From Sneathiella aquimaris (GTDB lineage: Bacteria > Pseudomonadota > Alphaproteobacteria > Sneathiellales > Sneathiellaceae), in the NCBI RefSeq assembly GCF_026409565.1, contig NZ_CP112881.1, positions 124,001 through 188,000 of the forward strand: a stretch of DNA of 64,000 nucleotides, written 5' to 3'. Made by a program: the position numbers and the translations under genes. Positions 1-64,000 of the stretch are shown here, in pieces. The stretch's first letter is position 1. Each line of letters starts with the position of its first letter. Under the pieces are notes generated by a model that had not been told where the DNA came from, did no database searches, and saw nothing but the letters and a program-made list of their open reading frames with translations.

Positions 1-346
1 GATACAGCGGCAGTGGCTAAACTGATGCCTCATCTGGAACGCAGTTGTAGCCGCGTTTTGGTCAACTATTTTCCGACCGGTGTCGAGGTCTGTCATGCGA
101 TGGTTCACGGTGGCCCCTATCCGGCGAGTACTGATGCCCGGTCCATCTCCGTTGGTACACTGGAAAATCGAACGTTTTGTGCGTCCCATCAGCTACCAGA
201 ATATGCCAGAGGCGCTATTGCCTGATGGTCTGAAAAGTGACAATCCGCTGAATATTGATCGCTTGATAAATGAGAAAATGACCAAAGGCACCGTCTGGTT
301 TGGACGGCGCACCCTCTCCTTAAAAGAGCAGTTTCTGGCCATTTGA
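1..346 (+). pseudogene. C-terminal remnant of an aldehyde dehydrogenase (2-oxoglutarate semialdehyde type), frameshifted
   Basis: The first frame reads a segment containing VLVNYFPTGVEVCHAMVHGG and then SVGT. This resembles the C-terminal region of NADP-dependent 2-oxoglutarate semialdehyde (2,5-dioxovalerate) dehydrogenases. Near position 160-170 the match moves to the next frame, which continues with IERFVRPISYQNMPEALLP and NPLNIDRLI before stopping at 346. The family motif is therefore split across two frames, which points to a frameshifted, probably inactive gene. The 5' part lies outside the window. The last 20 or so residues before the stop do not look like the usual family end. A sequencing error is the alternative to decay. 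Confidence 0.7.
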
Positions 347-787
347 TATCAGGAGGCTGGCGGAAAATAATATGAAAGAGCTCTCTTTCTGGACAAAGCC
401 TTTGAATTAAGAAACGGGAGAGCGGTGTGCGACAGACCCCCTTTCAAAAGCCTCTTCTCAGCTTGTCCTCTTGTGAAGTTGGAGGCCTCTTGCTGACCCG
501 CAACATAATCAAAGTGACAGTCGAACTGTGGGAAACATGCCCTGACAGCAGTTGAGGTTGGAGCTGTTCTCAGATCGCAGTCAACCTGTCATGCTGACGG
601 ATGTCCACTTTATATCCGGGATATTGAACGCTACCAGACCGCGCCTCGGTGGGAAATCATTGAAAAAGGTTGGCAGAGGCATTAGCTAAACCAGTAGAAA
701 CACGGTATTTCCTGTTGATACTCCTCCTTGAGCGCGGGAATTCAGAGCGATGAAACCTTAAATTTAATATGGAGAAGCTTTCGGATT
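347..787. other. Intergenic stretch without a supported gene
   Basis: Only very short open frames occur here. Phrases such as the one around 600-680 look like decayed coding sequence, but I cannot assign a family. A GGAG at about 770 probably serves as the ribosome binding site of the following amidoligase gene. Confidence 0.4.
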
Positions 788-1801
788 ATGTCATTTCAAC
801 GACCTCCGATAACGGACAATCCAGATAATGAGGGGCGACGAGCCGGGTTTGAGTTTGAATTTGCGGATGTGAATATTCAAACCTGCTCTGAGATTATCGC
901 TGATCTGTTCGAGGGTAAGATCCAATACAAAAACGCGCTGGAAGCCGAGGTGACCGATACTCCAATGGGGCGTTTCAAGGTTGAGCTGGATGCCCAGATG
1001 TTAAAAAGCCTGGCCGCTAAACTTGAAATAAAACAGCCTGTTGAAGAGGGCAGTCTTTTGGATATGAATCAGATCCGCGCAGCGCTAAGTGCCCGAATGG
1101 GTCAAGCTGCAGGGATGATGGTTCCTTATGAAATTGTAACACCGCCAATGTCCTTCGACCAGCTTCCAAAGCTGGAAATCTTGCGTCAGAAACTCCAGCA
1201 AAAGGAGGCCAAGGGAACCCGGTCAGCGTTTGTCAATGCGTTTGGAATGCATATAAATCCTGAAGTGGCTTCGGAAAAGGTCTCTTATATTCGCGATGTT
1301 CTTCGCGCCTTTTTAATTCTATATCCGTGGCTGAAGAAAGTCATGCGGATCGATTTGCCCCGCCGGATGCTGACCTATATCGACCCCTTTCCTGACGCTT
1401 ATGTTAAACTGGTGCTACAGGATGACTACGCGCCTTCACTGGATCAGTTCATCGAAGATTATCTGGCGCATAACCCAACCCGCAACCGAGCCCTTGATTT
1501 GTTGCCTCTTTTCGCCCATCTGAAGCCGTCCATGTTGGACGGGCTGGACGAAGGGCAACGTAAGTTGGTGAAAGCCCGACCAGCATTTCACTATCGCCTC
1601 CCGAATTGTGAAATTGACGATCCGGACTGGCGTATAGCGCGAGACTGGAATTACTGGATTGAAGTGGAAAAACTGGCAAATGATCCGGACAAGCTGGGGT
1701 CTATGGCTGCTGATTATCTGGGATTTCAAGGGAACGGTCTTCGTATCTTCAATGCCGACTGGTCCACAGAAGTAGCAAAAAAGTTAGGATATGACGCTTA
1801 G
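788..1801 (+). CDS. Putative amidoligase (PF12224-like)
   Basis: This protein of about 337 residues begins with a proline/charged N-terminus and a strand carrying AGFEFEFADV, the acidic start typical of the putative amidoligase family (COOH-NH2 ligases of the glutamine synthetase fold). Further family-like features are the LEAEVTDTPMGRFKVELDA stretch and a central VPYEIVTPPM. Amidoligases join a carboxylate to an amine using ATP; the substrate here is unknown. I chose the ATG at 788, with GGAG upstream, rather than the in-frame TTG at 728, because the conserved region starts shortly after 788. The gene overlaps the following class I glutamine amidotransferase-like gene by 11 bases, so the two are translationally coupled. 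Pairing of an amidoligase with such a hydrolase is known in bacteria and suggests synthesis and turnover of a gamma-glutamyl-like product or a protein/peptide modification. Confidence 0.8.
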   Translation: MSFQRPPITDNPDNEGRRAGFEFEFADVNIQTCSEIIADLFEGKIQYKNALEAEVTDTPMGRFKVELDAQMLKSLAAKLEIKQPVEEGSLLDMNQIRAALSARMGQAAGMMVPYEIVTPPMSFDQLPKLEILRQKLQQKEAKGTRSAFVNAFGMHINPEVASEKVSYIRDVLRAFLILYPWLKKVMRIDLPRRMLTYIDPFPDAYVKLVLQDDYAPSLDQFIEDYLAHNPTRNRALDLLPLFAHLKPSMLDGLDEGQRKLVKARPAFHYRLPNCEIDDPDWRIARDWNYWIEVEKLANDPDKLGSMAADYLGFQGNGLRIFNADWSTEVAKKLGYDA

Positions 1802-2498
1802 AAAAAAGAGAGTTTTAATTGGAGTGACGGGCCCGGAAAAAGGGGGCCGAGTGCCTTGGTGGTGTGTAAGATTGGGAGTTTGGCTCGTCGGTGGACAAGC
1901 CCATCGCATAACCCCTGAAAAACAGGAACGCCCGCTGGATCATTATTCAGGGTTCATCATCACCGGTGGCAGCGATGTCCATCCCGAATTATATGGAGAC
2001 GTGCCACTGGATCCAACTGTTTCCTACGACCGGGAACGCGATACGTTGGAACAGAAGGTGATCGGGCATGCGATCAAGGAAAAAAGCCCGATCCTTTGCA
2101 TTTGCAGGGGTATGCAGCTGTTGAACGTTACGTTAGGCGGTACCTTGTATCAGGAAGCCAAAGACGTCCTGGAAGGGTTCCTACCCAGCGGTAGTCTTAT
2201 CAGTAAAGCGATCGGCAGGCGGGATGTGGTTATCCAAAAAGACGCGCACCTTTTTGATCTGCTGGGTCAGTATGAACATTATCGGGTGAATAGTATTCAC
2301 CATCAGGCGGTCAATAAGACAGGGGACGGCCTGCGGGTTGTCGCGCTGGAAAAGAACAATGTTGTTCAGGCGATCGAGCAGGTCGACAGAGGGGTGCATC
2401 CTTTTATGATCGGTGTCCAATGGCACCCGGAACTGATGCTCTACACACAGTCTGCGCGGAACCTGTTTCGCTCTCTGGTGCAAGCGGCGCGACCCTGA
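1791..2498 (+). CDS. Class I glutamine amidotransferase-like hydrolase (peptidase C26, PuuD-like)
   Basis: The 235-residue protein has the glutamine amidotransferase triad: the nucleophile elbow ICRGMQLLN with C105, and QWHPE with H212 and E214. FIITGGSDVHPELYG near residue 55 is characteristic of the peptidase C26 / gamma-glutamyl-GABA hydrolase branch. The family hydrolyses gamma-glutamyl amides. The start ATG lies inside the end of the amidoligase gene (11-base overlap), so the pair probably acts on the same gamma-linked compound. The N-terminus VLIGVTGPEKGGRVPWWC aligns with family starts. The natural substrate cannot be read from the sequence; PuuD itself acts in putrescine degradation, but no other puu genes are present. 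Confidence 0.85.
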   Translation: MTLRKKRVLIGVTGPEKGGRVPWWCVRLGVWLVGGQAHRITPEKQERPLDHYSGFIITGGSDVHPELYGDVPLDPTVSYDRERDTLEQKVIGHAIKEKSPILCICRGMQLLNVTLGGTLYQEAKDVLEGFLPSGSLISKAIGRRDVVIQKDAHLFDLLGQYEHYRVNSIHHQAVNKTGDGLRVVALEKNNVVQAIEQVDRGVHPFMIGVQWHPELMLYTQSARNLFRSLVQAARP

Positions 2499-2531
2499 GG
2501 CGGCGCGCAGCTCACTTTTATATCTTGACCG

Positions 2532-2717
2532 TTACTCTGTGTCAGTTTTTAGGGGCGGGGATTTGGGCGTGTCGCCAGTTTTGTCTTCTTTGTCTTCGGT
2601 CAGGCCAAAATAGTCAGGGAATTCGTCCATATAACATACTGGTGAATAGCCTGCGCGCGGGGCAGCAGGCGGCCGTTGTTTCAGATCTTGCCGTTTTCCA
2701 GAAGAGTTCTTCGCCAT
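2532..2717 (-). CDS. Small hypothetical protein
   Basis: A 61-residue frame starts at ATG 2717 (MAKNSSGKRQDLKQRP) and has a proline- and charge-rich composition with a central PVCYMDEFPDYFGLTE segment. An upstream in-frame start at 2768 is possible but adds residues with no obvious function. It is convergent with the amidotransferase gene. There is no recognisable domain. The acidic, aromatic central motif looks like conserved coding rather than random sequence, but the call rests on composition only. Confidence 0.4.
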   Translation of the reverse strand: MAKNSSGKRQDLKQRPPAAPRAGYSPVCYMDEFPDYFGLTEDKEDKTGDTPKSPPLKTDTE

Positions 2718-3358
2718 AATGATCGCCGGTTCAAGTATGTAAAGACCATAATACAGTCTTTTGATCATTAAGGGAATTATTACGGGTATTCTGGATTGAG
2801 GCCGAGGTCCCTAGACTGCCATTTCTCAGTCTGCATTAAAATTCTGATAGCCTATAAAAAGGTACTGTCAGACTAGTACGAGCTCGTTTCCGTAAGCCAT
2901 AAACTGGACCTCTATCACGTCGCGCTCGAGGTTGAAATGGTTATGGATAGTATAATGAACAACAGTATCAACATGCAGAACTCCGCAGTTTCCTTGAGGT
3001 CAGAGTTCAGAATTGCGTGAGGGTTTTATGAACATCTGTTTCAGTGAGTGAATAAAGGGATGTATCTGGTTGCTGTTTGATGCGCAGTCACGCGCCATTA
3101 CACTTGCGCCTCAACCTTACCCACGTTGAGAATAATTAATGGGTCGTCTTTGCTGGCTGTCTGGAACCACCCGCCCACAGGTAGGTACAAATAAAGTTTA
3201 TCCAAGTGGCGGCACGGGGGACTAAGCGCGAAGTCGCACGTATATATATCCGCTCAGAAATTTGTGGCGAAAAAAACAATTTAAGCGAGTCTTTGTTGGC
3301 CAAGATATACTAGATATTGTGGTAGACTCAGTTTTTCTAATACAGTATATTGAAAAGC
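2718..3358. other. Long intergenic stretch
   Basis: About 640 bases with no supported gene. The sequence becomes AT-rich towards the DUF3800 gene, consistent with a junction between the region to the left and the mobile region to the right. No terminator or promoter can be assigned with confidence. Confidence 0.4.
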
Positions 3359-4243
3359 ATGAAGATACTTAGTAGCGATCTAGGGTCGTGTGAGGCGCTC
3401 CCTACTCCATGTGACACTCTATTTTTAGATGATAGCAAAGTAAACGATCCTTTGATTCGGGGAATGGGTTCGATGGTTGCTGTCGGGGGTATTCATGTTC
3501 CAGCAAATCATTGTGCGCTCTTAGAGAAAAAGTTGAATTCACTGTGTTTGGATGCTGGTTTTCCAAACGGCGAGGCATTTAAGTGGTCGCCAAGTAAGAA
3601 ATTGTGGATGTATCAAAATTTGGTGGGAGGGAATCGGACAAAGTTTATACTAGATGCATGCGATATAGCTAAAGAATTGTCTGTGAAAGCCGTAGTCGTG
3701 GCTGAGGGGAAAAATTGGAAGCCTGCTACTAGTGAACGAATTGATCATGAATTAGATGCAACAAAGTTAGTGGCGGAGCGCTATGAGCGAGAACTAAAAA
3801 GAACACGTAAAAGTGGAGCCATTGTTGTCTCAGCTCCAAGTGGTGGCCATAAGCAAGCCGCTGAGCTCATAAAAACTATCGACAACTTATCGTCGGAAGG
3901 AACTCGGTACGTTAAAGCTAATCATATTTCATTTTGCTACTCAACTGGATTTGAAAGGGTTCGATGTTTACAGTTGGCGGACATAATTGTGTCTGTTTCA
4001 TTGGCAATGATTACAGGAAGAAAGAAGTATTCGTCAGAAGTATTTGAATCTATAAAACCAATGTTTTATTCAAGTAATACTGGTGAAATACTGGGGTGGG
4101 GAATGAAGATACATCCCAGCCCATTGCAGATTCAAGTAGAGGAAACACTAGCAATCAACTTGTCTAAAGAAAATTTGATCACTGGGCCTAAGTTTTGCTC
4201 TTCAAATTCAAATAATTATATTAGCAAGCATACAGCTGCATAA
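3359..4243 (+). CDS. DUF3800 domain protein
   Basis: The protein of about 294 residues has the DUF3800 pattern: an early acidic strand LFLDDSK, then a hydrophobic strand MVAVGGIHV, a central KAVVVAEGKN strand and a late LQLADIIVSVSLAMITG helix. DUF3800 proteins are predicted RNase H-fold enzymes often found on mobile elements and in defence loci; their activity is not established. The ATG at 3359 is preferred over a TTG at 3350. The gene is AT-rich compared with the amidoligase pair and lies beside an integrase remnant, which fits arrival on a mobile element. A second, divergent DUF3800 gene lies at 26973-27812. Confidence 0.7.
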   Translation: MKILSSDLGSCEALPTPCDTLFLDDSKVNDPLIRGMGSMVAVGGIHVPANHCALLEKKLNSLCLDAGFPNGEAFKWSPSKKLWMYQNLVGGNRTKFILDACDIAKELSVKAVVVAEGKNWKPATSERIDHELDATKLVAERYERELKRTRKSGAIVVSAPSGGHKQAAELIKTIDNLSSEGTRYVKANHISFCYSTGFERVRCLQLADIIVSVSLAMITGRKKYSSEVFESIKPMFYSSNTGEILGWGMKIHPSPLQIQVEETLAINLSKENLITGPKFCSSNSNNYISKHTAA

Positions 4244-4282
4244 ATGGTTTTTCTAACCTAGTCTTATTGGCTGATATCTACA

Positions 4283-4773
4283 CTACAAAACTTGATACCT
4301 TGGGAACTGCTCAATTACATTTGCGGACGCTTTAAGTGTCCCTACGCCACTATATTTCTTGCCTTCTGTATCGGGTGCATGACCTTGTATGATATCGAGT
4401 ATACGGCCTTCCAGACCTGCTTCTAGTCCGTAAGCCTTAATAAACGAACGCCGCCAGCCATGAATGGGCTGTATGAATAGCCCCGTGTTTTCTAGACACT
4501 CTCTAGATAGGCGGCAATCGTCGCTTGCCTTATTTTGGCTTCACTGGGTTCTCTTGTATCGAGAGAGACTTTAACAAAGATGGCCTTGTCTGTGATCTTT
4601 CTTGAAATCACCTTATCGTCAACTGGGAGGTTAAGAACTATGCCTCTCGCCTCCTGAAGAATGTCTTTGGGATGCGTTGCACGAAATAGGGGATTTTGAA
4701 TTCTTTTCGCCGCATGGGCCGGACCAATCGATAAAGCAATAGCACCTGAAGCCAACCACCTACATATTGTCAA
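4283..4773 (-). pseudogene. Tyrosine integrase with internal deletion
   Basis: The N-terminal part (4773 down to 4492) reads PKDILQEARGIVLNLPVDD and SLDTREPSEAKIRQA, the start typical of phage-type integrases with a DUF6538-like N-terminal domain. It stops at about 4492. Immediately after, another frame reads IHGWRRSFIKAYGLEA, then IIQGHAPDTEGKKYSGVG, and ends at 4283. This is the C-terminal end of the same family, with the catalytic-box Arg, the GH motif and the nucleophile Tyr (KKYSG). Roughly the middle two thirds of a normal integrase is missing, so the gene is dead. It marks an old integration event at the left of the window. Confidence 0.75.
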
Positions 4774-5130
4774 TCGATATAGAATGTTTTTAATAGGTTT
4801 AAATGGCTGTAATCAAACAATTAATTTACTTTATATTCAATTTAAGACTTACAAGTAGAATCTATTTATACCTATTTCGATGGGCGTGTTTTCAAATTTT
4901 GGGAAAACTACTGTGACGAATATTGGAGCCAAAAAGACTTGAAGATAGGGTGGTCTGAATAGAAAGGTTTGTTTAGCGGTTTGAGCGAAGATATTCATAC
5001 CAGCAACATATGAAGGCAGCTGGTATGAACGTTGTTAGTTGTTTCTATTCCGTACCACCACCGAGGAAACTTTCATCATCTAACGCGAAGACCAAAGCAG
5101 ACAGGGCTTCCGTGTAAGGGGCGTTTGTGG
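4774..5130. other. AT-rich gap with an inverted repeat
   Basis: No gene is supported. The only clear structure is a perfect 11-base inverted repeat, TTCATACCAGC at 4994-5004 and its complement at 5019-5029, separated by 14 bases. It has no T-run after it, so it is more likely a binding site or a decayed element end than a terminator. Confidence 0.45.
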
Positions 5131-5949
5131 GGCTCTGTCAGACAAAACTTCGCTTTGACGGCCTTGCCGCAAAACAATAACATTTGGGTATGAAAATTCA
5201 AAATCCGTTTCGTTATTTCAAAACATCACCGGAGATCATTCGCCTCGCTGTGATGATGTATATTCGTTATCCGCTTTCACTTCGTAATGTTGAAGATCTT
5301 CTTCATGAAAGAGGGATTGATATTTGTCACGAAACAATACGCTATTGGTGGAATAGGTTTGGACCAATCTTCGCGAAAGAATTACGCAAGAAACGAATTC
5401 ATCCTTCGGGCAATTACTCTAATTGGCGATGGCATCTAGATGAAGTCCTCGTAAAGATTAATGGCGAACTTCACTATCTGTGGCGTGCCGTAGATCACGA
5501 AGGTGAAGTGCTTGAAGTTTTTGTTACAAAGCGACGTAATCGCAAGGCTGCTCTGGCTTTCCTTAAGAAGGCAATGAAAAGGTATGGTCGTCCCAAAGAA
5601 ATAGTAACTGATAAATTAGCCTCATTATGGCGCAGCGATGAAAGTTATTGGCAACGCCGATAAACAAGAAACTGGTCGTTGGGGAAATAACAGATGTGAG
5701 AATTCTCATCTGCCCTTCCGGCGACGAGAATACGCTATGCTGCACTTCCGAGATATGGGCAGCTTACAAAAATTCGTATCCGTTCATTCTTCAGTTTATA
5801 ACCACTTCAACCACCAACGCCATCTAGTCAGTCGCCACAAATTTAAACAAGACCGCTCCGCTTCGTTAGCTGAGTGGCAGCAATTATGCGCTTGATAGGT
5901 GTGGGCGATTGGTACTTTAGTGGAACGATGAGTTTACCTTGACGGAGCC
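5131..5949 (+). mobile_element. IS6-family insertion sequence with broken transposase
   Basis: The element is bounded by GGCTCTGTCAGA at 5131 and, inverted, GGCTCCGTCAAG ending at 5949, giving 819 bases, the usual size of IS6-family elements. It contains one transposase gene that is frameshifted. The 8 bases on either side do not match, so no target duplication is visible. A second, more decayed copy with the same ends lies in the opposite orientation at 44080-44846. Confidence 0.8.
5190..5895 (+). pseudogene. IS6-family DDE transposase, frameshifted
   Basis: The first part, from ATG 5190, reads the zinc-finger/HTH region and then WRWHLDEVLVKINGELHYLW, giving the first catalytic Asp of the IS6 DDE triad, followed by EIVTDKLAS. 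At about 5622-5624 the frame changes; the next frame continues HYGAAMKVIGNADKQETGR, NRCENSHLPFRRRE (the Glu of the triad) and the usual C-terminus to 5895. Removing one base at the break restores a full transposase of about 235 residues. As written the protein is truncated before the last catalytic residue, so it should be inactive. Confidence 0.8.
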
Positions 5950-6064
5950 GTCACCTTAACTCATTACTCATCCAATTTGGTATTATTGAAGGAATTGAGA
6001 ACCTTCTAAGTCGTTGAAATACAACAGGCCACATTTCAACAAACATCGAGGTTTTACGTTTAAA

Positions 6065-6083
6065 AAGTTAATGTGACAATGCC
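6065..6083. repeat. Solitary IS6-type terminal repeat
   Basis: The sequence AAGTTAATGTGACAATGCC differs by one base from the right end of the intact IS6-family element at 19931-19949. No matching transposase lies directly beside it in the expected orientation, so this is a leftover end of a vanished copy. Confidence 0.6.
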
Positions 6084-6137
6084 CCCTGCGTGACCTGCGC
6101 TCCAGTTCTCATCCCGATGGGACTGAAGATCGTTTCA

Positions 6138-6812
6138 TCATTTTACCTGGTTCCTGATGAGGTATTTCCGGCGCACGAAAACGATAACAATCGGCACCGC
6201 CATGACGAGTGCGAAAACCGATAGGCCGAGGGCAATGCCGACCCCATCATCGGCGCGCAATTCGGTGCCGAAATGTGCGAGTAAAAAACTAGCCGGGATC
6301 ATCCCCAAAAAGGTCGACGCTGCAAAGCGAAACACCGTAAGCCGTGTCAGTCCAGCCGCATAACTGACGGCATCGAATGAGAGAAACGGCAACAAACGGC
6401 TCACGAAGACCACAAGAGTAAGGCCATTCTGCGTTGAGAAACGAGTTTCTGGTAGGCGGTCGCCGATCAGGCGGCAAACTGCATCACGTCCAAAAAATCT
6501 GGCGATGGCAAACGCCACGAGTGCCCCGATTTCCGCCCCCACCAACACATAGATCGTTCCCCAAATATGCCCGTAAGCAGCCCCGGCAGCAAGCGCGAGA
6601 GGGGCGCTTGGCAGTGGGCTGAAAACGATAGCTCCAGCCATGATGCCGATAACGGCGATCGGCCCCCACACGCCAGCATTTTGAATAACGTCTTGCATCG
6701 CCTTGGGCTGGAATAGCCGATTAAGATACGCATTATCGGCGACAGCCCACCACACGGTAGCGATCAAAATCACTGCCAACAGCGCAAGTAGGATGCTTGT
6801 ACGCGCGCGCAT
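6138..6812 (-). CDS. TVP38/TMEM64 (VTT domain) membrane protein
   Basis: The 224-residue protein has an N-terminal membrane segment, then the VTT/DedA-like core: VWGPIAVIGIMAGAIVFSPL, PLALAAGAAYG, GAEIGALVAFAIARFFGRD and VVFVSRLLPFLSFDAVSYAAGL. It ends in a hydrophobic helix followed by a basic tail (RRKYLIRNQ). The family sits in the inner membrane; members are implicated in lipid scrambling, proton-dependent transport or metal (selenite, mercury) phenotypes, so the exact role is open. It stands alone between two IS remnants. Its GC content is higher than the flanking DNA, which suggests it travelled with the metal-resistance modules to its right. Confidence 0.85.
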   Translation of the reverse strand: MRARTSILLALLAVILIATVWWAVADNAYLNRLFQPKAMQDVIQNAGVWGPIAVIGIMAGAIVFSPLPSAPLALAAGAAYGHIWGTIYVLVGAEIGALVAFAIARFFGRDAVCRLIGDRLPETRFSTQNGLTLVVFVSRLLPFLSFDAVSYAAGLTRLTVFRFAASTFLGMIPASFLLAHFGTELRADDGVGIALGLSVFALVMAVPIVIVFVRRKYLIRNQVK

Positions 6813-6904
6813 CTCATATCACCTCTGTTTGTAAGTCCACCGCGATCCTCAAATCCTAGCTTGATAGTGACAATTCACTTTCGAATTTTACATTAACAAC
6901 GCTG

Positions 6905-7136
6905 CCACGCACAGATAAACTAAAATCGTATCACAAAGCATTCCAAATAGTAGGCTTAACTGCAGAGCATATTGGTAACAAATAGTCTAATAATAAAGCC
7001 GCGAATTTACATCAACCTTTCCGGCAACGAGTGCGAGCGATGATAAAATTCAGAAACACGAAATCGTTACAGAAATTTGCCTCAATTCACGCGTCAGTCC
7101 ACAATCTTTTTAATCTAGAGCGTCACCTTATTGCGG
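6905..7136 (+). pseudogene. C-terminal remnant of an IS6-family transposase
   Basis: The translation reads TDKLKSYHKAFQIVGLTAEH, then passes an internal stop, then gives a degraded form of the NRAENSH box and continues RAMIKFRNTKSLQKFASIHA and VHNLFNLERHLI. This matches the C-terminal third of the intact transposase at 19202-19897 (TDKLRPYHKAFRTLGLTAEH), with stop codons and substitutions. It breaks off at about 7136, where a different sequence begins. Confidence 0.75.
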
Positions 7137-7427
7137 CGTTGTCATGTCTGGATGGCGCCCCTTTAGCAAGGTGAATTTATGAGATGTTTTAACGAGGCAG
7201 TCGGGTGCAGTCATGTCTCCGGCCTTTGAACGCGGCACTTATGACCGCTGGCCCTGATGTTTTTCGCGGGAACCGGTCCCTATCACATTATCGCGCTTGA
7301 TTTGCGCTAGACAAAGCCTCGGGTTTTCCGGTTCTGGCGTATCCCATTTCGCCTTTGTTTCACATCATCCCTTGTTCACTCCGCCAACTGTATTGCCCAG
7401 AGGGCAATTTCTAATCATTTCATTCAA
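7137..7427. other. Non-coding flank of the truncated IS110 element, with a repeated end sequence
   Basis: The first 45 bases (GCGTTGTCATGTCTGGATGG and following) recur inverted at 24098-24139 with few differences. The stretch lies downstream of the truncated IS110 transposase and reaches the IS6 remnant, so it may be that element's outer end. IS110-family elements carry a structured guide (bridge) RNA in a non-coding end; whether one was encoded here cannot be decided by eye. Confidence 0.4.
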
Positions 7428-7832
7428 TCATGCTATTTTCGAGACAAGACCCTTGGGTATTGGTTGATATGTTGTGTTTTGGGTCATAATCGCCCATGCG
7501 ATACGAGCCATCTTATTAGCTAGGGCAACGGCAACGAGTTTGAAAGGTTTTTTAGCCAAAAGCGATCGAGCCCACATGGCAAGCGGCGTATCGGTTTTGC
7601 CCGACTTGATGCTGTAGAGGGCTGCATGGGCGCCAACAACAAGCAACTTTCGTAAACGCCGGTTACCCATCTTCGTGATGCGGCCCAGACGAGGTTTGCC
7701 GCCAGTTGAGTGCTGCCGGGGAACCAAGCCTAGATAAGCGGCAAACTCCCGGCCGCATTTAAACAGGCTAGCATCTGGAATACTGGCTGAAAGACTGGAT
7801 GCCACGATCGGACCAATACCGGGGATGGTCAC
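7428..7832 (-). pseudogene. IS110-family transposase, C-terminal part only
   Basis: The 134-residue frame carries the C-terminal domain (PF02371-like) of IS110 transposases: MTIPGIGPIVASSL, the EFAAYLGLVPRQHSTGGKPR region with the conserved serine, and ITKMGNRRLRKLLVVGAHAA. A full transposase has about 300-340 residues, including an N-terminal RuvC-like DEDD domain, which is absent here. The reading frame loses similarity upstream of about 7845. The element is therefore truncated and cannot move by itself. Confidence 0.85.
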
Positions 7833-7951
7833 AAGGGAAAAGGCGGCATAGTCACACTTTCATAGTGGACGACAATCACCCACGCTGGAGTTCTCAGTTA
7901 TGAGCGGAGAACAAGGAAATCATTCTAAGTAGTTTCCCTCTTATTCATTTG

Positions 7952-8120
7952 TGGTACCAAAAAAGATTCATAGCATTTAGTGTTGTACCAAATGCGTGCC
8001 AAGAAAAATAAAATGCAATTAAATTAAATCAATTAACTAAACCAATAAGCAGTCCAGTTCATCATGGGGACAATGCTTATGGTGCGGTCGAGTTTGGTCA
8101 CGGGTACCTCTTTAATAATG
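7952..8120. repeat. Left copy of a degenerate direct repeat flanking the copper cluster
   Basis: This stretch shares ordered blocks with 14837-15005: GGTACCAAAAAA, CCAAATG followed by GT, then AGTCCA, ATGG, ACAATGC, and a TCGA-TTTGGTCAC block. Spacing is nearly the same in both copies. The two copies enclose the copper and redox genes. Their nature (old element ends, a duplicated promoter or an RNA) is unknown. Confidence 0.5.
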
Positions 8121-8302
8121 GCCTTCATATAAGGAAAATGTAGGAGGGTTTAAAGGAAAAAGGGCCTCGTCTAGTTTGGTGTGGTCGTTTTTAACAAAAC
8201 CACTAGCTTCAAAATGGATCAAACCATAAGAAGGGGCATAAGATACAGAAACCTAAAAAACAAGCCTTTTAGGGCAGTTAGTGCCTGTAACATATTGAGA
8301 TG

Positions 8303-8337
8303 TGTCACCATACCGTGACAATTTGTCCATTGACAAA
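8303..8337. promoter_or_regulatory. Tandem short inverted repeats, candidate operator
   Basis: TGTCAC-N6-GTGACA (8303-8320) is followed at once by TTTGTC-N4-GACAAA (8322-8337), directly upstream of the first gene of the copper cluster. The placement suggests a repressor or activator site. It does not match the CueR or CopY consensus that I know. Confidence 0.35.
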
Positions 8338-8340
8338 AAC

Positions 8341-8691
8341 ATGCGAAGCCATATTTATAAGAGCATGAAATCTGTTTTTTCAAACATAAGCATTCTCCTG
8401 ATTGCGCTCATATTTTCCGGATTGTTAGAAATCACTCCGGTCAAAGCAATGATGCTGGACAGCATGCAAGTTGAGATAACGAATTGTCAAGATTGCACTG
8501 AAGCTGGCAATATGAAGAGTGTCGGTGCTGCCTGTTCCAGTGTCTGTGTTGTATCTGTAATCGCCGATAAAGCTGCACTTGATGCAACTAGACTACGTAC
8601 CGCTGAAAAAACACAATTTGAACGTCAGATTTCTCGCTTAAAAGAACGCGGTGAATTTCCTGAACCTCACCCTCCTAAACACACATCCTAA
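8341..8691 (+). CDS. Small secreted protein of the copper cluster, unknown function
   Basis: The protein of about 116 residues has a clear signal peptide (SNISILLIALIFSGLLEITP followed by VKAMM) and a mature part with four cysteines arranged in two pairs: NCQDCTEAG and ACSSVCVV. This is followed by a charged helix and a Pro/His tail (PEPHPPKHTS). Small cysteine/histidine-containing exported proteins often head copper-resistance cassettes, but I do not recognise a named family. An ATG at 8365 is an alternative start that still leaves an intact signal peptide. A metal-binding or sensing role in the periplasm is inferred from context only. Confidence 0.55.
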   Translation: MRSHIYKSMKSVFSNISILLIALIFSGLLEITPVKAMMLDSMQVEITNCQDCTEAGNMKSVGAACSSVCVVSVIADKAALDATRLRTAEKTQFERQISRLKERGEFPEPHPPKHTS

Positions 8692-8831
8692 TTGGTGCTA
8701 GCCCTGCGTTTTAGCAGATGATGGCTGGCGCATGCTTGTTATAGCCTTTTTTCGCTAACCAAGCAGTTGCGATCTGCAGAAGACATTTGTGTCTTTTGCG
8801 GCTGGAACAACGCCTGATGGATGTTTAACTT

Positions 8832-10280
8832 ATGAAAAATAGACGAGTCTCGAAATTTACGCGCCGAAGCGTAATTTCATCGAGTGCAGCCGCTGCAATT
8901 GGAGCTATAATCCCGAACCTGTGGATGCCAAATGCCAATGCTTCCTCAGACATGGAGGTAACTCTTCATGCCGCCCCTGGCCAAAGTAAATTTAATTTTG
9001 ACTCTGCAGAACCCACAACTTTTTGGCGCTTTAATGGATCAGTTCCGGGGCCCGAAATTCGTGTCCGCCAAGGAACGCGCTTACGTATAATTGTTGAAAA
9101 TGGGTTGGCGGAAGAAACGACGGTTCATTGGCATGGCGTTCGCACGCCAAACGCTATGGACGGGGTGCCTCATTTAACTCAAAAGCCGATCTCACCAGAT
9201 AGCCAATTTGTATATGATTTTAGGGCGATTGACGCTGGAACTTACTGGTACCATCCCCACCAGCGAAGTTTCGAACAAGTTGGTCGTGGTCTCTACGGGC
9301 CCCTAATTATCGAGGAAGCTAATCCAATACGAGTTGATCGCGATGTGACGTGGATGTTGGATGACTGGCGCCTGAACCAATCCGGTGGGATTGAAGAGGA
9401 TTTTGGAAATTCCCACGATATGAGCCACAGTGGTCGAATAGGGAATTTCGTCACCCTTAACGGGAAGAAACCGGATGCCTTCTCGGTCAGGAAAGGAGAA
9501 CGTATACGTCTCAGACTGATAAATGCGGCGAATGCCCGTATCTTTGGGCTGGATTTTCAAGGGCACGACCCACTGATTATTGCATTGGATGGACAACCCG
9601 TTACCCCACATTCGCCGGAAAACAATCTTGTTGTTCTCGGCCCTGCTATGCGAATTGATCTAATTTTGGATATGTCGGGAAATGTCGGAGACGACAACGG
9701 CGTGATTGATCGATTTTATGACGGCTTAACATATCAACTAACCAATATAAAATACTCTGATGTGATCGTCAGGAATGATCGTCCCAACTGGCCAGTTCAA
9801 TTGCCAGACAACCCTCTAAAGGAGCCTGATCTTAAAACGGCAAAACGTCATGAAGTGATTTTCTCCGGCGGCATGATGGGCAATATGGTTGCACGGGACA
9901 TGGGGATAAATGTGACATCGCCCCGTTCAATGATGGGCATGATGCATTCTAAAAAAATATGGTTCATCAATGGAGTTGCCGCTGAAGGGCACATTATGGA
10001 CCCTATGCTCAATTTGGACCTTAACCGCAGTCATGTAATTGCGATGACAAACGCTTCCGCGTGGTATCACCCAATTCATCTCCACGGCCATTCTTTTAGG
10101 GTGATTTCTCGAAATGGGGAGAAGACCAAGCATCAGGAATGGCAAGACACAGTTTTAATGGCGCCGCGCGAAACCGTGGAAATAGCTTTTGTCGCCGATA
10201 ATCCGGGTGATTGGATGTTTCACTGCCATATTCTGGAGCACCAAGCGAGCGGCATGATGGGGGTTATTCGCGTTGCTTGA
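8832..10280 (+). CDS. Tat-exported multicopper oxidase
   Basis: The 482-residue protein begins with a twin-arginine signal (TRRSVISSS at 10-18, then an alanine-rich stretch). It carries all copper-ligand motifs of multicopper oxidases: HWHG at 99-102, WYHPH at 139-143, HPIHLHGHSF near 415-425 and HCHILEHQASGM at 464-475 (type 1 copper Cys465, His470, Met475). The length and lack of a long methionine-rich insert place it near laccase-like MCOs such as MmcO/CueO relatives rather than long PcoA/CopA proteins, although MMGNM and MMGMM clusters near residues 340-370 may bind Cu(I). It probably oxidises Cu(I) in the periplasm. It leads a tight row of copper- and thiol-handling genes on the same strand. 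Confidence 0.92.
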   Translation: MKNRRVSKFTRRSVISSSAAAAIGAIIPNLWMPNANASSDMEVTLHAAPGQSKFNFDSAEPTTFWRFNGSVPGPEIRVRQGTRLRIIVENGLAEETTVHWHGVRTPNAMDGVPHLTQKPISPDSQFVYDFRAIDAGTYWYHPHQRSFEQVGRGLYGPLIIEEANPIRVDRDVTWMLDDWRLNQSGGIEEDFGNSHDMSHSGRIGNFVTLNGKKPDAFSVRKGERIRLRLINAANARIFGLDFQGHDPLIIALDGQPVTPHSPENNLVVLGPAMRIDLILDMSGNVGDDNGVIDRFYDGLTYQLTNIKYSDVIVRNDRPNWPVQLPDNPLKEPDLKTAKRHEVIFSGGMMGNMVARDMGINVTSPRSMMGMMHSKKIWFINGVAAEGHIMDPMLNLDLNRSHVIAMTNASAWYHPIHLHGHSFRVISRNGEKTKHQEWQDTVLMAPRETVEIAFVADNPGDWMFHCHILEHQASGMMGVIRVA

Positions 10281-10311
10281 AAAGTTGCATACTTGAAGAA
10301 GGAAAATTTAG

Positions 10312-10767
10312 ATGAATAAAAAAATTATGGGTGTAGGTGCACTTGGAACACTTGGTGCAATTGCTGTTGCGGCCTACTTGTTTTACGGACAAGAGGTGGT
10401 GGCAACTGAGGTTACGCTTTATAAAAATCCGCAATGCGGATGCTGTGAATCATATGCAGATTATCTTCGGGAAAATGGTTTTACCGTTACTGTAAAGCCC
10501 ACGCATGATCTGGTGCCTATGAGTAAAAAGGCTGGAATTCCAGAGGACTATCAGGGATGCCACCTCTCTGTCATCGATGATTACGTGGTGAGTGGGCATG
10601 TTCCAATTAATACAGTGAACAAACTACTTTCAGAAAAACCGGACATCAAAGGCGTGACACTTCCCGGCATGCCAACAGGGTCCCCAGGCATGGGAGGTCC
10701 CAAAACCGGATCATTCATAATTTATCAAATAAGTGACGATCAACCAACGATGTACTCGACAGAGTGA
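10312..10767 (+). CDS. DUF411 metal-binding protein
   Basis: The 151-residue protein has an N-terminal membrane or signal segment (VGALGTLGAIAVAAYLFYG) and a DUF411 domain with the QCGCC motif (C42, C44, C45) and a later GCH (C83, H84). DUF411 proteins are periplasmic metal-binding proteins found with copper-resistance genes. The C-terminus has a Met/Pro-rich tail (PGMPTGSPGMGG). It lies 31 bases after the multicopper oxidase, so the two are probably co-transcribed, and it may deliver or buffer copper. Confidence 0.88.
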   Translation: MNKKIMGVGALGTLGAIAVAAYLFYGQEVVATEVTLYKNPQCGCCESYADYLRENGFTVTVKPTHDLVPMSKKAGIPEDYQGCHLSVIDDYVVSGHVPINTVNKLLSEKPDIKGVTLPGMPTGSPGMGGPKTGSFIIYQISDDQPTMYSTE

Positions 10768-10779
10768 AGGAGCAGAAAA

Positions 10780-10917
10780 ATGATGACCGATCCAAGCTGT
10801 ATGTCAGGTGGAATGATGATGTGGGGAATGGGATTTGCAGGCCTTTTAGTTACTGTCTTGATCCTGCTCACAATTGCCGCCCTTGGTAAATATTTGTTTA
10901 GCGGTAAAAGTAAATGA
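10780..10917 (+). CDS. Met-rich single-pass membrane microprotein
   Basis: This 45-residue gene starts at ATG 10780 with an AAGGAG ribosome binding site seven bases upstream. It reads MMTDPSCMSGGMMMWGMGFA and then one hydrophobic helix (GLLVTVLILLTIAALG) and a basic end. Its stop overlaps the next start as ATGA (10914-10917), which strongly supports it being translated. The Met/Cys-rich N-terminus facing the periplasm suggests Cu(I) binding. It resembles the tiny membrane proteins often found in copper cassettes, though I cannot name the family. Confidence 0.75.
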   Translation: MMTDPSCMSGGMMMWGMGFAGLLVTVLILLTIAALGKYLFSGKSK

Positions 10918-11519
10918 CACGGAAAATCGTTATTGTCTGCCTGATTGTCGTGGGATTGTTGGGTGTTGTGCTACTTGAGCCAATTTCGTTATTCAACGCC
11001 GATCAAGATGATGATACGGCGTCAGTATCTGATAGCAAAGGGCGTACATCACTGGAGGTTATGTCTCTTTATGAAAAACCACGTTCCCTGAATCCGATTT
11101 CATTTACTGATGTCGAAAGTTCCGACCTTGATTTATCTCATTGGCGTGGAAAATTTGTTTTGCTTAATATCTGGGCAACCTGGTGTGCTCCTTGCCGAGA
11201 AGAAATGCCAACCCTCGATAATTTGCAACGGCAATTAGGCGGTAAAAATTTTGAAGTTGTCGCTCTTTCAATAGATCAGGCCGGTGTCCCAGCCATACAA
11301 AAATTCTATACAAAAATTGGCATCAAGCACTTGGCTATTTACGTTGATCAAACCATGAAAGCATCAACGGATTTACAAACCTACGGGATTCCAACAACGT
11401 TGCTGATTTCGCCTGAAGGGCATGAACTTGGGCGGTTGGTTGGTCCGGCAACGTGGGACAATCCAGAAATGCTTACTTTTTTACGTCGCATCGTCAACCC
11501 TAAAACATTGGAGCCGTAA
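10914..11519 (+). CDS. TlpA/ResA-like thioredoxin-fold protein
   Basis: The 201-residue protein has an N-terminal membrane anchor (residues 5-22), a linker, and a thioredoxin fold with active site WATWCAPC (C91, C94) followed by REEMPTL. The later IPTTLLISPEG contains the cis-proline. Such proteins act as periplasmic disulfide reductases in cytochrome c or copper-centre maturation. The gene overlaps the preceding microprotein by four bases. With the CcdA-like genes downstream supplying reducing power across the membrane, it likely keeps copper-site cysteines (for example SCO1, DUF411) reduced. Confidence 0.9.
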   Translation: MTRKIVIVCLIVVGLLGVVLLEPISLFNADQDDDTASVSDSKGRTSLEVMSLYEKPRSLNPISFTDVESSDLDLSHWRGKFVLLNIWATWCAPCREEMPTLDNLQRQLGGKNFEVVALSIDQAGVPAIQKFYTKIGIKHLAIYVDQTMKASTDLQTYGIPTTLLISPEGHELGRLVGPATWDNPEMLTFLRRIVNPKTLEP

Positions 11520-11522
11520 ATC

Positions 11523-11810
11523 ATGAAGCCCACTACACAACCAAACTCAAATATATTGATTGAATATATTGCCTATCACTATCGAAATCGTCGTTCGATG
11601 GTTCTATTAATTGGCGGGATTATTATTGCAACTCCGTTCTTGGCATTCAACTGGAGTTGGCTAACGGCAATTGGCGCGTCAGCTATTCTAATCAGTGTTT
11701 TGCCCTGCGCCATTATGTGCGCATTCGGTTTGTGCATGAAAGGTGGCAAAGACTGCTCGAAGAACTCGGCTACCGGCAATACTCCTGATGACGGCGACGG
11801 TAACCAGTAA
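11523..11810 (+). CDS. Small membrane protein of the copper cluster
   Basis: The 95-residue protein has two hydrophobic segments (residues about 27-45 and 50-72) with CAIMCAFGLCMKGGKDC placing four cysteines at the end of the second helix. The tail is polar. It starts three bases after the TlpA-like gene, so it belongs to the same transcript. No family is recognised. The cysteine pattern at the membrane surface suggests metal or thiol handling, which is inference. Confidence 0.6.
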   Translation: MKPTTQPNSNILIEYIAYHYRNRRSMVLLIGGIIIATPFLAFNWSWLTAIGASAILISVLPCAIMCAFGLCMKGGKDCSKNSATGNTPDDGDGNQ

Positions 11811-11854
11811 AACCTGGCTTTCCCAGGGAAACTCGTAAAACAAAGGAAAATAGT

Positions 11855-12121
11855 ATGAAAAAAACATCACTTATAATGGCGATAGCTGTTGGATTTCTAG
11901 GATCGATGTCATTTGCCTTGGCAGATGCCAATAAAACTGAAAGCCAGGACATGAAATCACACTCAATGATGCAGGATAATCAGATGCAGGGAGAAGATGG
12001 GAAATCGCAAAACATGTCCGGCATGATGAATATGATGAGCAAAATGGAACCCATGATGAAACAGTGTAGTGAAATGATGGAGTCAATGAACGATCATATG
12101 AAGTCCGAGAAGGACGCATAA
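11855..12121 (+). CDS. Met-rich periplasmic copper-binding peptide
   Basis: The 88-residue protein has a signal peptide (MKKTSLIMAIAVGFLGSMSF, then ALADA) and a mature part very rich in methionine (SGMMNMMSKMEPMMKQCSEM) with scattered His, Gln and one Cys. Met-rich exported proteins of this kind bind Cu(I) or Ag(I). It is the last gene before a strong terminator at 12154-12190. An AAGGAAA ribosome binding site precedes the start. Confidence 0.75.
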   Translation: MKKTSLIMAIAVGFLGSMSFALADANKTESQDMKSHSMMQDNQMQGEDGKSQNMSGMMNMMSKMEPMMKQCSEMMESMNDHMKSEKDA

Positions 12122-12153
12122 AATCAATTGCAAACAGTAACGTAAAAGAAGTT

Positions 12154-12190
12154 GACCTCCCGCCAATGAAACTACGGCGGGAGGTCTTTT
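12154..12190 (+). terminator. Rho-independent terminator
   Basis: GACCTCCCGCC at 12154-12164 pairs perfectly with GGCGGGAGGTC at 12176-12186 across an 11-base loop, followed by TTTT. It closes the transcript that starts with the secreted protein and multicopper oxidase and ends with the Met-rich peptide. The SCO1 gene starts 16 bases later. Confidence 0.9.
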
Positions 12191-12205
12191 GATGAGTAAG
12201 AACTA

Positions 12206-12904
12206 ATGAAAATTCAATATTTTATTCCGGCCATGATTTACAGTCTGGCATTCGCACTACAGGCAAGCGCCAATCACCCGGGCAGCAATCTTGATGATGT
12301 TATGAGTGAAAAAGAAACCTTTTTTCAAGCAATTAATGAGCCTGATGCACCATCATTTGAACTGATAAACGCGCAAGGTGAGTTGAAAAAGCTCGCAGAT
12401 TATGAAGATAAAATAGTGGTTCTGAATTTTATTTTTTCGAATTGTGCCGGTGTTTGTCCCTTACATTCAGCTCGGATCGCTGACATCCAGGAAAAAATAA
12501 ACAGCACTCCGATGAAGAGGCTCGTTCAGTTTATCAGTATAACAACAGATCCAGGTAATGATGTTGGAAGTACGCTGGAGGAATACGGCCAAACCCATGG
12601 GCTTGATCCTATAAACTGGGAATTTTTAACGAAAAAAGCAGACGATCCGGAAGATTTTACCCGAAAATTGGCCATGGAGTATGGCGTGAAATTCCAACCT
12701 GAAGAGGCGGGCCAGCAAATGCATGGTGTCGTGACGTTTATTATAGATCGAGGCAGCCGTTTCGCTGCCAAATTCCATGGTTTAAAATTCAAGCCAATTA
12801 ATCTTATTTTGTACGTGAATGGCCTGTCGCACCAAGAGAAAAAGCAGAAACAAAGTTTTCTAGTTCGTTGGTGGGAAGTAATTTATTATTACTTCATTCA
12901 CTAA
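12206..12904 (+). CDS. SCO1/SenC-family copper chaperone-like protein
   Basis: The 232-residue protein has a signal peptide and a thioredoxin-like SCO domain. The copper ligands are visible: CAGVCP (C80, C84) and the distal His in QMHGVV (H173). SCO proteins insert copper into the CuA centre of cytochrome oxidase or act as periplasmic thiol reductases. The spacing CxxxC is kept. The last 30 residues (RWWEVIYYYFIH) form an unusual aromatic tail. It follows the terminator of the first copper transcript and is read with the CcdA gene behind it. Confidence 0.88.
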   Translation: MKIQYFIPAMIYSLAFALQASANHPGSNLDDVMSEKETFFQAINEPDAPSFELINAQGELKKLADYEDKIVVLNFIFSNCAGVCPLHSARIADIQEKINSTPMKRLVQFISITTDPGNDVGSTLEEYGQTHGLDPINWEFLTKKADDPEDFTRKLAMEYGVKFQPEEAGQQMHGVVTFIIDRGSRFAAKFHGLKFKPINLILYVNGLSHQEKKQKQSFLVRWWEVIYYYFIH

Positions 12905-12936
12905 GTTTGTTGCAACAGAACTGAAAGTCACAATTG

Positions 12937-13677
12937 ATGATAGAGATCTCTGGTATTGGTATCGTTGCAACGTTTTTGGCAGGCATTATTTCGTTTCTGT
13001 CTCCTTGCGTTTTGCCTCTCATTCCAGGATATATTTCCTATATAGCGGGCAGCCAGAGAATAACTGTTTCTCCTGAATTTAAAATTCGAGAAAAGTTCGC
13101 AACAGCGGCGTTGAGTCTGTGTTTTATATTTGGTTTTTCTACAATTTTTATTGCTTTAGGGGCAAGTGCTTCAACTATTGGCCGGATGTTAATTGGATAC
13201 AGTTATGAACTCAATCTAGTCGGTGGGGGTATTGTTGTCGCGTTCGGGCTGTTTATGATCGGGCTGGTGCAGCTAGATGTTTTACAAAGGGACGTTCGAT
13301 TTCATCTTACAATTCCGGGAGGACGATCGGTCTCAGCCTATGTACTCGGCCTTGCTTTTGGGTTTGGGTGGACGCCTTGTATCGGCCCCATACTCGGCGC
13401 GGTATTAACTGTTAGTGCCGCAGCTGCGACCCTTAGGGAGGGTGTCGTCCTGTTGATGATCTACTCAGCAGGTTTAGGCGTCCCTTTTCTGCTTGCGGCA
13501 ATTTTTACAGATAGCTTACGTCGAAAAATTCGAGATATAGGACGGTTGGGTCGCCGACTCCATCTGGGGGCGGGTGTCTTGATGATCGTGATGGGCATAA
13601 TGATGATGACGGGACAACTTTCCAAGCTTTCATACTGGCTTCTGGACGTATTGCCAATTCTTGGGAAAGTTGGCTGA
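12937..13677 (+). CDS. CcdA-like thiol-disulfide transporter
   Basis: The protein of about 246 residues has six predicted membrane segments and the two conserved cysteines of CcdA: SPCVLPLIPGYISYIAG (C24) and FGWTPCIGPILGA (C148). CcdA passes electrons from cytoplasmic thioredoxin to periplasmic thioredoxin-like proteins. It lies 32 bases after the SCO1 gene on the same strand, and the TlpA-like protein upstream is its likely partner. The ATG at 12937 is preferred to a TTG one codon earlier. Confidence 0.9.
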   Translation: MIEISGIGIVATFLAGIISFLSPCVLPLIPGYISYIAGSQRITVSPEFKIREKFATAALSLCFIFGFSTIFIALGASASTIGRMLIGYSYELNLVGGGIVVAFGLFMIGLVQLDVLQRDVRFHLTIPGGRSVSAYVLGLAFGFGWTPCIGPILGAVLTVSAAAATLREGVVLLMIYSAGLGVPFLLAAIFTDSLRRKIRDIGRLGRRLHLGAGVLMIVMGIMMMTGQLSKLSYWLLDVLPILGKVG

Positions 13678-13873
13678 TGGTAACATTTTGATACATTCAA
13701 TGTGAAAGGTAGAAAGCTCTGGAAATTATACTTATATATTCAGATGATTACACCCGTCAGCTATCGTGAAGATAGGAAAATGCAGATATAATGGTAGTTG
13801 AAGCAATCACAACCGAACCAACCTGAGAGTTAATCTCAGCAGTTGCCCCATTCCTGAACTGGTTTTTTTGAGT

Positions 13874-14545
13874 TCATCTTCCGGCCCAATTAGCGGGATC
13901 AACGTAGAGCCCGAACCAGATTGACCACAGTCCAAGTAACGTGAATATGAGGCCAATAAGCCACCGCATTCGTTTCATTCTCTCTCCTAAATTTTCAAGG
14001 GATTTGGCAAGTGTTGGCACAAGTGCAAACACGGCGAGCGGAGAAGATAAAAATAGACCGAAGAGAAACATCATGCCGAAACCGGTCATAACCGTTCCCG
14101 TGGACGCAGCCAACCCAAGTAATCCAAACAAAATTGGCGCTGCACAGGCCGGAATATTAAGGCCGAAAGCCAACCCCAAGACAAACGGATTTTGCGCCTG
14201 CTTCCATGCGGCGGGCGCTAGGTTAATTCGCTGTTTGATGAAGCGGGCTCTACCAATAAGAAACGCAATACCGACGGCCAGATAGATTAATCCAAATATT
14301 AGCCAGATGCCTGTTTGTGCAGCGATTACTTTTTGACCAAGAAACGCAATCAAAGCGCCAAATAACCCTGCGATCAAAGAACGTGTCGCAACGAAGGTTA
14401 GAACGGCGTTCAACTTTTGACGGTTAGAACGGCCATTCTGCGTTTCGAGAAAGAGAAGATGTCCGCCTATTGTGCATGGTTCGACAAATCCTAATAGCCC
14501 TAAGCCGATTGGCAGGAGGACAAGTTCTAATAGTGTAAATTCCAT
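13874..14545 (-). CDS. CcdA-related membrane protein
   Basis: The 223-residue protein has six predicted membrane helices and one cysteine in each half at the positions expected for CcdA/DsbD-type carriers: GFVEPCTIGGH (C24) and NIPACAAPILFG (C134). The motifs differ from those of the preceding CcdA-like protein, so this is a distinct subgroup rather than a duplicate. It faces the CcdA gene convergently. A role in transferring reducing equivalents to the periplasm is inferred; metal transport has also been proposed for some relatives. Confidence 0.8.
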   Translation of the reverse strand: MEFTLLELVLLPIGLGLLGFVEPCTIGGHLLFLETQNGRSNRQKLNAVLTFVATRSLIAGLFGALIAFLGQKVIAAQTGIWLIFGLIYLAVGIAFLIGRARFIKQRINLAPAAWKQAQNPFVLGLAFGLNIPACAAPILFGLLGLAASTGTVMTGFGMMFLFGLFLSSPLAVFALVPTLAKSLENLGERMKRMRWLIGLIFTLLGLWSIWFGLYVDPANWAGR

Positions 14546-15146
14546 ATAACCTCACGTGACGTACGAACCATAATTCGTCCGGCAACAAGAACGCCAACCA
14601 GTCAGTTTTGTGCAAGGCGGTATAATTCAATTGGAGGTACATAATATCAGGTCAGCTCCTCATCGAACACGCATGTTTATTATTGGCAAGATATGTACCT
14701 CAGATGCGACCCCAATAGCGTAATAGAAACTGTTTTATTGCTGTTGTCTGCAAGTCACAGCAATCAATTCTGGGGCCAATGATTTAATAGTCAATCAAAC
14801 TCTTCAATTAATTATTTGTATAACTTAATGGAACATTGGTACCAAAAAATTCCATGTAATCTCATGTGGAGCCAAATGTGTACTTCATGAATAAATATTG
14901 TTTAATATCTATTAGATAGATGGAATACCACTCCAGTCCATTATGGCACAATGCAGATATTTCGATCGATTTTGGTCACTTAAACCCAAAAATTATGGTC
15001 TACATGGTATACTCTTGTTTTGGATAACAATGAGCTTGGGAATTGAGGATGAGGGTCAAAGATACTTTTCATTCAGCATCACATTTCTGGTAGCATGCAA
15101 AGGTGCTAAAGCTTTTCACGATTGAAGTGGATGGAATAGAATGTAG
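14546..15146. other. AT-rich stretch right of the copper cluster
   Basis: No gene is supported. It contains the right arm of the degenerate direct repeat (14837-15005). The open frame from 14943 has no family signal and overlaps the repeat, so I do not call it a gene. Confidence 0.45.
14837..15005. repeat. Right copy of the degenerate direct repeat flanking the copper cluster
   Basis: It shares GGTACCAAAAAA, CCAAATG, CAGTCCA, ATGG, ACAATGC and TTTTGGTCAC with 7952-8120, in the same order and orientation. Together the two copies frame about 6.7 kb of copper and redox genes. Confidence 0.5.
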
Positions 15147-15491
15147 CTTGAGGATGTCACAGAGGGAGAGCTGGTAGTTCCCAGTAAACTCGCAAAACTC
15201 TTGCGGACCGACGCAAAGGAGATTGCCTGGACGATTGGACTCGATGAGGGTGCCTTGAAACGCCGATCCTCTCCTCACGCTCCAGACACCCAAAGACGCC
15301 TTCGCGACCTTGTGGATGCGCTTCTGATCCTGACGCCACGCTTTGGATCGCCTCTCATGGCTTATGCCTGGTACCGGTCTGTACCCCTCGCTGGCTTTGC
15401 AGGTTGGACGGCCGTGCAGTTGGTTCAGGCCGGAAGGGTTGAGGAATTCTATTTATATCTGGAGTCCGTTGATGCGGGCGTGTTTGCCTGA
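15147..15491 (+). pseudogene. DUF2384 / MbcA-ParS-Xre antitoxin-like fragment
   Basis: The frame reads LVVPSKLAKLLRTDAKEIAW, then LRDLVDALLILTPRFGSPLM, and ends with AGRVEEFYLYLESVDAGVFA. This is the toxin-binding domain pattern of Xre/MbcA/ParS antitoxins, whose usual end is a conserved helix followed by DAGVxA. No good start codon precedes the conserved part (only TTG at 15201 in frame after a stop at 15144), and no RES-type toxin gene follows. It may be a decayed solitary antitoxin, or use a rare start. Confidence 0.5.
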
Positions 15492-15552
15492 TCCGGGTCT
15501 CAATTGCAAGGCGGATTGCGGCGGGATGTAGAGCGGCAATCTCTATTGCATC

Positions 15553-16026
15553 TTATGAGTTTTTCTTCTCCGGGTCGGCTGGATAAGACTGCTTTATTGC
15601 ATCCACAATAAGGCAAAAAGCACCAAGAAAAATCGCCGTATCTGCAAGATTGAAGGCTGGCCAATGCGCTTGCAGAAAATGAAAATCAAGAAAATCTATC
15701 ACCTGTCCCCGTATAATACGGTCCGCCACATTACCCAAAGCGCCACCGAGGATCAGACAATATGAAAGCCTTGGCAGCCAAAGAGGCTTCTGGCGCAGCA
15801 TCCATAAGAGCCAAACGGAAACACCGAGCGCAAGTACTGTTAAAAAATATCTTTGCCATCCTCCCGCATCAGCCAGCATACCGAACGCGGCTCCACTATT
15901 TTGGTAATAAACGAGATTGAAAAAAGGCGTGATCTGTATCGTCTCGCCATACGTGAAGCTATGGGCAATTGAAACTTTGACAATTTGATCCGCAAGCAAC
16001 ACCGTTCCAACAATTATCCAGTTCAT
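15553..16026 (-). CDS. lspA: Signal peptidase II (lipoprotein signal peptidase) of the metal operon
   Basis: The 157-residue protein has four membrane helices and the family's conserved blocks: an early D in LLADQIVK, YYQNSGAAFGM, and the catalytic aspartates in GNVADRI and FNLADTAIF. It cleaves prolipoprotein signal peptides at the inner membrane. The start at 16026 overlaps the stop of the metal ATPase gene as ATGA, so longer versions of the frame are not used. An lspA copy coupled to a Pb/Zn/Cd ATPase is the arrangement known from pbr-type lead operons, so this is probably an accessory copy rather than the housekeeping one. Confidence 0.92.
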   Translation of the reverse strand: MNWIIVGTVLLADQIVKVSIAHSFTYGETIQITPFFNLVYYQNSGAAFGMLADAGGWQRYFLTVLALGVSVWLLWMLRQKPLWLPRLSYCLILGGALGNVADRIIRGQVIDFLDFHFLQAHWPAFNLADTAIFLGAFCLIVDAIKQSYPADPEKKNS

Positions 16027-18209
16027 TTTCGTAGTAACCTTAAGCCATTGCCAACCACCAACAAACTTGCGCCCATGTCGGCAAACACTGCCATCCACAT
16101 GGTCGCATCGCCTGTGATAGTAAGGACGAGGAAGACAGCTTTAATACCGAGCGCCAGGGCAATATTCTGCGTAAGCACATGGGCTGTTGTTCGAGACAAA
16201 CGTATAAAAGTAGGAATTTTGCGTAAATCATCGTCCATTAAAGCGACGTCGGCGGTTTCAATTGCCGTATCCGTGCCAGCAGCGCCCATGGCAAACCCAA
16301 TATCAGCTCGCGCCATCGCCGGTGCATCATTGATACCGTCGCCAACCATTCCGGTTTTTCCTTCCGCCGACAGCAACTCAACTTCTCGCAACTTATCCTC
16401 AGGCAGCAAATTACCCTTGATACGGTCGATACCAACCTGATTGGAAATAGACGCCGCAGTATATGCGTTGTCTCCGGTAAGCATCATTGTACTTACACCC
16501 AAAGCATGTAATTCAGCGACGGCCTCTCGGCTCGTTTCTTTAACAGTATCAGCGACCGCAAATAGGGCTTCTACATTGCCATCATTGACAAGCATGACAA
16601 CTGTTTTTCCCTGTTTTTCCAAGGCAAAGAGTGTTGCCTCAAATTCTGTCGTGATAACCCCCAATTCCTTTAACAGACGCAGGTTCCCGAGATGATATGT
16701 CCTCCCTTCGATGACGCCGCGCACCCCTCGGCCCGGCAGTGCCATGAATTCACCGACGTCTTGAAAACGAAGCCCATCTTGTTTGGCGACTAAGGCAATT
16801 GCGCGGGAGACAGGATGATCAGAGCGATCCCCCAGACTGGCGGCAATTTGCTGTGTTTTGGTGGGGTCCGCCCCGCCCCATGCCATTACCTCCGTTTGAA
16901 CCGGCTTGCCATGTGTGAGTGTCCCGGTTTTATCAAGCGCCAACCATTTGAGCTTCCGACCATCTTCCAGATACACACCACCCTTAATCAAGATGCCATG
17001 TCGGGCAGCTGCCGCCAGACCGCTTACAATAGTGACCGGCGTTGAGATAACCAAAGCGCAAGGACAGGCTATCACCAGCAATACAAGTGCCTTGTAAACT
17101 GAATCTAACCATGTCGCTTCAAACAGCAAGGGGGGAAAGACGGCCACCATCAAAGCAAGTATAAATATCACAGGGGTATAAATTCGTGCGAATTTGTCGA
17201 CAAACCGTTGAGTGGGGGCACGGCTACCTTGCGCATCTTCGACCGCGTGAAGAATACGTGCTAATGTCGAGTCACTTGCGGCAGATGTAACCTTATATTC
17301 CAGTGAGCCAGATTGGTTGACGGTTCCTGCAAAGACAAGATCGCCCTCCGCCTTCTCGATGGGCAAGCTTTCCCCGGTGATGAGCGCTTGATCCACAGTC
17401 GAAAAACCCTGCATAACGACGCCATCAAGGGCGATCCTCTCACCTGGTTTAACGCGGGCAAGACTTCCAATCGTGACTGACTTCGCATCAATATCTTCCC
17501 AGCTGCCGTCCTGCTGCTGAATTGTAGCTTGTTCCGGAGCAAGGTCCATTAATCCTCGAATGGCATTTCGAGCGCGATCCAGTGATTTGGCTTCAATGAC
17601 TTCCGCCAAGGCAAACAAAACCATTACCATGGCAGCTTCAGGCCAATGTCCGATAAGGACAGCTCCAGTAACTGCGATAGACATCAATGCATTTATATTG
17701 AGGTTGAAGTTTTTAAGGGCAATCCAGCCCTTCTTGTAAGTCGGCAATCCGCCGCCTGCAATGGCGACACTGGCGAGTAGTATCACCAGCCAATTACTGT
17801 CTCCATTGAACCAGTAAACAAATTCTGATAGCGCGGCCATAATACCCGACAACGTCAGCGCCCAAAGCGTAGTATCGGACTTAGGTTTAGAAGGCTCTGC
17901 GCTACCTTCCTCTTGCAATTTTGCCTCAAACCCCAAGGACTTTAGTGCGGCTAGGATTTCAGGAAGAACATTATTCCCATGGCCGACTTTCAGTTTGCGT
18001 TGGATTAGATTGAAATCCAGCGATGCCACGCCGTCTATTTTGTCAAGTTTGGTACGGATCAATTTTTCTTCGGTCGGACAATCCATGTTCTCGATGCTCA
18101 ACGTTGTGACTTTTTCTGCCATATGGGACTCCAGAGAAAAGCGGGTTATTTCTGACGTTTCATTATTTGATTGTACGTCATAGCGGTCCTTGGCTTTTCT
18201 CTCACGCAT
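16023..18209 (-). CDS. Zn/Cd/Pb-exporting P1B-type ATPase
   Basis: The 728-residue protein has an N-terminal heavy-metal domain with MDCPTEE (C44), six or more membrane helices, the CPC transport motif near residue 383, the phosphorylation motif DKTGTLTHG near 425, and the hinge VGDGINDAPAMARADIG. The MDCPTEE type of metal domain and CPC place it with Zn2+/Cd2+/Pb2+ exporters. Two starts are possible: ATG 18209 with AAGGAG five to six bases upstream, and ATG 18122 with GGAG, which starts the conserved domain directly. It overlaps lspA by four bases and lies downstream of a MerR-type promoter. Confidence 0.93.
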   Translation of the reverse strand: MRERKAKDRYDVQSNNETSEITRFSLESHMAEKVTTLSIENMDCPTEEKLIRTKLDKIDGVASLDFNLIQRKLKVGHGNNVLPEILAALKSLGFEAKLQEEGSAEPSKPKSDTTLWALTLSGIMAALSEFVYWFNGDSNWLVILLASVAIAGGGLPTYKKGWIALKNFNLNINALMSIAVTGAVLIGHWPEAAMVMVLFALAEVIEAKSLDRARNAIRGLMDLAPEQATIQQQDGSWEDIDAKSVTIGSLARVKPGERIALDGVVMQGFSTVDQALITGESLPIEKAEGDLVFAGTVNQSGSLEYKVTSAASDSTLARILHAVEDAQGSRAPTQRFVDKFARIYTPVIFILALMVAVFPPLLFEATWLDSVYKALVLLVIACPCALVISTPVTIVSGLAAAARHGILIKGGVYLEDGRKLKWLALDKTGTLTHGKPVQTEVMAWGGADPTKTQQIAASLGDRSDHPVSRAIALVAKQDGLRFQDVGEFMALPGRGVRGVIEGRTYHLGNLRLLKELGVITTEFEATLFALEKQGKTVVMLVNDGNVEALFAVADTVKETSREAVAELHALGVSTMMLTGDNAYTAASISNQVGIDRIKGNLLPEDKLREVELLSAEGKTGMVGDGINDAPAMARADIGFAMGAAGTDTAIETADVALMDDDLRKIPTFIRLSRTTAHVLTQNIALALGIKAVFLVLTITGDATMWMAVFADMGASLLVVGNGLRLLRK

Positions 18210-18244
18210 GGCAACTCCTTGCCTAAGTAGATCAGATCTTACGG

Positions 18245-18275
18245 ATTGTAATACCTCTAGTAACTATAGGGTCAA
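18245..18275 (-). promoter_or_regulatory. MerR-type promoter/operator for the metal ATPase operon
   Basis: On the minus strand TTGACC (18270-18275) and TACAAT (18245-18250) form -35 and -10 boxes with a 19-base spacer, which is the overlong spacing that MerR regulators untwist. The spacer carries the dyad CTATAG-N4-TAGAGG, nearly identical to the operator known from pbr/zntA-type promoters. This predicts induction of the ATPase-lspA operon by Zn, Cd or Pb through the MerR regulator at 18520-18939. Confidence 0.85.
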
Positions 18276-18519
18276 TAGGTTTTTTTGATGCTTCAGAAGA
18301 TCGTGAGATCATGGGTCCATCATTTCAAAATATCTTTAAATATCTTGGTCATCTGTATTTATTTCAGCGCAGTTTCTCCAATCCAAACGGAGGTGTCAGG
18401 TAGGGCGTTTGCCGCACAATGGCAATCGAGCTATATTTCATGAGAGGATCTCCACATGTCCGCTGAATTCAGGGCTTGCTATGACCGGAAGGAATATCGA
18501 CAACGTTATGTCAACGATT

Positions 18520-18939
18520 TCAATCTAAATGATCACTCTCACAGAGATTATGCTTTGAAAGCGATTCAATTACATAACATTTCCCAACATTGTTGCCGGA
18601 GCATTTAGTGGCGATACGGGATAATTCCTTTTCCAGGCCCTTCAATTGTTTAATACGAGTCCTTATTGCGGCGAGGTGATTATTAGCAATTTTATTCGCT
18701 TCCACACACGATTTTTCTGGACTATTGCTCAGCTCCACTAGTTCCTTAATATCACTAATACTTAAACCAAGATCACGAGAATGCTTAATAAAAGACAGCC
18801 GATCGATACCATACTTATGGTAGCGCCTCTGATTTCCTTCAGAGCGCTCAGGTGTTTCTATAAGCCCCATTTGTTCATAGTACCGAATAGTTGGGATTTT
18901 TACACCTGTGTGTCGCGAAAGCTCGCCTATGGAATACAT
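18520..18939 (-). CDS. MerR-family heavy-metal regulator
   Basis: The 139-residue protein starts MYSIGELSRHTGVKIPTIRY, the MerR winged HTH, followed by the dimerisation helix. Metal-ligand cysteines are at C78 (EKSCVEAN), C113, C121 and C133 (TKCSGNNVGKC, NLC). This C-terminal cysteine pattern is typical of Zn/Cd/Pb-responsive MerR proteins. It lies upstream of and in the same direction as the ATPase gene; the 310-base gap between them contains the operator. It should activate that promoter when metal is bound. Confidence 0.85.
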   Translation of the reverse strand: MYSIGELSRHTGVKIPTIRYYEQMGLIETPERSEGNQRRYHKYGIDRLSFIKHSRDLGLSISDIKELVELSNSPEKSCVEANKIANNHLAAIRTRIKQLKGLEKELSRIATKCSGNNVGKCYVIESLSKHNLCESDHLD

Positions 18940-19145
18940 CTGGAACTTCCCTAAATCTATGGTTGATGGCGAAATCGAATGGCGTCAGCTTAAAAGCAAC
19001 ACTTCATACCAATCCATTTTTGAGCCGTATGCATTAAAACAATACATAATATGTGCAAGTAAAAGTTATCAACAACAAAACGGCTTACCTTGGGCTTCTA
19101 TTTCCTAGCCAATTGCACTAAGTATTGGAAATTCAGAGATAAATG

Positions 19146-19949
19146 GGTGTTGTCACATTAACTTTGTGGCGAGAAAATTAATGATGATCTAATCTCGATC
19201 AATGCAAAATATCTCCTATTCCCGGCATCGTTTCCCGCCCCACATCATTCAACATGCTGTTTGGTTGTATGCTCGTTTTACGCTGAGCTACCGGGATGTT
19301 GAAGATCTGTTGGCCGAACGAGGTTTGGATATTTCCGACGAAACCGTTCGTAGATGGTTTTTCAAATTTGGCGAACCAATTGCCAGTAACCTGAGACCTA
19401 CCCGCCCTACTCCCAATGATATTTGGCATTTGGATGAAATGGTGATCGTTATTCGACGAAAACGCCATTTTCTCTGGCGGGCGGTTGATAGAGAAGGTGA
19501 AGTATTGGATTTCCTCGTACAATCAAAGCGAAACACAAAAGCTGCCTTGAAATTAAAGCGTAAATTATTGAAGAAACAGGGCTTTGCACCAACGCAAATC
19601 GTGACAGATAAGCTGAGACCATATCACAAGGCATTTCGAACCTTAGGCTTAACTGCTGAGCATATCGACAACAAGAGATCGAACAATCGAGCCGAGAATT
19701 CACATCTTTCTGTTCGGCGAAGAGAGCGAAAAATGCAACGGTTCAAATCACCAGGATCTGCCCAGAGATTTCTCAATGTTCATTCCGCCGCCCACAATAG
19801 CTTTTACGTTCAACGTCACCTATTAAACCGAACTTACCTCAAGGAATGTCGCGCCGAAGCATTTAGCGTTTGGGAAACTGCAAGTACCGCTGCCTAAATA
19901 TTGTTACTTCAGTTTCATCACGCCTGTCATAAGTTAATGGGACAATGCC
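19146..19949 (+). mobile_element. Intact IS6-family insertion sequence
   Basis: GGTGTTGTCACATTAACTT at 19146-19164 and its inverted partner AAGTTAATGGGACAATGCC at 19931-19949 differ at two bases and bound an 804-base element with one full transposase gene. No 8-base target duplication is visible next to the ends. A decayed copy of its transposase lies at 6905-7136 and a lone end at 6065-6083. Confidence 0.88.
19202..19897 (+). CDS. IS6-family transposase
   Basis: The 231-residue protein is full length for the family. It has the N-terminal FPPHIIQHAVWLYARFTLSY and ERGLDISDETVRRWFFKFG helix-turn-helix region and the DDE catalytic residues in DIWHLDEMVIVI, QIVTDKLRPYHK and NRAENSHLSVRRRE. It catalyses replicative transposition and cointegrate formation. 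No frameshift is seen, so this is the only IS6 copy in the window likely to be active. Confidence 0.92.
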   Translation: MQNISYSRHRFPPHIIQHAVWLYARFTLSYRDVEDLLAERGLDISDETVRRWFFKFGEPIASNLRPTRPTPNDIWHLDEMVIVIRRKRHFLWRAVDREGEVLDFLVQSKRNTKAALKLKRKLLKKQGFAPTQIVTDKLRPYHKAFRTLGLTAEHIDNKRSNNRAENSHLSVRRRERKMQRFKSPGSAQRFLNVHSAAHNSFYVQRHLLNRTYLKECRAEAFSVWETASTAA

Positions 19950-19967
19950 TTCAAAACAACGACGGAC

Positions 19968-20008
19968 GAGGGCGCTCTATCTTATAAAAGGTGAGCGCCC
20001 TCTTTTTT
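19968..20008 (+). terminator. Rho-independent terminator
   Basis: GAGGGCGCTC at 19968-19977 pairs with GAGCGCCCTC at 19993-20002 across 15 bases, followed by six T residues. It lies just outside the IS6 element, before sucA, and probably belonged to a gene displaced by the insertion. Confidence 0.88.
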
Positions 20009-20104
20009 ACACAGCACTCAGATTCTGCTTTTTTAACAAGGGCATCTGTTGACACTGGACGAGAGTTCTAACTCATGCATTCTATGGGTGGGGTAATACC
20101 CCTG

Positions 20105-20142
20105 CGGGCATTGTCATCTATGGACGCCCCTGACAATGCCTA
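20105..20142. repeat. Inverted repeat resembling IS ends
   Basis: GGCATTGTCA at 20105-20114 is mirrored by TGACAATGCC at 20130-20139. The arms resemble the outer bases of the IS6-type ends in this window, and the interior (GGACGCCCCT) recalls the repeated sequence at 7137 and 24139. It could be two abutting element ends. Confidence 0.45.
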
Positions 20143-20235
20143 GTGGACAACTAACTCGTTAAGTGAATACACTTTGGCGAGAGTGTATTAATCCGTTGAT
20201 TACCCAATAAATCGACCGCAATTGAGGCCAAAATC

Positions 20236-22908
20236 ATGTACTTCCAATATGCCGGCGAAAGCGCTTTTTTTCTTGATCTTTATGCACGCTATAGGCGTGA
20301 CCCCACGTCAGTCCCGCAAGACTGGCGCTTGCATTTCGAAGGATATGATGGTGACAGCACAGCGGATCCGGCGGCGGCACCTTCCTCAGAGCTGGGCGAT
20401 TTCCTGACTGAGGCTTATCGTGAGTATGGCCATAAGGAAGCTAACCTCGATCCGTTGGGGTTGACGCGGCGTGTGCAATCCAGGCGTCTAGACGCCGCGC
20501 GGTCGCTGGTTGAAGGGCAGACACTCGAAGTCCGTCTGGCGGGGGTTCAGAAGCAACTTGGGGCCCAACAAGCTATTGACGAGTTGGCCAAGCTATATGC
20601 GGGAAATGTTTCTTTGCAGGCTGCGCATATCGATGATCCCGAACAGCGCGACTGGCTCTTTGATGCCTACGAGGATGAAATTTCTCAAAATCCAGATGAA
20701 GGAAGCATGTCGCGTGCACTTGAGGCTGTTGTTCTGGCAGATGAATTCGAAAAGACGCTGAAGAAAAAGTGGCCCGCAAAGAAAAGGTTTGGCAGTGAAG
20801 GTTCAGAAGCGACTATGGTACTTTTAGGCGAAGCTTTTCACGTGGCGAATTCCACCGGTTATCGTGAAGCTGTGATTGGTGGTATGCATCGGGGACGTCT
20901 CGCCTCGTTGGCGACAGTGTTCGGAAAAGACTTGTCGAGGCTGATCGCCGAGATCAAGGGCGTGGACGTAACCGAAGGCGATCACAGTTTTACCGGAGAT
21001 GTTCCTTATCACAACGGTTTGCGTGCCACTATCGATATCGACGGGTGCGACTTCGAGGTGCGGGTTCTGCCACATCCGTCGCATCTGACGGTAGTCGCTC
21101 CGGTGGCGCTCGGCGCGGCCCGCGCGCGCGAAGAAATTCGTAGGGACGGCAAGGTACTTTCCCTGCTTATGCACACCGATGCCGCGTTCGCGGGTCAGGG
21201 TCTGGTCAGTGAATTGCTACAGATGGATGGTCTTACAGGATATTCGACCGGCGGGGCGATCCACATTGTCGTCAACAACCAGATCGGATTCACGACGCTG
21301 CCCGATGAAGGTCGCTCGACGCCTCACCCAACTGACATCGGCCTCGCCTATGGTTTGCCGATCTTCCATGTGAATGGTGACAATCCACTGGCCGCCGCTG
21401 CGATAATGCGCGTCGCGGTTGCATGGCGGAATCACACCGGTAAAGGCTCACTCATCAATCTGGTCTGCTATCGCCGCAATGGCCACAACGAACTGGACGA
21501 GCCACGCTTTACGCAGCCGCAGATCTGGTCAGTAGTCGACAAGCATCCGGCGAATGCGGTCAGCTGTACGGCGATGGTCAAAGCAAAATCGGCGAGCGCG
21601 GTTAACAAAGCGGAAACCGCACGCCGGGCATTCGCTGGCCGGCTCGAAGCTGTGTTCCAACGGAGTGAGTTATCTAACAAGCACAACGGTCCGGATGAAA
21701 CTATAGTATTTCCGGCCACTAGGGCGCCATCCGTTAGCGAAGGTAAAACTGGAGTTGCACTGGATCAATTGCAAAAAATTGCATCGGTGACTACTGAATT
21801 ACCGAAGGGCTACGAAGTCCACCCGAAAGTAGCTTCGTTTTACAAAGCGCGACGGAACAGCCTCCTGCCGGGTGGCGAAATAAACATGGCAACCGCCGAA
21901 GCCATGGCATATGCGACGCTTCTGGCCGAAGGAACATCGGTGCGTATGAGTGGCCAAGACTCCGTGCGGGGTACGTTTACTCAGCGTCACTTTGCCGTAC
22001 ACGATCAGGCAACAGGCGCCTCAATGTTCCCGCTTGAGCAATGTGTGGCAGATGGTGCACGATTTGACGCCATCAACTCGCCGCTGATCGAATATGGTGT
22101 GCTATCGTTTGAATACGGCGTGAGCCTGGCTGATCCAGACCGCCTAGTGGTGTGGGAAGCGCAATTTGGCGACTTTCTGAATGGTGCACAGATCGTCGTG
22201 GACCAATTCATTGTCACGGCTAAAGCCAAATGGCGGATGGACTCATCGCTGGTAATTTCACTGCCACACGGTTTAGAGGGGCAGGGGCCCGACCACTCCT
22301 CTGCTCGGATCGAGCGCATTCTCCAAAGTGCGGTCGATGACAACATGTATGTCGCCAATCCTTCGACACCGGCGAACCTATTCCATCTGCTTCGCCGCCA
22401 ACAGCGCGGTGATAGCAGACGCCCACTATTTCTGATTTCGCCCAAGTCCCTACTGCGTCTGAAGGCCTGCGTCTCAAAAATCCAAGATTTTGATGATGAC
22501 ACTGAATTCCAGCCGGTGATTGAGACGCCAGCGCCTGCCAAGACTCGCCGGATCGTAATGTGCAGCGGCAAGATCTACTACGCGCTTGCTCAGTCGGTCG
22601 AAGCGAACGGGCCCGATGGCATTTATTTCGTTAGGGTGGAAGAGCTTTATCCTTTCCCAGAGGTGAAGATCGCCAAAATTTTGAAAAAGCACGCTGGAGT
22701 AGAACTGGTGTGGTGTCAGGAAGAAGCGCGTAATCAGGGCGCTTATAATCATGTTAAAGACCAGATCGCGGCGATAGCGCCTGAGCAGAAACTGTGGTTC
22801 GTAGGCCGGCCGCGCATGGCTGCTGCCGCCGGTGGTTCGATCGATAGGCATGAGATTGAGCAGGCTGCGCTTATTGATCTGGCACTTAATGGATCATTCG
22901 ATGCCTGA
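20236..22908 (+). CDS. sucA: 2-oxoglutarate dehydrogenase E1 component-like
   Basis: The 890-residue thiamine-diphosphate enzyme starts QYAGESAFFLDLYARYRRDP, the family's N-terminal segment that docks to E2. It continues with the thiamine-binding GGMHRGRLASLATVFGKDLS, GDVPYHNG, and the GGAIHIVVNNQIGFTT block. The transketolase-like part has RMSGQDSVRGTFTQRH and the C-terminal EEARNQGAYNHVKDQIAAIA. It decarboxylates 2-oxoglutarate and passes succinyl to a lipoyl E2. It is slightly shorter than usual (about 930-990). No sucB or lpd follows, and some expected residues look altered (for example ISLPHGLEGQGPDHSSARIE is kept, but VDKHPANAVSC is unusual), so this may be a second, accessory copy. A GAGG precedes the ATG. 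Confidence 0.88.
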   Translation: MYFQYAGESAFFLDLYARYRRDPTSVPQDWRLHFEGYDGDSTADPAAAPSSELGDFLTEAYREYGHKEANLDPLGLTRRVQSRRLDAARSLVEGQTLEVRLAGVQKQLGAQQAIDELAKLYAGNVSLQAAHIDDPEQRDWLFDAYEDEISQNPDEGSMSRALEAVVLADEFEKTLKKKWPAKKRFGSEGSEATMVLLGEAFHVANSTGYREAVIGGMHRGRLASLATVFGKDLSRLIAEIKGVDVTEGDHSFTGDVPYHNGLRATIDIDGCDFEVRVLPHPSHLTVVAPVALGAARAREEIRRDGKVLSLLMHTDAAFAGQGLVSELLQMDGLTGYSTGGAIHIVVNNQIGFTTLPDEGRSTPHPTDIGLAYGLPIFHVNGDNPLAAAAIMRVAVAWRNHTGKGSLINLVCYRRNGHNELDEPRFTQPQIWSVVDKHPANAVSCTAMVKAKSASAVNKAETARRAFAGRLEAVFQRSELSNKHNGPDETIVFPATRAPSVSEGKTGVALDQLQKIASVTTELPKGYEVHPKVASFYKARRNSLLPGGEINMATAEAMAYATLLAEGTSVRMSGQDSVRGTFTQRHFAVHDQATGASMFPLEQCVADGARFDAINSPLIEYGVLSFEYGVSLADPDRLVVWEAQFGDFLNGAQIVVDQFIVTAKAKWRMDSSLVISLPHGLEGQGPDHSSARIERILQSAVDDNMYVANPSTPANLFHLLRRQQRGDSRRPLFLISPKSLLRLKACVSKIQDFDDDTEFQPVIETPAPAKTRRIVMCSGKIYYALAQSVEANGPDGIYFVRVEELYPFPEVKIAKILKKHAGVELVWCQEEARNQGAYNHVKDQIAAIAPEQKLWFVGRPRMAAAAGGSIDRHEIEQAALIDLALNGSFDA

Positions 22909-23193
22909 ATGGCTGGCCAGATAGAAGATAAGTTAAGAGATGAACAGTGCAACAAAATAGAGAGTGGAACGTGCCATCGTATATTCCTACAGGATTGTTT
23001 TAGGCAGTCTCCTTTTCATACTGCACTCGAAATCGCTCAGTGTGAGGTAGGTGCGTTCGAGGCGATACGAGGCAGCGGTTGATCAACCCGCGGCACGTAT
23101 ATTTGTTTCATATGATTTTTCGCGGATATAGTTAATTGCATCACGAATTGAATGGTTTGTCCAGACTTTGGAGAAAGCGGTTCAACAGTAGAA
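22909..23193. other. Gap between sucA and the RraA-like gene
   Basis: No gene or terminator with a clear T-run is seen between these convergent genes. Confidence 0.4.
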
Positions 23194-23826
23194 TCATGCG
23201 TGGCGCAACGAGGCAGATATCTGAGAGAAGGTTTCGCCCGCGTCCAACCGCTCCATAAAGCGCTCGTCTCGTGCGTGCAGCTCTTCGGCCTTTGATAGTA
23301 CTTCTTCTGCACGTTCTTTTGGCAGTACCACTGTACCGGTATCATCGATGATTACGAGATCACCCACACACACATCGACACCGCCACAAGTGACTGGTTC
23401 ATCCATCGACATGACCTTCGCACGCCCCTTCCCGGAACGGGGGGTTCGATATTTCGCCGCGACGGTCAAACCAGAAGCGCAAATTTCCTCTAGATCGCGG
23501 CAACCCCCGTCGATCACCACGCCCGCAGCTTTACGTTGTGTCAATACCCTACTAGCCAGGCCTCCAAATGTTGAGACATCCACTCCGCCCATTGCAACGA
23601 CCAGAACTTCGCCTTCAGACACAGCATCAAAGCCGACGCCAACCTTGAAATCCTCAAACGGAAAGGCGCCATAAGCGGCCGTCTTTTCAAGCATTGTCCG
23701 CGCGAAGCCTACTATTCGCCCGGCACCGCTCTGACGCTGTATGCCCGACATAATGCCAGGCAGGCCCAGATCATCCAGAGCATCGGCAAGTGTTGCAGTA
23801 GCCAGAATTTTTGCGCGTTCAATCAT
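23194..23826 (-). CDS. RraA-like / 4-hydroxy-4-methyl-2-oxoglutarate aldolase family protein
   Basis: The 210-residue protein has the family's TATLADALDDLG start, GRIVGFARTM, VAMGGVDVSTFGGLASRVL and the VIDGGCRDLEEICASGLTVA motif with the metal/substrate-binding Arg-Asp. The C-terminus VIIDDTGTVVLPKERAEEVL matches. Family members are either class II aldolases cleaving 4-hydroxy-4-methyl- or 4-carboxy-4-hydroxy-2-oxoacids, or RraA, an RNase E inhibitor. The conserved RDxxE suits an aldolase. It converges on a sucA-like gene, and a 2-oxoglutarate semialdehyde dehydrogenase remnant lies at the window start, so a remnant oxo-acid catabolic locus is possible. Confidence 0.85.
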   Translation of the reverse strand: MIERAKILATATLADALDDLGLPGIMSGIQRQSGAGRIVGFARTMLEKTAAYGAFPFEDFKVGVGFDAVSEGEVLVVAMGGVDVSTFGGLASRVLTQRKAAGVVIDGGCRDLEEICASGLTVAAKYRTPRSGKGRAKVMSMDEPVTCGGVDVCVGDLVIIDDTGTVVLPKERAEEVLSKAEELHARDERFMERLDAGETFSQISASLRHA

Positions 23827-23893
23827 TTTAGTCGGCTCCCAATTTGGTAGCCAGATGCAGAATCACGCGTGATAGCATCTGGTGTGTTGTCTT

Positions 23894-23944
23894 TTCATCT
23901 TCTTCCCTTAACGGTTATTACGATGAATCAGAAATCCTCTGTCT
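23894..23944 (+). repeat. Left arm of an imperfect inverted repeat around umuDC and the nuclease gene
   Basis: TTCATCTTC, then ATTACGATGAATCAGAAATC and CTCT, recur inverted at 26810-26862 with roughly four bases in five identical. The arms enclose umuC, umuD and the thermonuclease-like gene, about 2.9 kb. Confidence 0.55.
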
Positions 23945-24097
23945 TCGGATGGCTTGCCACCATTGCCCTCGATACAACTTCTCCTTTTCCAAAACGGTGG
24001 TTATTTACTATTCTTTCATGGAAAGCAGTAATCAGATGGCGTCTATCCCTAACCTTTGTTGCGCCCATTTGGCAAGGTCAATAATTGAGTCTCACAC

Positions 24098-24139
24098 ATA
24101 TAAATTCACCTTGCTAAAGGGGTGCCATCCAGACATGAC
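24098..24139 (-). repeat. Element-end sequence, inverted copy of 7137-7180
   Basis: Read on the minus strand, this begins GCGTTGTCATGTCTGGATGG and goes on to CCCCTTTAGCAAGGTGAATT, differing from the copy at 7137 at very few positions. The copy at 7137 adjoins a truncated IS110 element, so this may be a remnant of the same element type. Confidence 0.6.
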
Positions 24140-24185
24140 AACGCCCAAAAGGGAGCTTATGGTTAGGTTTATCAATCAGATATTT

Positions 24186-25439
24186 TCAATCAGACGATAC
24201 CTTCTGAAGATCCTTCCAGTTAGATGTATAGCAGGGGCTTAAATGTTCTCTCGCCATCCACCAATTTCGGGTAAATCCACTGGATGCGATCCGGACCGTT
24301 TCACGGCCAAAGCGTTGGTTAAGTCCATCTAAGGTTTTCATCAAATTTGCCGAAGAACCCTCATCTGATCCTGATGTAAAAAGGGACGGTTGGCTTTCAT
24401 GAGCGTAGACCAGTTCGGAAAGCGTTATTCCGGCCTTCTGATATGCTGAACCTTCAACTGAAATTTTACGTAATCCTTCTAAAGCGGCTCTGACGAGGGT
24501 AGGGGTGTTATTCGTCGCTTCCGGAAATATCATTGTTGCGGAAGATCCTGGCTGGCGATGCGCTTCTTTGAGGGGCGGATTTACAAAGACCGAGAGGCGG
24601 TGGGCAAATACCTTCTTCTGGCGCGCCTTCTCAGCCGCGCGGGATGCATACAAGGCAACGGCCTCTTGCAAGTCTTTGAGGGTATGTACCCGGCCCTTAA
24701 ATCCTCGACTGACCATGATGTGTTGGGGATGAGGGGGCGCTTCATTGAAGGTGAAACAAGGAACACCCTGCAGCTCCCGCACGGTCTTTTCTAAAACAAC
24801 GCTAAAATGCTGCCGAATAAAGCGCGGATCTTGTTTTTGCAAAGACCGGGCATTCTTTATTCCCATCTCATTGAGGCGGCGACCAAGGCGGCGGCCAACA
24901 CCCCAAACTTCCTGAACGTCAATTTGCGCGAGGTAGGAGGTTGGATCGTTTGGTAGGATAACCACACCGTCACTTGCGGGATTCTTTTTAGCGATCCGAT
25001 TGGCGATTTTGGCAAGGGTCTTTGTTGGTGCAACACCAACACTAACTGGAATACCCGTTGATTGTTCAACATCGGCTTTCAAATTCCGGCAATATCGGTC
25101 GCGATTGCGAAAGCCGGAAAAATCTAAAAAGGCTTCGTCAATGCTGTAAACTTCTACCGCCGGGGCTTTGGCCTTGAGGATTTTCATAACCCGAGCCGAA
25201 AAGTCGCCATACAGAGCATAGTTTGAGCTGAAAACCGTAACACCGGCTTGTGCGAGTTTGTCTCGGACCTGGAAATAAGGCGCGCCCATTTCAATGCCGA
25301 GTGTTTTGGATTGAGCGCACCTGGCAATAACGCAGCCATCATTGTTCGAGAGAACAACAACAGGCTTTGTGCGTAAATCAGGCCGAAAAACCCGCTCGCA
25401 GGAAGCATAAAAGTTATTGCAGTCGACTAAGGCCAGCAT
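24186..25439 (-). CDS. umuC: DNA polymerase V catalytic subunit UmuC
   Basis: The 417-residue Y-family polymerase starts MLALVDCNNFYASCERVFRP (first catalytic Asp, D6), has SNNDGCVIARCAQSKTLGI and the second catalytic acidic pair in VYSIDEAFLDFSGF. The helix-hairpin-helix WGVGRRLGRRLNEMGI and the C-terminal little-finger region with the final SPCYTSNWKDL follow. The length is normal. It performs error-prone translesion synthesis with UmuD'. The start abuts the umuD stop, so the two are co-translated. Its own copy on an accessory region is common on plasmids and islands. Confidence 0.93.
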   Translation of the reverse strand: MLALVDCNNFYASCERVFRPDLRTKPVVVLSNNDGCVIARCAQSKTLGIEMGAPYFQVRDKLAQAGVTVFSSNYALYGDFSARVMKILKAKAPAVEVYSIDEAFLDFSGFRNRDRYCRNLKADVEQSTGIPVSVGVAPTKTLAKIANRIAKKNPASDGVVILPNDPTSYLAQIDVQEVWGVGRRLGRRLNEMGIKNARSLQKQDPRFIRQHFSVVLEKTVRELQGVPCFTFNEAPPHPQHIMVSRGFKGRVHTLKDLQEAVALYASRAAEKARQKKVFAHRLSVFVNPPLKEAHRQPGSSATMIFPEATNNTPTLVRAALEGLRKISVEGSAYQKAGITLSELVYAHESQPSLFTSGSDEGSSANLMKTLDGLNQRFGRETVRIASSGFTRNWWMAREHLSPCYTSNWKDLQKVSSD

Positions 25440-25865
25440 TTAAAACCGGTGGATGGCGGCCTTTACGACCCCCCATATCAGTGTATCCTCTGTGATAGGT
25501 ATTTCCGGATAATCTGGGTTGGCTGGTATCAGGCATGGTTTTTTATCAACAACCACGTACATCTTCACCGTCAGTTCACCGTTTAGAGCGGCAACAACGA
25601 TCATCCCAGACTTTGGGGTGATGGACCGATCAATCACCAAAATCGAGCCGTCGAGGATTCCGACACCTTTCATGCTGTCGCCGGTGACCCGCATGAGGAA
25701 TGTTGCCGGAGGATTTGTCACGAGTAATTCATTCAGATCCAGCGGATCTTCTAGCCAGTCTTCCGCCGGAGAGGGAAACCCAGCAGGAACTAAGCCGCCA
25801 AATTGCTGCAAAGGTATCTTTGATTTAATCGTCGCGGGATTGATTTGAAGAATCTGTACTGTCAT
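25440..25865 (-). CDS. umuD: UmuD, autocleaved SOS mutagenesis protein
   Basis: The 141-residue protein has the LexA/UmuD S24 peptidase: cleavage region GFPSPAEDW, catalytic Ser in GDSMKGVGI and catalytic Lys in LNGELTVK. After RecA-stimulated self-cleavage, UmuD' partners UmuC. The frame is open to an ATG at 25892, but that start lies upstream of a LexA box at 25876-25890, so I chose the ATG at 25865, which gives the usual N-terminus (MTVQILQINPATIKSKIP). Confidence 0.92.
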   Translation of the reverse strand: MTVQILQINPATIKSKIPLQQFGGLVPAGFPSPAEDWLEDPLDLNELLVTNPPATFLMRVTGDSMKGVGILDGSILVIDRSITPKSGMIVVAALNGELTVKMYVVVDKKPCLIPANPDYPEIPITEDTLIWGVVKAAIHRF

Positions 25866-25875
25866 TTGGCAATGA

Positions 25876-25890
25876 GAACAAACAAAGAAC
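25876..25890 (-). promoter_or_regulatory. LexA (SOS) box of umuDC
   Basis: On the minus strand this is GTTCTTTGTTTGTTC, an exact fit to the alphaproteobacterial LexA operator GTTC-N7-GTTC. It ends ten bases before the chosen umuD start, which predicts repression by LexA and induction by DNA damage. Confidence 0.88.
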
Positions 25891-26080
25891 ATTTCTGCAA
25901 GAAAAATTCTTCAAACCTAGTCATTGAGTATAATAATTTCTTCAAAACATTCGTACTCTTTCTGGGTAGTAAGTTTCCGTTAATTTGTCTGAGTTAGTCT
26001 TTTTGTTAAATTTTATGACGGCGCTTGCGGTTTAGTTTCGTGGGCTTTTGATAAGTTGTAAATTAAACAGAAAGATTATT

Positions 26081-26605
26081 GTGGTCCGAAAAATCCTGTC
26101 CCTGAAAAAATATAAAAACGATATTTTGAAGCGGAAAGCGTCGAGTCTTTTCAAAGGAATATTGACTGCAAGTATTACAGGGATTTTTCTAGGCGCGTTC
26201 TATCTGTTTGTTGATGAAATTGATTTCTCAGAAATATCCAATGAAGAGGAACTAACGGGTTCAGTTACTCATGTAAGAGATGCCGATACGATTGAAGTAT
26301 CAGGTGTCCCCATTCGGCTAAACGGTATATCCGCACCGGAGCTCAATACGCGAGAAGGGCAGAACGGGAAAACATTTCTGAAACAGCTTGTTCTTAACGA
26401 GAAAGTTGTGTGCCGGTTAAATGGGGATAGGACTCACGACCGGAAAGTTGGAGTATGCCATCTAGCAGGAAAGGATATTGGCGTAAGTATCGTCAAGGCA
26501 GGTCATGCTGCTGATTGCCCTCGATATTCAAATGGACGGTATAAGAGTTTTGAAACTGTTGAAGCTCGTCGCTGGCCACTGCCTAATTACTGTAAGGCGA
26601 GTTGA
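26081..26605 (+). CDS. Membrane-anchored thermonuclease (SNase)-like protein
   Basis: The protein of about 174 residues has a basic N-terminus, one membrane helix (TASITGIFLGAFYLFVDE) and an SNase domain: VTHVRDADTIEVSG, PIRLNGISAPELNTREGQNG (with the first catalytic Arg and the acidic residues) and RKVGVCHLAGKDIGVSIVKA. The C-terminal YCKAS and Cys-Pro pattern is typical of short secreted SNase proteins. It would cut nucleic acids at the cell surface or in the periplasm. No ATG is in frame, so a GTG at 26081 is chosen; a TTG at 26048 is the alternative. It is divergent from umuD. Confidence 0.8.
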   Translation: MVRKILSLKKYKNDILKRKASSLFKGILTASITGIFLGAFYLFVDEIDFSEISNEEELTGSVTHVRDADTIEVSGVPIRLNGISAPELNTREGQNGKTFLKQLVLNEKVVCRLNGDRTHDRKVGVCHLAGKDIGVSIVKAGHAADCPRYSNGRYKSFETVEARRWPLPNYCKAS

Positions 26606-26972
26606 TCTTTGTAAATTGCTTTTTGAGCATAAAATCAGTTTAATTTAATTGACAGTATAACACCGTGGAGGTTTTCTCATCTGACGGGGTTGATCATGCG
26701 TGATGCGCGTGATGTCGTTGAAATCAAATGGGCATCAAAGAGATTATGGTAGGGGAGGCTTGTTTGACGTCAGCGCCTATGGGCTTGAATAACGGAATTG
26801 TATAAGAGAGGGTTTCTGGTTCATCGTAATGACCCGTAGGGGAATGAAGATGAAACAGAAATTGCAGACAAGATAGAGCGGTGCCGCCGTTTGGCTGGGA
26901 CATGTAGAGGGTTCATTGATGAGGGCAAACATGTCATTTTCGACGCAAGAAAATACGTGAACCTTTTCAATA
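26606..26972. other. Repeat-bearing gap right of the nuclease gene
   Basis: No gene is supported. The inverted partner of the repeat at 23894-23944 lies at 26810-26862; the frame running through it is not a recognisable protein. Confidence 0.45.
26810..26862 (-). repeat. Right arm of the imperfect inverted repeat around umuDC and the nuclease gene
   Basis: Read on the minus strand it gives TTCATCTTCATTCC and CATTACGATGAACCAGAAAC, matching 23894-23944 with a few substitutions and one base of length difference. Confidence 0.55.
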
Positions 26973-27812
26973 TTAAAGCTGCCACTCTGGGTGTTTAGCT
27001 TGATTATAGAAGTCAACACATACAGAATTGGGCGTGCGCCCGATCTTTTCTCGGCTAGGCTCCAATAATTCGATTAAACCGGCATAGTAGTCTTGCTCTC
27101 CCGCCCATGCCTCATCTTCAGATGTAAGCTCTAAGTATCGACGATATACATACGATAATGCATCAGCCACTTGAACAAGGGATGAATGATCCGACTTAAT
27201 GGCAAATGCGGTATTGATAATGTGATCAAATCGATCCCCCGCACTTCTTTGGATCCAGATGGTGTTCCCTCGTCGCCTCGTCTGAATTTGGTAGAGTCCG
27301 TCAAACCAAGGATCACCTTGATATAGTGCGTCCGAAAGCGCTGGCATCTCTGTTTTGTTATCATCCATTATAACAACTGTAAGGCCTTTACTGTTCTTAA
27401 TTCCTTGGACCTTCTTCTGAACAAGGCAACTAGCGAACATCGCTCCGGCCATCCAATAGCTGTTTGCAAACGGTTGGTTGTTGCCAGCGGCAGCGGCAGC
27501 ATTGAAAGCGTCGAAGGAAATACCAATTCCAAAAATCTTTCCGCCATTTGCTACGGCGATGCTACAAATATCAGACAAAAAATCTTTGCGTTCTTGGGCA
27601 TCAATCTGTCGCCACGCTCCTCTGCCATTGATGAATCGGCTTGTTTTGAGATCAGATCTTATCCCAGGGTGTCGATCAAATAAGGCTGCTAATTTTTCAT
27701 CAAATTCAGCTGTTTTAGTACGGAGTTTGTATGCATCAACCATCAACCCACAAGTAACAAAAACATCTCCTTGATCTTGGCTGCCGCTCTCATCTAGATA
27801 AATAAATTTCAT
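26973..27812 (-). CDS. DUF3800 domain protein
   Basis: The 279-residue protein starts MKFIYLDESGSQDQGDVFVT, the classic DUF3800 opening with the first acidic pair (DES), followed by CGLMVDAYKL. Later it has GLTVVIMDDNKTEM and DHSSLVQVADALSYVYRRYL, the conserved second and third acidic strands/helix of this predicted RNase H-like fold. Function is unestablished. It starts three bases after the stop of the Fic gene on the same strand, so the two form an operon and probably work together. Confidence 0.85.
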   Translation of the reverse strand: MKFIYLDESGSQDQGDVFVTCGLMVDAYKLRTKTAEFDEKLAALFDRHPGIRSDLKTSRFINGRGAWRQIDAQERKDFLSDICSIAVANGGKIFGIGISFDAFNAAAAAGNNQPFANSYWMAGAMFASCLVQKKVQGIKNSKGLTVVIMDDNKTEMPALSDALYQGDPWFDGLYQIQTRRRGNTIWIQRSAGDRFDHIINTAFAIKSDHSSLVQVADALSYVYRRYLELTSEDEAWAGEQDYYAGLIELLEPSREKIGRTPNSVCVDFYNQAKHPEWQL

Positions 27813-27815
27813 GTC

Positions 27816-29309
27816 TTAGCTTTCCCCCCCGCTTATATCTGCCGGTATGCGCAGGCGAGCATCTTCACCTTCAGCAAATGCATCGGTCTGTTCAAGCACC
27901 ATGCGCGCATGGCTGAGATCTTGCCAATCGATCGCATGGGTATAACGCTGTGCAAAGTCTAGCATGCGGATAAGTGGGGTCGTATGGCGATTATGGGACA
28001 ATGCTTTGAGCGCCCCGAGATAATCGGTACGGTAAACAGTCGGAATGATGATACGTTCTTCACCACCTGCGACCAATTCAGCATTCATCATCACACGCGC
28101 TACACGTCCATTCCCGTCAGAAAAGGGGTGAACCTCGCTCACGATGAACATCATAAAGACGGCTCTGTGAAATGGGTCCCCCAGCCCCTGAAGGAACTCG
28201 AAGCCTTTTTCAAGTGTTCCAGTCACAAGCTCAGGTTCAACAAATATAGTCTGACCGGCCCGGTTGGTCTGTTTCTTAAAGGCGCCTGGATTTTTGTCTG
28301 GGCGGGCCTCCATGATCGTGGCGTGACGACGACGCAATAGGTCGACAAACTCATTAAAGTCGGATGGCAGCTTTTTCATTTCCGTCTGATCCGAAACGAT
28401 ACGGAAAGTGCCAAGTACATCATGCGCATCGTCGGGACGTTCTTGCGGAATAACACCGTCAAATACGATCTCTCTGGCTTCATCGACACTAAATTCCGTT
28501 CCTTCGATAAAATTCGAGAAATAAGCTTCGAAGAAAGCAAGGTGTGCATTTGCTTCACCTGCGCGCTCAGGAGAGCGGCGTACCATGGGGACAATCTCCC
28601 GGAGAGCGGCGAAAAGTTTTTCAAAAAGTTGAATACGATCCGGATCAAATGGACTACCTGCAACACGCGCCTTGCCAACAGCAGACTTCACATCGGCTTC
28701 ACGTGTTCCAAGCAAAGCTCCGACCAGATTGTTAAATTCTTCGAACTCTTTTTGGAGTCCGAGTTGTGGGGCTATTTCACGTGCCTCATCACGAATACGA
28801 TTTAGGGCTGCCTCGCCCTGTCCTCGCAGCAATTTATCGAGGCGGTCTTCTATTTCTTCGTGGAAGAGTGTTCGCGCGACACGCCCGCCGCGTGCGCGCG
28901 AAGACTGCATGTTTTCAAGATAAGCTCTTGCCGGGGATGCCAAGCGGGCACCTCCGATAAAGGGCCTGTCGCTGTCGGTGGCCTCCGGACCCTTGCGCGG
29001 GCGAAACACAAGCCCCGGCAATTCAACCTTGCGCTTCTTGTCAGATATCAGAAAGACTGACCCGTCGGCAGCTGGTTTGTTTTCAATCGCCGTCCGGTCG
29101 GTGATCAAAGCATCGGGGTAATAAGCCGTGATAAGATAGTACCAGTTGCGCAGCACCAGCCTATCAGGGGCCTCTTGAAGATTGCGCGTATAAAGGCGAG
29201 AGCCGAGCTTACGCAGTTTTCCACGCGCCACCGCTTCCGATACGGCTTTGGAAATAGACGTGTCGGATACGAACACCTCTGGCATCGCATCTACCGAAAA
29301 TTCTGGCAT
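27816..29309 (-). CDS. Fic-domain protein with an N-terminal regulator-like domain
   Basis: The 497-residue protein has a full Fic motif, HPFSDGNGRVAR near residues 392-403, which transfers AMP or a related group to target proteins. An inhibitory helix motif of the form S-x-x-x-E-G (SNFIEG near 265-270) precedes it, so the enzyme is self-inhibited in the usual class II way. The N-terminal 170 residues (SISKAVSEAVARGKLRKLGS, then LYTRN and LITDRTAIEN) look like the AbiEi-type winged helix and following domain found in transcriptional antitoxins. This suggests DNA binding and autoregulation. It is followed after three bases by a DUF3800 gene. Confidence 0.88.
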   Translation of the reverse strand: MPEFSVDAMPEVFVSDTSISKAVSEAVARGKLRKLGSRLYTRNLQEAPDRLVLRNWYYLITAYYPDALITDRTAIENKPAADGSVFLISDKKRKVELPGLVFRPRKGPEATDSDRPFIGGARLASPARAYLENMQSSRARGGRVARTLFHEEIEDRLDKLLRGQGEAALNRIRDEAREIAPQLGLQKEFEEFNNLVGALLGTREADVKSAVGKARVAGSPFDPDRIQLFEKLFAALREIVPMVRRSPERAGEANAHLAFFEAYFSNFIEGTEFSVDEAREIVFDGVIPQERPDDAHDVLGTFRIVSDQTEMKKLPSDFNEFVDLLRRRHATIMEARPDKNPGAFKKQTNRAGQTIFVEPELVTGTLEKGFEFLQGLGDPFHRAVFMMFIVSEVHPFSDGNGRVARVMMNAELVAGGEERIIIPTVYRTDYLGALKALSHNRHTTPLIRMLDFAQRYTHAIDWQDLSHARMVLEQTDAFAEGEDARLRIPADISGGES

Positions 29310-29337
29310 TAAGCTCTCCTTATGAGGCTATTATGCT

Positions 29338-29475
29338 GAATTTTCGGGATTTAATATACCATAAAACTGAATTTTTGGTATTTTAGAGAAATTTCAGGAA
29401 TTTTTGACACAAAAACTATTCCCAATAAATATATGGCGGAATTATCGGGATTTAATACATCTAAAATCTGAAAAT
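29338..29475. promoter_or_regulatory. AT-rich repeats upstream of the Fic gene
   Basis: Two similar segments about 98 bases apart begin AATTTTCGGGATTTAATA (29338) and AATTATCGGGATTTAATA (29436), each followed within 20 bases by AAAACTGAA or AAATCTGAAA. They lie immediately upstream of the Fic gene on its minus-strand promoter side. Such paired sites suit an autoregulatory protein such as the AbiEi-like N-terminus of the Fic protein; this is inference. Confidence 0.5.
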
Positions 29476-29554
29476 TCGAAACTTAAGATGAAAATCTGCT
29501 ATATAGTTCCAACAATAAAAAGGACACCTTCGTAGCGGATACGGTTCATTTTTT

Positions 29555-29692
29555 CTAATTGTGTCGTTGGGTCAAAGCAGAAGTCGCAGCTGTTTTAGCA
29601 GCATTGCTAGAATTCGGATTTCGAAGGGCTTGTAGAAGCAGCTGAAGCTGCTCGCGTGCTCGTGACTTCAGTGTTTTGCTTTTGCTTGCCAC
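29555..29692 (-). CDS. Possible small basic protein
   Basis: A GTG at 29692 with AAGGAAG upstream opens a 45-codon frame reading ASKSKTLKSRAREQLQLLLQ and ALRNPNSSNAAKTAATSALT. The composition (basic start, leucine/alanine helix) looks coding, but no family is recognised. Confidence 0.35.
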   Translation of the reverse strand: MASKSKTLKSRAREQLQLLLQALRNPNSSNAAKTAATSALTQRHN

Positions 29693-30086
29693 TGGTGATC
29701 ACTTCCTTTTAAGTTTCCTGGAGTGAGCCAGCCTCATGCTTTTCAAAAACCCCAAGTAATTTGTTCATCCGTAAATCTGCGTTTCACATAATGCCCCCGT
29801 TTGTGTTAACGAAAACACTTACTTTTGAGAGGCGTCAGTTTGGGGAGAGAGTCACTATACTTGGTGGCGATGATCATATAGTCGAAGGCGTGCAATGTTT
29901 GACGACAGCTAGCGGCATTCCTTTTCAGTCCATGAATAGGTTCGTTGATAGATCGGAATAACGAACTGCGGCAATTTTTTGAGGAATGCTAGAAGTTTGG
30001 CTTCGGCTGCTTTCATGTCTAAGGCAGCTTTCTAATTAGTGCATTCGATTTAATAGGTTACGTGATTTCCATTACTTAAAGAAGTT
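29693..30086. other. Gap between the Fic region and the nuclease-helicase gene
   Basis: An open frame at 29790-29961 has no family signal and I do not call it. Nothing else is recognised. Confidence 0.35.
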
Positions 30087-33000
30087 CTAAATTAAAGAAA
30101 TTGTTTCGCTAAGCTCAAGGTATCGGCAAAAAGCATTGGCCAATTGCATCTGTCTCGGAGTTTTGCATTCTGCCTCAAAAACCTGTGGCGAAGCTACAAG
30201 GATGGCGATGCACTGCGCGCGCGAAATCGCCACGTTGAAGCGGTTTGCACTATAGAGAAATTCCATGCCGCGTGGCGCATCAGCATGGCTGGAAGTGGCC
30301 ATCGAATAGATTGTAATCGGAGCTTCTTGCCCTTGGAATTTATCAACTGTTCCAACGCGCGCATCCGGCAGCCGTTGCTGAATTTCAAACACTTGCGCAT
30401 TGTAGGGAGCGATTATCAGTATGTCGCCGATAGTAACCGGCTTCGTCTCGCCATCACGATCAGTCCACTCTGCACCATGATCTAATATCTTCTCCACAAG
30501 GACTTTGACAGCTTCAGCTTCCTCAATAGACGTGCTGGTGTTGCCGATGTGCGGCACTGGCATGTAGCGCATCCCTGACCCTGAGACGATACTGTCTGAG
30601 CCAATGATTTGACGTTCGCATCCCTCAATGGAATTCAGTTTTCCTTCGTAGAATAGTTCTGAATTAAACGCGCAAATTTCGGGGTGAAGGCGATAAGTAG
30701 TACTAAGGAAAAGCCCCTGTTGCGGTTCTATGGTCTGCTGCCCCCCGATCAAATAATCGAGCGCGGACACTCCCGTTCCATCTGGATGTGTACCTTGCGT
30801 GGGCTGCTCCAACTGTTGAGGGTCACCTAGCAGAATGACAGTCTGTGCTGCCTGAGAAACAGCCAAAACATTGGCAAGGGACATTTGACCTGCCTCATCG
30901 ACAACGAGCACATCAACGGCTCCAAAAGCGTCTTGTTTAGCCCAGAAGAAATGCGTTGCTCCTGCTACTTTTGCACTTCCTGATGATAGTGCATTCAAGA
31001 CGTCGTCGTTCGTTTTCGCAAAAGTCAGTTTTGCTCCATCTATCTCTTTATTGCCCTGTTCTGGTTTCTGGATGCTAACAAAATCTACCTCCATTTCAGG
31101 AGCGGCCTCGATCACCTTGTCCATCAGGTTTCGAATTACCTTGTGGCTGTTAGCTGTGATCCCAACGGTCTTACCCTGTTTCACCAACTCGCAGATCATG
31201 CGCGCACCTGTAAATGACTTTCCGGTGCCGGGCGGTCCTTGGACTGGGAGAACTCCACCATTCATCAATCGAGCAACCCGTAGAGCGGCTGTCAGGCTTT
31301 CTTCGCCGTCTCGTTGAAACGGTTGTCCCGAGATATCCAGTGGATTCCGCAGAAGGAGGTCGCGGGCGCTCTTATAAGCGCCGTCGCCCTCAATACCATT
31401 TTCGGCAACATATTCGCCTAGACGAAAGAGTGAGGCCGCTTGTTCTTTGGGATCAATGAATTTGTGCGCGAAAACACCCTCTGGATGAACACCTGCCGTT
31501 GCCTTCATTTTCTTGATATCGATGGTTTGATCGTCTTGCGAAACCATCATGGCGGTGCCGAGTTTGTCACCCCCTACATTGTGCAATCCTTCGTCGCCTC
31601 GAATGTCGGTTTCCTGAGCTTCAAAACTATAGCGGTGGGTCGGAATACCTGTCTTAGAAGTTTCGACTTCGCCTACGAGTTGCAAATGACCAATTCCGGC
31701 CTTTTCTTCAAGAAGTTCCAAACTGCTCAAGTCTTGCAAACGAAATTTTTCCCACCACACGGCTTTGTTCTCACGTCGGTGCCAATCAAGAATATAAGCT
31801 AGAACCCATCGTGCTTGCTCTTCTTGAGATCGTTCTTCCGGATCGACAGGCACATTACTTGTAAGAGTTTCTATTAAAGCCAGGACGCGTTGTTGCTGCT
31901 CGCTTAGTTCCTCACTGGGGCCATCTTGGCCAGGTTCGGGCCTCGGTATATCGTGCCCATCTGAAACTCTCGATGATCGGAGTTCCTCTAACCAGTCGCG
32001 CAGGCTACTGGTCGCAAAGCAATCATCGGCATTGTATGAAGCTACCACGACCTTTGTCTCTTCATTTATTGATGGGATATCATCCAGCTCTAAACCCGCT
32101 GTAACCTTGGTCAGCGCCATGTTCGCTTCAGTCAACGGTGTCTTGCGTTGATACCCGCAAAAGGGTTCGAGTTTCTTCAAAGAGTAGCTCTCTACGCTGG
32201 CCCTGATGGCGTGTTTTGTAACGGTCAGCAGATCGACTAAAACTTTGCCCCGAAGTAGATTATCGACTTCGTCCTCGCGTGTGGCATAGCGGCCCATAAG
32301 ACGTTTCAGAGCGCCAGATTCATACCCGCCGAAATGGTAGACGTGCATGTCAGGAAACGTAACGCGTCGTTCGGTAACGAAATCAACAAAGCGTTCGAAG
32401 CACGCTTTCTCGCCTTGGCGGTCAAAGGCCCAGTCCTGAATATATTGGTCGGCACCAGCGCCATCTACATAGCAATATCCGAACAAATACTCCAAACCAT
32501 GTTCGCCAACAAACTGGTCGCTCTCGATGTCAAAGAACACATCACCTTGCGATGGTTCCGGAAGCGCCGCAAACCCGAACTCCGGAACAACATTTAAAAA
32601 CTCAAACTCGTTTTCCCCTGAGTGTCTGGCAGCAACTTGTATGGCGGCTTGAGCTTTTATTCTTTCAAATGATGCGGGTGCACCGCGCTGTGGCGTAAAG
32701 GGCAGCGGCAACGGCATATCAGCAAGTGCTTGAGTGGACCCATAGCCGTTGTCTTGGAGCTCGGTAATTTGATTTTTCGATATGCCAGCCACAAGGCAAA
32801 GATGGTCATCCGCTCGACGCCGTTGCTGGCATTGTTGTTCCCAACGGCAGACATCGCAATGGCTCTTAGGATCAGGATATTCTTCTTCGCCGTCAGTTGA
32901 TTGTACAGCGCCTTCCGCAGCTGCCTTCACCCGACGGAAATAGGCGGCGTAGTCAGCAAAGCGGAATTCTTGAGGTTCGAAGTCAGACCATGGCGCTACT

Positions 33001-33503
33001 ACATAGATATGTTCTGGGGCGCAGCCCTGCATGGCCGCCAGCAAGTCCGCGTATAGGCAAAGCTGAAGCACCGTCCCGCCCTTTGTCTCGCGGGCAAGTT
33101 TGGTATCAATTATTTCATATGAATAATCACCGAGGTTGCTTGGAATTGAAACACGCCGAAGAACATCGGCGCGACCGCTCCATCGTCCATCTCTTAAAGA
33201 TGCTTGGATGATAATTTCAGAACCATTGCGCATAGCTTCCAACGTCGCATCGATTGTGCTGTCTGTGATATCAACGCCCGGTATTTCTGTAACTTGATGG
33301 CCTCGTTCGCGCAGGTGCCCAATATATGCATCTTCGTGCCGCTGACCACGTTCTCGAAGGATTTCTAAGAGGGGATCGTAGTGATCGGGCTTTTTTAATT
33401 CACCATTTGCGACTTGAACATCCAGTGCCGTTAAGTGCCCGCAGTTAAGATGTCCGACCAAGTCTGTCGCGCTGAGTTGAATGTTGCCTTCGATATTCTT
33501 CAT
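30087..33503 (-). CDS. RecB-like nuclease fused to a superfamily 1 helicase (TM0106-like)
   Basis: The 1138-residue protein has an N-terminal RecB-like nuclease: a cysteine early (LNCGHLTALDVQV), the acidic/lysine motif in YEIIDTKLARETKGGTVLQL and a cysteine cluster CDVCRWEQQC near residue 215. A ribonuclease H-like segment (DVFFDIESDQFVGEHGLEYL, 320-480) follows. The C-terminal half is a UPF1/Dna2-like helicase: GPPGTGKSFTG near 759, VLVVDEAGQMSL near 869, and GTVDKFQGQEAPITIYS followed by FNVAISRAQ. This architecture is the TM0106 family of putative nuclease-helicases. It lies 66 bases after the UvrD-like gene on the same strand and is probably the last gene of the defence run. Confidence 0.85.
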   Translation of the reverse strand: MKNIEGNIQLSATDLVGHLNCGHLTALDVQVANGELKKPDHYDPLLEILRERGQRHEDAYIGHLRERGHQVTEIPGVDITDSTIDATLEAMRNGSEIIIQASLRDGRWSGRADVLRRVSIPSNLGDYSYEIIDTKLARETKGGTVLQLCLYADLLAAMQGCAPEHIYVVAPWSDFEPQEFRFADYAAYFRRVKAAAEGAVQSTDGEEEYPDPKSHCDVCRWEQQCQQRRRADDHLCLVAGISKNQITELQDNGYGSTQALADMPLPLPFTPQRGAPASFERIKAQAAIQVAARHSGENEFEFLNVVPEFGFAALPEPSQGDVFFDIESDQFVGEHGLEYLFGYCYVDGAGADQYIQDWAFDRQGEKACFERFVDFVTERRVTFPDMHVYHFGGYESGALKRLMGRYATREDEVDNLLRGKVLVDLLTVTKHAIRASVESYSLKKLEPFCGYQRKTPLTEANMALTKVTAGLELDDIPSINEETKVVVASYNADDCFATSSLRDWLEELRSSRVSDGHDIPRPEPGQDGPSEELSEQQQRVLALIETLTSNVPVDPEERSQEEQARWVLAYILDWHRRENKAVWWEKFRLQDLSSLELLEEKAGIGHLQLVGEVETSKTGIPTHRYSFEAQETDIRGDEGLHNVGGDKLGTAMMVSQDDQTIDIKKMKATAGVHPEGVFAHKFIDPKEQAASLFRLGEYVAENGIEGDGAYKSARDLLLRNPLDISGQPFQRDGEESLTAALRVARLMNGGVLPVQGPPGTGKSFTGARMICELVKQGKTVGITANSHKVIRNLMDKVIEAAPEMEVDFVSIQKPEQGNKEIDGAKLTFAKTNDDVLNALSSGSAKVAGATHFFWAKQDAFGAVDVLVVDEAGQMSLANVLAVSQAAQTVILLGDPQQLEQPTQGTHPDGTGVSALDYLIGGQQTIEPQQGLFLSTTYRLHPEICAFNSELFYEGKLNSIEGCERQIIGSDSIVSGSGMRYMPVPHIGNTSTSIEEAEAVKVLVEKILDHGAEWTDRDGETKPVTIGDILIIAPYNAQVFEIQQRLPDARVGTVDKFQGQEAPITIYSMATSSHADAPRGMEFLYSANRFNVAISRAQCIAILVASPQVFEAECKTPRQMQLANAFCRYLELSETISLI

Positions 33504-33569
33504 GAACTTCGCCGCTAATAATTGATTAACTTATTATTTCAAACTCTTTGTTGTGAACGCATATGGTTG

Positions 33570-35429
33570 TTACGGTTTGTTGAAAAAGGAAACGTTCGAG
33601 ATTTTCAGCTTCTCAACAAAGTCCTTGATGTTTCTCGCTCCCCTTGAGTCCTTGGTAAACGAAAAATAGACGCGTTCACGCGCCCTCGACAGCGCTACGA
33701 AGAAAACATTTACGTCGTCGTCATTTCCCCAAAAGGCGTCATCATTAAATTCGACAAAAACCACTGTGTGATACTCAAGCCCTTTGCTCTTATGGATCGT
33801 CATTAATCGAACAGATTCCGCACCTTCCATGTTTGAAATGCACTGAGACCAACTATTTGCATCTTCCCGGCATTCCTCAAAGAAAGCCCTGAAACCCGCA
33901 ATTATTGCATCTAAACGCTCACCCCCGACATATTCACGATAAGTGCGTTGCAACTCACCTCGTGATACGAATGCCAAAATAAGGTCGGAAATTTCCTGCC
34001 CCTCAACTTCGTTGGGAGCTCTGCCATCGAGTAAGTCTTTCAATTGAGAGACCAAACTCCTCACAGCAAAAAGAGCTTCGCTATGCCCTTGGTCGCTATT
34101 GAGATCAGCTCCGCGAACATCTGCAATTGTGTTGCGACATTCTTGAAATGGTTGTCCAATTCTTACATTTACTGAGAGCTTTAGTGCGGAAAGCATAAAT
34201 GTATATGCTTTTTCCTTCACCAGATCTTGAATCGCAATCCCTCCGACCTGCCTTGCTTCGTTTCTAAGTTTTAAGCCCTTATTTTTGAAGTTAGCCTTTA
34301 TTCGTTCTTCCACTTCGTTAATTCTAAGCCGAGCCAAAATAACAAAGTCGGCAGGGTTCAAGTCAGGATTTTTTTCGAGCTCACTCGCAACAAAGGAAGC
34401 AATATACTCACCTTCGTCCTGTCTGGTTTCGAACACCCATCCTTCAACCGCGTTTTCAGGCACTGGTTCATCAGCCCGTGCGCACTCAGTTGGTATGAAT
34501 TCTTCATCAAATGTAGCAGTCAAATCATTGATCAGTTGAACAACTCTAGAATTTGATCGGAAGTTAAAGAGCAGCCTTTTATCGGTAGCGATGAAATCTG
34601 TTTCGAATTGGTCAAAGATATCAGCGCGAGCACCAGCCCAACGCATAATGGCCTGATTTGAATCACCAACAGCGGTAAGGACAGCGCTTGAACCCCAAAA
34701 GGCTACTTTGATCAAGTCGTACTGACGCTGAGTAACATCTTGAAACTCGTCCAAGAACACATGTGAATATGTGCTCCTCAAAGCGGACAAAATGCTGTCG
34801 TGGCTTTGAAGAATTTGAATAGCCAAGAGCTTAATCATATCAAAAGTAAGGCATGAAGGAGATGCCCCAATTTGATCACGCCACCAAATACACTGGATTT
34901 GTTGTTCTAACGTCGTGGCATTCTCCAAGTTGGTAGTTGGAATAGAACTATGCGTTATCCGCTCAAGCTGCTTATTGTTTACTGATTTGATGTCAGGATA
35001 GTCATCACTATATCTGTTTCCAAAGTCTTCCCAGATATCCCTATTTGGAAAGATAATTTTGTAGTCAGGAGATGGACGCAACTGAGCGGGAAGGGCCTCT
35101 AAGAACTGATCAACAATTCTCTTTGCGAATGCGTCGAGTGTTAGAGATTCAAACCTATTCGCGTGGACGGATTCAGATCGTTCGGAAACCCGTTCCTGCA
35201 AGTTTCGTGCGGCATCAACTTTGAATGAAATTGCTAAGATACGGCGCGGAGGTGGGCACAATCCTGTAGCAAGTAAGTAGGCGGCTCGTTGCGCCAAAAG
35301 CTCTGTCTTTCCAGCGCCCGGGCCAGCCAATACAGATATCGACGAATCTGACTGAACAATCTTTAGCGCGGTGCCTTCTAAACGTATCTGCGGGGACGGT
35401 TTCCAGTCATCGGGTGAAACATAAGTCAT
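33570..35429 (-). CDS. UvrD-like helicase, Gabija GajB-type
   Basis: The 619-residue superfamily 1A helicase has Walker A GPGAGKTELLAQRAA near residue 41, Walker B FLDEFQDVTQRQYDLI, motif IV GDSNQAIMRWAGARADIFDQ, motif V MTIHKSKGLEYHTVVFVEF and motif VI FFVALSRARERVYF. It starts inside the stop of an OLD-family nuclease gene (ATGA, 35426-35429). An OLD nuclease coupled to a UvrD-like helicase is the architecture of the Gabija anti-phage system, where the helicase part (GajB) senses DNA ends and activates GajA. It is somewhat longer than Bacillus GajB (about 490), so assignment to Gabija sensu stricto is likely but not certain. Confidence 0.85.
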   Translation of the reverse strand: MTYVSPDDWKPSPQIRLEGTALKIVQSDSSISVLAGPGAGKTELLAQRAAYLLATGLCPPPRRILAISFKVDAARNLQERVSERSESVHANRFESLTLDAFAKRIVDQFLEALPAQLRPSPDYKIIFPNRDIWEDFGNRYSDDYPDIKSVNNKQLERITHSSIPTTNLENATTLEQQIQCIWWRDQIGASPSCLTFDMIKLLAIQILQSHDSILSALRSTYSHVFLDEFQDVTQRQYDLIKVAFWGSSAVLTAVGDSNQAIMRWAGARADIFDQFETDFIATDKRLLFNFRSNSRVVQLINDLTATFDEEFIPTECARADEPVPENAVEGWVFETRQDEGEYIASFVASELEKNPDLNPADFVILARLRINEVEERIKANFKNKGLKLRNEARQVGGIAIQDLVKEKAYTFMLSALKLSVNVRIGQPFQECRNTIADVRGADLNSDQGHSEALFAVRSLVSQLKDLLDGRAPNEVEGQEISDLILAFVSRGELQRTYREYVGGERLDAIIAGFRAFFEECREDANSWSQCISNMEGAESVRLMTIHKSKGLEYHTVVFVEFNDDAFWGNDDDVNVFFVALSRARERVYFSFTKDSRGARNIKDFVEKLKISNVSFFNKP

Positions 35430-37399
35430 TCGTTCACCTCAGCAACGACTGGCGGAATCGGAGGTGGCGGTGGCGTGAGGATTGCTCTTGCAGCGTCTAT
35501 CAAAGCTCTAAGTGGTTCAGGGCAATTTGCCTGGATCGCCGCATCATCAAGAGCTGCGAGCCCCTTGTAGTGAGAGGCTGGTTTAGAGCGAGACTTGAAA
35601 AGGTTTTTGTAAGTGAACATTTCTTTGTCTGTAAAAGCCGCACCAAGACGTGCAACGTCCACATTGCCTTTGCCGTTATCACCAAAAACTGACTTTGCGA
35701 CTTTCTCCGGATCATCTTTCGCCAAATCTAAGGGGCGGCTTGGTAAATAAGCGTTGGGGAAAGACTGAACCATCATCATGTCGAGATCCAATGGGGATGA
35801 ATAATAGACTTGAAGCGCTCTCATCCAATCCACCCATTGCTTGAGCATTGCTGAATTCAGCGCTTCGTTTTCCGGCACTTTAGTTGGATCAACCTCGTAC
35901 CCAATATCTTTGAGCCAACTTACGGCATTCTTCATCCTTCCCATTCCAGCATTGTGCCGCCCAAGGTCAAAATCCAACAATGTTAAGCAAGGGATATCTA
36001 GTCCTCTGACCAGCTTCCACAAATGTTGAGCGTGGCGTCCACCGATTGGCACAAACGCAACGAATGATGGGTCTAATGAAACATCAAATGCTTCGGCGAC
36101 TCGTGGGATAACGATACGCTCGCTGTCACCTTCACCAATAATTACAAGACGCGCGAAGTAGATTTCGGGGTTGGATAGAATGACTTGGTGAAGGAAGTTG
36201 TCTTCATCGGTTCCCTTAGCGGGTAAGGGTATCTCCTTTACGCTGGAAATGAGTGAGTTTCTGCAATTCTTAAAATACCGAACATTTCGAGGTGGAATGC
36301 GACTTAGCACGCTTGTAGAGTGGCTTGTCACAAATGACTGTGCAGAGCCCGAGTCTATGAGCTCTTCTAACAGGCCGATAAGTCGTGGCAAATAGAATGG
36401 CGCGAGATGGTTTTCTGGTTCCTCTAGCGCAAATATTGTTAGAGGTGCAGGAACAAAATCCAGAGCTTTAAACCCCTTAAGATGAGAGGGAGATTCCGCT
36501 TCCATCTTCCAAATCAAGTTATGTAACGTTGCAGACAGTGCAAAATACAGTAGCGAGATTTGCCCTTCGCTTAGTTCTTCAAGTTGGCGTTGCCCACCCC
36601 CTGGCGATTTTTCAAAGCGTAAAGTTAAATCACGGATTAGCTGTTCAAATTCTGTAGCAACGACACTGATGATTGGATTTGCATCATAGTGGCCATCGTG
36701 AAGTGCGCCCCAAAACGTTTTAAGGTCTTGGGTAACCGTTCCAATTGCATCCACGCCGTTCAGGCTATCCTCTAGCTCTTTCGCGAAAGCTTGTGACTTG
36801 CTTTTGGTTTCATCGCTCCAGTCTGCGGAACGTTCAAGCCGCTTGAGTACGTTCATCAGAGCATGGCGGGTTACAGCAAGGGAATCTCTGTGTGCAGGGA
36901 TGTATACGAGCTCTGCAAATTGAGTTGGCCGTCCGCGCAACGGAGTTTTGCGCTCATCATCTGGCCCAAAGGGAACGTCATCTAAAGTTCGCACTGTATA
37001 GAGTTTTACCTCAATATCATCTTCGTGCGATTCCGACTTTTTGTAGTTTGCCTCAAGTAGCAAACGTACTTTTAGAGACTGATCTGCACTGTCAAAAAAA
37101 ATGTCACTAAACACGTGCGGTATGGAATCTGGGTTGGAAAATCCAAATACGACATCAATGACGATTTCTCTTTCATCGACTTTTTGACTATCTTCTCCAT
37201 GCCCGAAGTGAACATCACTCTTGCGAAGTTTCCGTTCCGATGAGACGGGCGAGAATAGCCTTTTTAAAGCTTCCAATGCCGAGGACTTGCCAGCACCGTT
37301 GTCACCAACGAAACCAGACACGCCACTATTTGTTGGAATGCTGACACATGTATCCCCGAAGCATCGGAAGTTTCGAAGGGAGATTTTTTCTATATGCAT
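35426..37399 (-). CDS. OLD-family ATPase with TOPRIM nuclease domain, Gabija GajA-type
   Basis: The protein of about 657 residues has an ABC-type N-terminus: ISLRNFRCFGDTCVS, Walker A GDNGAGKSSALEALKRL near residue 37, signature LSEGQISLLYFALS, and Walker B IFALEEPENHLAP near 328. A C-terminal TOPRIM domain follows, with GEGDSERIVIPRVAEAF near 423 and the acidic LDFDLGRHNAG near 475. Such proteins nick DNA after ATP binding is relieved. Pairing with the overlapping UvrD-like gene matches class 2 OLD / Gabija. The start ATG at 37399 is preferred over TTG at 37402. It lies 60 bases after hsdR. Confidence 0.88.
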   Translation of the reverse strand: MHIEKISLRNFRCFGDTCVSIPTNSGVSGFVGDNGAGKSSALEALKRLFSPVSSERKLRKSDVHFGHGEDSQKVDEREIVIDVVFGFSNPDSIPHVFSDIFFDSADQSLKVRLLLEANYKKSESHEDDIEVKLYTVRTLDDVPFGPDDERKTPLRGRPTQFAELVYIPAHRDSLAVTRHALMNVLKRLERSADWSDETKSKSQAFAKELEDSLNGVDAIGTVTQDLKTFWGALHDGHYDANPIISVVATEFEQLIRDLTLRFEKSPGGGQRQLEELSEGQISLLYFALSATLHNLIWKMEAESPSHLKGFKALDFVPAPLTIFALEEPENHLAPFYLPRLIGLLEELIDSGSAQSFVTSHSTSVLSRIPPRNVRYFKNCRNSLISSVKEIPLPAKGTDEDNFLHQVILSNPEIYFARLVIIGEGDSERIVIPRVAEAFDVSLDPSFVAFVPIGGRHAQHLWKLVRGLDIPCLTLLDFDLGRHNAGMGRMKNAVSWLKDIGYEVDPTKVPENEALNSAMLKQWVDWMRALQVYYSSPLDLDMMMVQSFPNAYLPSRPLDLAKDDPEKVAKSVFGDNGKGNVDVARLGAAFTDKEMFTYKNLFKSRSKPASHYKGLAALDDAAIQANCPEPLRALIDAARAILTPPPPPIPPVVAEVNE

Positions 37400-37461
37400 C
37401 AAATAGTCTTTCAGAAATTTATTTAACGTTCTTTGTTGCGAGCGCTAAGTGGCTTAATATT

Positions 37462-40400
37462 TTACATGGGTCTTGACCTGATACTTTGGTCGAAATCCTT
37501 CATTCCACTTCTTGAAAAGAATTCAAAAAGCTGATCCGTCTTTTCAGACAGATCGGACTCAGAGTAAGTATCGACAGGAAGACCAGTTCTATCGTCATAA
37601 AGGTGATCATAAATCGACTGACGGAAGCGATCACGTGTAGACGCCTTCCCGAATAAATCCTGAACATCATGCATTTGTTGTTCTAGGGACTTGAGAAGCG
37701 CAACCGCGACCGACTTAATTTTCTTGATGTCTGATTTGGACAAATCAGGTTTCAGAAGCATGTCGAAGACAGCAAGCTGTTCCTCGCTTTCCAATCCTTC
37801 CTTCACATATCTCTTGGATTCCGCACTCATTTCAGCGGTTAACCGCATCAATGCTTCAAACGTGGCTTCAATCGTGTTTTTGTCTTTTTCTTTGTTGTAG
37901 TCCCGAACAATCTCATCAAAACGTTCCTGAAAATCAGTACGTAAGGGATTTTGCTCCAGCATTTTCCGGAGCCGGTTTTCGACCACCGTCTTAACGTCCT
38001 GCACTTCAGAACGTTGGGTTTCGCTTTTCGAAAACTCTTTCCGAAGCAGATCGAAATTGATCTTTGAAATATCAAAGACCTTGTCATCGGATTCAGCATC
38101 AGCCTTCACGTCGATGGCATCACTGACGATAGCATTCAATTTCTGGATTATTTCAGAAGTATCTGCACTTTCACGATCATCTTGGAGTGTCTTGTAAAGG
38201 AAACTTATAGCTTCAGCGTCTGCGCGGTTGATTTGGACTCCTTTGAACGTAAGGCAGGCTTTGTATTTCCTAAAAACGGAACGAGCAGAAATCTCGAACT
38301 TCTTCCGGCTTTCATCATCAATATTCACGGCTTCCTTGGCATCTAGCAGTGCCTTGTTGCGGGCAAAACCGGTTGCCGTCTTTAGCGTTGCGAGATCGAA
38401 GCCATTATCATTCAATTGACTGCGGACAAATTCTATCGCTTCTACAAGTTCTTCCAGAAGTTCTTCTTCGGGATGCAACGGATCATTTTCAGTGCCGCCC
38501 TTACCATCGAAGCCACCTTCGCCTGTATGACCAGCAAAGGTTGAGAGTGCTTTTCGAAGGTTTTTTAGGATTCCACAGTAATCTACAATCAAGCCATTGT
38601 TCTTGCCCTCATGCACACGGTTTGCGCGGGCGATTGCCTGCATCAGCGTGTGCGCTTGTAGCGGCTTGTCGAGGTAAAGCGTCGAGAGAGAAGGTACGTC
38701 AAACCCGGTGAGCCACATGGCACAAACAATGACCACGCGGAAGGGATGTTCTTCGCGTTTAAAAGCGGATTCAACGTCAAGGCGCTTCCCATCTTCGAGT
38801 AGGAAACCTTCCCGCATAAGTTTTCTATGCGGAAAAATATCCAAGTCCCACTTGCGGAACTTGTCGACTTCACCTTGCTCGTCACTAATGACAACCGCCA
38901 TTTCTGTTTCGCGCATCCATGCGAGTTGGCGTTCCCGAACCAACTGATCCTGGTCGTCTTTCGCCGTTGAAAGCTCTGCTTCCAACTGCGCAATTTTGGC
39001 CTTCCATGCCTGAAGAAAATAGCCATGCATGCGAACGGCGGTGATCTTGTCAATTGCTACGAACATTGCCTTTCCGGTTTCCCAGTTCGTCGAATAATGT
39101 GCTGCAAAATCCGTTGCAATATGCTTCAGCCGCTTCTCGGCGGTAACAACATGGTATTCGCGCTTGAGCTCATTCTCTAACTTTGCGGCCACGTCCGCAT
39201 CGCTGATCTCAGCATCGGCGATGGCATTGGCCAGTTTTTCATTTAGCCCTTCAGCTGATAGCCCGAGCTTATCGCCCCGCGCATCATAGTAGAGTGGAAG
39301 CGTGGCATTATCCTCGATGGCCCGCTGGAAGTCATAGGTCGAGATGTAGCCACCAAAGACGCGCTGCGTGATCTCATCGCTGGTAAACAGCGGCGTTCCA
39401 GTAAACCCAATGAAGCTGGCGTTCGGTAGAGCGTCCCGCATGTTCATCGCCAACGTTCCGTATTGCGTCCGGTGCGCTTCGTCGGTCATGACGATGATGT
39501 TTTCCCTATCGGAATAGGCCTCACCGTCTTTTATCTCTTTGTTGAACTTCTGGATCAGCGAGAAAACAAATGCTTTCTGCTGGCCAAGTAAGTTTTTCAG
39601 CTGATCACCGCTGTCGGCGCGACATGGGTCTTTGTCATTGTTGGCTAGACCAACGCCCGCGAAGGTGTCGTAAATCTGCTTATCCAGATCGGCCCGATCG
39701 GTCAGCACGAGGAAGGTGAAATCACCGCCCAGCTTACGCCTTACCTTTTGCGCGAACAGCGCCATTGAGTAGGACTTGCCCGAACCTTGCGTGTGCCAGA
39801 ATACGCCAAGTTTTCCATCGCGTTCTTTACGTTCGATCACGGATTGCAGCGCACGATTGACCCCCAGGTATTGGTGGTTGCGCGCAACGATCTTGGCCAG
39901 CTTGCCGGTGCTGTCATCGAACAGAATGAAGTTCTCGAAGATGTCGAGGAAGTTGGCCTTGGTGCAGATACCCTTCACAAGGGTCTCCATTTGCACGACA
40001 CCTTTTTCGCCCTCGGCCAGGCGCTTCCAATCGCTGAAGTGTTCGTACTTGGCGCTGATCGATCCGACCTTGGCCTCAATTCCATTCCCTAAGACCACAA
40101 AGGCGTTGAAGTGGAAGAGCTGCGGGATCGTGTCCATGTAGTCTTTGAAGTTGTCGTCATAGGCGCGGCGCAGCGATTTGTCTGGGCGTTTCAGCTCCAC
40201 GAACATCAATGGCAGGCCGTTGACGAAACCGATGATGTCGGGGCGGCGGCGATGGCCATTTGGACCCATCACCCACATCTCACGTACGCATAGGAAATTG
40301 TTGTTGTCGGGGCTCTCGTAGTCGAAGACCTTCAGGCGCGTCTTCTTGATCTCACCGTTCTTCTTGTAGCTGGCGACCACCCCGTCACGGATCAACTCGT

Positions 40401-40683
40401 ATTTTTCGCTGTTGGTCTGAACAGTGGATTGAAATGCCAGTGTGTCGGTGATCTGGCGCAGCGCGTACGAGTAGGCCTCATCCGGCAAGCCAGGGTTCAG
40501 ACGGATCAGTGCTTCGCCTAAGTGACGGGTCAGCACGACCTCGCGGTCGGACTTGCGACCAAGTGTGCCTTCCGGCCCGAAGGTTTCGCTGTTGAACGCG
40601 AAGACAGACTCCCAACCGAGTTCGTCCTGCAAATACTCGGCGAGGGTGGCTTGGGCCAATCTGTCTTCGGTGTAATCGTTCAT
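37462..40683 (-). CDS. hsdR: Type I restriction enzyme R subunit
   Basis: The 1073-residue protein has the PD-(D/E)xK nuclease in RRRPDIIGFVNGLPLMFVEL followed by KRP (near 155-180), a helicase/translocase with Walker A HTQGSGKSYSMALFAQ near 303, MTDEAHRTQYG near 401 and IGFTGTPLF, and the C-terminal helical region. It translocates DNA and cuts far from the recognition site. It starts four bases after the end of hsdS. Reading is intact over its whole length. Confidence 0.95.
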   Translation of the reverse strand: MNDYTEDRLAQATLAEYLQDELGWESVFAFNSETFGPEGTLGRKSDREVVLTRHLGEALIRLNPGLPDEAYSYALRQITDTLAFQSTVQTNSEKYELIRDGVVASYKKNGEIKKTRLKVFDYESPDNNNFLCVREMWVMGPNGHRRRPDIIGFVNGLPLMFVELKRPDKSLRRAYDDNFKDYMDTIPQLFHFNAFVVLGNGIEAKVGSISAKYEHFSDWKRLAEGEKGVVQMETLVKGICTKANFLDIFENFILFDDSTGKLAKIVARNHQYLGVNRALQSVIERKERDGKLGVFWHTQGSGKSYSMALFAQKVRRKLGGDFTFLVLTDRADLDKQIYDTFAGVGLANNDKDPCRADSGDQLKNLLGQQKAFVFSLIQKFNKEIKDGEAYSDRENIIVMTDEAHRTQYGTLAMNMRDALPNASFIGFTGTPLFTSDEITQRVFGGYISTYDFQRAIEDNATLPLYYDARGDKLGLSAEGLNEKLANAIADAEISDADVAAKLENELKREYHVVTAEKRLKHIATDFAAHYSTNWETGKAMFVAIDKITAVRMHGYFLQAWKAKIAQLEAELSTAKDDQDQLVRERQLAWMRETEMAVVISDEQGEVDKFRKWDLDIFPHRKLMREGFLLEDGKRLDVESAFKREEHPFRVVIVCAMWLTGFDVPSLSTLYLDKPLQAHTLMQAIARANRVHEGKNNGLIVDYCGILKNLRKALSTFAGHTGEGGFDGKGGTENDPLHPEEELLEELVEAIEFVRSQLNDNGFDLATLKTATGFARNKALLDAKEAVNIDDESRKKFEISARSVFRKYKACLTFKGVQINRADAEAISFLYKTLQDDRESADTSEIIQKLNAIVSDAIDVKADAESDDKVFDISKINFDLLRKEFSKSETQRSEVQDVKTVVENRLRKMLEQNPLRTDFQERFDEIVRDYNKEKDKNTIEATFEALMRLTAEMSAESKRYVKEGLESEEQLAVFDMLLKPDLSKSDIKKIKSVAVALLKSLEQQMHDVQDLFGKASTRDRFRQSIYDHLYDDRTGLPVDTYSESDLSEKTDQLFEFFSRSGMKDFDQSIRSRPM

Positions 40684-40687
40684 GTTG

Positions 40688-41845
40688 TCAAATTTCTAAT
40701 CTGCCGTCCATCAGACGGGGAAGTAATAAGTCGCGGGCTCTTGCTGTCGCTGTGATTTGTACCTGCAAATTTGTAATCTGTTTTTGGATGGGGTCGACAA
40801 TTGAGTCGAAATCCATACGCAGTGCATTATTTGGTATAGCGAACTTTATTTGTGATAAGACATTTGCTGTCAAAAAAGGAACAGCTGCACCGCTGGCATG
40901 ACTTGCGATATCATAGCCTGAAAGTAGATAATAAAGGAAGGCTGACGAGACAAAGCCGCTATCTGGGACTGCGCCCATCATGTTGTTATCTATGATAGTG
41001 TCTCTGACTGTGACCCTCACACGGTTCTTTTTGAGTGCCTCACCAATCTTCGCAAAAACAATTGTTCCAGACGGAAAGGCTTTGGCCTTGAGCTCCTTTG
41101 CCTCCACTTCAGAAACCCAATTGTTCGCTTCAGTGATAGAAGCGGAATTTCCAGCGCTGTTCATATCTCCCACTTTGATAAATGGGTAATCCCCCGCCTT
41201 TTGGCCTTGGAATTTCATTTTGAATGCATTGCCCCCACGAAGCTTACAAAAATCCCCCAATTCCAAAACTTCAAAAGTCTCTGGCACGCCGTCGATGATC
41301 TTGACGTGTTCATGGCCGGGAAATCGGAAATGAGTAAACCATTCGCGATACAAAAGCCGCGCTGCCTCCTCCAACAACGCAATCCGCCGCCCGTTGTTTT
41401 CGATCAGGTCATCGTATGTGGACAGGATTGAAGCGATGCGTTTCTGCGAGGTGAGGTCAGGTAAATCTATTTCATAGGACCGAAGATTTTCGATGGTTAT
41501 TTGTGCTTGTGCAGCACCGGTATTCAATTTCGCCTTGAGAGGCTCCCGGCCAAGCCGATAGTACAAAAACTTCTTGTCAACGATATCCGATGATAGGCTG
41601 AGGACTATCGATAGGTTTGTTATCCATGCTTCGGGAGGCGAGATTTTTACATCACCAGTGCCCCCGACGCCCCGAGCAACTACAATCAGCTCCGGGTCCT
41701 TGTATAGAAATTCTTTTGCATAACCTGTGACCCGATATCCACTGTATATAGGATATCCCGTATCGCTCACAACGTTCTTTGGCGGCATTTTACCATACTT
41801 CATCGTGGCAAAATCGTCTATTCGCATTTTGGTCAGCGCACTCAT
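40688..41845 (-). CDS. hsdS: Type I restriction specificity subunit
   Basis: The 385-residue protein has two target recognition domains separated by the conserved helix: IDLPDLTSQKRIASILSTYD then DLIENNGRRIALLEEAARLL, followed by LYREWFTHFRFPGH, the usual central link. The second domain ends in a helix. It sets the DNA sequence recognised by the complex. The gene overlaps the end of hsdM by four bases (41842-41845) and precedes hsdR. The first recognition domain begins YGKMPPKNVVSDTGYPIYSG, typical of the family. Confidence 0.92.
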   Translation of the reverse strand: MSALTKMRIDDFATMKYGKMPPKNVVSDTGYPIYSGYRVTGYAKEFLYKDPELIVVARGVGGTGDVKISPPEAWITNLSIVLSLSSDIVDKKFLYYRLGREPLKAKLNTGAAQAQITIENLRSYEIDLPDLTSQKRIASILSTYDDLIENNGRRIALLEEAARLLYREWFTHFRFPGHEHVKIIDGVPETFEVLELGDFCKLRGGNAFKMKFQGQKAGDYPFIKVGDMNSAGNSASITEANNWVSEVEAKELKAKAFPSGTIVFAKIGEALKKNRVRVTVRDTIIDNNMMGAVPDSGFVSSAFLYYLLSGYDIASHASGAAVPFLTANVLSQIKFAIPNNALRMDFDSIVDPIQKQITNLQVQITATARARDLLLPRLMDGRLEI

Positions 41846-43844
41846 ACAAACAACTCTTCAAAATTCTTTTTGATGGTTGCCGCTAATTCCACTGCCTCGA
41901 CATTTAATCCATCGATCTCGATGTGAATGTCGCGCAAGGCTTCCTCAAAATCAAAATCCTCGTCCTCTTCTTCCGGTGCTACGCCGACGTAGCGGCCCGG
42001 AGTCAGGCTCCAGTCGTTGGCTTCCAGCTCGTCTCGGCTGACCAGCTTAACCAAACCTTCCACATCGCGCAGCTCGGCATCTGGGAACCGCGTTTGCAAC
42101 CATTCCGCCTGTGTATGGAAATATCGTGCACGTTTGAGATGCTCGGTTACTTTTTGTCGCGCAGTATCTAGTTCGTTCAGCCGCTTCTTGCCCTCGGCAG
42201 GTTTTGTGCCATCGGCCACGTCAGCCTCATGCACGCGAGTTGCCAGCTTGTAGAGATGGTCGATTTCCTTGACCAAGGCCCTGGCCTGAACTGCCACTGG
42301 CTCAAACGCTGTGCTGGAGGATTTCAGCCTGTCATTATCCCGGGCGGCGGCGTCCCATGTGGTGCGTGCATCCTTCGCTTTGTCACCCAGAGAAACGATA
42401 TCCGCCAAGACTTCATCTGCCAGCTTGTACAATTCGTCGTCTTTGTGCGCACCAGTCAGGGCCTTCAGCGCCTTTGCAAAACCGTCGAAATCGCAGGCCT
42501 GCATCTGGGTGAACGCCGTTTCCAGATAGTCCTGCACCAGCGCCAAAAAGCGGTCAGTCTGACCGCGATAGAGCCAGACCATGCTGGACAAGTTCTGTTG
42601 CTGTTCGGGCGTAAAGTCAAAAATCTTGCGAGTCACCTTACGGTAAACGTTGCGCGCATCGATCATCAGTACCTTGTTTTTTAGGTGTTCGGGCTTGGCC
42701 TTGTCAAAGAACCAAAGCTCACACGGCACAGCGCGCGTGTAGAAAAAGTTGCCACGGATGGCCATCATGACATCGACATCGCCGGTCTTGATCATCGCTT
42801 CGCGCACTTTGGCTTCACCGCCCCAGCAGATGATGACTGCGCTGACATGACGATACCCGCGCGTCCGGTATCGGATAGGTACGAGTAAAAGAACGACATC
42901 CAGACGTAGTTGCCGTTGGACACCTTCCCCTTGTTGTTCACCCCAGGAAGCCCGAATTCCAGACGGTCGTCATTCTTGATCTTTTCGGCGTCAATTTCGT
43001 CCACGTTAAAGGGCGGATTTGCCATGACAAAATCAAACGGCCCTTTGTCCTTGTGCGGGTCGTCGTAGTAGGAAATCGCCTTACTGATATCGCCTTCAAG
43101 CCCGTGAACCGCGAGGTTCATCTTGGCTAGGCGGATCGTCGTCGGGTTCTTCTCCATCCCGTAAAAGGTCACGCGGTCGCTGGGGTTGGCTTTCATTTTT
43201 TCGATGAAATGAGCGGATTGCACGAACATGCCGCCTGAACCACAGGCGGGGTCGATGATCTTGCCGTGGTCAGGTTCGATGACGTTGACCAGCGTTTGGA
43301 CGATCGAAACAGGTGTGAAAAATTCGCCGCCATCGTGGGCTTTCTGGTCAGCAAACTGCGTCAGGAAGTATTCGTAGATGCGCCCAAACACGTCACCATC
43401 AGCTTTTTGAAGCGCGGGATCGTTGAAGGTGCGCAAGAGCTGACCAAGGTCGTCATCGCCAAGTTCCTGATATTCCGACTTAGGCAGAGCGCCATCAAGG
43501 GACTGGTAGTCCGCTTCGATGCTTTCCATCGCAGCGATGATTGCACCTGCACGGTCTCCGCCATCGGGGATAGCGACCAGATGATCGAATTGCGCTTCTG
43601 GCTTCAGGAAGATCGAGCCTCGCTGCGAGAAGTCTTCCTTTGTCAGCGGGCGTGTGACGCCACCGCGCGAAGGAAGCGAAGCTTTGATGTCGTCCTGGAC
43701 GCGCAGAAAGCGGCTGTAGGCGTGACGCAGGAAGATGAGGCCCATGACGGGAAGGAAATATTCGTTACTGGCGAAGTTGGAGTTTGCACGAAGGTGGTCA
43801 GCTACTGACCAAAGTCGTTTTTCGATTTCGCCTACGTGATCCAT
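41842..43844 (-). pseudogene. hsdM: Type I DNA methyltransferase subunit, frameshifted
   Basis: The first frame (43844 to 42792) has the N-terminal helical domain, the SAM motif DPACGSGGMFVQSAHFIEK and the catalytic FDFVMANPPFN, then ends in a short wrong tail after IVMSAQSSSAGA. The second frame (from 42807 on, similarity starting about 42823) continues GGEAKVREAMIKTGDVDVMM and RGNFFYTRAVPCELWFFDK, the rest of the family. The break lies at a run of four C on the plus strand (42821-42824); one more base would restore a full M subunit. Loss of M would normally be lethal or silencing with an active R subunit, so phase variation, translational slippage or a sequencing error should be considered. 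Confidence 0.85.
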
Positions 43845-44079
43845 ATGTCTCTCAATAATAAATTTTTGCTGTGCGAATGTTCTAGCATATTCATAATTAT
43901 AAAAATTCGTTAGCGCTAAAATACACCCACAGGTTATATTAAATCTATTTCACTCGTGAATACAACAGCTTCGAGGGATTTTATTATTATCTAGATTTTG
44001 CTAATTCGTAGTTCGATGATAGTAATGAGACAGCGTGGTTCGGCGCTGATGGAGAGGCATATCTCCAAGTCCAGCGAGT

Positions 44080-44846
44080 GGCTCTGTCAAAGGAAACGCT
44101 CCGACCGATTTAAGTCCTAATCGCCCTCACTTATCAGGCGCATAACTGCCGCCACTCAGCTAACGTAGCTGAACGATCTTGCTTGAATGCTTGGTGACTG
44201 ACAAGGTGGCGTTGGTGGTTTAAGTGGTTATAAACTGAAGAATGAATTGACGCGAATTTTTGTAAACTTTGCATATACCTGAAGCACAACATGGCAAACT
44301 CCCGTCGTCGAAATGGCAAATGAGAATTCTCACATCTTTTATTTTTCCAGCAACCCGTTTCTTGCTTCCCCGCTTTGACAGTGACATTCATGGCTGCTCG
44401 ATATGAACGTAATTTATCAGTTACGATTTCTTGTGGTTGTGGTGGTTTGTCACAAAGACCTCGAGTATCTCACCTTCATGATCAACAGCACGCCACAGAT
44501 AACGCAGTTCACCATTTATCTTCACGAAAACCTCATCTAGATGCCATCGCCAGTTTGAATAAATAGCGGACGGATAAATTCGTTTCTTGCGTATTTCTTT
44601 AGCGAAGATTGGGTCAAAACGGTTTCACCAATAGCGAATGGTTTCATGACAGATATCAATCCCTCGCTCGCTTAGTAGATCTTCCGCATTACGAAGTGAC
44701 AGTGGATAACGAACATACATTAGCACAGCAAGCCGAATGATCTCCGGTGATGTTTTGAAATAACGAAACGGATTTTAAATTTTCATACCCAAATGCTATT
44801 GTTTTGCGGCAAAGTCGTCAAAGCGAAGTTTTGTCTGGCAGAGGCC
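44080..44846 (-). mobile_element. Decayed IS6-family element, same type as at 5131
   Basis: GGCTCTGTCAAAG at 44080 and, inverted, a sequence ending CAGACAAAACTTCG at 44846 match the ends of the element at 5131-5949. Inside, the minus strand has the transposase C-terminus (44391 to 44134: KAGKQETGCWKNKRCENSHL followed by PFRRRE) and, further upstream, decayed pieces of the N-terminal and LDE regions with stops and frame breaks. The copy is inactive and lies in opposite orientation to the one at 5131. Confidence 0.8.
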
Positions 44847-44885
44847 TCGAGACCGCATCCAGGTTTGCTAGCATGTGTTTGATTA

Positions 44886-44902
44886 TGTAGAACTTTTCTA
44901 CA
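44886..44902. repeat. Short palindrome upstream of the recombinase block
   Basis: TGTAGAACTTTTCTACA is a 7-base perfect inverted repeat around three bases, lying between the IS6 remnant and the 508-residue gene. It could be an operator; nothing further supports this. Confidence 0.35.
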
Positions 44903-45051
44903 TCCGATGCGCAAACATGGTAACAACGGATTACTGTTGCTAATCTAGTTTTAGAAACAGGAATATTGGAAAGTCCAAGGTGTTTAAGAAGCTAGGGGAG
45001 ATTTATTTCTCCCTCATTATTTTAAAGCTTATCTAAAAAAGAGACTGATCT

Positions 45052-46578
45052 GTGAAAAAATATGCTTTTTATCTGCAAAGTATCAACATTCATCCTCATA
45101 CAGATATCCGCTATGACGTAGTAAAATGCGCGCAGAATAAGCAACAATTTTTCAGCGTTGTTGAAAAACGCTACCTTGGTAATCCGAATGAAAACAACTT
45201 TGAAGAAAGGATTATTTCTCATGAAGACAGACCCGAAAAACCGGTGCTTTTCAGAAACGAAGCATTTGCTAGATCGCATATTTTAAATTTGCTGACTAAA
45301 GAAGTCTTTCAAACAAAGCTTGTTACTCGAAATATAAACCAATTGTTTCGATTGATATTATTTCCTGAAGATCGTATTTCTCCAAAAGATGACCAATATC
45401 AAGATCTTTTAGGGCTACCCACCGAGCTGCTGCAAAATCGGAAAAACATTCCGATACTTCAACTCTCCCTATTCTATCAAATTCTGAAAACTCTTTCATC
45501 TGAAACAACTGAAATGATGAAATATCTTGATAATGATGTTAAAGAACTCTTCTGTTCTCAGGATCTTATCAACGGCGCCCCCATCAAGCTTATGGCTATC
45601 AGGGCGTGCTATCCAAATCTCACTGGTTCGGTTACCTATTTTTCTAACCTTGCGACTAAGTCTTTAACGGATGAAGACAAGTGCCAAATCAAAGAAAATA
45701 GAGATATTCGCGCTGTAGAGATGGAAAACCGTTTAGAGGAGCTTCGCAAAACCGACCAGTTCTATAAAGATGAAGCTCTCAAATTGTCTCAAAGCATCAC
45801 GCCGCCAGATATAAGTCAAATTCATCTAATCCCTGAAACAGATATAGCTGACTTTCAGATCAATCAGTCCAGGCATCTTCAGCAGCTACATGCAACTCTG
45901 AGGGAGCGTCCAGATTTACTCCATGTCCTGACTCAAACTGGCCCTTTTGTCACTCTCTGGATCCGTTGCTTAGAAAACGAGTCAGACGATATACAAATCT
46001 GGAAAGAATGGAATAAGTACGGAAAGCAAGATACAAAAAGGAAGATTTTTGAGCGCGCGCATTTCGCCGATATTCACCGCATCCCTATTTTGAGCCGGGG
46101 GCACCTAATCAATCTGAATAGCATTAGAGCTCGATTAAAAGATATCTACACGTCGGACCCTATGCGAGATAAAATAACTCATGAAGAACGGCAAATACTT
46201 GCAACTGCGTTGGGGCAGAACATAACCATTGTCAGAATTGGTGGAAAAGTTTTTCAGTATTTACCTGGAGAGAATATGTGGGTCCGAAAGGAGTTTGGAG
46301 TGCCCGACAGCTCAGGGTATGGCTCATCCTCTCGTTTATGGCAAGAGGGCAAAATTATCTCAAGAAACTATGGATCGACGATCATCCTTCCCTATATTAA
46401 CTCAGATAATATACATGTTCATGGGCATACACGGAATAAGGCTTATGAGGGCCCAGCAAAACTTCGAAAAGAACCTGTTGAGTTATCATGGCGCTCTTAT
46501 CAAATGAATAATAAAACAGACACGTGGTCGGTTGTTGAAGATGATGTCTATTACGCGGAACTGTTTAATACAGCCTAA
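45052..46578 (+). CDS. Unrecognised 508-residue protein
   Basis: The gene starts at GTG 45052. The protein has no signal peptide or membrane helix. It contains a long charged helical middle (EMENRLEELRKTDQFYKDEA, then LKLSQSITPP) and a C-terminal third with several aromatic/glycine strands (LGQNITIVRIGGKVFQYLPG, DSSGYGSSSRLWQEG). The composition is AT-rich and lysine/isoleucine-rich like the three genes that follow. I do not recognise any domain. It is on the same strand as the recombinase trio but is separated from it by 256 bases with a transposase scrap, so its membership in that system is uncertain. It might be cargo, for example a defence protein. Confidence 0.7.
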   Translation: MKKYAFYLQSINIHPHTDIRYDVVKCAQNKQQFFSVVEKRYLGNPNENNFEERIISHEDRPEKPVLFRNEAFARSHILNLLTKEVFQTKLVTRNINQLFRLILFPEDRISPKDDQYQDLLGLPTELLQNRKNIPILQLSLFYQILKTLSSETTEMMKYLDNDVKELFCSQDLINGAPIKLMAIRACYPNLTGSVTYFSNLATKSLTDEDKCQIKENRDIRAVEMENRLEELRKTDQFYKDEALKLSQSITPPDISQIHLIPETDIADFQINQSRHLQQLHATLRERPDLLHVLTQTGPFVTLWIRCLENESDDIQIWKEWNKYGKQDTKRKIFERAHFADIHRIPILSRGHLINLNSIRARLKDIYTSDPMRDKITHEERQILATALGQNITIVRIGGKVFQYLPGENMWVRKEFGVPDSSGYGSSSRLWQEGKIISRNYGSTIILPYINSDNIHVHGHTRNKAYEGPAKLRKEPVELSWRSYQMNNKTDTWSVVEDDVYYAELFNTA

Positions 46579-46649
46579 CGTTTGAAGCCGTTCTGAGTGT
46601 CTTTCTACGCCATAATTTCCTCCAATAAGTATCAATAATTCTGTTGGAG

Positions 46650-46770
46650 ACCCTGTACATTTCTCTAAGACAAGCCCAATGATCCACCTGCCAAGCGTTG
46701 ACTTACTGACCCACAAATCATCGGCTATAACTTCACGGGGTAAGCCGCTGTTCAAATCAAGCTCTGATTA
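46650..46770 (-). pseudogene. Scrap of a transposase helix-turn-helix
   Basis: On the minus strand the frame reads NSGLPREVIADDLWVSKSTL followed by GRWI. This resembles the helix-turn-helix of IS3-type OrfA proteins. It is too short to be functional and similarity is lost on both sides. Confidence 0.45.
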
Positions 46771-46834
46771 AGTAAATTTACATATATCGTTGTAATGGTG
46801 GCTGATTAACAAACAAAGATGAATTGAAAATCGA

Positions 46835-47371
46835 ATGTTGATCTCCGCCCATATTGAAGAAATCTCGCTCTCAAAAATAGATGGTATTGATGATAGTATC
46901 AAAGATCTGCTGAATTCCTTCAACTTAGGCCCAAGTTTGAAGGCGTTAAGTCATGAAATAACTTCTGACGCACTAAAAGTGTTCTTGGAGCTAGCGCCTA
47001 TTCGAGTTTTTAAACACAAGAAAAAAGAGACTTATCTTTGTGTTGCCGGTTGGCGACAACTGATGCTTGCCAAGGAATATTATAAAAATAATGAAGCATT
47101 GGTTCCTGTTCTTATTCAAGAAAAAAAGGGAAAGCTTGCTGAAATCCGAAAACGGTTTGTCGTTGAATCAATTCAGCTTCCAACTTTCTTTCAAATTGCC
47201 CGCGAAATTACAACAGTGCCAAAATCTATAGAGCAATCGTTAGCGAGAAATGCTGAACAGTCCTCACACGGAGAATTGCCAATTGAGGAACTTGAAAAGC
47301 TAGGTTTGAAAACAGCCGAACAAAGAGCAATTTGGGCCAATATGGCGCGGGAGACGCTATACCGTGGATGA
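46835..47371 (+). CDS. Small ParB-like protein of the recombinase trio
   Basis: The 178-residue protein contains APIRVFKHKKKETYLCVAGW followed by RQLMLAKEY (residues 54-82), which resembles the ParB/Srx-type N-terminal fold (position-specific hydrophobics and the GxRR/GWRQ corner). The C-terminal half is helical (REITTVPKSIEQSLARNAEQ, ELPIEELEKLGLKTAEQR) and could bind DNA. It overlaps the next gene by eight bases and the three genes form one transcript. ParB-like proteins can act as DNA clamps, CTP switches or nucleases; which applies here is unknown. Confidence 0.6.
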   Translation: MLISAHIEEISLSKIDGIDDSIKDLLNSFNLGPSLKALSHEITSDALKVFLELAPIRVFKHKKKETYLCVAGWRQLMLAKEYYKNNEALVPVLIQEKKGKLAEIRKRFVVESIQLPTFFQIAREITTVPKSIEQSLARNAEQSSHGELPIEELEKLGLKTAEQRAIWANMARETLYRG

Positions 47372-50090
47372 AACTAGAGCTCCAGGAGACAGCGCTTCAG
47401 AATTCCAAAAACTCTATCGGTTTGTTGCTACTCATCCCGAGGGAGGCAATGATAATGCAGATAAAGTTGCCCGTCTGATGTGGCAACTTAACGTACCCGC
47501 TGAGTTGAACGGATTTGGGTGGATCACTATGCAGCTTGCAGCCTGGATCGGATGTAAAACTGGTTATTTTGCTGGAGGTAAATTTTCTAGACAGATTGAA
47601 CTTACAGAGAATAGACAACATAAGTGCAGCTTATTGCAGTTGGATGACGAAGGCATGGCATTTTTTAATGATCTTCGTTGGTGGATTAAATGGTACGCCT
47701 CTCATTTTGATCAAATTAATCACTACATGGGTTTGGCTTTTGCCGATGGACCAGGTGAGGCAAAAGATCCAACTTCGCTTATCAAGAATAGTAGTCGACA
47801 TCCGCTGTATGTACTGTTGTTTTGTAAGTTGCACGACGAAAATTGGATAGATCTTTGTCTTCGATTGCTTGTTATGCACGCATATGCTTTACGGGAATGG
47901 GGATATTCCAAATTTCTTGAATATAACGGTGAGAACGAGTCTTCCGACATCCGCATTACAGTTGGCCTGCGCGCAAGAGAACTACGGACACTACATGACG
48001 AGGCTGCTGTGGCCTTTATAAATGATCTCACCACAGAAGAAATTTGGGGTAAAGATCTATCTTTACGTCGAAAAAATGCAAACAATTTTACAAACTGGCA
48101 GTTAGCAAAAGAGCCTATCCGGGTTGGTAATGATCTGGTAATTGAAGGGAATGCTGATAGTAAATCTCAGGTAATTGTAGGTTTGCTATCAAAATTGTTA
48201 CGTTTTTTCGATTCTGTCGGAAAAGGAAAATCAGGCAAGTTTCGCAAAAAAGGAAAAATTAGAAGTAAATCAAAAAGCCGTTCTAAGGTTTTTCCTTGGG
48301 GACGAGGAGAAGTTGAAATCGACTCTCACCGGTTTATACGGGATCCGGGGCATGACGCAGATGATGCTACTCCACATGAAGATGGACGACTAATTATTGA
48401 AGAATTCTTGGTTGGTGCTGATGACGAAGAAATTGTAGATTCCGATTTGCCAATTGATGAGTTCCTTGGCCCAAATTCCTTAATTTTGGAAGGGACGAAG
48501 AGAGACAAGAAATCTCAATTTAAAATTATCAATCCCATTTCTGCGAAACAACGTCAAAAACATATAAGTATGAGTGCCCAGCATTTTGCTTGGCAGACCG
48601 AAATGTTGACTTTTACGCAAATAAAGTCTCTTCACACATATTGTAATGAATGCATCCAAAAACACTTGGATAAAGCTAGCTATCTACTCTCTAAGGTCGA
48701 GAAGTGGGAGCTCGAATGTGCCTTGCTCATTCAAGTCATACTTTGGACAGGTTCAAATTTGGAGAGAGCTTTAGGATTGAGGGTGACGTCGATTTCTGGG
48801 ATTGAGATGGCACCGGATAGTTTCCGGCTTTTAATTAGGAACGACAATATTGATGATGAAATAATAGGGGAGTTTTTGTTATTCCCAATTACACCTGAAT
48901 ATAAATCTACACCCACTTATGATTCTGAAAACTGTAGGGAACGAGTTGCTCGACTTCATTTACCGGATATCGTTAGTCAGGCGAAATCTCTAAAAAAATT
49001 CCATCAAAAATTTGTGAAGAATAAAAAGAGTAATCTGATTTTCCAACCGGTGAATAAATCGGCTGAAAAATCCACAGAATTATATAGAAAAGAATTAAAG
49101 AAGTTTATTATAGAATTTCAGAAAATTGATTATTTCGCTGAAGGTATTACGCTCAATAGAATTGAAAATTTTATGTTTCGATACCTTGAGAGTGAAACAA
49201 AAGACGCAGCCTTAGCGTCCATAATTACTGCAAATCACTACAAATCTGCTTATGTACGCCTTTTTTATTCCACATATTCTATGGAATATATCCAAAAAAC
49301 TTACGGCAAAGCGACGGGACCTATAAGAGAAGAATTGAAAATCAATTTCGATGCTGGGTATAACAGCGAGGTGACTGGGCAACATATAGGTGCTCGGTTT
49401 TGTTTGGAAAGGCAGCCAATTTGTTCAGCGATCATGCGCCTTAAAAATGATTTAGAAGAAGCGTCGCATTATAGGACTTTGGAAGAGTTTATTCATTTTC
49501 ACAATTTGTACACGTTGTACACTGTTTTAATGTATGGGTTTTCTACAGGTGCGCGAGCTGTTAAGTCACCGGTTTTGCTTTTTCAAGAGTTTGATAGTAA
49601 TGGCTTTTCTTCATATGCGGATAAAGATTCAGATCCGCCTTATCATGCACGATTGATCTGGGTTCCTGCTGTTGTTCTGGAACATTTGGAAAGTTATTCA
49701 AAGTACTTTCACCGAGTCAAAAGCTGGATGTTTCTGCAGGATCAAAAGATACCGGATGAGGTTTCGAGTTTTTTTCTAAAAAAGACGAGAAACAAAATTA
49801 AAGTAGATGAGGCAAAACCTAGTGTAATTGAGCGACATTTCTCTACATACCTGAGTGCTCCGGCTAACGCGCATCGACGTTTTCTGAGAACTAGTTTGAT
49901 TGAAGTAGGCGTATTACCTGAATTGGTAGATGCCGTGATGGGGCACTGGGGAACTGGTGAAGAACCTTGGTCAAGATGGTCTTCTTTTTCTTATAAGAAC
50001 TACGTGGCTACAATCGAGCCAGAAATTAACAAAATTCTCCAAGAATTTGGTTTCACAGCATTTAGTTTTTCAGACGGAAAGAAAATTTAG
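47364..50090 (+). CDS. Very large tyrosine-recombinase-like protein (first of two)
   Basis: The 908-residue protein starts at GTG 47364 with GGGAG nine bases upstream. The first 700 residues are not recognisable; they include a basic stretch (KSGKFRKKGKIRSKSKSRSK near 285-305) and acidic stretch near 325-365. The last 200 residues carry a tyrosine-recombinase pattern: STGARAVKSP (R731, box I), AHRRFLRTSLIEVG (R839 and R842, with Arg where box II usually has His), MGHWGTGEE (H861) and SYKNYV (Y877 or Y880 as the nucleophile). GHWG with a following SRWSSFSYKNY suggests the family of large integrases found in site-specific transposons. Length is about twice that of a normal integrase. It overlaps the next gene by one base. 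Confidence 0.7.
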   Translation: MDETRAPGDSASEFQKLYRFVATHPEGGNDNADKVARLMWQLNVPAELNGFGWITMQLAAWIGCKTGYFAGGKFSRQIELTENRQHKCSLLQLDDEGMAFFNDLRWWIKWYASHFDQINHYMGLAFADGPGEAKDPTSLIKNSSRHPLYVLLFCKLHDENWIDLCLRLLVMHAYALREWGYSKFLEYNGENESSDIRITVGLRARELRTLHDEAAVAFINDLTTEEIWGKDLSLRRKNANNFTNWQLAKEPIRVGNDLVIEGNADSKSQVIVGLLSKLLRFFDSVGKGKSGKFRKKGKIRSKSKSRSKVFPWGRGEVEIDSHRFIRDPGHDADDATPHEDGRLIIEEFLVGADDEEIVDSDLPIDEFLGPNSLILEGTKRDKKSQFKIINPISAKQRQKHISMSAQHFAWQTEMLTFTQIKSLHTYCNECIQKHLDKASYLLSKVEKWELECALLIQVILWTGSNLERALGLRVTSISGIEMAPDSFRLLIRNDNIDDEIIGEFLLFPITPEYKSTPTYDSENCRERVARLHLPDIVSQAKSLKKFHQKFVKNKKSNLIFQPVNKSAEKSTELYRKELKKFIIEFQKIDYFAEGITLNRIENFMFRYLESETKDAALASIITANHYKSAYVRLFYSTYSMEYIQKTYGKATGPIREELKINFDAGYNSEVTGQHIGARFCLERQPICSAIMRLKNDLEEASHYRTLEEFIHFHNLYTLYTVLMYGFSTGARAVKSPVLLFQEFDSNGFSSYADKDSDPPYHARLIWVPAVVLEHLESYSKYFHRVKSWMFLQDQKIPDEVSSFFLKKTRNKIKVDEAKPSVIERHFSTYLSAPANAHRRFLRTSLIEVGVLPELVDAVMGHWGTGEEPWSRWSSFSYKNYVATIEPEINKILQEFGFTAFSFSDGKKI

Positions 50091-53000
50091 TGTCGCCAGT
50101 TGCCCAAAAAATAAAGGATCATCTAAAGCAAAGACTGGGTGATAATTCTTTCGATTTTTCAGTTTTAGAGAAATTGCACCTCATTTTGTTGGAGAGCAAC
50201 ACCAAGTTGACAAAGGTTCTGCTCCTCGAACAACGCCCTAAAAGTTCAAAAGCGTACGATTATACAAGTTTAATTTCAAAACTGTTGAAGTGTGGCGCAA
50301 ACAAGTCAGAGCAATATGGACTACTGCGTGCCTTTTATTATTGGGTCGCATGTCTCAATGAAATTGAGGAGGATTGGTCCCTAAAGCTTCCGCCTGTTCC
50401 GTTCTTCGCTCCAGCCCAAAAGAGCCCATTTACCATGGAGAGTAGAAGTTATAACTCGTTTGTTGCGGGTATTCAATCTTCTCTAAATGACTCGATATTA
50501 GAAAATTCAACAGCCAATTCTGAATTAGATATTAGGGCGGAACTAGGACGGATAGTCTTATGCTCAATAATATCCGGACATCTTCACTCTATAGATGCAG
50601 TAAAAGCCTTTCTTAAATCTATTAGGTTGATGGAATCCTTTCAAAATGCGGTTTGGTTGGATTTAGAAGTTGAAACTAAGAGGCATGCCGAACCGGAACT
50701 AAGGCGGTTTTTTATTGATCCGCAAACAATGGCTTTGATTTTAGGGAGCAGGGCAGAGACACTAGATTTGGCCGAGGAGATGGGTGCTCTTAAAACTTCT
50801 TTTCCTAAACAGGTATTTGGGGTCGTGCAAAATTTCTTGAAAACGGCGGGAAATCCAGAGCTTAACAAAATACCTAATCTTTCGTATTTACTCAAAACCG
50901 TGAATCATCATTTGGCGTTAAGCACCTTTCATGGGTTTGCAGCATATGCTGCCAGAAATAGCAGTTGCCATTCTCTGAAGCGCTCTTGTTGGGCAAGGAT
51001 AATGGGTTTTAGTTATGACTTTCCAAAAGAGAAGGTGGTCAAAAGCATTAGAATAGACTCAGACCCGGTTCTGCAAAATGTGCATGACATATTTTCTATT
51101 CAGATGTCTGCTGATCATTTAAAAATACGTCAATTAATTTTACACAAAAATATATCGAAAAAAGAAGCCAAAGAAACTCTGAATGCAATAAATATTGAAT
51201 GTGAGGCGGCGCAAAATAAGGGGAATGCATATAAATTATTGTCGCAATGGGCATATGATCGTCGTTGGATGCATTCCAAACTAGAGCTTGCGACGTTGAG
51301 AGGATACGTCTCAAGTATGGGCAGTCGACTGATCGATTTCGCGTCAGAAGTTGATTTGTTGGGCCTTGATAAAGATGGTTTCGATATGCTCTACCGAGAA
51401 ATATTGCAGGACGTTGATACAGCGAGCGCAAAGCAAAAAATTAGTCGGGGGTTACACAATTTTCACAATTTTTTAGTGGATGAATATGCGGCGGTCCCAC
51501 TCCAAGGAAAAGGAACTTTTCAAGGCGGGTTAGCACTTGCTGCTGTAGACGCAAATATTCTTACTTTCGATGAATATCAAAAATGCCTGGCGGCTTTTGA
51601 TAGTGATAGAGAGTTAATGTTGGAAGATCCTAAGTTAGTTTTAATTGTCAAATTGATTTTTATTATAGGGTTTCGTTGTGGTTTGCGGCGTAGTGAAGTT
51701 TTTAAACTCAGATTAGCTGATGTCCATTTAAGCACGAGAACGGAAATTTTGGTCAGGCCATGGTGGGGCAGGCAATTAAAGACGGTAGCATCAAATCGCA
51801 AAATCCCCGTTTATAAACTATTGGAACCGAATGAACTTGATCTTTTGGAGCGGTTTACGGCACAGCAAACAAGTGAGTGGGGGGCCGTATATAGCTTGAT
51901 CCACGACAGCTCAGACCTTTTTCGGAACGGGGACTCTCCATTATTTGGTTACGTTTCAACTACAGGGTTGGTTTTATCGAGAGAAGTGCTGTTTGGTCAT
52001 ATCCATCGAGTAATGCGGTCCGTTACTGGCGATGAAAGTGTCAGATATCACCATTTACGACACAGCTTTGCAACATGGGGCATGTTGAGATTATCTTTAG
52101 CAGAACAGAATGAAATACCTGTTTTGTTTCCTAAGCAACCAATCACACAAAATGTACTCGAGAGGTCAAAAGAATTTCGATCAAATGTGCTTGGAACAGA
52201 GCAAACGTCTCGCAAGAGTTTCTATGCAATCGCCTCTATCCTGGGACATAGCGGGCCAGATATGTCACTACATCATTACATACATTGTATGGACATCTTG
52301 CAAAAGTTGGAAAAGCCACAGATTGATGTGTTGCTTGTTTGTAAGGCCGCCAAAGTATCAAAGTCTAGCATGTATAGAATGCGAGAAGCTCCTGAGAAAA
52401 ACGACCTGATCGATAATGTGTTGATTAAAAGAGCAAAAAAGGAAGAGTTGATCACGTTACACAAAGAGCACAAAGGCAAAAGCCGGTCGGTGGATGTTTT
52501 AGGCGATAGGGACAGAGTACTCATTAGGTTAGCGGATTTTCTGCAAATATGGTCAAAGAACACAATGAGTTTTTCTGATTTATGTAACCGATTTGAGTAT
52601 CCAGAGGTGCAAGCGATACGCTATCTAGAAAACGGGAAGCATTTACAAAAATATGGGACGAGATCTGTTTCGTATAAGGAAAATGAGGGTCGAAGCCTAT
52701 CACCCATTGTTCGTCTGACAGGACAACAAAAACGACAATTAGACACAGGGTTTGATCGGATTTTTGAGTATGCCTCTAAAGATCAAGGTCGTTTCTTTGA
52801 ATTATGCCGCAACTATTCTAAGTTGCGGTGGAAAACACAAAATGGATTTCATTTCGATATCGAAACAAATTTAGAGCTCGCTAAAACATTTGTCAGGTTT
52901 TGTGAATTTGTCTACGGACACGAGTGTAAATTGCAATATCAGGCATACAAAGGTTCTGATTTTGAAAAAATAAAGAAATGGCAAAAAATTATTGGTTTTA

Positions 53001-53170
53001 CCGATGAAAGTTGGGGTATTTCGCTAGCGCGGCCTAACAAAGCTTCAAAGGCCATCAGCAAAACAGTAAATATACGACCAATAGATTGTTCGTATACGGC
53101 CTTATCAGAAGGCAGCGAAAATCCGGTAGCACGGATTTTGTTGCATTTAATGGCTATTTACTTGATTTAG
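50090..53170 (+). CDS. Very large tyrosine recombinase (second of two)
   Basis: The 1026-residue protein has a clear catalytic domain in its middle: GFRCGLRRSEVFKLRLADVH with R533, YHHLRHSFATWGM with H654 and R657, and ILGHSGPDMSLHHYIH with H720 and nucleophile Y730. The first 400 residues are helical; residues 385-480 look like the SAM-like core-binding domain (TLRGYVSSMGSRLIDFASEV). After the catalytic domain comes an extra region of 290 residues with an HTH-like VCKAAKVSKSSMYRMREAPE near 755. It starts at GTG on the last base of the preceding stop. The extended C-terminal region is not found in ordinary integrases. Confidence 0.82.
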   Translation: MSPVAQKIKDHLKQRLGDNSFDFSVLEKLHLILLESNTKLTKVLLLEQRPKSSKAYDYTSLISKLLKCGANKSEQYGLLRAFYYWVACLNEIEEDWSLKLPPVPFFAPAQKSPFTMESRSYNSFVAGIQSSLNDSILENSTANSELDIRAELGRIVLCSIISGHLHSIDAVKAFLKSIRLMESFQNAVWLDLEVETKRHAEPELRRFFIDPQTMALILGSRAETLDLAEEMGALKTSFPKQVFGVVQNFLKTAGNPELNKIPNLSYLLKTVNHHLALSTFHGFAAYAARNSSCHSLKRSCWARIMGFSYDFPKEKVVKSIRIDSDPVLQNVHDIFSIQMSADHLKIRQLILHKNISKKEAKETLNAINIECEAAQNKGNAYKLLSQWAYDRRWMHSKLELATLRGYVSSMGSRLIDFASEVDLLGLDKDGFDMLYREILQDVDTASAKQKISRGLHNFHNFLVDEYAAVPLQGKGTFQGGLALAAVDANILTFDEYQKCLAAFDSDRELMLEDPKLVLIVKLIFIIGFRCGLRRSEVFKLRLADVHLSTRTEILVRPWWGRQLKTVASNRKIPVYKLLEPNELDLLERFTAQQTSEWGAVYSLIHDSSDLFRNGDSPLFGYVSTTGLVLSREVLFGHIHRVMRSVTGDESVRYHHLRHSFATWGMLRLSLAEQNEIPVLFPKQPITQNVLERSKEFRSNVLGTEQTSRKSFYAIASILGHSGPDMSLHHYIHCMDILQKLEKPQIDVLLVCKAAKVSKSSMYRMREAPEKNDLIDNVLIKRAKKEELITLHKEHKGKSRSVDVLGDRDRVLIRLADFLQIWSKNTMSFSDLCNRFEYPEVQAIRYLENGKHLQKYGTRSVSYKENEGRSLSPIVRLTGQQKRQLDTGFDRIFEYASKDQGRFFELCRNYSKLRWKTQNGFHFDIETNLELAKTFVRFCEFVYGHECKLQYQAYKGSDFEKIKKWQKIIGFTDESWGISLARPNKASKAISKTVNIRPIDCSYTALSEGSENPVARILLHLMAIYLI

Positions 53171-53190
53171 AAGATAGTTGTTTGGCGGTA

Positions 53191-53315
53191 AAGGGGATGA
53201 CGATTTTAAGGCCACCCCCTTATGTGTATAAGTAAAACTCAGCTAATGGATTTACTTCTTAATTGTCATATCTGATTAAATAACTCATCTATATGAACTC
53301 AGGATCCTCTACAGT
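53191..53315. other. Gap between the recombinase trio and the integrase module
   Basis: A weak stem, AAGGGG at 53191-53196 with CCCCTT at 53215-53221, lies 20 bases after the trio. It has no T-run, so it is only a possible terminator. The genes on either side converge here. Confidence 0.35.
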
Positions 53316-53714
53316 TTAAGCAGTCCGCAAAATCGAAAGCCGCAAAACAAGTTTTTTGGATACGTTGTCAATGGTGTTGTTGTCACCTGCCAGCATGTAT
53401 TCTAGGGGCGTCAATCCCTGAAACGTATCTGGACCTGTCTTGAGCCATGTAAGGCGTTGCGATGAGTTTGAAAAGCATTGTTTCAATAAAAAATTGATCG
53501 CAACAATGACCACGAGCCGCTTGTTAGCGTCGTCCTCAAGAATAGGAAATATTCCATGTTTCCAGAGTTGAAATGTATCAAATGATCTTAAGTTTGAAAT
53601 ATCGAAAGTTTCGTCATCACTCAGCTGCCAAATATAGGCCACTTCCAAAAATGACTCGATAAGATGTTGCTGTTCGAACTCTTTGTGTGTTTTGTTTAAT
53701 GTTTGTTTTGTCAT
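53316..53714 (-). CDS. DUF2384-like (MbcA/ParS/Xre toxin-binding) protein
   Basis: The 132-residue protein ends in a segment (QRLTWLKTGPDTFQGLTPLE, then YMLAGDNNTIDNVSKKLVLR) that resembles the toxin-binding domain of MbcA/ParS/Xre antitoxins: a Trp-Leu-x-x-x-x-x-x-F-x-G-x-x-P core with a conserved helix. No RES or other toxin gene lies beside it. It begins 12 bases after the integrase stop on the same strand, so it may be part of the integration module or a solitary antitoxin-like regulator. A fragment of the same domain lies at 15147-15491. Confidence 0.6.
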   Translation of the reverse strand: MTKQTLNKTHKEFEQQHLIESFLEVAYIWQLSDDETFDISNLRSFDTFQLWKHGIFPILEDDANKRLVVIVAINFLLKQCFSNSSQRLTWLKTGPDTFQGLTPLEYMLAGDNNTIDNVSKKLVLRLSILRTA

Positions 53715-53726
53715 GGTAGTGCCTTT

Positions 53727-54884
53727 CTAGTTTTTAGCTTGGAGATATGTTTCAAATGCTGAACCATCTTGACGGGTCAGGTTTGGAACAAAACGGGAGT
53801 AGACGCGAAATAACATTTCGGTGGTGGAATGACCCATTTGACGGGCGATCCACTCTGGACTTTCACCTGCTGCTAACCATAAAGTGGCTGCGGTATGACG
53901 CGTTTGATATGGCCTCCTTTTCTTAAGGCTGAGGAGGCTGAGGAGGGGATACCAAACCTTTTTCGTCACATCATTATGGCGCAAAGGCTTTCCCGCTAGA
54001 TTACAAAAAACATATTCCATCTTGCCAGTTGCGGAATACTGCCTTTTAAAGGCCTCAAATACGGGAGCAGACATGTCTACCTCCCGCCAGGAACCGTCAG
54101 TTTTGACGGGCCCCATTAAGCCGTCGACGATGGCCTCTCTAATGAGAATTTGACGTTTGTCAAAATCCACATACTTCCATTTAAGGCCATCGATTTCACC
54201 AGTTCGCAGGGCTGTAAAAAACCGAACGAGGTAATAGTTTTTGTAATCCTCTCGGACCGTATAGACAATTTGCCAAACTTCATCGAGTGTGAAGGGCTCA
54301 ACATCCGTTCGAGGTACCTTTAAGGGTTTGATGTTCTTAAACGGAGTGTTGAATTCATATCGTTCAGCCGCTTCTGCAAGGATCATTCGAAGAGGCGTCA
54401 TGATGTGGTTGATACGAGAAGGGGATAATTTATTCCCCTTCAGTCCTTTCTCCAAAGTGAGGTCCGCTCGAAACGTCAAAATGCTGGATTTTGTGATCTG
54501 ATCAACGGAACAACTTCCAAAACTTGGAATTAAATATTTTTGAAGGGTGAGCTGCTGGCTTTTTCGATATGACTGCCGCCAGCTCGGTTCCATTTCTGCA
54601 AACCAAGTCTTTGCAAAGTCTGAGAAGAGGGGGAAAGTGCCCTCAGTTTCAACAAAGGACGTTGATCTGACGTCAGTAAGCTGCTCTGCTCTTCTTGAAT
54701 TCGGAAAATAGCTTTTATAGTCAAATTGATCTAACAGGATCTCTGCATCAATACGGTCGGCAATAATTTGCAGTCGTTTTCGATGAGCGGGTGTATCTAT
54801 TAATTTCGTGAACTCGCGGCATCGTTTTCCTCGGTATCTGAAATCGAGAAAAAGCTTTCCTGCTTTGGAATTTACACTACCCAT
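53727..54884 (-). CDS. Phage-type tyrosine integrase
   Basis: The protein of about 385 residues starts at ATG 54884 with AAGGAG six bases upstream (a longer frame to 55010 runs into the preceding gene). It has an Arm/core N-terminal region (KAGKLFLDFRYRGKRCREFT), a SAM-like core and the catalytic residues in FTALRTGEIDGLKWKYVDF (Arg), RPYQTRHTAATLWLAAG (His-x-x-Arg box), ARQMGHSTTEMLFRVYSRFV (His and Tyr). It integrates and excises the island at the tRNA-Leu gene 0.8 kb away. The excisionase-like gene lies 10 bases upstream. Confidence 0.93.
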   Translation of the reverse strand: MGSVNSKAGKLFLDFRYRGKRCREFTKLIDTPAHRKRLQIIADRIDAEILLDQFDYKSYFPNSRRAEQLTDVRSTSFVETEGTFPLFSDFAKTWFAEMEPSWRQSYRKSQQLTLQKYLIPSFGSCSVDQITKSSILTFRADLTLEKGLKGNKLSPSRINHIMTPLRMILAEAAERYEFNTPFKNIKPLKVPRTDVEPFTLDEVWQIVYTVREDYKNYYLVRFFTALRTGEIDGLKWKYVDFDKRQILIREAIVDGLMGPVKTDGSWREVDMSAPVFEAFKRQYSATGKMEYVFCNLAGKPLRHNDVTKKVWYPLLSLLSLKKRRPYQTRHTAATLWLAAGESPEWIARQMGHSTTEMLFRVYSRFVPNLTRQDGSAFETYLQAKN

Positions 54885-54894
54885 AAGTAACTCC

Positions 54895-55104
54895 TTATTG
54901 AATGCCGGAAAGCAAAGCATGAATTGATGGTGCTTCTGCCATGTCTTTTTCGATCTTCTCCCAGATGTAGAGAATTTTTCGTCCTCCAAATGGCCGGATA
55001 TAATGGACACCTTCCAAAAGAACGCTGTCTTTCAATCGTTCTCGAATAGTCCGGGGGTCGTATTTGATGAGTTCGGAGAGTTCGTCAGTTGTTAAGTAGG
55101 TCAT
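54895..55104 (-). CDS. AlpA/excisionase-like small HTH protein
   Basis: The 69-residue protein starts MTYLTTDELSELIKYDPRTI and continues RERLKDSVLLEGVHYIRPFG GRKILYIW, the winged-helix layout of AlpA/MerR-like excisionases (an initial LTTxELxxxL, then a strand with the substrate-binding IRPFGGRK and a final helix). It lies 10 bases upstream of the integrase gene with the same orientation and has AGGAAG before the ATG. It would set the direction of recombination or switch on the integrase. Confidence 0.85.
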   Translation of the reverse strand: MTYLTTDELSELIKYDPRTIRERLKDSVLLEGVHYIRPFGGRKILYIWEKIEKDMAEAPSIHALLSGIQ

Positions 55105-55150
55105 TTTCTACTTCCTAATATCCATACTCATGGGGCTATTTACTTCTCCA

Positions 55151-55212
55151 TGATATTTTATCACCACTAACGGTGTCATGAAATAATCACCGTTAGTGGT
55201 GATAAAATATCA
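55151..55212. promoter_or_regulatory. 25-base perfect inverted repeat between divergent excisionase and regulator genes
   Basis: The arms (55151-55175 and 55188-55212) are perfect complements; the inner bases are CACTAACGGTG and CACCGTTAGTGGTG, with a 12-base spacer. Allowing one extra base the symmetry continues outward by about six more bases. It sits between the AlpA-like gene (minus) and the XRE gene (plus), so it covers both promoters. It is the likely operator of the XRE regulator. Confidence 0.85.
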
Positions 55213-55270
55213 ATGGAGATGAATTTATGCTGTGCTAAGGTGATCGCCTCAACAAAGTTGGAATCAAGAA

Positions 55271-55504
55271 ATGATTAGAATTCTTCTTAAAGAGCTGGTT
55301 GCTAGAAAAGAGTTTGCTGATAAACGGAAAATCCGATTGGATGATTTATCTTCTGCGACAGGGATCAGCAAAAACACGCTCTCGCGAATGCAAAGCCCGC
55401 AAGGATACAACACGAAGACAGAAAATCTTGATAAGCTATGTACTTACTTTGATTGTCGGATCGAAGATCTGCTTGAGTATATTCCAGAGAAGAAGCAAAA
55501 ATAG
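55271..55504 (+). CDS. Cro/C1-type (XRE) regulator
   Basis: The 77-residue protein is a single XRE helix-turn-helix domain: RKIRLDDLSSATGISKNTLS, then RMQSPQGYNTKTENLDKLCT and YFDCRIEDLLEYIP, with the recognition helix in the middle and the final helix typical of Cro-like proteins. It is divergent from the excisionase gene and the perfect palindrome lies between them, which points to control of excisionase and integrase. The first ATG at 55271 gives the usual domain start. Confidence 0.88.
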   Translation: MIRILLKELVARKEFADKRKIRLDDLSSATGISKNTLSRMQSPQGYNTKTENLDKLCTYFDCRIEDLLEYIPEKKQK

Positions 55505-55583
55505 TCAGGTGGCTGATTTGCAATCACAGCTTGAATAGAAGCAATGGCTGAGAAATGTGTTTGGCGGCGAAAGTTATAGCTGT

Positions 55584-55612
55584 GGTCAACTTTTGGTCAA
55601 CTTTTGGTCAAC
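55584..55612. repeat. Three tandem GGTCAAC repeats next to the attachment site
   Basis: GGTCAAC occurs at 55584, 55595 and 55606, i.e. with an 11-base period, joined by TTTT. The stretch lies between the XRE gene and the tRNA 3' end, about 100 bases from the recombination point. The 11-base spacing puts all copies on one face of the helix, which fits arm-type integrase or excisionase binding sites. Confidence 0.6.
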
Positions 55613-55707
55613 ATTTACATTTTGGAGCGAAAAAAGAGAGCAAAAAAATATGAAATCATTACCCTTAAAATGGATAATTTAGTATATATTTCAATATTTT
55701 AGGGGGG

Positions 55708-55794
55708 TGGTGCCCAGGAGAAGACTCGAACTTCCACTTCCATACAGAAACTAGCACCTGAAGCTAGCGCGTCTACCAATTCCGCCACCTGGGC
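55708..55794 (-). tRNA. tRNA-Leu (anticodon CAG)
   Basis: On the minus strand the 87-base gene starts GCCCAGGTGGCGGAATTGG and ends TCCTGGGCACCA. It forms the acceptor stem GCCCAGG/CCTGGGC, the D-loop with GGTAGAC, the anticodon stem CTAGC/GCTAG around TTCAGGT (anticodon CAG, reading CTG), a long variable arm as expected for leucine, and the TTCGAGTC T-loop. The CCA end is encoded. Its 3' end faces the island, so it is the likely attachment site of the integrase at 53727-54884. Confidence 0.95.
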
Positions 55795-55969
55795 AACTCT
55801 TAGAGGCCCTCTGATATAAAGTGCGGGGGCTTCTGTCAACACTCTTTTAAAAACTTTGATCATTTATGGACGTTTTATCTTGGCCTTGGCTATGGATAAG
55901 GGTAAAAACGGCACCAGAAATGAAAGCTATGCTATGGCGGGGGCCATAATCGTTGAGAGGATTAGCATC

Positions 55970-56920
55970 ATGTCATCGCGTTTGATTACCATTTTTGGCG
56001 GTTCCGGTTTTATTGGACGACATTTGGTTGGGCGTTTGGCCGCAAAGGGATATCGGATTCGGCTGGCCGTGCGGGATACTGAAAAGGCCGCGCAGTTGAT
56101 GACCCAGGGAAATGTTGGGCAGATCGTTGGTATGCAAACCAATATTCGCAACAAGGCATCCGTTGAACGGGCTGTGGCCGGTGCAGATATCGTGATCAAT
56201 CTGGTGGGTTTGTTATACCAGTCCGGTGCACAGAATTTTAATGCAGTGCATTTGGATGGGGCCACATCCGTTGCGATCGCGGCCAAAGCGGCCGGCGCAA
56301 AACAGCTGATTCACATGTCCGCCTTAGGGGCCTCGCTGGAAAGCCCGTCCGCCTATGCGCGGACCAAAGCCGGAGCGGAGCGGGCAGTACAGCGCGAATA
56401 TGAGGGCGCGACGATCCTGCGGCCATCTGTTGTCTTTGGCTCGGATGATGATTTTACTAACAAATTTGGACAATTGACGTCCCTGTTGCCGGTTTTGCCT
56501 CTGCTGGATGGCGGGGCCGCCAATATGCAGCCCTTATGGATTGAAGATCTGGCAGAAGCCATTGTTCGCATCGTTGAAACACCGGATGCGCAAGGCCGGG
56601 TTTATGAATTCGGCGGACCGGATGTAATGTCTTTGAAAGAGATTATCGATGCTATTCTTGCAGTAACGGGCCGGACCTGTTTTATCGCCCCGGTGCCTGA
56701 AGGCCTGATGGCGTTTAAGGCCTTTTTCCTTCAGATGATGCCCGGAAAGCCGTTCCTCACAGTGGATCAGGTGCGGTTGTTGAAAGCGGATAATGTGGTT
56801 TCAGGCAACTATCCTGGATTTGCAGAGTTGGGGATTGAGCCGGTTTCGCTGACATCAGTCTTGCCGGAATATATGACCCGCTATCAAAAGGGCGGCGGAT
56901 ATAGCGGGCTACACGCCTGA
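55970..56920 (+). CDS. NAD(P)-binding epimerase-like protein, NDUFA9 (complex I 39 kDa) family
   Basis: The 316-residue short-chain/extended SDR protein has the nucleotide-binding TIFGGSGFIGRHLVGRLA at the N-terminus, and VINLVGLLYQSG and HMSALGASLESPSAYARTKA with the atypical active-site Tyr-x-x-x-Lys (Y-A-R-T-K). The C-terminal half has PLWIEDLAEAIVRIVETPDA. This is the alphaproteobacterial homologue of the mitochondrial complex I NDUFA9 subunit. I chose the ATG at 55970, with GAGAGG upstream, because the nucleotide-binding fold starts there; a longer frame to 55856 adds non-conserved residues. It is the first core gene right of the tRNA. Confidence 0.88.
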   Translation: MSSRLITIFGGSGFIGRHLVGRLAAKGYRIRLAVRDTEKAAQLMTQGNVGQIVGMQTNIRNKASVERAVAGADIVINLVGLLYQSGAQNFNAVHLDGATSVAIAAKAAGAKQLIHMSALGASLESPSAYARTKAGAERAVQREYEGATILRPSVVFGSDDDFTNKFGQLTSLLPVLPLLDGGAANMQPLWIEDLAEAIVRIVETPDAQGRVYEFGGPDVMSLKEIIDAILAVTGRTCFIAPVPEGLMAFKAFFLQMMPGKPFLTVDQVRLLKADNVVSGNYPGFAELGIEPVSLTSVLPEYMTRYQKGGGYSGLHA

Positions 56921-56945
56921 TCCATAGGACCACGTGACAAGTTAT

Positions 56946-56976
56946 AGGCCGCTCCTGAAAGGGAGGGGCCTTTTTT
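56946..56976 (+). terminator. Rho-independent terminator
   Basis: GGCC-CTCC pairs with GGAG-GGCC around TGAAAG (56947-56970), followed by six T residues. It ends the epimerase transcript. Confidence 0.85.
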
Positions 56977-57337
56977 GTGTTTGTGCTGATTCTCTGATCA
57001 GGCTCGTCCTTTTCTTATTTAGGTCCGATATGGTACTATAATATTTTTGATTTGACGGTAAAAATCGCAGAAGATCACTTTTTGAGGTGATTGCAAATCA
57101 ATAAAGGTCATATATGCTGACCTATATACTGTTTTTTGCTGGCCAACCCTGATCATTTAGAGTAAAAGAAACCTCCCATTTGGGTCAGGTCGCCCTTGAT
57201 CTGATCTTGATGGCCGGTTTGAAGCCTCTCAAACATGAAGATGAGCGCTGTCACCTATCGGCCCGAACGGGATTAGGAACAAAATGTTAAATGTCAAAAG
57301 GTCCGGATATTACCGGGCTTGAGCTGGGGACGCCTAA
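56977..57337. other. Upstream region of gltDB
   Basis: No gene is supported. A small stem (ATCAC/GTGAT, about 57075-57092) is visible. Promoter boxes cannot be chosen with confidence. Confidence 0.35.
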
Positions 57338-58771
57338 ATGTCTAAAAAAATGCTGAAATTTGTGTCTGTCGACAAACAGATGCCTGAAAAGCGCGGTGCG
57401 GATCTTCGTAAAGAGGACTTTCAGGAAATCTATGAAGAATTTGAGACGGACAAAGCAGTTGAGCAGGCCAGTCGGTGTTCTCAGTGTGGTATTCCTTTCT
57501 GTCAGGTCCATTGCCCGGTCCAAAACAACATCCCTGACTGGTTGAACCTGACGGCCAACGGCCGGTTGGAAGAAGCATACGAAATCAGCCAGGCGACCAA
57601 CAACCTGCCTGAAATCTGCGGTCGAATCTGCCCGCAGGACCGGTTGTGTGAAGGCTCCTGCGTTATCGAAAAAGGATTTGAATCTGTCACGATTGGCGCT
57701 GTCGAAAAATACATTACCGACACAGCCTGGGAAAAGGGCTGGGTCAAGCCAAACGCCCCGGTTCGTGAATTAAGCCAGTCTGTGGGCGTAATTGGTGCAG
57801 GTCCCGGCGGTCTGGCAGCGGCCGATCAGCTTCGCAAGCGAGGATATCAGGTTCATGTCTATGACCGGTATGACCGGGTCGGCGGCTTGCTGGTTTATGG
57901 TATTCCAAGTTTCAAGCTTGAAAAAGATGTTGTTGAACGGCGCGCGCGGCTGCTTGCGGATGGCGGCGTGACCTTCCATCTGAATTTCAATATTGGAAAA
58001 GACGCGACTTTTGCAGAATTGCGTGACAGGCACGATGCGATCGTGATCGCAACCGGTGTTTATAAAGCACGGGATATTGCTCTTCCGGGAAGTGGTCTGA
58101 ACGGAATTGTGCCGGCCCTTGACTATTTGACAGCGTCCAACCGAAAAGGGTTAGGCGATGAAGTTGCCGAGTTTGAAAATGGAACCCTGAATGCGGACGG
58201 CAAAAATGTTGTGGTCATCGGCGGCGGAGATACGGCCATGGACTGTGTACGCACAGCCATCCGCCAAGGGGCCAAATCTGTGAAATGCCTGTATCGCCGG
58301 GATCGCAAAAATATGCCGGGCTCCTTGCGGGAAACGACCAACGCGGAAGAAGAGGGCGTTGAGTTTGTCTGGTTGTCGGCGCCAAAGGCGTTTCTGGGCG
58401 ATGATAACGTTACTGGCGTGAAAGCAATTGATATGCATTTGGGCATTGCAGATAGCACAGGCCGTCAGGTGCCTGTTGAAATCGAAGGCTCAGAACGGGA
58501 TATTCCGTGCGATCTGGCCATTAAGGCACTGGGATTTGATCCTGAAGATATTCCGGCGTTGTTTGATGAACCTGCCTTGCAGGTCTCTCGCTGGGGAACA
58601 ATTGATGCTGACCCAATTACAAAAATGACCAGCATGGAGGGTGTCTTTGCTGTGGGCGATATTGTACGCGGCGCGTCCTTGGTGGTTTGGGCCATTCGCG
58701 ATGGACGCGATGCCGCCCTTTCCGTTGAAATGTATTTGAAAAAAGCAAATCAAACTGCGCTGGCTTCCTGA
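57338..58771 (+). CDS. gltD: Glutamate synthase small subunit
   Basis: The 477-residue protein has the N-terminal 4Fe-4S cysteines in CSQCGIPFCQVHCP and CGRICPQDRLCEGSC, then an FAD-binding GAGPGGLAAADQLRKRG, a second Rossmann fold VVIGGGDTAMDCVRTAI, and the C-terminal FAVGDIVRGASLVVWAIRDG. It passes electrons from NADPH to the large subunit. The gene is followed by gltB after 14 bases, so they form one operon. The length is normal. Confidence 0.97.
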   Translation: MSKKMLKFVSVDKQMPEKRGADLRKEDFQEIYEEFETDKAVEQASRCSQCGIPFCQVHCPVQNNIPDWLNLTANGRLEEAYEISQATNNLPEICGRICPQDRLCEGSCVIEKGFESVTIGAVEKYITDTAWEKGWVKPNAPVRELSQSVGVIGAGPGGLAAADQLRKRGYQVHVYDRYDRVGGLLVYGIPSFKLEKDVVERRARLLADGGVTFHLNFNIGKDATFAELRDRHDAIVIATGVYKARDIALPGSGLNGIVPALDYLTASNRKGLGDEVAEFENGTLNADGKNVVVIGGGDTAMDCVRTAIRQGAKSVKCLYRRDRKNMPGSLRETTNAEEEGVEFVWLSAPKAFLGDDNVTGVKAIDMHLGIADSTGRQVPVEIEGSERDIPCDLAIKALGFDPEDIPALFDEPALQVSRWGTIDADPITKMTSMEGVFAVGDIVRGASLVVWAIRDGRDAALSVEMYLKKANQTALAS

Positions 58772-58785
58772 GTTAGGATACGAAC

Positions 58786-63333
<4,548 letters not shown>

Positions 63334-63350
63334 TCCAGACTGTTTTGATA

Positions 63351-63381
63351 AAAGCCGGTGATTTTTTCACCGGCTTTTTTT
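63351..63381 (+). terminator. Rho-independent terminator of gltDB
   Basis: AAAGCCGGTGA at 63351-63361 pairs perfectly with TCACCGGCTTT at 63367-63377, followed by T residues. Confidence 0.92.
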
Positions 63382-63538
63382 CTGGGTAATTTCTGCCTCT
63401 GCGGAAAAAGGCACCCTCCGCCCGTCAATTTTTTCCGGCCATCCGATCTCTGAAATCAGAAAAATGGCGGTTTACAAGGGTTCTGCTCTTGGCCCGGTCC
63501 TTGCTTGGGAGGGGTCATGTAAATATGGAGAGAGAAGC

Positions 63539-63808
63539 ATGACTATTCCTGAAACCGTTTCCTTGGAAGCCAATACCGATACGACACATCAAGCCGATCC
63601 CATTATTGATCGTGAAGAAGTGATGTGGGCTGCGCGTAAACTGATTTTGGTTTATGGCGATCAGGCTCCTTTGGCCGCGGATAATGAAGTCCGCAAATTT
63701 GATGCTGTCGGAAAATTTCATGTGGCCACCATGTTTGAACGGGTCCGCGATGAATGTTCAGTGCTTTTGCAAAAAAGTGCCAAATTGCGGGCACGACGTC
63801 TGCACTGA
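63539..63808 (+). CDS. Small hypothetical protein
   Basis: The 89-residue protein starts at ATG 63539 with GGAGAGAG upstream; an earlier in-frame start at 63464 lies within the promoter region. It is helical and charged (DPIIDREEVMWAARKLILVY, then FDAVGKFHVATMFERVRDEC). No family is recognised. GC content and codon use match the gltB neighbourhood, so it is likely a real core gene. Confidence 0.6.
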   Translation: MTIPETVSLEANTDTTHQADPIIDREEVMWAARKLILVYGDQAPLAADNEVRKFDAVGKFHVATMFERVRDECSVLLQKSAKLRARRLH

Positions 63809-63884
63809 TCAAAAAATGACAAAAATTAGGATCTGGGGATAGGAAACGGTTCGTAATTTGTAAGGGGTAAGGTATGGTACAGCC

Positions 63885-64000
63885 ATGCGTATACTCTATC
63901 ATTTTTGGATTTCACCAGCTTGTCGAAAAGTCCGCCTTGCCCTCAATGAAAAAGGGCTGGCTTACGAGTTGATTGTTGAAAAAGACTGGGAGCGCCGGGA
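63885..64000 (+). CDS. Glutathione S-transferase-like protein, N-terminal part
   Basis: The frame runs off the window edge. Its first 38 residues (MRILYHFWISPACRKVRLAL, then NEKGLAYELIVEKDW) match the thioredoxin-fold start of glutathione S-transferases, with the S-P-A-C-R-K-V-R-L pattern at the glutathione site. Function beyond that cannot be said. Confidence 0.8.
   Translation, partial: MRILYHFWISPACRKVRLALNEKGLAYELIVEKDWERR

Follow-up and report, generated by a model that had tools for sequence, protein, structure and literature searches.

We think it fairly probable that three overlapping genes (g1, g2 and g3) in the 64,000-nucleotide stretch of Sneathiella aquimaris DNA analysed here (the window) serve a family of integrative elements as their recombination operon, with one cutting recombinase (g3), one dedicated partner (g2) and one ParB-like helper (g1). 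We base this reading on the conserved gene order and overlaps, on fusions of g2 with g3, on the co-divergence of the genes, on the active site of g3, on the recombinase domain of g2, and on the location of the trio beside integrases and at a DNA border. From these features we infer that the trio moves DNA. Table 1 lists the features of the window. The ORF coordinates agree with the sequence-only reading of this DNA, which had described three overlapping genes for proteins of 178, 908 and 1026 residues, g1 and g2 sharing 8 bases and g2 and g3 sharing 1 base. The AT-rich block that it had noticed is also evident, since the G+C content per kb is 0.378-0.423 over 46-53 kb and 0.463-0.535 in the part of the window beyond 56 kb.

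Table 1. Features of the window, with positions, strand and the basis of each assignment.
Feature	Position	Strand	Basis
g1, ParB-like N-terminal domain, 178 aa	46835-47371	+	ORF, ATG start
g2, putative partner recombinase without conserved nucleophile, 908 aa	47364-50090	+	ORF, GTG start; 32-sequence conservation
g2 domain D1, residues 408-662, possibly a decayed recombinase domain	48585-49349	+	conservation, hhalign
g2 domain D2, recombinase catalytic fold	49371-50072	+	profile match to XerA, Pfam in members
g3, tyrosine recombinase, 1026 aa	50090-53170	+	ORF, GTG start; Pfam, PHROGs, conservation
132-aa ORF between g3 and integrase	53316-53714	-	ORF
Arm-DNA-bind_2 integrase at tRNA end, convergent with g3	53727-55010	-	Pfam
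tRNA-Leu(CAG); 3' end = right end of extra DNA	55708-55794	-	comparison with relatives
GajA (Gabija)	35426-37402	-	PADLOC, E 2.5e-185
GajB (Gabija)	33570-35429	-	PADLOC, E 8.4e-193
Type I restriction genes R, S, M	37462-43844	-	PADLOC
508-aa ORF directly left of trio	45052-46578	+	matches phrog_22329 (function unknown), E 8.9e-8
umuDC-like pair	24186-25892	-	by reading; UmuC of L180 matches, E 1e-86

The tyrosine recombinase g3

Judged by profile matches and conserved residues, g3 is a tyrosine recombinase with a complete catalytic residue set. The protein matched the Pfam family Phage_integrase (27.9 bits, cut-off 27.1) and phrog_1 of PHROGs (E 4.3e-19), and NCBIfam XerD and other models matched it far under their cut-offs only. 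In an alignment of 31 sequences, R533, K564, R657, H720 and Y730 were invariant, while residue 654 was His in 29 sequences and Tyr in 2. The signature first read from this gene (R533, H654, R657, H720 and Y730) is therefore kept across the family, with H654 in 29 of the 31. The full active site lies at residues ~380-740, with long extra regions on either side. In the predicted model of g3 (mean pLDDT 75.8), residues 116-305 appear as a helix, three strands and helices, reminiscent of a recombinase domain; recombinase profiles gave no support for the N-terminal part of g3 (E 0.067-0.36).

The putative partner protein g2

The C-terminal domain of g2 (D2) is, by profile and residue conservation, a recombinase catalytic domain. 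The D2 profile (A11) matched XerA (4a8e) with an E-value of 2.1e-6 and XerD with only 0.12, and Phage_integrase of Pfam was found in D2 of 8 of 25 members (best E 1e-4). The window's own D2 by itself matched no Pfam family, and searches with g2 returned no family in NCBIfam and one chance-level match in Pfam (E 0.096). The AlphaFold model of g2 (mean pLDDT 71, pTM 0.58) had no Foldseek match at E <= 0.001; its ten best matches, with E-values of 0.09-0.40, were one Tn1549 integrase chain and nine Flp chains.

Among 32 g2 sequences, R731, K754, R763, N835, R838 and G860-H861 were invariant, and R842 was present in 30. The place of the box II His (column 839) is taken by His in 20 sequences, Arg in 9, Lys in 2 and Pro in 1. 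At the nucleophile column, 11 residues past H861, Tyr occurs in 11 of the 32 sequences, Phe in 8, His in 7 and other residues in 6, and the residue right after this column is Ser in 31. R731, R842, H861 and an Arg for the box II His stand as first described; K754, which that description did not include, has to be added to them. Y877 and Y880, then suggested as the nucleophile, were rejected in that role, as Tyr is present at 877 in 3 of the 32 sequences and at 880 in 16. Of the two giant tyrosine recombinases that had been proposed, what holds is g3 together with a recombinase domain at the C-terminus of g2, and what is not supported is g2 as a second catalytic recombinase acting through Y877/Y880. 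With R, K, R and H kept and the Tyr column degenerate, g2 has retained the residues that hold and activate the phosphate but not reliably the attacking residue. Because Tyr stands at the nucleophile column in a third of the family, those g2 proteins might still cut DNA.

Upstream of D2, residues 408-662 (D1) contain a single invariant residue, Y635 (25/25 in one alignment, 32/32 in another). In hhalign comparisons, the end of D1 pairs with the end of D2, which puts Y635 at the degenerate nucleophile column. Box I of g3 is paired with the start of D1, the part that was also aligned when D1 was compared with 29 integrases. Block-shuffled controls reached the observed score in 1 of 80 cases against D2, 1 of 80 against the integrases and 0 of 80 against g3. 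A recombinase origin of D1 is opposed by its E-values of only 0.008-0.032 and HH-suite probabilities of only 1.6-4.7%, where D2 itself reached 8.7% and 19% in the same tests, and by the lack of a recombinase match of D1 among PDB sequences or in Pfam. It is possible, perhaps even probable, that D1 is a decayed recombinase domain. We consider it quite unlikely that g2 is a tandem recombinase with a split active site, to which D1 would give Y635 and D2 would give R-K-(H/R)-R-H, the two parts meeting in cis or in trans as in Flp; if this were true, g2 and g3 would make a recombinase built of two chemically different cutting units.

The ParB-like protein g1

By profile, g1 has the ParB N-terminal fold. 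The g1 profile (A7, 22 sequences) matched chains of Spo0J (E 1.5e-4), Noc (E 2.2e-4) and ParB (E 1.1e-3), which bears out the ParB-like label initially given to it, and g1 by itself matched no family in Pfam or NCBIfam. The C-terminal part of g1 is weakly Fis-like (E ~0.2) and probably binds DNA; g1 of Vibrio had an Xre-like HTH match under the cut-off (E 0.0011). A g1-profile match (E <= 0.01) adjoins g2 in 49 of 68 loci with enough upstream DNA, and in 30 of 49 when the loci used for building the profile are left out. The sole match elsewhere lies ~0.8 kb upstream of g2 in L050. In 19 of the 68 loci, mostly from Acinetobacter and Acidithiobacillus, g1 was not recognised, which weighs against our main reading.

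Distribution of the trio

Species genomes were scanned with alignment A5, which gave 156 matching stretches; 95 of these encode relatives, and the best 80 were kept. Among these best 80 of 95 loci, 66 have a separate g2 adjoining g3 (within the length limits) and 5 have the two genes fused to encode proteins of 1736-1963 aa; the remaining 9 are cut by contig ends, fall below the length limits or have no recognised g2. The 80 loci come mainly from Gammaproteobacteria, many of them Acinetobacter, with further hosts in Acidithiobacillus, Geobacter-type and other delta-type genomes, Vogesella, a Burkholderiales MAG, a Nitrospirae MAG and Acidobacteria MAGs. Thus, the same gene order recurs in distant bacteria and the homologues are not found only singly, in keeping with the first description of the three genes as one block. 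Within the tests made, no outcome that had been named as refuting that description came up. The pairwise distances of g2 and g3 correlate at 0.98 (26 loci), a value reached by 0 of 2000 permutations.

When plasmids were searched with g3 by tblastn, 58 records were returned, none of them with 80% coverage. In the best plasmid match (Vibrio cyclitrophicus), the ORFs follow the gene order of the window and encode 208, 743 and 995 aa; those of an Aeromonas caviae record encode 209, 790 and 1120 aa, and downstream of them lies a convergent integrase of the window's kind. A plasmid of Acinetobacter schindleri carries a g2-g3 fusion of 1682 aa, and a Sphingobium plasmid carries a shorter variant (306 + 947 aa). 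Two genomes from the same genus as the window likewise contained g2-g3 fusions, of which one is broken by a stop codon. Among the genomes sampled, such genes are uncommon: with the window's own genome counted each time, 21 of 398 from the phylum gave a match to the g2 profile, and g3 was present in 3 of 240 from the class and in 3 of 24 from the genus. Viral contigs were also scanned with g3; 4 stretches matched, and none of them encoded a relative. More distant trio-like pairs stand beside like integrases in L167, L168, L169, L172 and L175 (g3 of 726-965 aa, g2 of 533-821 aa), so that the family probably extends beyond the 80 loci. The annotated copies that we encountered bear the labels 'hypothetical protein', 'integrase' or 'site-specific integrase', and NCBIfam has no model for either g1 or g2.

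Neighbouring integrases and DNA borders

An integrase of the window's type lies within the fetched DNA of 27 of the 80 loci, in 21 downstream of g3 and convergent with it, and in 6 upstream on the same strand; the trio there therefore looks like part of the end module of an island. The pairwise distances of this integrase and g3 correlate at 0.77 (26 loci; reached by 0 of 2000 permutations). The reverse search, from the integrase in 398 genomes, gave 35 matches besides the window's own; we took the 27 that reached 36% identity or more across most of the length and left out 8 weaker or partial ones. In the fetched DNA around these 27 like integrases, g2 and g3 were present in 11 cases (two of which are near copies), g2 alone in 1 and neither in 15; that 16 of the 27 stand without the g2-g3 pair weighs against the main reading. 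Several relatives have an HD-domain gene between g3 and the integrase. This gene (L004, 9545-10408, minus strand) contains a TraI_2-like part by Pfam, has relatives in 18 trio-bearing loci, counting L004 and two near-identical copies, and may mark mobilizable elements. The 132-aa ORF that takes its place in the window is unrelated to it, and no relatives of this ORF were found. The 508-aa ORF to the left of the trio is likewise without relatives in the fetched trio loci, phrog_22329 being its sole match. Relatives of the seven defence proteins of the window that were queried were found in 7 of the 80 trio loci only.

In seven Acinetobacter plasmids, TAACAGAAAACTAAAAAAAA stands ~160 nt before g1, after four different contexts: the Fic side in L012, L180, L202 and L204, the hsdR side in L178, the transporter side in L203 and the GST/TetR side in L179. 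By comparison of these sequences, the junction looks like a recombination border. The plasmid segment of ~6.2-6.4 kb is essentially the trio alone in different contexts, and no integrase of the window's type was found in these plasmid loci; with a sharp left border and without the integrase, such trios fit a separate element of the kind first suggested for the window. On the right, a umuDC-like operon flanks the trio in L178, L180, L203 and L204, and the other three plasmids differ. A right flank shared by four of the seven plasmids beside a varying left flank suggests a border to variable cargo and not two free ends. The left flank of L179 is present in L201, where the trio is absent. The right half of this empty site was not recovered, the only sizeable match adjoining an annotated transposase gene, so that in no single case are both ends of the element fixed. 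In chromosomal Acinetobacter loci the left border is soft, with homology running past the supposed border, and this weighs against the main reading. Empty sites were also sought for the trio of Ketogulonicigenium, and none was found.

Comparison with known mobile elements

The trio matches no named mobile-element family that could be tested, and SE, GInt, RIT and Tn554 elements are set apart from it by description. Judged by titles and abstract openings, no literature description of this trio was found. The Gamma-Mobile-Trio (GMT) is, in the available parts of PMC12715929, a three-gene operon tied to defence-rich islands. It is like the present trio in that its three genes encode a tyrosine recombinase, another large protein and a small one. 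Among 321 genomes, one had a match over the cut-off of the GmtY family (NF040693), and this gave the GMT locus L207, whose second and third ORFs we take to be GmtZ and GmtX. The proteins of L207 have 441, 908 and 200 aa with the small one last, whereas those of the window have 178, 908 and 1026 aa with the small one first. When profiles of g1, g2 and g3 were compared with all ORFs of this one locus, the best E-values were 0.39, 0.31 and 0.09, respectively, and g1-g3 and their relatives matched no GMT family at E <= 1. The GmtY model gave five matches under its cut-off in the window's own genome, none of them within the window. GMT membership was rejected because gene order and sizes differ, no profile matched (one locus) and g1-g3 and their relatives gave no match to the GmtY family; the model NF040694 was unrelated, and NF040692 ('recomb_assoc') matched nowhere and so does not bear on the question.

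The strand-biased circularizing integrative elements (SE) carry, in the available parts of PMC10214605, an operon of IntA, Tfp, IntB and Srap at one end of the element, with two RHRY recombinases and a Tfp without the RHRY motif, and the survey reported in those parts found no homologues of Tfp or Srap in Alpha- or Betaproteobacteria. As there described, SE share with the trio the combination of recombinases, a recombinase-fold protein without catalytic residues and a small accessory protein at an element end. The same description sets the two apart: SE have four genes, two RHRY recombinases and the small gene last, while the trio has three genes, one full residue set and the small gene first, and Tfp lacks the RHRY motif, whereas g2 has R, K, R and H and lacks the Tyr. 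Neither the window nor its relatives have the four-gene, two-RHRY, small-last arrangement, and by gene anatomy the trio is unlikely to be an SE. GInt elements have, in the available parts of PMC5385486, a ginABCD operon at the island end that encodes three recombinase-like proteins and a small one, GinC being without the first arginine. The likeness to the trio is in an island-end operon of recombinase-fold proteins and a small protein (GinA, GinB, GinC and GinD); in contrast to these four genes with the first Arg missing in GinC, the trio has three genes, two of them recombinase-like, with this Arg invariant in g2. By that description GInt is set apart, as the trio does not have the four genes of ginABCD. 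RIT elements (three recombinases of 315-410 aa, all with the catalytic Tyr) and Tn554 (TnpA and TnpB with RHRY, plus TnpC), both as given in the available parts of PMC10214605, are also multi-gene tyrosine-recombinase elements, and the description sets them apart from the trio, in which g3 only has the full residue set. The trio does not have the three Tyr-bearing recombinases of RIT elements, since the catalytic Tyr is in g3 only and g1 is ParB-like.

Proposed function of the trio and alternatives

If the trio is a recombination operon, g3 would cut and join DNA. g2 would fill partner positions in the recombinase assembly and would not cut there, strand exchange being confined to the sites bound by g3, and g1 would bind near the end sequence and organise the end; these roles of g1 and g2 are suggested by conservation and by analogy. 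A conventional integrase, where present, would insert the DNA at a tRNA or another target, and the trio would act in a further step at the border next to it, for instance in circularisation or in joining up variable cargo.

Alternatively, though on balance this is unlikely, the three genes and short ends could make up a free-standing transposon, little more than 6 kb long, that repeatedly landed beside island integrases. The tRNA-Leu island would then move by its Arm-type integrase alone, and the defence genes would not be cargo of the trio. Such a transposon would account for the Acinetobacter segments of ~6.2-6.4 kb with their sharp left border in different contexts, for the lack of a window-type integrase in those loci, and for the 16 of 27 like integrases without the trio pair in the fetched DNA. 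However, chance landing would hardly place the trio near the same integrase type again and again in lineages far apart (27 of 80 loci), the divergence of the integrase is correlated with that of g3 (0.77; 0 of 2000 permutations), and the right flank is umuDC-like in four of the seven plasmids while the left varies.

The plan shared with described elements, in which several recombinase-fold proteins and a small one are encoded by an overlapping operon at an element border, could mean that the trio is a diverged member of a described class (SE, GInt or Tn554-like) beyond the reach of sequence searches. In the available parts of PMC10214605 and PMC5385486, Tfp of SE and GinC of GInt are likewise recombinase-fold proteins with missing catalytic residues. 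We hold such a descent to be improbable, as gene number, gene order and the count of catalytic recombinases differ, and the SE survey, in the available parts of PMC10214605, is without homologues of Tfp or Srap in Alpha- and Betaproteobacteria. Very little credence can be given to the trio being a cargo system, for example for defence or regulation, that was made from recombinase parts and is not a mobility module. It would fit the Gabija and type I restriction genes to the left of the trio in the window and the Fic/HipA-type or hsdR genes to its left in five of the seven Acinetobacter plasmids, and it is opposed by the scarcity of relatives of the seven queried defence proteins (7 of 80 loci), by the complete recombinase active site of g3 and by the sharp DNA border. 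If the trio is a mobility operon, as we propose, it would represent an uncatalogued class of element that helps assemble islands of variable cargo, with defence genes among the cargo in the window. If g2 and g3 do divide the labour in this way, they would offer a clean case in which to ask how recombinases confine cutting to particular sites, likewise a question for SE, GInt and Tn554 elements.

The tRNA-Leu island

In the same-genus genomes G244 and G240, a host gene lies 66-68 nt from tRNA-Leu(CAG), whereas in the window's genome the end of this gene is ~86 kb away from the tRNA and 30 kb beyond the left edge of the window. The alignment of relatives with the window begins at ~55705 and runs to the right. 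What lies left of 55707 in the window is therefore most simply extra DNA, which suggests that tRNA-Leu carries ~86 kb of additional sequence, perhaps acquired in more than one step. Of the ends that related genomes had been expected to reveal, the right end of the extra DNA is at the 3' end of tRNA-Leu, and the trio's own left end was not found in the window. One complication is G168, in which DNA resembling that found 12-15 kb to the left of the window in the window's genome sits on the other side of the tRNA, so that not all of the 86 kb need have arrived together or be foreign. At the same tRNA, G041 retains a small remnant that includes part of a like integrase and, displaced, a copy of ~77 nt of the tRNA end; the window's genome was searched for such a copy from 40 kb left of the window up to the tRNA, and none was found.

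An exact 13-nt repeat of the tRNA-Leu anticodon region at 4740-4752 was not accepted as an att site (E-value of the 13-mer, 0.21). By reading, an apparent decayed integrase gene lies at ~4250-4760 on the minus strand and contains this 13-nt copy. The M subunit of the type I restriction system is apparently split into two ORFs (42792-43844 and 41842-42807). The umuDC-like pair of the window lies 22 kb from the trio, whereas in four Acinetobacter plasmids such genes flank the trio on the right. Between 8832 and 18209, the window has ORFs that resemble, by reading, copper and heavy-metal resistance genes.
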